From Armatimonadota bacterium (GTDB lineage: Bacteria > Armatimonadota > Hebobacteria > CAIYQO01): DNA of 34,135 nucleotides. The notes under the pieces were generated by a model, which saw only the letters and a program-made list of their open reading frames with translations, made no database searches and had not been told where the DNA came from. Below, piece after piece: positions 1-34,135 of the stretch (position 1 is the stretch's first letter; the number at the start of each line of letters is the position of its first letter). The stretch is from the NCBI GenBank assembly GCA_020060775.1, contig JAGUZN010000036.1, positions 1 through 34,135 on the forward strand, written 5' to 3'. Both the position numbers and the translations under genes were made by a program.

Positions 1-54
1 CAACAGCAAACAAAACACCCAAATTGAGCACAAAAACACCGAAGACCTTCCAGA

Positions 55-115
55 CTTGTAATCAGCAGGTCGTCGGTTCGAATCCGACAGGAGGCTCCAG
101 TTTGAGCACGTTTGG
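55..115 (+). repeat. Direct repeat copy 1: 3' fragment of tRNA-Thr(TGT) (anticodon loop CTTGTAA, T-arm GTCGG-TTCGAAT-CCGAC, acceptor 3' strand AGGAGGC-T-CCA) plus 16 bp of flank; att-like
   Basis: CTTGTAATCAGCAGGTCGTCGGTTCGAATCCGACAGGAGGCTCCAGTTTGAGCACGTTTGG. No D-arm or 5' acceptor strand is found upstream, so the tRNA is truncated. 61-115 is identical to 5517-5571. Confidence 0.85.
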
Positions 116-634
116 TGTCGTCCGTTACGACGTTTTGTCCCCTCCCCTGTCGTTTCCTGTCGTCTGCTGCTGTGGTATGTGTCCCCAACGCACAGTTATC
201 ACGCCATCCTCCAGCCGTTCTCAGCGCTGCCCACAGGGGGCGTGTCAGTTGATACGCACGAGCCAGACCTCGCCAATCGGCACACGAACGTGTTGCTCAC
301 ACACAAAGAACTCTGGCGCAAGGTCAGCAGGATATCCCCAGCCTACTCCTTTTACGAGCGCAGTTCCATCAATATGTCCGTGGGCATCATGCTCTTTACA
401 GCATGACTGTCTCCAAGTTGTCCCCAGAACCAGACCTCGTAGATGCTAAGGAGCGTCTTGCAACCGTGAGGTCACCCCATATGAGGTTGGCAGGTTGTCA
501 CGTTGCAATCGATAGGGGCTCCACCAGCACATCTCGCACGGAGTCGTAGATGGCACGGCACATGCCAGGCCATTGTTCATCCTACCTGTATGACGCTTCA
601 ATCGGTATGCCGCTGGTACTCAGCAACGACGGTA

Positions 635-1432
635 CTATCCTCCCCCGGCTTGGAGTGGTTGTCGTTTCACCGTACGCTTGCGTGCGCGATCGACAGGCGT
701 GATGTTCGCAGCGGTGATGGCAGGCACCACCGCGCGCTGTAGCGCTTCTCCGAGAAGTGCATCATGGCGTGAGACTTGTCCATCGTAATGGTGAGGGAGC
801 CGCTGACTGACTGCGCAGTAGCGTATGAACTGACGGGCCAGTTCCGCCAGAGCGCGGCCTCGGCTCCACTGACCGCCGGACGCCTCAATGAGTACATCGA
901 GGGCCAGGTCGACGCTCTTTGCCTCAGTCTCTCCCAGCGTACAATGGATATGCACCGGGGAAGATATTCCTTCGATGTCATCAGAGGGTGAAGGCTCGAT
1001 GTCGCCAACCTCAAGCTTAGCGAGTGCCTTCAATTCTTCCAGGACCGACGCTCTCTCCGGGACGAGTGCCACGAGCTCATCTATCGTCATCTGATGGAGG
1101 AGTTGCTCCAACAGCATGGCCCGGCGCTCCGGGATATCACGGCCCGACACCCGGTTCATCACCGCTAAGTATACGCGCGCTTGCTCATCCGTAAGATCCC
1201 AGGGAATACACTTCACCGTCGGATGCCCCATTGCCTTGAGCGCGCGAAGACGATTATGCCCATGGATCACCTGGTATACGCCGGGTGCTGTGGCATGCGG
1301 GCGTACGACAAGCGGTTCATAGCCCCCGGTAAATTCGATGCTCCGCCGTAATTTTCGCAACGCGGCTTTGGTCATGTAGTTGCAACTCTCAGGATGCGGG
1401 ACTAACGAGTCAATGGCAATCTATTGCACCAT
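635..1432 (-). CDS. ParB/Srx-like N-terminal domain protein (open frame 635..1375; homology and SD/ATG extend to 1432 across an in-frame TAG at 1421-1423)
   Basis: Translation IAIDSLVPHPESCNYMTKAALRKLRRSIEFTGGYEPLVVRP...YQVIHGHNRLRALKAMG is a typical ParB-like N-terminal fold (H-G-x-x-R-L-x-A-L). Confidence 0.7.
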
Positions 1433-1444
1433 CCTGTGCTCCTT

Positions 1445-2398
1445 TCATTGAAACAACACCGGCTGTTCGTGGGCCGGTAATGTACTCTCCCATCGTCCGG
1501 CGAGATGGCAGGTGCCCGAGACGATATCCGGATTCTCACACGCGCATACCCGTACGTGGATGCCCTGACGTTCGGCGATCGTACACACGAGCACAAACAC
1601 CTTCGCACGCACATCCCGCGGCAACGCCCAGACCGATGACCTTCCCCCGTGCAGACCCGTGTGACTTCCATGGCGAAAATGCGCCAACAGCCGGTCGCCA
1701 TACGCCGTTCCGCACAGTTCACGCCGGAGATTCTGCACGATGGTTGGACGAAGAAAGAGCATACTCACGGCTGATTGCCTCACGCCACAGCGCGCGAGTT
1801 CCGAAAACAGCGCCTCCAGCGTGGCCGAGTCATCGGTCATGCCGGGAAGGATCGGGTCCACACGCGCATGCGTCTCAATGCCGGCGGCCACCAGTCGTGC
1901 CAATTGCGCGAGGCGTACTGTCGGCGCCGCCGCACCAGGCTCCATACTGGCGGCGATCTCAGCATCGAGCGTGGTGATCCCAATTTGCGCCCGCACGCGG
2001 GAGGGGTACCGACATAAGAGTTCAAAGTGCGCTGGCGGAATGACCCCTTTCGTGAGAAATGAGACGCCAACGCCGTGCTCGAGCAGCCACTCGAACACCT
2101 GATATCCGACGTCGAGCACCTGTTGAACGGGTTGAAAGACATCACTCGATGGGGAAAAGAAGATGGCATGCGGCCGTGTTCGCTTGCGCAGATACTCCTG
2201 CTGCAGTCTCTCCAGGGTATTGGTGTAGAGCACCACGCGCCCATCCCCCGGGTAGCTGGAGTATCCACGTGCATAGCAGTACCGGCAGGCATGCGCGCAC
2301 CCCCGCGTCAGATTGATGGTCGCCACATCACGAAGACAATCCAGGTTCGATGGCGTTAACACCGCACTTTTGCGTTGTGCACATATCACCTCGACCAT
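1445..2398 (-). CDS. Radical SAM protein (SPL-like/COG1533-like), paralog A
   Basis: 317 aa; TINLTRGCAHACRYCYARGYSS gives CX3CX2C; C-terminal CACENPDIVSGTCHLAGRW. Confidence 0.8.
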   Translation of the reverse strand: MVEVICAQRKSAVLTPSNLDCLRDVATINLTRGCAHACRYCYARGYSSYPGDGRVVLYTNTLERLQQEYLRKRTRPHAIFFSPSSDVFQPVQQVLDVGYQVFEWLLEHGVGVSFLTKGVIPPAHFELLCRYPSRVRAQIGITTLDAEIAASMEPGAAAPTVRLAQLARLVAAGIETHARVDPILPGMTDDSATLEALFSELARCGVRQSAVSMLFLRPTIVQNLRRELCGTAYGDRLLAHFRHGSHTGLHGGRSSVWALPRDVRAKVFVLVCTIAERQGIHVRVCACENPDIVSGTCHLAGRWESTLPAHEQPVLFQ

Positions 2399-2459
2399 AG
2401 CGACATCCCTTCCAGGATTCGTGCAAATTCGCGCAGAGCATCCAACCGAGTCTTACTCC

Positions 2460-3440
2460 TCACCCTTGCCACCTTCCGATCCCCATCTCGTTAAATAATA
2501 CTGGGTGATCACGCTTCTCCTGCTCCCTCTCCCATCGGCCGGCGATGTGGCATGACCCCCTGGCAATATCCGGGTTTTTACAGGCGCACACGTGGACCGC
2601 AATGCCATGGGCTGCAGCGATCAGGTGCACCCGCTGGTAGAGCTCACGACGTACCCCCTGTGACAACGCGGACACTGTCGACTGGTCGGCGTGGATGGCG
2701 AGCCGCTGACACGCTGTGAGACGCGTATTGAGCTGATCGTAGTATCTGGTGCCGCGCAGTTCGCGCTTCAACACCTGCAGAATCGTCGGGCGAAGGAAGA
2801 GCGAACTGATTGCCGACTCGATCACTCCACAACGCGCGAGTTCAGCAAACAATGTGTCCAAAGTTACTGGATCATCGGTGATGCCAGGAAGCATCGGATC
2901 TACACGTGCATGCGTTTCAATGCCGGCAGCGATGAGCCGTCGTATTTGTGCCATTCGCACCTCTGGAAGGGCAGCGTGCGGTTCGAAGCAGGCAGCGGTG
3001 GCGGCATCCAGCGTAGTAATCCCGATTTGCACCCGCACGCGGGAGGCGTGTCGGCAGAGGAGAGCAAAGTGTTCCGGCGGAATGACCCCTTTGGTCAACA
3101 AGGCGATGTTCATCCCCTCGCCCAATAAATACGCGAGCACCTGATATCCCAGGTCCAGCACTTGCGGCACCGGCTGGAAGAGATCGCATGATGGGGAAAA
3201 GTATACCGCCTGCGGTCGCTTGCGCTTCCGAGCGAGCTCGGTGCGCAACTTCTCCAGAGTATTGGTATAGAGCACCACACATCCATCCCCCGGGTAGCTG
3301 GAGTATCCACGTGCATAGCAGTACCGGCAGGCATGCGCGCACCCCCGCGTCAGATTGATGGTCGCCACGTTGCGCAAACACGCCAGACGCGATGGCGATA
3401 GCACCGCACTTTTACGCTGTGCGAAAGTCACTGTTACCAC
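2460..3440 (-). CDS. Radical SAM protein (SPL-like/COG1533-like), paralog B; GTG start
   Basis: 326 aa; same CX3CX2C motif and C-terminal CACKNPDIARGSCHIAGRW; start overlaps the upstream stop by 7 nt (GTGGTAA). Confidence 0.8.
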   Translation of the reverse strand: MVTVTFAQRKSAVLSPSRLACLRNVATINLTRGCAHACRYCYARGYSSYPGDGCVVLYTNTLEKLRTELARKRKRPQAVYFSPSCDLFQPVPQVLDLGYQVLAYLLGEGMNIALLTKGVIPPEHFALLCRHASRVRVQIGITTLDAATAACFEPHAALPEVRMAQIRRLIAAGIETHARVDPMLPGITDDPVTLDTLFAELARCGVIESAISSLFLRPTILQVLKRELRGTRYYDQLNTRLTACQRLAIHADQSTVSALSQGVRRELYQRVHLIAAAHGIAVHVCACKNPDIARGSCHIAGRWEREQEKRDHPVLFNEMGIGRWQG

Positions 3441-5086
3441 ACGCGTTCTCCTGTTAACGAGGGTAGTACTGCATCATCACGTCGGAGAATCAGGTAACTG
3501 TAGTAGTTCTGAAGCCTCAACCCTTTCCCGACATCAAGAACTGCCAGATGGTTGAGCTGATGGTAGTCGCAGTGTCGACTGAGATCACAGGGGCGTAGAT
3601 CCGGATCCTGTATAATGCCCAGTGAGCATTCGTCGAGCATACGCGCAATAACGCTCTGCCCCTTTACCGTTACGAGGCATTGCTGGTTAAATGAGCGTAT
3701 TGGCAGAAAGATACTTCCCTCTACATCCTCACGTCCAGTCTCCGCAGATCGTGTCAATCGAGACAACCCTTGGAAATACGGCGAAAGCGAGCACTGGGCG
3801 AAGCCATAGCCCATATCGAATTCAATGCGCGCAAGTGAAACTTGAAGTCCTTGCGAACGCTCCCTTGCAGGCGACAAGCACTGAGTAGGCTTCCATAGTG
3901 CACTGTGGTCGACACGGCTGGTGTGACCAAGCCTATCTAAGAACACGTCCACTGGCACCGAGTGAATGGCGATATTACTCATGCTATCGAGTGAGCGAAC
4001 AATCAAGCCAATGCGTCTCCCTATCCGTGTAGGCAGACACGGATGGGCATCTAACCACTGTTGATAGTCCATACGTATTGTCGCCACCCAGTCAGCACTA
4101 TGACGCAGGCAATTCCTGGTAAAGAAGCGACCGGGCATTCCAGGGTTGAGATCGATCAGCCACACTCGGAACGGCACGTCACTTTTATTAGATGAAAGCG
4201 TATCCTTCAATAACTGACACACGCGCGCCGTCAACAGACCGCTCCCTGCCCCGAGATCAACGACTTCAATCGGTTGCTCACCTGTAGGCCCTACTAATGC
4301 AAAGTAGGGCAAAAGCATTCCCCGCGCAATGGTCCTTGCTCGTGACTCCACCCGTGGGTCTGCTGAGCGCCAGAGTTGGCGTTCAAAGGTGTTCAGGGTT
4401 TGAAAACTTGCATGACGCAACTGCTGATCAATACATACATAGAGTAAGATGGCTCCCTTGGCGTCAACTGACAGCTTATGCTGCCGATAGTGATAGAAGA
4501 GTTGTGGCTTGGATGGATCTGCAGCTGTAATTAATGGCAGGAATCGACAGTCATCGACAGTATCAGGGTTTTGTAACTTTGAAAGCAGATAGCAGGGATT
4601 CCGCACGGTGATCGTGCCACCAACCACGGGAGATTCAGGCATCTCTGCGCTCGTGATGCCAAAACACTCGAAGCCCAACACCGTACTGAGGATATGTTGT
4701 TCAGCTGCATCAACCCCATGCGTATCTGCCCGGAGCAACAGGTCGATAATATAAAAGTAGTGATAGCAGTACTTAGCCTGTAGCGCTGGCGAGAACGAAG
4801 AGGCAATATACCGTTTCCAGATCGCATAGAGGTCATCGACGGCGCGAGCCAGTTCCGGCAGTGCCAAGCCGTAGACAGGAGCCCAGTACTCGTCCCAGGT
4901 TTGCGACTCAGTGGCGATCTGCCCGGTGTGACTGATCACCACGCGGGTGAGAAGTCGCTGCTGATAACTATGCTGTACCAATAAACCACGTCCGTGGGCC
5001 TGGGTAACATTCTCTATGCAGGACACCGCTCTCAAAGCATCCCCCTTACCGGCGATCCATACCAGAAAGCCTGACTTATCGCTCAC
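3434..5086 (-). CDS. SAM-dependent methyltransferase-like protein with ~230-aa N-terminal domain of unknown family; GTG start
   Basis: 550 aa; motif I-like VVDLGAGSGLLTARVCQLL, followed by VWLIDLNPG; first gene of the operon. Confidence 0.65.
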   Translation of the reverse strand: MSDKSGFLVWIAGKGDALRAVSCIENVTQAHGRGLLVQHSYQQRLLTRVVISHTGQIATESQTWDEYWAPVYGLALPELARAVDDLYAIWKRYIASSFSPALQAKYCYHYFYIIDLLLRADTHGVDAAEQHILSTVLGFECFGITSAEMPESPVVGGTITVRNPCYLLSKLQNPDTVDDCRFLPLITAADPSKPQLFYHYRQHKLSVDAKGAILLYVCIDQQLRHASFQTLNTFERQLWRSADPRVESRARTIARGMLLPYFALVGPTGEQPIEVVDLGAGSGLLTARVCQLLKDTLSSNKSDVPFRVWLIDLNPGMPGRFFTRNCLRHSADWVATIRMDYQQWLDAHPCLPTRIGRRIGLIVRSLDSMSNIAIHSVPVDVFLDRLGHTSRVDHSALWKPTQCLSPARERSQGLQVSLARIEFDMGYGFAQCSLSPYFQGLSRLTRSAETGREDVEGSIFLPIRSFNQQCLVTVKGQSVIARMLDECSLGIIQDPDLRPCDLSRHCDYHQLNHLAVLDVGKGLRLQNYYSYLILRRDDAVLPSLTGERVW

Positions 5087-5092
5087 GTAAGT

Positions 5093-5121
5093 ACTATAGG
5101 GAACGCATGTTCTAATGTCAA
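5093..5121 (-). promoter_or_regulatory. Consensus sigma70-type promoter: TTGACA (5121-5116) - 17 nt - TATAGT (5098-5093)
   Basis: Minus strand TTGACAttagaacatgcgttcccTATAGTacttacGTG; predicted +1 falls on the start codon. Confidence 0.8.
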
Positions 5122-5148
5122 TAGCAAACGAAACTAAAGTTTGCTATT
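5120..5148. promoter_or_regulatory. Perfect inverted repeat AATAGCAAAC-N9-GTTTGCTATT, candidate operator
   Basis: 10-bp perfect arms abutting the upstream edge of the -35 box. Confidence 0.75.
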
Positions 5149-5510
5149 TCAAAAGAAAGTAGCATCTGGTCACACGTCAGCGCATAGGGCGAGAATTAAT
5201 TCATGCGCAGCCTTCTGGAGTACGGCCTTGCCCCTCAGGCGACGAGGCGGCCGAAAGTGGAGAAATTGGACGGTTACCGCTGGCAGGAGTTAACGCGTGA
5301 TGGGTTGATGGCCGACTATTCGGCACTATCGCAGGATCTAACGGGCATACCCGTGTGGCAGTATTGTGCCTGTCGCCCTTCAGCAAGCATGGACCGCTTG
5401 AGCGAGTGGCGGCCGACCAAACGATTCACCGGCGATTTGTCCCCACCAGCGTCCCCATAGCGTGATATCAAGGGCATTATTGAGTGTAAAGTCACGCCTT
5501 GCCCGTCCCT

Positions 5511-5571
5511 CTTGTCATCAGCAGGTCGTCGGTTCGAATCCGACAGGAGGCTCCAGTTTGAGCACGTTTGG
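5511..5571 (+). repeat. Direct repeat copy 2: tRNA-Thr 3' fragment plus flank; att-like
   Basis: CTTGTCATCAGCAGGTCGTCGGTTCGAATCCGACAGGAGGCTCCAGTTTGAGCACGTTTGG, one mismatch to copy 1 over 61 bp. No 5' tRNA half upstream. Confidence 0.85.
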
Positions 5572-5999
5572 GTCGTTGCCCCGTTGTTTCCTCTCCTTAT
5601 CTCCTGTCATTTTTCGTGAGGTGTTGTGAGGTGTGTCCCCAGCGCTGTCCCCAAGCCCCTCCTACTGCGACGCACCAGCCAGCGGTTCATCCCCCGATGA
5701 AAATGGATTCGTTTCGTCAAATGATCTGTCAGGATCAGATCCCAGTAGACGGCACAGCACCGCATCACCCACGTGCACTGTAGCGGTCGATCGCAGGGCA
5801 TACGACAGCCCGAACCGCAACCAGCGTAACACATCAGGCGTCAACGTGTACGGTGTACGGTACCAGGTGAAATGTCTCCTGCGCTATCGGGCGTCGAAGT
5901 GTAAAACCCCAGGCGTCTCCACATAGCGACTGATGATTACCAGTGAAACAACATCATCTGCTCGGACGAGCAATAGAGCTGTCAGACTGCCATGGGCCG

Positions 6000-8693
6000 T
6001 TAGACTTCCTCGACCCGGCGGAACTCCACCTTGCGCAGGATATTGATTTGCAGGTAGGCAAAGCCAATGAGGGCACTGCCCAGGATCCACGCCATAGCAT
6101 TCGCGACGCCAAAGCGCAGGTTATTATAAGCTTCAATCCAGATGGCCATGGAAAGCACCATCGTCTCCTTGCCTGGCCCGCCAAAGGTGAGCAGGAAGAT
6201 GTTGCCCATCGTCTGAAAGGTGGCGATGAATGCCCCCACAAAGTTGATGATGATCAGCGGCATGAGCTGTGGAAGGGTGATGTAGCGCAGTTTCGCCCAC
6301 ATGCCCCCGCCATCGAGATCCGCCGCCTCGTAGAGCTCGTCGGGAATGCCCTTCAAGGCCGCCAGGTAGATGAGACTGGACATGCCCATACTCGCCCACA
6401 CGGTGGGGATGATGGTGGCCACCATGGCAAAGCGGGCGTCGCCCAGCCAGTCATACGCTTGATCGGTGATGTGCAGGAAAGAGAGGATCTGATTGACGAG
6501 GCCCATCTCGGTGGGATTGTACATGAGCTTCCAGAGCAGCACGATGACCACCCCGCTGGTGAGCTGCGGCAGAAAGAAGATGGAACGCCAAAACACCTTG
6601 CCTTTCGGGATCTCCGAGAGGAGTAATGAGAGCCCGATCGGCGTAGTGAAGACGAGCAGCAGACTCCAGAAGACGTACTTGAACGTCTTGCGTATGGAGA
6701 TGTAGAAATCGGGGTTGAGAAATATACTGATAAAGTTATCCAATCCCACCCACGAACTCTCGCCCACAATCCGGTAGTCCTGGAAAGCCATGGTAATACC
6801 ACGCAGCAGCGGATAGTAGCCCCAGAGGCCGATGAGCCCGACGGCCGGGAAGAGCAGCAACCAGGGCAGCCAGGCTTTGTAGACCCCGGCGCGGGCGGCA
6901 GTGTTTTTCACTTGCGCCCGCAAGTTGGTGCGCACAATCATCACCACGAAAAAGAGCACCAGTGCGCTGGCCAGGCCGAAGATCGTCCAGGCCATGGGAC
7001 GATATTTCTGTAACTCCTCCTCAGAGCGTGCGAACATCGTACCGTTATTAGCGGTGTCTTCAATGTTATTGAGCGCTGTTACATAGTCGAAGTTCTCACC
7101 GTTTGCGGAGAAGAGGATGCTCAACATTTCTTTGTTTAGCGCTTCGTCCATGGTGACCCAATACCCGGCAAACGGCTCGGTGCGGGTGCGTATGGCCCCG
7201 TTATCGATGCCGGCATACACATCGCTCAAGCATGTGGGCACTTCCTTGACATAGTCGCCAAACCCCAGGCGGCGCAAATCATTGGGGTTGACAAAGCGTG
7301 CGCGCCCCGCAAGCACCATCTTGCGCACCTCTTCATCATAGGCCTGAGGCGAGGTGAGCGCCTCCATGACCTTCCACACCACGTCACGTTCATCCCTGGG
7401 TCGACGCGCCACGCCTTCCGACATGACCGTGAAGTGGCGGCCAAGTTGGATGACCGGCTTGCCACCGGGGGGCGCGGGGAACGCCATGCCGCCCACCAGG
7501 TTGGGATTCAAGCCCCCCCATGTCTGAAATTTATCAATATCATTAAAGTAGGCAACGGTAGCGGCGACCTCACCACGGGCCAGCAACGCGACGGTATCTT
7601 CACCGGGTAGCGCCGTACGCACCACACCGGTAATCACATCTTCGTGCGGGTCGAATTTGACCACGCGCCCATCCGGTAGCGTGATCTTGCCGTTCTTCGC
7701 CTCATCATTGGTGAGGTTGATCGGTTCCTGGGTCTTCGGGTCGCGGATCCAGCGTTGCCAGCGCAGGCGGTGCAGGAAGGCGGTGGCCTTCACGGCCTCT
7801 TCGCTGGCGAACGCCGCGCGCCATTGCGGCTCAACGTTGGAGAGGTTCTCCCCGGTATCGGGGGCGATGAACTCGGTAGCCTCCATCGGGAAGGTATAGG
7901 TCTTCCCGGTAGTGGGACTGGTGCGGTGTTGTACGACTGGCGTGCCGTCAAGTGTGTTAATCCACGGCAGCCACATGAAGCCATTGGTGGGCAAGAGGAA
8001 AGCACGCTGCCCCTGCTGAATCTTGGCGCCGGGGACTTGCTTGCCAGGGTCGGTGAGTTTCTGGCACCAGTAGAGGAATTCATCCCAGGTCTGCGGGGGA
8101 TTGTCCGGGTCCATGCCGGCCTGGCGCACCAGGTCCATGCGAAAGATGATGCCCATGTAATAGGTGTTTACGGTCGGCAACCCATAGATATTGCCGTCCA
8201 CCGTGGCGACCTGGCGAATAAGCGGGGACACGTCGCCCCAGCGCTTCCAGGTTGCCTCCTCCGGGGAGACCTGGCCATCGCCATCCTTGTCATGGCCGAT
8301 CCAGTCGTTCAACGGGTGGATGAAGCCCTGGCTGATGTCATTGCGGATGATGTGGTACCAGCAGTAGTAGAGATCCGGAGCGGATTGCCCGGCAATCGAC
8401 ATCATGAACGACGTGCGTCCGGCCGCGCCGGGCAACTGTAACGGCGACCACTCACGAAGCTGAATATTGGGCTCCCGCTTCATGAGCTGAATGCCCGGAT
8501 CAGTGGGCGAAGCACCACTGGTGACGCCACGCCAGGTTCCCGGGTCGGTGGTGACCGTGTATGTTTTCTTCGCAGGCGTACTGGCCAGCGTAACTGCTGT
8601 CGTCCAGATGAGCATCAGCAGCAGCATACTATAACGGGTAAGTACTGAGTTCGGGCGCGCATACGCGAACTGGCCCGCACGACGATGGAACAC
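6000..8693 (-). CDS. ABC sugar transporter: solute-binding protein fused to MalF-type permease
   Basis: ORF 6000..8996. GTG at 8693 preceded by AAAAGGAGAGG is the best start (the upstream part overlaps the neighbouring gene). N-terminal SBP (…APDLYYCWYH…TWDEFLYWCQKL…), C-terminal permease with EAADLDGGGMWAKLRYITLPQLMP (EAA motif). Confidence 0.85.
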   Translation of the reverse strand: MFHRRAGQFAYARPNSVLTRYSMLLLMLIWTTAVTLASTPAKKTYTVTTDPGTWRGVTSGASPTDPGIQLMKREPNIQLREWSPLQLPGAAGRTSFMMSIAGQSAPDLYYCWYHIIRNDISQGFIHPLNDWIGHDKDGDGQVSPEEATWKRWGDVSPLIRQVATVDGNIYGLPTVNTYYMGIIFRMDLVRQAGMDPDNPPQTWDEFLYWCQKLTDPGKQVPGAKIQQGQRAFLLPTNGFMWLPWINTLDGTPVVQHRTSPTTGKTYTFPMEATEFIAPDTGENLSNVEPQWRAAFASEEAVKATAFLHRLRWQRWIRDPKTQEPINLTNDEAKNGKITLPDGRVVKFDPHEDVITGVVRTALPGEDTVALLARGEVAATVAYFNDIDKFQTWGGLNPNLVGGMAFPAPPGGKPVIQLGRHFTVMSEGVARRPRDERDVVWKVMEALTSPQAYDEEVRKMVLAGRARFVNPNDLRRLGFGDYVKEVPTCLSDVYAGIDNGAIRTRTEPFAGYWVTMDEALNKEMLSILFSANGENFDYVTALNNIEDTANNGTMFARSEEELQKYRPMAWTIFGLASALVLFFVVMIVRTNLRAQVKNTAARAGVYKAWLPWLLLFPAVGLIGLWGYYPLLRGITMAFQDYRIVGESSWVGLDNFISIFLNPDFYISIRKTFKYVFWSLLLVFTTPIGLSLLLSEIPKGKVFWRSIFFLPQLTSGVVIVLLWKLMYNPTEMGLVNQILSFLHITDQAYDWLGDARFAMVATIIPTVWASMGMSSLIYLAALKGIPDELYEAADLDGGGMWAKLRYITLPQLMPLIIINFVGAFIATFQTMGNIFLLTFGGPGKETMVLSMAIWIEAYNNLRFGVANAMAWILGSALIGFAYLQINILRKVEFRRVEEV

Positions 8694-8836
8694 GCGACCT
8701 CTCCTTTTCTGCAGCCACCTGTCCCGACGGCGCGAATGAAGCAGGCTCATGTGCCTGCCACATACATCCTGCCGGGGGTATCCGTACAGGGTGGCGTCGG
8801 GTTGCCAGATGGAAGAACGACTATGACACGATGCTC

Positions 8837-9991
8837 TTATCGGTAACCTGTACGAGCTTCCGCATATTCCTCGTAAGCGCCAAGCGTATGGCCTGTGGCA
8901 ACAAAGGCGCGCATGTTCTCCTCCGGCGTGGCATAGGGCGTTTGGTCGCCAACGCTGAGAATGAAGCCGCCGCCGGCTTTGGCCGCATCCATGCAACGAC
9001 GTACATCCGCCTCCACGTCAGCCGGGGTTCCGTTCAACATCACGGTAATCGAGTTGACATTCCCTTTCAATGACACGCGACTACCGAATACGCGCTTCAC
9101 TTCCGCCAGATCGACATCGCCGGTCGGCGGTGGCTCCAATGCATCCAGGCCATCCACGCCCATGTCCACCGTGATCGATAGGGCTGTGCGCGAGCGACCG
9201 CACATATGGTACTGCACCGGCTTGCCATAGCGATGTGCGACTTCGCACACCGCCCGGCCGAACTCAAGCCCGTACCGCTGGTGCAATTCCGGGCTGATCA
9301 GGCTCATCGAAGTGCTGCTGCCGCCGAGCCCGAGTGAGTCGAGCGGGGTCTCACGGAAGATGCGGTCGAGCAGCGTGACGGCATACTCGCGGTAGGCCAC
9401 GAACAGGTATTCCATCAACTCCGGGTAATCGTAGAGATCCATGACCATGTCCTGTGTGCCGCGCAGGCTATCCCACCAATCAATCGGCATCGGCAACCAA
9501 TAGCCGACATGGGCACGATCACCAATCGCATCATAGGCCGCGAGGGTTTCGGTCACCCCCTTGGTGTCCGGATGCTTCAGGAGCTCCAGTACTTTCGGCG
9601 CATCCGCCTCCGGATCTTTGACCAGCGTCGTCAACCGGCTCAGCGGGGTATGCGTCTCCAGAAACAGGTCGCTCGACAGATCCCCCTTCGGCGTGTGAAT
9701 GACACGCGTGTAGCGAACCTGCTCTGCCGTCTCCGCGATATTGACAATTTCAACCGGCGGGTCGTGTGGCGAGGGTTCTTCTTCGAGATGCAGATAGGCA
9801 TCGGCGCCAAAACGCTCGTATTCCGTCTCCACCCGGGCACGCCATAACGGCATCTGGCGGCGCCAGAAGAATTCGATATAATCATCCGTGCTGTAACGCA
9901 CGGGCACCATCTCGCTTAGCCCGAGCGTGACGGGCACGCGGTCCGGCGTCCCACCGGCCATGGCAACCGTGAGGCGTTCTTTCGGGGTCAT
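8837..9991 (-). CDS. Uroporphyrinogen decarboxylase-family (URO-D/MtaA-like) protein
   Basis: 384 aa; MTPKERLTVAMAGGTPDRVPV...VQYHMCGRSRTALSITVDMGVDGLDALEPPP. Confidence 0.8.
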   Translation of the reverse strand: MTPKERLTVAMAGGTPDRVPVTLGLSEMVPVRYSTDDYIEFFWRRQMPLWRARVETEYERFGADAYLHLEEEPSPHDPPVEIVNIAETAEQVRYTRVIHTPKGDLSSDLFLETHTPLSRLTTLVKDPEADAPKVLELLKHPDTKGVTETLAAYDAIGDRAHVGYWLPMPIDWWDSLRGTQDMVMDLYDYPELMEYLFVAYREYAVTLLDRIFRETPLDSLGLGGSSTSMSLISPELHQRYGLEFGRAVCEVAHRYGKPVQYHMCGRSRTALSITVDMGVDGLDALEPPPTGDVDLAEVKRVFGSRVSLKGNVNSITVMLNGTPADVEADVRRCMDAAKAGGGFILSVGDQTPYATPEENMRAFVATGHTLGAYEEYAEARTGYR

Positions 9992-10009
9992 GATCGTAAC
10001 CTCTTTCTG

Positions 10010-11611
10010 TCAGAGCATGCGTGAGAACCAGAACGAGTACAGATCCGCATTGCGCAGGGCAAAGAGGATGCGGACTGCCCGTCCCTGCAGCGCCGATAAA
10101 TCTTCGCCTCCGCGCCAGGCGAGCACTGCATCGACCTGATCGCCGCTGAACGGCACCGCATCGTTGTCTACCTGTTCGTCAACGCGTCGGGTGCCAGGTC
10201 CCGCCAGCCGAGTGCGCTCCCCCTCTTCGGGAAAACGCAGGTTAGGTGAGGCGAGGTAATCGCCAATCCCAAAGCCGGGGATCACCCGACCGCTGTCTGC
10301 ATCGCGTATTTCCGCCAGGATTTCTCCATTCTTCGTCCGTGCATTGATATGCAGAGTGGGTCCGTCCACAACGATGGGCCGTGTCAACACGGCGCCTTTC
10401 CGCTCGCTCGCGCGCAAGGAGGCGAAACCGTCGAGCCGCAGCCGTGCCAGAAACAGGGCACTCGATACCCGCTCCTGGGCATAGTCCAGGCCGGTGTCTT
10501 TCAATAGGGACGGCATCACATGACTGTGCCGATAGCCGGTGTAGTAGAACCACAACTCGTCACCACGCTGGATCGGAGGACAGGCAAATAGCATGCCGTT
10601 ATCGTATATCTCGCGATCCGTGCTGGGCGACAGGGCGATGAACGGCTTGCGTTGCCCAGGGCGCTCCCAGTGTGTCAGATCGTTACTCCAGGTCAGGGCT
10701 GGCCAGATCAAGCCATCCTGATTTGCGGAACTCTCATCGGCAATCCAGTACCCGGAATGCTGGAACATGGCCGGCAGACCGATATACATCCCGTGATAGG
10801 GGAATACCGGCATATTGTAAACATCCATCCAGAAATGCTCAGGATTGCAGTATAACGGCGAGCGGTAATCAGGGTCACCAGCATACCGCTGTAATGCTTC
10901 AGCGCCCGCCTGCCGGTCTGCGGCATCCGCGTGATAAATGAATTCCGGCGATGTCCAGACCACCCCATCCGTGCTGGTCGACAGCCCTACCTGCCTGCCG
11001 TATTCGGGCACGGCTCCGGAGACATCCATACTGTGCCCGTACAGTTTCACCGTGGCGATCAGCAACCCGTGTTCCGAATCACACCACAAACGGTACTCAT
11101 CCGAACTGAGGATCACGGGATGATTGGGATCACCGACGGGTTGCCAGCGGAATCCATCGTGAGATTGCAGGGGGAACAGCCCTATCGGTTGGGCGCCACC
11201 CTTATACATCAAACCGCAGTAGCGTGCAGCGGAAACCCCATCCCAGGATGGATTCGGCGCCAGCACCATCTCTTCATATCGGCCGGAGGGATGCCTGCCG
11301 GTGTCCACGATGTTATTCTTCCGGCTGCCGGCGTATTCGACTAGATGCAGGTTCGGGCGATGCCAGTTGATGCCGTCTTCGGATTCGGCGTATAAGGGCA
11401 GCGAGTTATCCCCATCTTGTCCGATATACCATAAGCGCCACCGACCATCTTCAGTGGGCAAAGGCGCGTTCCATACGCACACTTCTCCCTCAATATCGGT
11501 TGCCGGCGCCAACACGGGCCGCCCATGTTTGACCGGCTCGTGGAACACACGTTCAATATGCTCGTCCAGTTCGATATGTGCGTTATCAAGGAAAAAGTAT
11601 TTATTCATCAT
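10010..11611 (-). CDS. Glycosyl hydrolase-like (GH32/GH43-type beta-propeller) protein
   Basis: MMNKYFFLDNAHIELDEHIERVFHEPVKHGRPVLAP...WRLWYIGQDGD...YAESEDGINWHRP; C-terminal VRILFALRNADLYSFWF. Start moved from 11803 to 11611 to avoid overlap. Confidence 0.7.
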   Translation of the reverse strand: MMNKYFFLDNAHIELDEHIERVFHEPVKHGRPVLAPATDIEGEVCVWNAPLPTEDGRWRLWYIGQDGDNSLPLYAESEDGINWHRPNLHLVEYAGSRKNNIVDTGRHPSGRYEEMVLAPNPSWDGVSAARYCGLMYKGGAQPIGLFPLQSHDGFRWQPVGDPNHPVILSSDEYRLWCDSEHGLLIATVKLYGHSMDVSGAVPEYGRQVGLSTSTDGVVWTSPEFIYHADAADRQAGAEALQRYAGDPDYRSPLYCNPEHFWMDVYNMPVFPYHGMYIGLPAMFQHSGYWIADESSANQDGLIWPALTWSNDLTHWERPGQRKPFIALSPSTDREIYDNGMLFACPPIQRGDELWFYYTGYRHSHVMPSLLKDTGLDYAQERVSSALFLARLRLDGFASLRASERKGAVLTRPIVVDGPTLHINARTKNGEILAEIRDADSGRVIPGFGIGDYLASPNLRFPEEGERTRLAGPGTRRVDEQVDNDAVPFSGDQVDAVLAWRGGEDLSALQGRAVRILFALRNADLYSFWFSRML

Positions 11612-11672
11612 CGCTACTTCCGGTGTACAGCCAATACAGAGTATCAGTAACCGTCTTCCGCATGTACGGCGA

Positions 11673-12110
11673 TTACCCTGCGCTACGGCGAACGACCACA
11701 CTGCAGCGGGCTTGATCGCAGGCCGACAGGTCGACGGTGCAGGTATACCCCAGTGGCTCCAGCACGCGGCGGTACAACACGTCGCAATGCCCACAGTAGT
11801 CATGGTAAGCCGTGACGTGCGGCAACTGCAGCAGCCGGCCTTTGGATGGGCAGGCGTGCATGTGGATGCAGAACTCCCCCGCCTCCTCGTCCAGCGTCAT
11901 GGTGAAGTCCGCCGCTTCTTCGTTTAAGGTGTGGCTCCAGTACTGCCAGCACCCGCGCAGGCCATCTTCCTGTACCAGTGTCCGCAGATTGTCGAGAAAT
12001 CGATCCGATAACGCACACCAGAAACCATGGACAGCCTCGCGTCCCCCGCGGGCCTCGAGAAAGTCAAACAGTGCACTGTAGGCCGGGATGAAATCGGTGC
12101 AGGGAATCAC
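11673..12110 (-). CDS. L-2-amino-thiazoline-4-carboxylate hydrolase-like small protein
   Basis: 145 aa; CIHMHACPSKGRLLQLPHVTAYHDYCGHCDVLYRRVLEPLGY; GTGA overlap with upstream gene. Confidence 0.55.
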   Translation of the reverse strand: MIPCTDFIPAYSALFDFLEARGGREAVHGFWCALSDRFLDNLRTLVQEDGLRGCWQYWSHTLNEEAADFTMTLDEEAGEFCIHMHACPSKGRLLQLPHVTAYHDYCGHCDVLYRRVLEPLGYTCTVDLSACDQARCSVVVRRSAG

Positions 12111-12580
12111 GAGGCATCCTCCCGCCGGACAAAACGCAGGGAGGCTCGCCCTGTCTCCGGATCATACGCGCGCCACTCCAGCATATAGGGCGTCCCCTGG
12201 CAGATCGTCTCGTAGACCGTTCTGCTCGTTTCGAAGAAGAGTGCGGCCAGCGGATGCCCCTGCGCGCGGATATGCGTCACCGCCGGACAGGCCTCGACCT
12301 CGACCAGCAAGCTGTCATTATCGAGGTTCAGCCGAACGGAACTGCCTTCGATCGCATAAATCGTTGCCAGGTGCTCCTGCAGCGCCGCGAGTCCGCATGC
12401 ACGGATGGCGTCAGACAGCGGCGCGTAGTAGGCGGCGGCGAAGTGGCGCAGGTACTCTCGCACCGCCTCCGCCCCATAGTGCTCGTGGACATAAGCGATC
12501 CCAACATTGAGCGCACTGTGGAAATCTTTATGCAGGTACGCATTATCCGAGGCCGTGCGGCGCATTACCTCGCGGGTCAT
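12107..12580 (-). CDS. Second ATC-hydrolase-like/related small protein
   Basis: MTREVMRRTASDNAYLHKDFHSALNVGIAYVHEHYGAEAVREYLRHFAAAYYAPL; internal start chosen to avoid overlap with the gene ending at 12585. Confidence 0.5.
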   Translation of the reverse strand: MTREVMRRTASDNAYLHKDFHSALNVGIAYVHEHYGAEAVREYLRHFAAAYYAPLSDAIRACGLAALQEHLATIYAIEGSSVRLNLDNDSLLVEVEACPAVTHIRAQGHPLAALFFETSRTVYETICQGTPYMLEWRAYDPETGRASLRFVRREDAS

Positions 12581-12584
12581 GCCT

Positions 12585-13604
12585 TCACCCTCCCTGTGGT
12601 GCGAACTTAGCCGAATCCAGAAGGGTGCGAGCATGCAGTTGTCCCCCACCCCCACGGTGGGCAACTGCATCGACTTCATCTACCGGAGGCAGCAGCACAT
12701 CGGCATCGCGCTCCAGTGCTCGCGCAATCGCGCGTTCGCAGGCAGGTGTCAGCGAGTAGTGCAGGTAGTTCTGCCAGGTGGAAAAGATGCCCAACTCGCA
12801 GAGCAGCTTTTTCTCACCGGCCAGCCAGCAAGTTAACGCCTTGCCACCGTATACGGCGTACATCAAGCGATTCATGCGCCGTTGCAGGCACCAGGCTTCG
12901 CGCCACAACCCTGCGCGCGCCGCGTGCAGAATACGATTGGCCAGATAGCCATTGAAGGCTCCCCCGCCGAGCAACAATCCATCATAGCCCGCCTGTAAAT
13001 ACCCAACACCAGCGAACTCATCGCCGGTGAGCAGGGTCAATGCGGGGCGTCCCTGACGCGCGGTCAGTGCAATCCCGCGACGGGTTGGGCAGGCTGAGCT
13101 ATCCTTGATCAGCACGACCCGTTCTTCCGCATAAATCTCAGCCAATACCGCCTCAGGCACAACCAGCGGGCCTTCAGCGCCACGATCATAGATCCCCACC
13201 GGCAGCGGGCAGGCGCGGGTCGCTTCGCGATAGAGAGCGATGATATGTTTTGGGGTAGCGTTCATGAGGAAATAGGGCGGTGCAATCACCGCCAGCGTCG
13301 CCCCGCACTCGGCGGCGTGGACCATGTTATCGATGATGCGCGCCGCGGAATTATCGGTGACCTGCACGGCCACGGGCATTCGTCCCCCCACCGCCTGTAC
13401 CACCGTGCGCACCAGCGTCCACCGATCCCGCTCGGGCAGCCAGGGCCCCTCGCCGTTGGTTCCGGCGAGGAATAGCCCTTGCACACCCAGGCGGAAGTGG
13501 TGTTCAACCATGCGCTCCACCGCCGGGATATCGATGGCCATCTTGTGGGTGAACGGCGTTGGCGCGGCCGACCACACACCGCCGGGTAACTGCAATTGCA
13601 TCAT
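12585..13604 (-). CDS. Dihydrodipicolinate synthase/N-acetylneuraminate lyase family protein
   Basis: GVWSAAPTPFTHKMAIDIPAVERMVEHHFRLGVQGLFLAGTNGEGPWL, classic DHDPS-family N-terminus. Confidence 0.85.
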   Translation of the reverse strand: MMQLQLPGGVWSAAPTPFTHKMAIDIPAVERMVEHHFRLGVQGLFLAGTNGEGPWLPERDRWTLVRTVVQAVGGRMPVAVQVTDNSAARIIDNMVHAAECGATLAVIAPPYFLMNATPKHIIALYREATRACPLPVGIYDRGAEGPLVVPEAVLAEIYAEERVVLIKDSSACPTRRGIALTARQGRPALTLLTGDEFAGVGYLQAGYDGLLLGGGAFNGYLANRILHAARAGLWREAWCLQRRMNRLMYAVYGGKALTCWLAGEKKLLCELGIFSTWQNYLHYSLTPACERAIARALERDADVLLPPVDEVDAVAHRGGGGQLHARTLLDSAKFAPQGG

Positions 13605-13613
13605 GATCACGTC

Positions 13614-14729
13614 CTACACACGAAAGGTGAACCAGCGAATATTCGCCACATTATCTTCATAGCACCAGAATGCCAGATAGATCGCACCGTCTGATCGAGT
13701 GGTCAGGCTAGGCGCGCCAAATCGCAGGGTGGCGAAGTTCTGTGCCATCGACGCCTCCTGCGCGGTGAGTCCCGCCTCCTGCGCTCCCCACAGCGGCTCT
13801 TGTGCATCAGTCACCCACCGCTCACCCTCCAGGTGTGCGAAAGCCATCCACAACCCCGGGCGGTCCATCCGTCGATACGCGCACAGCAACCGGCCATCCT
13901 CCAGCAACAACGGGGTGAGCGTCTGCCCATAGAGATCCGTCGCGCGCGGGGGCGTCCAGGTGGCGCCGCCATCGTCGCTCACGGCGTACTGGTTTGGCAG
14001 GTCGCACCCGGCAACCTCATCGTATCCCCAGGCCAACGCAAGAAGGCGACCGTCAGGGTACTCGACAATTTTTGACTCCCAGAAGATGCATCCCGGGGCG
14101 TGCATGACGTCGAGGTACGTTGGCCAACTCGCACCACGATCCTCGGATACGAAGGCGACCATACGCATGCCATTCGGGCAATAGCCGTCCCAGCCACGCC
14201 AGGTGGAGGTGGGGAGCAACCAGCGTCCGCCACGGAGCGGCGTCACCGGCGCACACAGCTCAAACTCCGGACCGATAAGTGGCGGCGTAAGGCGTTCCGG
14301 TGCGCTCCAGGTGCGGCCGGCATCCCGGGAACGGAGCAGGGCCAACTCCGTCGGCACAAAGCCGAGGGTATCCGGATTGCACAGACCGGCATCAGGATGG
14401 GCGCTACGGTCAGCACGCACCATGAATGCCACCAGTTCGCCGTCAGGCAGCACGGTAAGCCGGCAGGAGTCGGAAGTCAGTCGCGTCGGCGTACTGGGGG
14501 CAATCGGTCCCTCCAGCACCCAGTTCCGGCCGTTATCGGTGGAACGCGCGACATGGGTATGGCAATTCACCGCTTCAAAGGCTTCGCCAAGCACCAGAGT
14601 CGCCAGCATCGTCCCGTGGTCCAGACAGACTACCGATGGGAAGTAAGCCTGCACGCTGCGGAGGTGCGGGGCATGGTGGCGGTATATCAAACCAGTCGTG
14701 ATATTACGCAACAGCGCGTGTTCCAACAT
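13614..14729 (-). CDS. Sialidase/neuraminidase-superfamily (BNR-repeat) exo-glycosidase
   Basis: SxDxGxxW repeats: RSTDNGRNWVLEG, RSRDAGRTWSAPE, SEDRGASWPT, SDDGGATWTPP. SD AGGAGA before ATG at 14729. Confidence 0.85.
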   Translation of the reverse strand: MLEHALLRNITTGLIYRHHAPHLRSVQAYFPSVVCLDHGTMLATLVLGEAFEAVNCHTHVARSTDNGRNWVLEGPIAPSTPTRLTSDSCRLTVLPDGELVAFMVRADRSAHPDAGLCNPDTLGFVPTELALLRSRDAGRTWSAPERLTPPLIGPEFELCAPVTPLRGGRWLLPTSTWRGWDGYCPNGMRMVAFVSEDRGASWPTYLDVMHAPGCIFWESKIVEYPDGRLLALAWGYDEVAGCDLPNQYAVSDDGGATWTPPRATDLYGQTLTPLLLEDGRLLCAYRRMDRPGLWMAFAHLEGERWVTDAQEPLWGAQEAGLTAQEASMAQNFATLRFGAPSLTTRSDGAIYLAFWCYEDNVANIRWFTFRV

Positions 14730-14849
14730 GGGTTCTCCTATGCTGGTCATGGATAGCAACGATATCGATGCCCTGTGTTCACCAAGCTCTCTTAATGCAC
14801 TCCACGCAGTGGCATGGCACGACAGGATTGCTCATGTAAGCACACATCC

Positions 14850-14885
14850 ACTATACCGAAATTCACGCGAGCACACTTGCACTAT
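14850..14885 (-). promoter_or_regulatory. Promoter/operator of sialidase operon: ATAGTGCAA (14885-14877) - 21 nt - TATAGT (14855-14850)
   Basis: Shared architecture with the sites at 17574, 20950 and 26325. Confidence 0.65.
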
Positions 14886-15046
14886 TCGATCAACCGTATA
14901 ATAAAATCCAAGCTATTTCCTCTGACTCTGCGGTACTCGTACAGCAATAGTGATAAGTCTATAAACAATATATACAATATACCATATACAATGACGAACG
15001 CCATGCCCGACAATTCAGCAGAGCCTATTTTCGCACACAGATACGA

Positions 15047-15075
15047 TTGACACGCAAAGAAGTGGGTGCTAAGAT
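15047..15075 (+). promoter_or_regulatory. Candidate promoter of AraC-family gene: TTGACA (15047-15052) - 17 nt - TAAGAT (15070-15075)
   Basis: Perfect -35 hexamer with optimal spacer. Confidence 0.55.
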
Positions 15076-15132
15076 TTTAATACATTATTCATACTGATGC
15101 CTCGCACGCCAATCATGACATCAAGGCTGGTA

Positions 15133-15141
15133 TTGCACTAT
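15133..15141 (+). promoter_or_regulatory. TTGCACTAT motif in the leader of the AraC-family gene
   Basis: Exact match to the regulon motif, 30 bp upstream of the GTG start. Confidence 0.55.
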
Positions 15142-15170
15142 TAAGGCGTCCGCCGGAATGCTAGAAGACG

Positions 15171-16109
15171 GTGACCGAGCGCATGATCTCTCAACCGCTG
15201 AATCCATTGCACCGTTACCCCTTTCCGACACAGCAACGGCTGTGGCGGAACATGGCCGTGCAAGACACCACTGTTGAACTGCACGGACACCAAATCAGAA
15301 TACACAGCGTGTTGCTCCGCCGTTGGAGAACAGGCCAGGGCATCAAAATGGATTTCGTCCACAACCATTGGTTCTTCGAAAGCCATTTTGTCCTGGACGG
15401 CACCCTCACCTCACTGATGGACGGACGCCCTCCAACCGACGAAGGCGCAGTTATGCTACTTCCCCCCCACTCTCCGCATGCCTGGCGGCTGGAAACGCCG
15501 GAGTGCATTGATCTCATCCTCACGTTCACGGTCTTACCGATTCCGGAAATCGTCATACCGGCGGCATGGCCGGTATCGCCAGAGGTGCTTGCCGATCTTT
15601 CGCACCTGCTCCACGAAGCTGAAAAAGGGGGAGCAGGCTGGCGGGATCGCATGAAAGCCCATCTGATGCTGTTGTTCTCGCATATATTTGTGCTGTATAA
15701 CTGGCCGCAGGTGGAGCGCGAGGAGTTCCCTACCCAGGAGCGCCAGTTCATCCTGGAGATCGACCGCTTTCTCTATGATCACCTCGCCAGCCCCATTTCC
15801 CTGGAGGATGTCGCCGACCACATGCACATGAGCGTGAGCAGCCTCACACGTCGCTACCGCCGATTGACCGGCATGTCGCTGATTAACCAGCTGATGACTT
15901 TTCGATTGGATGAGGCCGCGAATCTGTTGATCAGCACCGACCTACCCATCGCTGAGATCGCCCGGCGCGTCGGCTTCAACTCGCAAGCGTATTTCTGCCG
16001 ATGCTACAAGGCCCGGGCTAGAGGAGGGCTCTCGCCCTCGGAAGCACGTCAGGCGTTGCGCCACCCCCAGGAAGAACGTTCCCCGCGTCAGGCGCGCAAG
16101 CCAGGATGA
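15171..16109 (+). CDS. AraC-family transcriptional regulator (cupin-like N-terminus, C-terminal double HTH)
   Basis: 312 aa; ISLEDVADHMHMSVSSLTRRYRRLTGMSLINQLMTFRLDEAANLLISTDLPIAEIARRVGFNSQAYFCRCYKARAR. Confidence 0.9.
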   Translation: MTERMISQPLNPLHRYPFPTQQRLWRNMAVQDTTVELHGHQIRIHSVLLRRWRTGQGIKMDFVHNHWFFESHFVLDGTLTSLMDGRPPTDEGAVMLLPPHSPHAWRLETPECIDLILTFTVLPIPEIVIPAAWPVSPEVLADLSHLLHEAEKGGAGWRDRMKAHLMLLFSHIFVLYNWPQVEREEFPTQERQFILEIDRFLYDHLASPISLEDVADHMHMSVSSLTRRYRRLTGMSLINQLMTFRLDEAANLLISTDLPIAEIARRVGFNSQAYFCRCYKARARGGLSPSEARQALRHPQEERSPRQARKPG

Positions 16110-16134
16110 CCGAGACCAGGGCCATAATGATTGT

Positions 16135-16165
16135 GAAGGCTCCGGGAATACCTCCCGGAGCCTTC
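16135..16165. terminator. Hairpin between convergent genes, probable bidirectional terminator
   Basis: GAAGGCTCCGGGA-ATACC-TCCCGGAGCCTTC, 13-bp perfect stem; no strong U-tract. Confidence 0.7.
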
Positions 16166-16187
16166 GTACATGGAATTTGATCTACGG

Positions 16188-17525
16188 TTACTTGCCTCCC
16201 AACCACTTCATGTTGTACTTGTCGGTGAAGTAGCGGTTCATCATCTCGATCTCCGCATCGCTCAACGCACGGTTGTAAATGAGGAATGCCCCGATGTCAA
16301 TGGCACTGAAGTAGCTGCCACATCGCGTACTATCCCAGGGTAAGCCCGGATTGAAGATCGCCTTGTTATTGAGACCGCCGATCGAGTAGCGGTTGCGCTG
16401 GGCAAGAAACGGGCCCGCAGTCACGGTCACCGATGCCATCTGCTTCGCGTTGTAATACGTATCGAGTGCCGTGCCTGACACCCGCGTGGTCGAAACCCAG
16501 TACTCGGTCTTTTTCGGGCGTAAACTTCCGGAGTTTGGGATAATGTTCATCGTGCTATCAGGCGGGTTGGTTCTGGCCCAGGTGCAGTCCCAGGTCCAGG
16601 CTTCGAGGAAATTGGTCAGTGCCGCGGGATCGTCAGGATATATCCCGTAAAACAGCTTCTTCGTGCCATCGGAGAACTGATCGCTTCCCGTCCCGGTGCC
16701 ATACCGCGTGAATCCCAATACTAAAAAGATGGTGATGTTGGAGGTGTCGCTCAGCGTGAAGGTGCCGTTGACCGCACGGCCGTAGCGATAAGTTCCATTC
16801 GATAACGTGCGCACCGCTGGGAATCCGTTCAACCCCGCAGGCTGCGGGATGACGTTCAAGTCCTGCGAGCCGGCCATAGTGGAGTCGTAATCCCAGAAGA
16901 CGACGGCGTCATTGCCATTGCCACTGCGGTCGGGCCAGGTTTTGAAGGGCGACAGCGTGATCGCCTCCGCATCCAGCCACACCTTCATCCCGGATAAAGG
17001 TAGCAGGTACCCCTTGGCAATCTCCACGTGGCCATCCAGGAACGAGGCCACCGAGGCGTTGCTGTGGCGCTGATCCGTATCATCGGCGAAGTAGGCCACG
17101 TTGTCATAGGTGAGCGGCGACGTGGTGGCCGCGTGCTGGCCATCGGTGGTGAGGAAGGTCTCGGTCGGTGACTGCAACTCGCCCAACGACATGCTGCTCA
17201 CGTAGCTGTTGAAGACATAAGCATTAGCCACTTTTTTGCCCTTGGTCGGGCACATGAGGATGTTGCGATCCACGTTGATTTCCGGCCAGACGCTGGAGTG
17301 ATCAGGCAGCACCTCGTCATGATCCTGGGCATACATAAGAATGGCCACGGCGATCTGCCGCTGATTGTTCAGGCAGCTCGACTGTCGGGCCTTCTCCCGC
17401 GCTTTCGCGAAGACCGGGAAGAGAATGGCGGCCAGGATGGCGATTATGGCGATGACGACGAGGAGTTCAATCAGGGTAAATCCCCACCGAGTACGGCCGT
17501 GTGGTGGATAAGCAGTAGAATGCAT
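16188..17525 (-). CDS. Pseudopilin-type protein 1 (N-methylation signal + H-X9-DG) with LamG-like C-terminal domain
   Basis: [67 protein letters not shown]. Confidence 0.9.
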
Positions 17526-17573
17526 GTACCACCTCCTATCAAATGTATCAATAAACCAGGCGATTTCATGGCA

Positions 17574-17609
17574 ATTATCGCACGGATTACAAGGGGAAAT
17601 TTGTACTAT
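17574..17609 (-). promoter_or_regulatory. Promoter/operator of pseudopilin 1: ATAGTACAA - 21 nt - GATAAT
   Basis: Same spacing as the other regulon sites; distal half-like site TATAAATATCAGGGC at 17623-17637. Confidence 0.65.
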
Positions 17610-17731
17610 CAGGGAAAACGATTATAAATATCAGGGCGTTCTAACAGCAAATGCGGAAGCGACGTATTGTGGCAAAGGATTGCTCGGTGAGGCCGCGGAG
17701 CACAGGATCGATAGGTCGTGGTGCAATGACG

Positions 17732-17764
17732 AGCACCCCGGGAGAGACGCTCTCCCGGGGTGCT
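17732..17764. terminator. 15-bp perfect hairpin downstream of pseudopilin 2
   Basis: AGCACCCCGGGAGAG-ACG-CTCTCCCGGGGTGCT; ends 23 nt beyond the stop at 17787. Confidence 0.7.
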
Positions 17765-17786
17765 TACGCTTGCTCGTGATCAGAAT

Positions 17787-19181
17787 TCAGCGGTTATACA
17801 GGCGTTTCAGATTGTACTTCTGCAGCAAGTAGTCGCGCACAGCGGTGTCTGTGCTCATGTCCTTGTGATAGATGAGAATCGCGGCGATATCCACGGGAGA
17901 GGGGCACCTGATGTATCGAGTCACATTATTAGTGTATAGATGCACACCCGCTCCCACGGTCAGGCGAATCGAGCCGCCAGCGGTGCCAAATGTCCCACTG
18001 CCAGCCGCGGGAGGCGTGTTGAAATAGATGCTGCTCGGATGCCCGGCGCCATATGGGTTCCTCCCGTTCTCATAGTAGGTAACGGTGGTACCGCTCATCT
18101 GGATTTCCGATACCACGAACTCCTGCGGTTTCGGAATCCATTCGACAAAGCCGGCGTACGTACTGCGCGTCAGGCCTTTACTGCCCAGGCAGAAGGAGTT
18201 TCCATGATTGTCAACAAGGCTGGCGCCGGCCTGGCGTAAGTAGCCTACCGTTGTTGTGAAGTTGATGTCGGCACTGGCCGCTCCATCATTCGAGTAATAC
18301 ACGATGGGGTAATCGAGCGCTGATGCTGTCCCACTGAAGGGAACTTTCGCGCGGTAGACGGCATACATCGCCAAATTTGTCACGTTGCCACCAGATAAAG
18401 ACCCGGTGAAGAAGGAGCCTTGGGTATACGTCGTTTTGGTGATGGCATCCAGACTGATGGCCGGTCGCCCATTGAGGCCATCCGGCTGTACGAGCTTAAA
18501 GCCCACGGTGCTGCGGGTGGTGCTATCATAGCGCTGGCCACTGTCGCCACGGTTACCCACCAGCGTCATGCCGCTGCTGCCTCGATCCGCCCATTCGGCC
18601 GTCCCCGTGTCAAAGCCGTAGTCGGCCTCGAACCAGCACACCGCGCCACTGGGTGGCAGTATCGGGGTGTTGACCACGGCCACATGTCCGTCCAGAAAGG
18701 AGGCCACTCCCGCATTGCTGTGGCGGTAGTCCAGGTCATCGGCGAAATAGGCCACATTGTCGTAGGTCACTGGCGAGGTGGTGGCCGCGTGCTGCCCATC
18801 ACAGGTGAGCGTCACGCCGTCCGGACCGGTCAACTCGCCTAACGACATACTGCTCACATAGGCGTTGTAGACGTAGGCGTTGGCGATCTTCTTCCCCTTG
18901 GTGGGGCACATCAGAATGTTGCGGTCGACATTGATCTCCGGCCACACATTCGAGTGGTCTGGCAGCACCTCGTCATGATCCTGGGCGTACATGAGGATGG
19001 CCACGGCAATCTGCCGCTGGTTGTTCAGGCAGCTTGACTGCCGCGCCTTCTCCCGCGCTTTCGCAAACACCGGAAAGAGAATAGCAGCCAATATGGCTAT
19101 AATCGCGATGACGACGAGTAGCTCAATGAGCGTAAACCCCCGCCGTACCCTGCCGTACATCGGGCACACAGTAGAATACAT
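17787..19181 (-). CDS. Pseudopilin-type protein 2 (N-methylation + H-X9-DG) with a different lectin/LamG-like C-terminus
   Basis: [58 protein letters not shown]; divergent C-terminal ~280 aa. Confidence 0.9.
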
Positions 19182-19233
19182 GTCTTACCTCCCAACAAGG
19201 TTGATCTGGTCATCAGTGATGATCACACAACTC

Positions 19234-19330
19234 ATTATGACATACATCTGCGAGAGCTGTTACGCCTTGAATTGCAGTATACGGCATTGTTTTTGCACTA
19301 TTTGAGCAAAGTATGTTGCGGTATCAGGGC
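19234..19330 (-). promoter_or_regulatory. Promoter/operator of pseudopilin 2: CATAAT -10 (19239-19234) with three tandem motif copies
   Basis: TTGCAGTAT 19272-19280, TTGCACTAT 19293-19301, TTGCGGTAT 19316-19324; spacings 21 and 23 bp. Confidence 0.55.
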
Positions 19331-19511
19331 ACAAGTATGCAGAGCTCATTCGCTCCCCTGCATGTGACGGTGATTTCACCGCCGACTGTTCCCCCATGGC
19401 CGCTTCAGTGAGCATAGCGGACGAGCATACGGCGTCGATATCGAGGCATACAAGGCAAGCCTGTGTGAAGTTCAGGGTCTCGCAGGAAGGGGGCGGAAGG
19501 TGCCTGCACAA

Positions 19512-19545
19512 AGAGTCCCCTGGTGCAAAACCACCCGGGGACTCT
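19512..19545. terminator. Hairpin downstream of pseudopilin 3
   Basis: AGAGTCCCC...GGGGACTCT with inner TGGT...ACCA stem and a 3-nt bulge; weak T-run on minus strand. Confidence 0.6.
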
Positions 19546-19567
19546 CTATCGCCTTGGGGCAGCTGGA

Positions 19568-20902
19568 TTACTGTGCGCCGAGCCACTTCAAGTTGTACCT
19601 GCTCATAAAGTAGCGGTTCATCTGATCAATTTCCGTATCGCTCAGCGCACGGTTGTAGATAAGGAAGGCGGCCACATCGATGTTGCAGAAGTAGGAACCG
19701 CATCGATTAGTATCCCAGGGCAAACCAGGATTAAAGAGCGCCTTATTGTTGAGCCCTCCCACGCAATAGCGATTGCGTCCGGGGAGGAATGTGCTGTTGA
19801 CTGCCATGGTCTTATGCTCAATCATCTTGGCGTTGACATACGCGTGCCCAGCTGTTCCCGCCTTCCGCAAGGCCGAAACCCAGAACTCACCCCGCGTTGG
19901 CATTACAAGACCATTGGCGTCAGTCATCGTATGCACCAGATGCGTCCAATCGTGTACGCGGGCATCTGAAAATGTGTTGTAGATCGTTTCTACCATAAGG
20001 TAGTTCGTCATGGCCGCCGGTTCGTCGGGGAATACCGTGTAATAGTACTTGTAGGCAAAATTCATCTCATCACTGCCGTAGTGGTTAAAACTCAGTACGA
20101 TGAAGGTGGTGATATTCTCGGTATCGCTGATCGAGACGGTACCATTGACCGCCCGGCCATGTGCATGGATGCCATCGGAGAGCATGCGTACGGCGGGGAA
20201 CCCATTCAATCCCGCAGGCTGCGGGATAACTTTCAAGTCCTGCGAGCCGGCCATCACGTAGTTGTAATCCCAGAAGACGGTAGCGTCATTGCCGTTGCCG
20301 CTGCGGTCGGGCCAGGTGGTGAAGGGCGATTGCGAAATCGCCTCAGCATCCAACCACACCTTCATCCCGGATAAGGGCAACAGATACCCCGTGGTGATCT
20401 CCACATGCCCATCCAGGAACGAGGCCACCGTGGCGTTACTGTGCCGCTGGTCCGTATCATCGGCGAAGTAGGCCACGTTGTCATAGGTGAGTGGCGAGCT
20501 GGTGGCTGCGTGCTGGCCATCGGTGGTGAGGAAGGTCGCGCTCGGCGCCTGCAATTCCCCAAGCGACATGCTGCTCACGTAGCTGTTGTACACATAGGCG
20601 TTGGCGACTTTCTTCCCCTTCGAGGGGCACATCAGAATGTTGCGGTCGACATTGATCTCCGGCCAAACATTGCTGTGGTCGGGCAGCATCTCGTCGTGAT
20701 CCTGGGCGTACATCAGGATCGCCACGGCGATCTGCCGTTGATGGTTCAGGCAGCTCGATTGCCGCGCCTTCTCGCGCGCTTTCGCAAACACGGGGAAGAG
20801 GATCGCGGCCAGGATGGCTATTATAGCGATGACGACGAGAAGCTCAATCAGCGTGAACCCCTGTCGCACACGGCTAAGCATCGGATACATCGTCAAATCC
20901 AT
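19568..20902 (-). CDS. Pseudopilin-type protein 3 (N-methylation + H-X9-DG) with LamG-like C-terminus, closest to pseudopilin 1
   Basis: [81 protein letters not shown] shared with protein 1. Confidence 0.9.
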
Positions 20903-20949
20903 GCCTTTCCCTCACTGCGTGAATCCGGGAGAATTGACTGGCAAAAATT

Positions 20950-20985
20950 ATTATGGCACAGATGGCAGGGGTCGGCTTGCACTAT
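20950..20985 (-). promoter_or_regulatory. Promoter/operator of pseudopilin 3: ATAGTGCAA - 21 nt - CATAAT
   Basis: Same spacing; distal half-like site TATCACGATGCGGGC at 20999-21013. Confidence 0.65.
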
Positions 20986-21009
20986 CCGGGCGTATATATA
21001 TCACGATGC

Positions 21010-21038
21010 GGGCGATCTCATATACGCTGGGATCGCCC
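21010..21038. terminator. Short hairpin after CBM9-like gene
   Basis: GGGCGATC-N13-GATCGCCC, 8 nt beyond the stop at 21046. Confidence 0.4.
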
Positions 21039-21045
21039 CATGACT

Positions 21046-22557
21046 TCATTCGGTAGAGAACCATCGAGCATAGCGCAACTCAGCCTGCAGGGAACGATAG
21101 GCGGCATCGACAAAGTTGAGCAGCGCATACATCCTGGTGATATGCTCCCAGTGTTTCCCCTCACCCTCAACCTCGGCTGGGAGTGTTTGCATGTACTGTT
21201 CCGTGCGCGCAATACGGTCGCCAAACATGAACTCCGGTGTATCAGCGACATCAGCGATCTGCTGCTTCACCACAGCCCATTCCTGCACCTTCTCTCGACG
21301 CCATTGCGCAAACTCTTTCGTGACAAGCGTTCCGAAAGCGAACGGGGTATGGAAGTTATTCCCCACGGCGGCCCAGGTAGCGGCGCTGTGCTCCCGATTA
21401 CACGTAATATTCATCCGCCAGCCGTCCATCGATGGGATGCGATCGAGTTTCAGGTCGCCGGCTGGGATCATCATTTCCAGATTCCACCCATCTTCATCCA
21501 CGCTCACCCCATATCTCCACTGGCCGTTCCAGGATGCATCCATCCCCATGCCGTCATACCGGTATCCAGCCAACGATGCCACGTATTGAACGTACCAGCC
21601 CTGGCCGGGTGGCTGCAGAAACACTTCGACCGAATGTCGATCGGTATAGATATCCCCGGCCCTGTCACCGCTCAACGGCTTGGCTGCCAACGCGCGCGCA
21701 ACGCGCTGGGCATCAGCAAGTTGCACCTCCACCCCAAGATAAACGGCCTGTTCATCGTACAACGCCTGGAAAGTCGTCCGCTCGGTGGCAAGGAGTGTCT
21801 GCTCGTGAGCAAGGCGGAAGCCGGAGAACTTGACGGCCGATTGCCAACAGTCCTCATCCAGTTTCCCATCGATCACCATCGGCTGCGCGGCAGCCGAGGC
21901 AAACGCGACACGCGCATCGTGCTCCTTCGGGACCGGTTGCGCCTCAACGTGTTCGTCCTCCCTCAACATACGCCCAATAAATATATCATCGACCAGCACC
22001 TCCCCCGTAACTGCCAGGCGTGGATAAATGGTGGTCGGCGCACTGCCGCCGATGAGGAAGCGTTGCTCGATCAATGTCCATGTGTCGGCGACGGGTTCGC
22101 CTTTTCGCTCCAATAGATACGGACCACCCTCACCGTACACCGTAAAATGCATCGTAATCGTTCCGGCCCCTTTAGCCATATACCGGACAATATACATATC
22201 CCCGCTTCGGGTATCGTACGCGCCTTCAGACACCTTCTCTAAATAGATTGATCCGCTCAATCGTAACGAAGACTCACCGGAGTACACGGCTTCGGTCTCG
22301 CGCTTCATCACATATTCCGTGCAAGACAGTTGCGAGAAAACGGCAGGGACCAACAAATTGCCGGTCTCACTGACAGACATCTGCCACGCCCTCTTCACCG
22401 TCAAGTGGTTGTACCGGCTAGAGCCGGGGCTCGCTTCATCCCATCGCTCCATGCCGCCATCCCGAACGAGATTGGGGGTGACTTCACTGGCGAACGCTAT
22501 GGTGATACTCATAACCAGAACGCCGGTAACCAGCATCGCTGAAAAGAGCTTGCGCAT
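21046..22557 (-). CDS. Secreted CBM9-like carbohydrate-binding protein
   Basis: ORF to 22581; MRKLFSAMLVTGVLVMSITIAFA signal peptide; IDGKLDEDCWQSAVKFSGF...ALYDEQAVYLGVEVQ...DRHSVEVFLQP. Confidence 0.75.
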   Translation of the reverse strand: MRKLFSAMLVTGVLVMSITIAFASEVTPNLVRDGGMERWDEASPGSSRYNHLTVKRAWQMSVSETGNLLVPAVFSQLSCTEYVMKRETEAVYSGESSLRLSGSIYLEKVSEGAYDTRSGDMYIVRYMAKGAGTITMHFTVYGEGGPYLLERKGEPVADTWTLIEQRFLIGGSAPTTIYPRLAVTGEVLVDDIFIGRMLREDEHVEAQPVPKEHDARVAFASAAAQPMVIDGKLDEDCWQSAVKFSGFRLAHEQTLLATERTTFQALYDEQAVYLGVEVQLADAQRVARALAAKPLSGDRAGDIYTDRHSVEVFLQPPGQGWYVQYVASLAGYRYDGMGMDASWNGQWRYGVSVDEDGWNLEMMIPAGDLKLDRIPSMDGWRMNITCNREHSAATWAAVGNNFHTPFAFGTLVTKEFAQWRREKVQEWAVVKQQIADVADTPEFMFGDRIARTEQYMQTLPAEVEGEGKHWEHITRMYALLNFVDAAYRSLQAELRYARWFSTE

Positions 22558-22600
22558 GATTTCAGTCCTTCTCAACAGCACACATCGGTGGTGCCCCTGT

Positions 22601-25600
22601 TCATCGCACGGTGAATCTCAGCTCCTGCTGCTGCCCGGAAATCACTTCCGTGAGCCGCAGCGTGTACTCGCCCTTTTTCTGGTTGAGGGCCAGCGGGATA
22701 TGGTGACTCGTCACCCCTTTCACCGCCAGCTTCTTCGTGTAGGCGGCGATCACGTGATTATCCTGCAACACTTCGAGGCGCACCGCTAATGCGACATGTT
22801 GTAAAGCGGCGGGGATCGTCGCGATCTCCACCGCCACGGCGTCGCCGGGCCGGTAATCCTGCTTGCCGATTTTCACCACCAGTCCATCTTCGACACGCGC
22901 GGGGAGCAAGGCCAGCAGCTTGGCCTGCGCCGGCAGAATGCCGGCTGCCACCATGTCGGTGTAACCCAGGTACGTCTGCTGCCGAACATTATACGCATGC
23001 ATCTTCCGGTCCAGCTTAAGGATGAACTCTTCCCCGGGCGGATCGGCAACCGTCTTATCCGGCAACACGCCGACCAGCATGGCAGGCCCATTATCGAACA
23101 CATACGTCCGCAGATCCGTGCGGGTGTTGCCCAGGACATCGAGCACCTCAACATCGCCCTTGGCCCCGCCGTGCGTAATCAACGTCTGGCGGAGGGCGCG
23201 CCAGTCGTTCACCGCCGGTGCTCCGGCCAGGAACAGCCCATACCCCTTCCCGTATGGCCGGGCGCTTGTCCCGGTGAAATCAAAGACCTCGTCCAGTGCG
23301 CTCCGGGTAGAGTTGATCGCCCCGCCCTTAGCGACCACCCCCGTGCCCCCGCAGGTCGTACAGGCGCCCAGCGGGTCGCCGGCGCCGCCCAGGTGGATGA
23401 CCTTCTTACCCTTGCAGCGGGGACAGGTTTCAAAATCCACCGTGCCTTTCGGCGCATTGGGGTCTTCCCCGTACGGGCGCAAGTACTCATCCATTACCGC
23501 CGGACGGTAATCGGCAATCACCAATCCTCCGGCAGCGGCAAAAGCCTTGATCCGTTCCACCCCCTTACGCGAGATGGACTGGCTGGCCGGCAGGATGAGG
23601 ACACGCTGTTGGGGACTGAATTGTAATTGATCCTCCACAAAATCCTCGCCAACACACTGGTAATCCATGCCGACCCGGCGCAGCATATTGGTGAACGCCT
23701 CCACAGCGCTGAGCCAGGCCATCTCCTGTGGATGGTACACGCCGGCGATCTGTGATCGGTTCGACCAGAGGATCAGGATGGGATCAATACGCTTATGACT
23801 GGACAGCAGTAGCCGGTCAACACCGCTGTGAATCCCCCGGACTTCCTCCGCCATCTGCTGGAAACAGAGAAACGGTTCGGATAAATCTTTGGTGAAGGTG
23901 TTGTGAATCGGCCACCAGCAGATCGCATTACCGCCGCGGAACAGCGATTCCCATGCCTTGGTGCGCATGTGCCATTCGCTCTGCTCTCCCTGGTAAAATC
24001 CGACATAGTATCCGGCGCTTATCCTATCCGTGTTCTCTTTGTCAAAATGTTCCAAATAGGATTGAACGAAACTGAAACCGTTCTTCGCCATTCGCGGGAT
24101 ATCATAATCTTGCAACTGGGTAATCGCGACGCCGACGCGTGCCCCCGGGTCATACTCCTTGATCAAACTGGCGCAGTACTCGTGAACACGGCTGTATCTG
24201 TCGAATTTATACAGCTTCTGATCCAACCAGCGCGTGGATTGATTCCTTGTCCTGGCATCAAGGAATGAAATCATCACAATATCATCGAAAGAGTTGAAGG
24301 CTGATCCCCAGGTCGTATTGAGCGTATTGATATCGCCATAACGCTCTTGCAGGTATATCCGGTAATCGTTGAGCGCCGCCGGATTATTCCACTCACCGCC
24401 TTCGACGCCGCTCTCATTATTCACGCCGTAGTACAGCGTGCCATAACGCTTGTAGGCCTCGATCCTGGGACGATAGTACTCCCGGTGACCGTCTTTCCAG
24501 GTGTTGCTCTGAAAATCGCCGATCCTACCCGTCCCTGAGTACTGAGAGGGATCGCCAACCTTGAATCCGCCCATATGCCAAACATGGAAGGCAACCTTGA
24601 AGTTATTTCTGGCCAGGTTGTCGGCCGATTGCTGGAACCAGGTTGGCGAAGACCAGTAATGTTCGTCATCGAATCCGGTGATCCCGAACTCGTGAAACAG
24701 CGTGAGATATGTCTTATGTACGCGAGTCGTAGGAGAACCTCCATCGACCAGGAACTGAAACTCGTCAATGTCATTGGACGGCAGACCGGTCCAGGTCTCC
24801 TGTTCGTCCAACACCACCCCGCCGGATAACACCTGGCAGACGATCCGATAGGTGCGGGAGAGGGGATAGGGAATTCTGGCAAATCTGAACCGGGTCTCGC
24901 CGCGCGGAACTTCCACCCGTTGCTCCAGCCGGTTATAGGTATCCCACAACTTGACCACGACCTGGTGCCCCGCCGGCACCGGGGTCGAAAATGCAATCGT
25001 ACCGCTTATCCCTTCGTCTCGGCGGAAGAACGGCTTATCGGCGGCAACGGATGCCAGATACCGGGTATCGGTGACCGTCAGTGCCGTCGACGCCCAATCC
25101 ACCACCCTCCCCCGGCGCTTGACCCAAGCATCCACCAGGTACAGGCCCTGCTTGAGCACCGGGAAACGCGGGGAGAACGCGACGGCGCCATCGTGAGAAG
25201 CGATCTCCTCTTCGCCCTGGGCGAGTACGTGGTTCTTCCGGTCACGGATCTCATAGTAGACCGTCGTCTCCGATGGAATTCGGTGCTCGCTGACAATACG
25301 AAAAGTAATCGGCGCAGCCGGCAGCGCTCCACGACCGATCTCAGCATCTACCGGGTCGGGGCGGACGCTCACTGTGGAAGTTTTCCCGGCCGCATGCACA
25401 ATCGCTTTGGACAGGATCGAGTAATAATAGTTGTAGAATAGGTCATCATCCTCGATCCCGACCGAGGGTGTCAGGCCAAGCTGTCTGACATAATAGGAAT
25501 AAGGATAACCGTAGGTAGACGCATCCTTGCCGTTTTTCAGCAGCAGGTCGTTGTACCGGAGAAACACCACAGTGCCCTCGCCCACTTTACCGGCCTGTAT

Positions 25601-26283
25601 CTCCAGCGGTCCGATCTTACGTGGCGTGAACGCTTTCGTATCGGGATGCAGTGTTTCGAGATCTAAATCCAGCGGGAGCTTTGCTAACGGCACAGTCGAC
25701 CGTACGCTCTCTGCCAGCGCATTGTCGGACGTGAGTTGCATGGTGCGCTGCACATCAGCGCCAACATCCAGCGGCGACACCAGGATGAGCGCCACGCCGC
25801 CCTTCACCCTTTCCAGGATCTTCTGGCGAATATCCTCCGGGATCACGCTCCACTTCACTTTGCCGATGATGATGGCGTGATACTGATAGGCGGGGCTAAG
25901 CAACATCCTGGCGCGCTCATTCAGCGCCTGTTCGGATGGGATATCACAATAAAAACCATCCCCACCCGGCCCGGTATCCCACCATATCTGGTCGCGTCTG
26001 GAGGTGATGATTTCCACATGAGCATCAATACGGGAAGCCAGTTCTACCGATTCTCTGGCGGCATCCATCGGCAGAAAGAGCAGGAGATTCAACCGCCCGC
26101 CAACAAAAGGACGCGCCCATTCGATCCTCGGAGCGAAGTAACTGCCGGGGTAATTGCCGAACCGCGTATTGCTGTGCTGATAATCAACCGGCGTGTGCCT
26201 GCTGTACGCCGTCACTGTTTGTGCGGATAGCTGAGAAAGGCTCATCACCAATAGTGCCGCTAGGATTCCTGTCAGGTTACGCA
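22601..26283 (-). CDS. Large secreted GH42-like (beta-galactosidase-type) glycoside hydrolase with embedded CXXCXGXG-type motif
   Basis: ORF to 26326; start at 26283 (MRNLTGILAALLVMSLSQLSA) follows SD AAGGAG. YYGVNNESGVEGGEWNN...YRIYLQERYGDINTLNTTWGSAFNSFDDI is GH42-like. Confidence 0.75.
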
Positions 26284-26324
26284 TGGAGTAGATCTCCTTC
26301 AACTTGCCAATGACCATCTCATCC

Positions 26325-26360
26325 ACTATACCAGCACTGCTGCTCGCTTACTTGCACTAT
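26325..26360 (-). promoter_or_regulatory. Promoter/operator of GH42-like/CBM9-like operon: ATAGTGCAA - 21 nt - TATAGT
   Basis: GGATAGTGCAAgtaagcgagcagcagtgctggTATAGTGGAT; nearly the same layout as 14850-14885. Confidence 0.7.
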
Positions 26361-26375
26361 CCGTGCAGCCAGCTT

Positions 26376-26610
26376 TCACAATATAATCGATTTCGCATAT
26401 CGCACATAGCGCGCACCGGTTGTGCCTTTCCGCTGGCGGGATGACACGAATCCATATAGCTTCGCGTCCCGTAGCGAGAACTCCACCTTCACCGGCTGAT
26501 GCGTGACTCGCTGCTAACTCGAGCTCTCGGCAATAAGGTAATCGTCAATACACAGGTTGAGTCTGGTGGAACACCGGATCGTACGGTCGAGGTCGTGTCG
26601 CATGCGTATC
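26376..26610 (-). pseudogene. Decayed C-terminal fragment resembling the local glycosidase-like proteins
   Basis: MRHDLDRTIRCSTRLNLCIDDYLIAESSS*QRVTHQPVKVEFSLRDAKLYGFVSS; compare VRILFALRNADLYSFWF (10010 gene) and VIVSIKMRAADLYSIRFA (28636 gene). Confidence 0.45.
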
Positions 26611-26645
26611 CCCCGATGTTTGTTGCTTGATGGCAACCCTCGCGT

Positions 26646-27413
26646 TTATTTCACCTGTGCTGCCTGGCAGCGTTCCAGTTGACTGCGCCATACCTGGATC
26701 ATCGCGCCGAAGTCCGAGCCGATGATGCACAAATCGGCGCCGGCGGCGATGGCTGCATCCAGCAGCGGTCCCGGGGCGACGAGAATGCCGGCGTGCTTGC
26801 CGGCAGCTCGGGCGGCACGGATGCACGTCGTCGTCATGTCGATGAGTGCAGGATTCGTGAAATCACCGGGACAGCCCAGGTCGGCGGAGAGATCGCCGGG
26901 GCCAATCAAAATGCCGGCAATCCCCTCAACCGCCAGGATGCCCTCCACGTTGGCGACCGCCTGGCAGGTTTCCACCTGCGGGAAAAGGTAGGTCTCCGCA
27001 TTCATGCGTATAACGGGCAACGGCTCCAGACCGAAGTCCGCCGCGCGGCTGCGCGTATTGTAGCCGCGCTCGCCTATCGGGCGGAACTTGCCATGCCGCA
27101 CCACTTCACGAGCAGTCTCCGCATCATTCACCAGTGGCGCCACCACGATCGATGCGCCGATCTCCAACGCGTGCAGGATCTGCTCGCGGCGATAGCCGCT
27201 GGTGCGCACCAGCGGAAGTGCCCCATTCGCCTGTGCGGCCCGGCACATCGCCTCCGCCGTCATGAGATCAGCCGAGGCATGTTCCATCTCGATCCAGATC
27301 ACATCAAAGCCAATACGCGCCGCCAACTCCGCCGTACGCGAACTGGCGCTGTTGATCGAAGCCCCCAGGAGAATGCGCGGCTGTCCATGTATGTCGGTGA
27401 AAATGTCCCTCAT
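26646..27413 (-). CDS. HpcH/HpaI aldolase family (2-keto-3-deoxy sugar-acid aldolase-like)
   Basis: 255 aa; AARIGFDVIWIEMEHASADLMTAEAMCRAAQANG; VAPLVNDAETAREVVRHGKF; GILIGPGDLSADLG. Confidence 0.85.
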   Translation of the reverse strand: MRDIFTDIHGQPRILLGASINSASSRTAELAARIGFDVIWIEMEHASADLMTAEAMCRAAQANGALPLVRTSGYRREQILHALEIGASIVVAPLVNDAETAREVVRHGKFRPIGERGYNTRSRAADFGLEPLPVIRMNAETYLFPQVETCQAVANVEGILAVEGIAGILIGPGDLSADLGCPGDFTNPALIDMTTTCIRAARAAGKHAGILVAPGPLLDAAIAAGADLCIIGSDFGAMIQVWRSQLERCQAAQVK

Positions 27414-27432
27414 GGTGCTGCTCCTCTGTACG

Positions 27433-28626
27433 TCAGTAATTCGTGTACGTCCCGTCTTCCCGATGGAAGTGTGGCGGCTCGGTCATATCAGCGGGATAGC
27501 GCCGTGCCGCTTCACGGTGAAATCGCACCCCCAGGCCAGGAGCCGTTGGCACCGACAACTGCGTGCCCTGCAATGCAAAGGCGCACTCAAAGACATCCGG
27601 CAGCATCGTCGCCGGCGGAAAGACCACTTCCTGCGGGCCGGCGTTGGGGCACGCCAGGTTCAAATGCAGCGCGGCAGCCGTATTCACCGGCCCCAGTGGA
27701 TTATGCGGGAGTACCTGAATAAAATGCGTTTCCGCCATGGCGGCAATTTTCTTCGCTTCGGTCAACCCACCGGCAATACAGATGTCGATGCGCACAAAAT
27801 CGACCAGTTCTTCCTCGATGGCCTGGCGGAATTCCCACTTATGCGCCCACTGTTCACCTGCCGCCAATGGCACATTGACATGCTGCCGCAACTGCCGGTA
27901 CCCCTCCACATGCTCCGAGTGCAGCAGGTCCTCTGCCAGGAAGAGCTGCAGCGCCTCCGCCTCGCGGCAAAACAGGATGGCCTCCGGCAACGTCAGGCGG
28001 GCATGGGCATCGATCATCAATTCCAGGTCGTACCCCACCGCTTCGCGCGCGGCGCGCAGATTGTCCAGCAGCCGCCGCACTGCCGCGCGCGGCTCGAAGA
28101 GATCGCCGTCCGCCGGCGGGCCGATGCGGAAATACTTATGCCCCTGCTCCAGACACCACTTCGCCTGCGCGGCGACGCCATCCGGTTCGCTCAACCCCGA
28201 GGTCATGATCTGAAAACAATCCGTCGTCTGGGCGGACATGCTTGCCGGCGAATAGGTTGGCGACAGGAAGCACTGCACGTAATCCCGGCAGCGCCCGCCC
28301 ATCAGTTGATAAATCGGCGCCCCCAGCGCCTGGCCCTTAATATCCCAGAGCGCGATATCGATGCCGGCGATGGCCGAGCCGATAAGGCGATCCGCAGGAT
28401 AAAATCCGCCGCGAAACATGCGCTGCCAGAGATGCTCGATACGCATGGGGTCCTCACCGATCAGCCAGCGCTTCATGTGCGCGACCGCGCCATCAATCGC
28501 CTGCCAGCGCCGCTGCAGCCCCGCCTCACCCACGCCAGTGATCCCCGCGTCGGTGTGCACCAGCACAGGGACCAGCGTGCGTCCCGGCGCCTGTACGGGG
28601 ATGACTTCAATATCTGTGATCCGCAT
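27433..28626 (-). CDS. Mandelate racemase/muconate-lactonizing enolase-superfamily dehydratase (galactonate dehydratase-like)
   Basis: 397 aa; LIGSAIAGIDIALWDIKGQALGAPIYQLMGG; LELMIDAHARLTLPEAI; FLAEDLLHSEHVEGYRQLRQHVNVPLAAGEQ. Confidence 0.85.
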   Translation of the reverse strand: MRITDIEVIPVQAPGRTLVPVLVHTDAGITGVGEAGLQRRWQAIDGAVAHMKRWLIGEDPMRIEHLWQRMFRGGFYPADRLIGSAIAGIDIALWDIKGQALGAPIYQLMGGRCRDYVQCFLSPTYSPASMSAQTTDCFQIMTSGLSEPDGVAAQAKWCLEQGHKYFRIGPPADGDLFEPRAAVRRLLDNLRAAREAVGYDLELMIDAHARLTLPEAILFCREAEALQLFLAEDLLHSEHVEGYRQLRQHVNVPLAAGEQWAHKWEFRQAIEEELVDFVRIDICIAGGLTEAKKIAAMAETHFIQVLPHNPLGPVNTAAALHLNLACPNAGPQEVVFPPATMLPDVFECAFALQGTQLSVPTAPGLGVRFHREAARRYPADMTEPPHFHREDGTYTNY

Positions 28627-28635
28627 GTAAAGCTC

Positions 28636-30186
28636 CTACGCAAACCGAATGCTGTATAAATCCGCGGCACGCATCTTGATCGAGACAATCACCGCTTCGC
28701 CCTCTGTATGCTTCATATCCGTTTCACCACCCCAGGTGACGACTTTATCCAGGTGGTCGCCGGTGATGAGGTCGCACACCGCTGGCGTGCGGCGCCATTC
28801 TTTCCCGAGGACGCCGACCGCGATATGTCCCGATCTCTTCGTGCGGCAGTTGAGTATCATTTTCCGCCCGTGCACCTGCAGGGGAATCATGTAGAATTCC
28901 GCATCCGCATCCGCACGCAGAGCGGCCAGGCGACCGCGTTGCCAGGTGGCCCAGCCGCATTGACCGAAACCGGGGGTCGCGCGTGGGTACTTGTGCGGGA
29001 CATGCCAGCCGCCGATAAGTGAGCCGACGCGATCCCCCGGCAACTCCATCAACGGCCCCGCAATCCCACCGCAGGCGTGCCAGCTTCCCGGCTTGCCGAG
29101 ATCGATCATTGGACGGCCAGGCACGCGATGCCAGAGCGTCCCTTCCGCGCTGCTGTGCAACACGGGCAGCAGGGTGTCATCCACCTGCGACCAACGTGTC
29201 GCCAGGAGCAGATGGTATTCCGGCGCATCAGGCATCACCGTATAGCCCGGGGTGTACCAGGTATCGGTTGGCCGCATGCCGGGATCAGGCCACAGCACCT
29301 GCTGCAGGTGGGTGAAATGACGGAAGTCATCGCTCACCGCGCGTCCCACCGCCCGCTTATCGTAGTACCAGGTGCGCGGGTAGACGACGTATTTCTTGAT
29401 GAACGGATTGTACGCGCACGCCTGGTTCGTATCCGAATACTGAATAAGCAGCGGATCATCCAGCGAGCGCCAGTGCAGCCCGTCCGGCGACACCGCACCG
29501 CGCAGACCCAGCGACATGCGCTCACGCAACTTCATGCGCTCGCCATAGCTGTACAGCCCCTTGGGATCGGCATCGTCCGGCCAGCGCTCCAGGTAGCGCG
29601 CGGCCTCCGCCTCGTTGACCAGACCGAGAAAGATCATCTTATATCGCTCTGCAGCCGGCCCGTAGTCATCCACGAAGACGCACGCGCCCTGGCAGCCGAC
29701 CCAGCCCGGATCGAACACGGCGTTGTTCCGTGTCGATCCACCTACCGCCACCAGATCGAACTCGGGTGTGCGCCATGTGTAACCGTCAAGAGACTCCAAT
29801 ACCCGTATGACCTTGGCATGGCTTTGGGCATGCGCATCCTTCCCGGCATCCGGCTTCAAGCTCTCGTAGAACATGCGGTACACGCCGCCATCCCGCACGA
29901 CACTGCCGCCGAAGAACACGTCCTCTTCGAGTTCTGCTGCGCGCAGCATCGGCTCCGCATCCAACGCTCCCGGGATCGTCTCGATGCGGATACCCTTGGG
30001 CAAATCCTCCGCATCGGCGTGCATCGGCGGCAACGGCGTGGGCGCGGGTTGCAACGCAACCGTGTTCTTCTCGGATGTCAGCCAGCGCAGACCACCGTGG
30101 GCGACATACCGCCAGTCGAAAAAATACAAGGTGTTGGATGGTGGGGTCAGCGGCGGCACAATGCCGCTCATCGGGAAATCAGACAT
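28636..30186 (-). CDS. Glycosyl hydrolase-like beta-propeller protein
   Basis: 516 aa; YRMFYESLKPD, LRGAVSPDGLHWRSLDDPLL; C-terminal VIVSIKMRAADLYSIRFA. Confidence 0.65.
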   Translation of the reverse strand: MSDFPMSGIVPPLTPPSNTLYFFDWRYVAHGGLRWLTSEKNTVALQPAPTPLPPMHADAEDLPKGIRIETIPGALDAEPMLRAAELEEDVFFGGSVVRDGGVYRMFYESLKPDAGKDAHAQSHAKVIRVLESLDGYTWRTPEFDLVAVGGSTRNNAVFDPGWVGCQGACVFVDDYGPAAERYKMIFLGLVNEAEAARYLERWPDDADPKGLYSYGERMKLRERMSLGLRGAVSPDGLHWRSLDDPLLIQYSDTNQACAYNPFIKKYVVYPRTWYYDKRAVGRAVSDDFRHFTHLQQVLWPDPGMRPTDTWYTPGYTVMPDAPEYHLLLATRWSQVDDTLLPVLHSSAEGTLWHRVPGRPMIDLGKPGSWHACGGIAGPLMELPGDRVGSLIGGWHVPHKYPRATPGFGQCGWATWQRGRLAALRADADAEFYMIPLQVHGRKMILNCRTKRSGHIAVGVLGKEWRRTPAVCDLITGDHLDKVVTWGGETDMKHTEGEAVIVSIKMRAADLYSIRFA

Positions 30187-30190
30187 GGCA

Positions 30191-31270
30191 TTATCTCCAG
30201 GCAGCCGTCAATGCAAAGTCGCCGTACGTGCGGCAGGTCTCATCATACGCCGCAAACAGGTCAATGGGAACCTCCGGGCTGATGGAGTGGGTGCCGATGA
30301 CGACACCGCCATCCCGTCCCAGATCGATCAACTCCCGCGCCTGCGCCCGCACCCGTTCGGCCGGACCATTGATTAAAGTATCGGAATTACACATGCCGCC
30401 GGTGAGGATCAAGCGTGGGTAGGTCTCGCGCAACTGAACCGGGTCCATCCCCGCGCGCCGCTCCATCGGATTCAAGCCATCGATGCCGGCATCGATGAGC
30501 ATGTCGAGGATGGGCAGAATATGCCCATCGGAATGTAACAACACGTAGCGCGCGCCGGCAGCCTTATAGGCGGCGATCATGCGGCGATACGCGGGCAGGA
30601 AGACGCGCTCGAAAGCGGCAGGACTGAACATCGGGGCATCGTTGTACGCCATATCGTCGTATATCCACACGCCGGTGTCACGCAAGTCCCACCGCCGCAA
30701 TGCCTCCACCCCAACGGCCGTGATATGTTCTCCCACCTTGTCCGCCAGCGCCTGCGCCAGCTCGGGGTCAGCGGCAATGTCCTGCAAAAACTCCGCCTCC
30801 CCGCGCACGAACGTGGTGCGCAAATACGGTCCGCCGGTTTTGATGAACACGCAATAGCGCGCGTTCAATCGCGCCAACTCCCGGGCAGCCGCAGCCGCAT
30901 CGGCACACCCGAGCAAGTAGCGACGCTCGTCCATGGGAGACTCGAATTCCACAGCCTCCGGATCAACCCCATCGGGGATGGGTACCTCAACTGTTTCGGT
31001 GAAGTAGGCACCTCGCTTCGGTGTGCGTATGAGGCGTCCCCATGGGTCAATCGCGTACTGGCTGCTGGCATCCTCCCGCACTGGCCGGGCGCGCGAGGGA
31101 AAAGGCGTCTCATCAGGCGGCAATATCCAGATATCGGTCAGCTCTGCCGCCGGCCCAAATCGCGCTTCCCACTCAGCCGGGTATTGCCAGAACTTATCAT
31201 AGCGCGGGATACGATCCGGCGGGCGAAAGGCACACGCCGCTAATACACGCTCACGTGATGTCATCGCCAT
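30191..31270 (-). CDS. Uroporphyrinogen decarboxylase-family protein (second copy type)
   Basis: MTSRERVLAACAFRPPDRIPRYDKFW...VLLHSDGHILPILDMLIDAGIDGLNPMERRAGMD. Confidence 0.75.
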   Translation of the reverse strand: MAMTSRERVLAACAFRPPDRIPRYDKFWQYPAEWEARFGPAAELTDIWILPPDETPFPSRARPVREDASSQYAIDPWGRLIRTPKRGAYFTETVEVPIPDGVDPEAVEFESPMDERRYLLGCADAAAAARELARLNARYCVFIKTGGPYLRTTFVRGEAEFLQDIAADPELAQALADKVGEHITAVGVEALRRWDLRDTGVWIYDDMAYNDAPMFSPAAFERVFLPAYRRMIAAYKAAGARYVLLHSDGHILPILDMLIDAGIDGLNPMERRAGMDPVQLRETYPRLILTGGMCNSDTLINGPAERVRAQARELIDLGRDGGVVIGTHSISPEVPIDLFAAYDETCRTYGDFALTAAWR

Positions 31271-31274
31271 ACGA

Positions 31275-32735
31275 CTACTCCTCAGGATCATACACGCTGA
31301 TCACCCGGGGCTCCATAAATTCCAGCCATCCTTCGCTGCCGCCCTCGTGCCCCACCCCGCTGAGCTTCACACCGCCAAATGGCACCTCGGTGCGCAAGGG
31401 ACGCATGTCGTTGACGCCGACAATGCCTGCCTCCAACCGCCGGGCAAGCCGCGTGGCGCGGTGAATATCCCGCCCATACACGTAAGCGGCCAGTCCATAT
31501 TCCGTGGCATTGGCACGACGAATGACCTCGTCATCAGTGACAAAGGATAACAGGGAAATGACCGGCCCAAAAATCTCTTCACGGGCGATGCGCAGATGAT
31601 CAGTCACCCAGGTCAGCAATGTTGGCGGGTAATACGAGCCGTCGGATAGCGATGCGGGCAATGCATCAAGGCCGCCGTGCAACAGCACGGCGCCGTGCGC
31701 CAGCGCATCGTCCACCAGTTCGGCCACGGTGGCCACCGCCTGCCGGCTGATCAGCGGGCCAATGGTGGTATCCGGGTCCAGGCCATTGCCCAGCGTCAAC
31801 CCGCGCAAGCGCGTCAGCAGCATCTCGGTAAAGCGCTCGAGAATATCCTGCTGAACGAACACGCGGTTGGCGGTGACGCACATCTGTCCGTTCGACATGA
31901 ACTTGATGCGAATCAGGTCGTCAGCGGCATGCTCCAGATCGGCATCGGCAAGCACGATGAATGGCGCGTTCCCCCCCAATTCCATCGAGCAGCGCTTGAT
32001 ATGCCGTCCGGCCGCGGCCATGATCTCTGCCCCCGTCTCCGTCGAGCCGGTGAGTGAGATGGCGCCGATGGCCGGATGCTCCGTCAGTACCTGGCCGATG
32101 GCGCGGGCATCGCCGCAGACGACGTTGAACACGCCCGGCGGCAACGCCGCCTGCGCGGTGATCCAGGCGAAGGCCAGCGAGATCAGCGGGGTGTGACTGG
32201 CCGGTTTCAACACCACCGGACAACCTGCCGCCAAAGCAGCGGCAATCTTCTTGGCCCCTTGTGCCAGCGGAAAGTTCCAGGGGGTGATAGCGGCCACCAC
32301 GCCAACCGGATGATACTCCACCCAGGTATGCTTCCCCGGGTCGGCATGAGGGATGGAGCGCCCGTACATGCGACGCGCCTCTTCGGCATACCACAGATAA
32401 AAGCTCGCGGCATAGTCCACCTCGGCACGCGCCTGGGCCAGGGGCTTCCCTTGCTCAGCAGTCAGCAAGTGCGCCAACCCTTCCCGGTGCTCGAGCAACA
32501 GGGAGTAGATACGCTTGAGATACTCGCCGCGCTTGGGTGCCGGGGTGGCTGCCCACAGGGGAAGTGCGCGTTCCGCTGCCTCCACAGCGGTGGTCGCTTC
32601 CAGCGCACCGCCGCGCGGCACCTCGGCCAGCACTTCGCCGTTTGCCGGATTCGTCACCGGGAAAGTCACGCCGGTGTCAGCGTCGCAACCTCGGCCATCG
32701 ATCCATAATTGCGCCGGGTATGTGAGGGTGTTCAT
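31275..32735 (-). CDS. NAD(P)-dependent aldehyde dehydrogenase (succinate-semialdehyde DH-like)
   Basis: VAAITPWNFPLAQGAKKIAAALAAGCPVVLKPA; MELGGNAPFIVLADADLEHA; NGQMCVTANRVFV; ATGA overlap with upstream gene. Confidence 0.9.
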   Translation of the reverse strand: MNTLTYPAQLWIDGRGCDADTGVTFPVTNPANGEVLAEVPRGGALEATTAVEAAERALPLWAATPAPKRGEYLKRIYSLLLEHREGLAHLLTAEQGKPLAQARAEVDYAASFYLWYAEEARRMYGRSIPHADPGKHTWVEYHPVGVVAAITPWNFPLAQGAKKIAAALAAGCPVVLKPASHTPLISLAFAWITAQAALPPGVFNVVCGDARAIGQVLTEHPAIGAISLTGSTETGAEIMAAAGRHIKRCSMELGGNAPFIVLADADLEHAADDLIRIKFMSNGQMCVTANRVFVQQDILERFTEMLLTRLRGLTLGNGLDPDTTIGPLISRQAVATVAELVDDALAHGAVLLHGGLDALPASLSDGSYYPPTLLTWVTDHLRIAREEIFGPVISLLSFVTDDEVIRRANATEYGLAAYVYGRDIHRATRLARRLEAGIVGVNDMRPLRTEVPFGGVKLSGVGHEGGSEGWLEFMEPRVISVYDPEE

Positions 32736-33808
32736 GAACAACATGCCTCTCCTATCTCCACGTCGATGCGGGCGGCAATCTCCGAGCCAACCTCGATGGT
32801 AGTTGCCCGCCCGCCAAGATCCGGCGTCCGGCATTGCCCGTCCTGCAGCACCGCGACCACCGCGCGTTCAATCGCCAGCGCCGCTTTCGCTTCACCGAGG
32901 AAATCCAATAACATCGCCGCACTGCGAATCGCGCCAATCGGATTCGCGATGCCCTGCCCGGCAATATCGGGCGCAGAACCGTGGACCGGCTCAAACAGTG
33001 AGGGGAATGTGCGCTCGGGATTGATATTGGCGCTGGGCGCCAGGCCGATGCTGCCGGTAATCGCCCCCGCCAGATCGCTGAGGATATCGCCGAACAGGTT
33101 GGAGCCCACCACCACGTCGAGCTGCGCCGGGTCGCGCACGAACCGCATGGTCAGAGCATCGATATGGACCTTCTCGGTAGCCACATCGGGGTACTCCGGC
33201 GCCAACGCATCCAGGATGGTATCCCACAATACCATGCCGTAAGTCAGCGCATTCGACTTCGTGGCCATGGTCAGCTTGCCGCGCCGCTGTCGCGCCAGTT
33301 GATACGCGTATCTGAGAATGCGCGTGATACCCTTCCGCGTATGCACCGCCGTCTGGATCGCCATTTCATCCGGCTGCCCCTGACGCGAGAAACCTCCGAC
33401 GTTCACGTATTCGCCCTCGGAATTCTCGCGCACCACCACCAGGTCAACAGTCGCATCGGCCAACGGGCTCACCACGCCGGGCAACAGTGTCGCCGGTCGC
33501 ACGCATGCATACTGCTCGAATGACTGTCGCATGCGGATCAACGGCACGAGGGTGAGATGATCCGGCACGTGCGTCGGGTCTCCAACCGCTCCCAGGAAGA
33601 TGGCATCATAACCACGCAACTGCTCGAGGAAATCATCGGGCGCCACCTGACCGGCCTCGCGCCAATAGCGATGACCCCAGGGAAATTCGGTGAAGTCCAG
33701 CGTAAAACCGCCGAGCCGTGCGGCTTGTGCCATCACCCGCACCGCTTCGATGGTCACATCGATGCCGATGCCGTCGCCCGGGTAGAGTGCTATCGAATAT
33801 CCAGCCAT
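32732..33808 (-). CDS. Isocitrate/isopropylmalate/tartrate dehydrogenase family protein
   Basis: MAGYSIALYPGDGIGIDVTIEAVRVM; VVRENSEGEYVNVGG; NLFGDILSDLAGAITGSIGLAPSANIN. Confidence 0.9.
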   Translation of the reverse strand: MAGYSIALYPGDGIGIDVTIEAVRVMAQAARLGGFTLDFTEFPWGHRYWREAGQVAPDDFLEQLRGYDAIFLGAVGDPTHVPDHLTLVPLIRMRQSFEQYACVRPATLLPGVVSPLADATVDLVVVRENSEGEYVNVGGFSRQGQPDEMAIQTAVHTRKGITRILRYAYQLARQRRGKLTMATKSNALTYGMVLWDTILDALAPEYPDVATEKVHIDALTMRFVRDPAQLDVVVGSNLFGDILSDLAGAITGSIGLAPSANINPERTFPSLFEPVHGSAPDIAGQGIANPIGAIRSAAMLLDFLGEAKAALAIERAVVAVLQDGQCRTPDLGGRATTIEVGSEIAARIDVEIGEACCS

Positions 33809-33809
33809 G

Positions 33810-34135
33810 TTACCCCTTTCCGATCGACTGGAGCTGTACCGCGGGATTGAGAAGATACGGCGGTCGCTCACCGCGCAACACGGCCGCCGCATGATCAATG
33901 GCCGCACGCATCACATCGAACACGCCCTCCACGCAGCGGTTGCCCAGATGTGGGGTGGAGACCACGTTGGGTAAATCGATGAGCGGGTTGTCGCCGTGAT
34001 CTACGGCCGTATCCAGCGCGGCGCCGGCCAGGCGGCCGGTAGTGAGCGCGTCGTACAGTGCGTGCTGATCAATCAGCGCGGCACGGGCAGTGTTAATGAG
34101 AAAAGTGGTGGGCCTCATCCGCGCCAGTTCCGCCG
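33810..34135 (-). CDS. D-isomer-specific 2-hydroxyacid dehydrogenase, C-terminal part (runs off the window)
   Basis: AELARMRPTTFLINTARAALIDQHALYDALTTGRLAGAALDTAVDHGDNPLIDLPNVVSTPHLG; frame stays open to 34135. Confidence 0.85.
   Translation of the reverse strand, partial: AELARMRPTTFLINTARAALIDQHALYDALTTGRLAGAALDTAVDHGDNPLIDLPNVVSTPHLGNRCVEGVFDVMRAAIDHAAAVLRGERPPYLLNPAVQLQSIGKG

Follow-up and report, generated by a model that had tools for sequence, protein, structure and literature searches.

In this contig, one cluster-specific activator of the AraC type probably controls three pilin-like genes, a GH42/CBM9 operon and a BNR-hydrolase/aldolase/transport operon, and would do so through half-sites bearing the word ATAGTGCAA. 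Judged from the sequence, the activator is most likely the protein encoded at 15171-16109. The window (the whole stretch of 34,135 nucleotides that was analysed) is one entire contig, C120, and the genome that was searched comprises 4,864,111 bases (4.86 Mb) in 440 contigs. The genes concerned are as follows.

15171..16109, plus strand: AraC/XylS-family regulator, 312 aa, with a C-terminal double HTH; the proposed activator
16188..17525, minus strand: pilin-like protein (N_methyl, DUF1559), 445 aa, with a weak Laminin_G_3 match at the C-terminus
17787..19181, minus strand: pilin-like protein (N_methyl, DUF1559), 464 aa
19568..20902, minus strand: pilin-like protein (N_methyl, DUF1559), 444 aa
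21046..22581, minus strand: CBM9-domain protein, 511 aa, second gene of the GH42 operon (20-bp gap)
22601..26284, minus strand: GH42-like glycoside hydrolase, likely starting at ATG 26284 after GGAG (start chosen by inspection)
13614..14759, minus strand: BNR-repeat protein, possible exo-glycosidase (sialidase-like fold)
12585..13610, minus strand: DHDPS-family aldolase/lyase
6000..11803, minus strand: remainder of the same-strand run, encoding an unknown 597-aa protein, a URO-D-like protein and an ABC solute-binding/permease ORF

A repeated word upstream of the -10 hexamers

The promoter elements upstream of these genes, with the copies of the word labelled as putative half-sites, are listed below.

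14850..14907, minus strand: promoter of the BNR-hydrolase operon; distal half-site ATTTTATTA at 14907-14899, proximal half-site ATAGTGCAA at 14885-14877, N21, -10 TATAGT at 14855-14850
17574..17631, minus strand: promoter of pilin 16188-17525; distal ATATTTATA at 17631-17623, proximal ATAGTACAA at 17609-17601, N21, -10 GATAAT at 17579-17574
19234..19324, minus strand: promoter of pilin 17787-19181; ATACCGCAA at 19324-19316, ATAGTGCAA at 19301-19293, ATACTGCAA at 19280-19272, N32, -10 CATAAT at 19239-19234
20950..21007, minus strand: promoter of pilin 19568-20902; distal ATCGTGATA at 21007-20999, proximal ATAGTGCAA at 20985-20977, N21, -10 CATAAT at 20955-20950
26325..26382, minus strand: promoter of the GH42/CBM9 operon; distal ATTGTGAAA at 26382-26374, proximal ATAGTGCAA at 26360-26352, N21, -10 TATAGT at 26330-26325
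15133..15141, minus strand: sixth exact ATAGTGCAA, in the araC leader and oriented opposite to araC transcription
15047..15075, plus strand: candidate araC promoter TTGACA-N17-TAAGAT, a consensus match only (10 of 12 letters, TG before the -10)

The first-pass annotation had reported four elements of the form ATAGTRCAA-N21-NATARY, and we recovered all four on the minus strand, at 14885-14850, 17609-17574, 20985-20950 and 26360-26325. By contrast with these four matches in the window, 100 dinucleotide shuffles gave none (expectation 0.00). An unsupervised count of 9-mers in the upstream regions of the window ranked ATAGTGCAA first, with a score of 10, whereas 20 shuffles reached at most 9. At exactly N21, the -10 hexamers of the four promoters together matched 20 of 24 letters, compared with a maximum of 17 in 5000 shuffles of the flanks with any offset allowed. 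A scan for sigma-70 promoters found no scoring -35 partner for any of these four -10s. The constant N21 at four promoters and the lack of a sigma-70 -35 partner support the earlier placement of the word in a class II-like position, at about -42 to -34, where it would replace the -35; these promoter coordinates assume that the -10 lies at -12 to -7.

When the four N21 promoters were aligned on the word, a weaker copy of it was found exactly 22 bp upstream in each. The summed match of these copies was 22 of 36 letters, which was reached in 3 of 5000 shuffles (60-bp flanks, offset free). The two weakest copies agree with the word at just 4 and 5 of 9 positions, so that it is chiefly the other two that support the -22 half-site. 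The sequence 4-8 bp upstream of the word core, the expected place of a second subsite, was unconserved as read from the promoter sequences.

The constant spacing claimed earlier holds for the four listed promoters but not for a fifth target promoter, that of pilin 17787-19181, which was absent from the earlier list. Upstream of this gene, three tandem copies of the word follow one another in steps of 23 and 21 bp, and the best -10 lies 32 bases after the last copy, that is, 21 + 11, or about one helical turn more. The partner of this -10 is a weak -35-like hexamer, GTAACA (19263-19258), with an 18-nt spacer and a TG before the -10. The bare word had been counted four times in the window, which actually holds six copies; the additional ones are at 19301-19293, within this array, and at 15141-15133, between the candidate araC promoter and the araC start. 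The latter copy could possibly be an autoregulatory site, or it may be fortuitous.

Strong sites are confined to the cluster

Searching the whole genome for the bare word ATAGTRCAA returned 26 copies, six of which lie in the 11.5-kb cluster (14877 to 26360); each of these six is intergenic and on the minus strand. Elsewhere, 18 of the 20 copies were inside ORFs (at least 100 codons) and 2 were intergenic; the hypergeometric probability of 6/6 intergenic copies in the cluster versus 2/20 outside is about 1e-4. For the 20 outside copies, the hexamer at N21 agreed with a -10 in at most 3 of 6 letters and the sequence 22 bp upstream agreed with the word in at most 4 of 9, so that none had a -10 or a good partner at these places. 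The pattern ATAGTRCAA-N22-ATA matched four times in the genome, each time in the window, against one match for the reversed-pattern control. With up to two mismatches allowed, ATAGTRCAA-N22-ATARY gave 52 sites genome-wide versus 72 for the reversed control; four had no mismatch (all in the window), one had a single mismatch and was located inside an ORF, and 47 had two. The first-pass annotation had named an equal frequency of the motif at random genome positions as the observation that would speak against it, and this is not what we found: strong sites are confined to this contig, and a genome-wide regulon was rejected for that reason. With all four full matches here and the outside copies mostly in ORFs, the word is a local rather than a global motif.

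The AraC-type regulator

The AraC-family assignment of the gene at 15171 was supported by domain, family-model and PDB matches. Its product matches HTH_18 (E 1.9e-18) and, in two stretches, HTH_AraC, and its PDB matches are AraC and MarA domains. About 190 residues precede the HTH, with no Pfam domain match in them, and the best NCBIfam model, AraC, is matched over the DNA-binding domain only and far below the equivalog cut-off. In a scan of the contig, this was the only AraC-, LacI- or GntR-type gene found, and it is placed among the word sites.

The genome contains 37 AraC-type matches, and the nearest paralogue of the 15171 protein is 40% identical to it. At E <=1e-35, homologues were present in two other genomes among 291 of the phylum, both from the same family and at most 35% identical, so that there was no orthologous cluster for footprinting. 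No close relatives were found in the named genomes, and no relatives at E 1e-20 were found in the 11 named genomes that carry related pilins. The clusters of the AraC paralogues were searched for an analogous repeated word and yielded none that was clear; a whole-locus word search with one mismatch in these clusters was too permissive to inform. Upstream of the pilin of the paralogue on C261, we read by eye ATAACGCCC-N21-TATAGT, which is suggestive only. On C77 (18019-18054; L094), ATAGTGCAT-N21-TATGAT immediately follows the gene of an AraC paralogue, with 58 bp left to the next gene, and is possibly a sister site for a related regulator.

Predicted targets and the rest of the contig

All three pilin-like proteins have a type IV prepilin-type N-terminus (N_methyl above cut-off in each), and they are tandem paralogues, 72 and 48% identical. 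Of the earlier label 'pilin-lectin', the pilin part stood, whereas the lectin part leans on one sub-threshold match, to Laminin_G_3 at the C-terminus of one of the three pilins (E 0.0041). Structure prediction for the pilin gave a mean pLDDT of 32.5.

The operon downstream of the BNR-hydrolase promoter had been described as a sialidase/transport operon. The same-strand run includes ABC transport components, and we infer that the genes at 6000..11803 belong to this operon. The sialidase label is insecure, because BNR repeats (here a BNR_2 match) are generic, because PDB matches to NanC-type sialidases cover part of the protein only and because the DHDPS-family aldolase scores higher with dapA (74 bits) than with the NanA models (43 and 29 bits), all below cut-off. 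The frame at 6000-8996 is a single one of 998 aa with an ABC solute-binding match (172-352) and a permease match (799-979), and represents either a fusion or two genes read as one frame.

Upstream of the GH42 promoter, a separate same-strand run without the word (26646-33907) encodes an HpcH/HpaI aldolase, a ManD/galactonate dehydratase-like enolase-superfamily protein, a URO-D-like protein, an aldehyde dehydrogenase and a tartrate/isopropylmalate dehydrogenase-like protein, and looks like sugar-acid catabolism. At 1445-3440, two adjacent radical SAM genes, with a Pfam match at 28-191 in each, lie beside a ParB_N-domain gene and are apparently a tandem pair.

Proposed mode of activation and alternative explanations

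As read from these promoters, the layout is that of AraC/XylS class II activation: half-sites in direct repeat, spaced by 21-23 bp, of which the proximal one overlaps the -35. We propose that ATAGTGCAA is the strong promoter-proximal half-site and that an activator dimer would bind two direct half-sites 22 bp apart. The proximal half-site (about -42 to -34) would stand in for the -35 element, and the activator, in class II fashion, would bring RNA polymerase to a -10 lacking a -35 partner. For the third pilin (17787-19181), the proximal copy lies 11 bp further upstream, beside the weak -35-like hexamer, so that activation from the three copies is probably class I-like there. A glycan-derived inducer would thereby turn on the three pilin-like surface proteins together with the GH42/CBM9 operon and the BNR-hydrolase/aldolase/uptake operon. 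Binding, activation, the inducer and autoregulation are features that we infer from the DNA. The earlier proposal that one activator couples these three gene groups gains from the confinement of the regulon to the cluster and from the added -22 half-sites, and has to be modified for the third pilin, which has its own N32 array.

One alternative is that the word serves as operator for another regulator, whose gene lies elsewhere and which acts in trans, such as a different one of the approximately 37 AraC-type proteins of the genome. The abundance of paralogues is consistent with this idea, as is the near-match ATAGTGCAT-N21-TATGAT just after a paralogue gene on C77, and the local 15171 protein is itself a putative binder of the word. 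However, all strong sites are on the contig around a single AraC-type gene, which has a copy in its own leader, and we regard a regulator in trans as unlikely.

We give still less credence to the word being a repressor operator, or an extended promoter element that an alternative sigma factor recognizes, rather than an activator site. The word does overlap the -35, where repressors act too, and at four promoters it keeps a fixed distance from the -10. Activation is nevertheless called for, because the -10s are sigma-70-like and have no -35 partner, and a sigma element is disfavoured because it would not tolerate the 11-bp shift (N32) and because the word recurs at -22; the repetition of the word in 21-23-bp steps and the confinement of its sites to one cluster likewise argue against these readings. 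Least probable of all, in our estimation, is that the shared word is a functionless leftover of duplicated upstream DNA. In its favour, the pilins are tandem paralogues, and two of them have the word at near-equal distances from the ATG (83 and 84 bp), but the GH42 and BNR-hydrolase promoters precede unrelated genes, and the N21 spacers differ and the surrounding upstream DNA has diverged while the word, the -10 and the -22 copy have been kept. An activator acting through the word, most likely the 15171 protein, remains our preferred explanation.

Comparison with known activators

Polysaccharide utilization loci combine a cluster-encoded one-component regulator with glycoside hydrolase and uptake genes. 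The present cluster resembles them in having a local one-component regulator beside such genes, and differs from them in that its surface component consists of pilin-like DUF1559 proteins with their own promoters.

In site layout, the closest parallel we considered is MtlR, an AraC/XylS-type regulator, at PmtlE of Pseudomonas fluorescens, a well-dissected case in which two 15-bp blocks lie at -72 to -58 and -50 to -36 and the consensus is AGTGC-N5-AGTAT-N7-AGTGC-N5-AGGAT, with a 22-bp period (PMC4514859). In both systems, two half-sites in direct repeat with a 22-bp period lie immediately before the promoter core, the consensus word contains AGTGC and the activator is carbohydrate-linked; with the -10 set at -12 to -7, AGTGC lies here at about -40 to -36, the place of the last MtlR box (PMC4514859). 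Unlike MtlR, which has two boxes per half-site, the cluster conserves one 9-bp core, with the strong copy in the proximal position, and no -35 was found at the four promoters, whereas PmtlE keeps a -35 hexamer, TTGTCA (PMC4514859). For MtlR, the distal site is strong and the proximal one weak, and a strong proximal site is reported to have made PmtlE constitutive (PMC4514859). Since the proximal site is the better match here, weak proximal binding may not be what puts these promoters under inducer control; polymerase contact that depends on the inducer is one alternative. As far as the half-sites cited in PMC4514859 allow, the layout is also like that of AraC at araBAD and XylS at Pm, with a C-terminal double HTH, direct half-sites about 21 bp apart and the proximal one at the -35 region, although the half-site words here are different from those cited. 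The switch is of a known kind; driving pilin genes jointly with sugar-degrading enzymes is unusual.

A possible repertoire of pilins with neighbouring regulators

The pilin query had 97 matches in this genome (G000; for example, L182-L221) and 101 in a sister genome of the same family (G001). Across the matches in this genome, the first ~170 residues are conserved and the sequence is variable after them. Among the named genomes, matches came from Armatimonadota, Zipacnadia/WS1, Verrucomicrobia and Lentisphaerae MAGs, none of them close; a sequence signature in the pilin tentatively points to Armatimonadota. A regulator gene was present within 1.5 kb of 28 of the 55 pilins whose neighbourhoods were examined in this genome (LacI 21, AraC 6, GntR 1), often divergent and adjacent. 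Among other genes of 200 aa or more at these loci, 74 of 248 (30%) had one. The figures are no more than indicative, since an AraC gene was the reason for including some of the loci and not all contigs are long.

By eye, the upstream regions of many other pilins have a TTGAC-type -35 and differing palindromes. Operator-like examples at pilins (L110, L113, L117, L133, L144 and L168) include GAAACATGTTTC, GGCACATGTGCC and GGTCGTATT...AATACGACC, and another pilin-upstream palindrome is GGTCGTA...TACGACC. The pilin promoters at C94:5653 and C101:13222 (L178, L179) have in common the longer stretch ATWGTGTAGCGAGCTG...TATGTT. We discounted these two (ATWGTGTAG...TATGTT) as sister sites of the word, as they look duplicated and have an inverted repeat (TGTA...TACA in C101); apparently they represent a duplicated promoter with its own operator.

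These observations suggest that, at many glycan loci, a regulator belonging to the locus controls the pilin of that locus, with the window as the AraC version of this arrangement. More tentatively, and with somewhat more doubt than confidence, we put forward that the window belongs, as a single unit, to a genome-wide repertoire of ~100 pilins with a common N-terminal half and variable C-terminal domains, many of them paired with a private LacI, AraC or GntR regulator and its operator, so that the cell would display only the pilins suited to the polysaccharide in use. In the open-licence literature, we found no description of DUF1559 pilins under private regulators.

The cluster offers a precise regulon, with five promoters, one proposed regulator and one word, that is open to test in a poorly studied bacterial lineage, and it ties pilin-like surface proteins to a glycan-degradation cluster by a putative common switch. 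We consider the pilin-regulator repertoire a more interesting lead than the regulon itself. If the private-regulator pattern is true for the ~100 pilin genes, it would suggest that expanded DUF1559 families are substrate-specific, inducible binding proteins.
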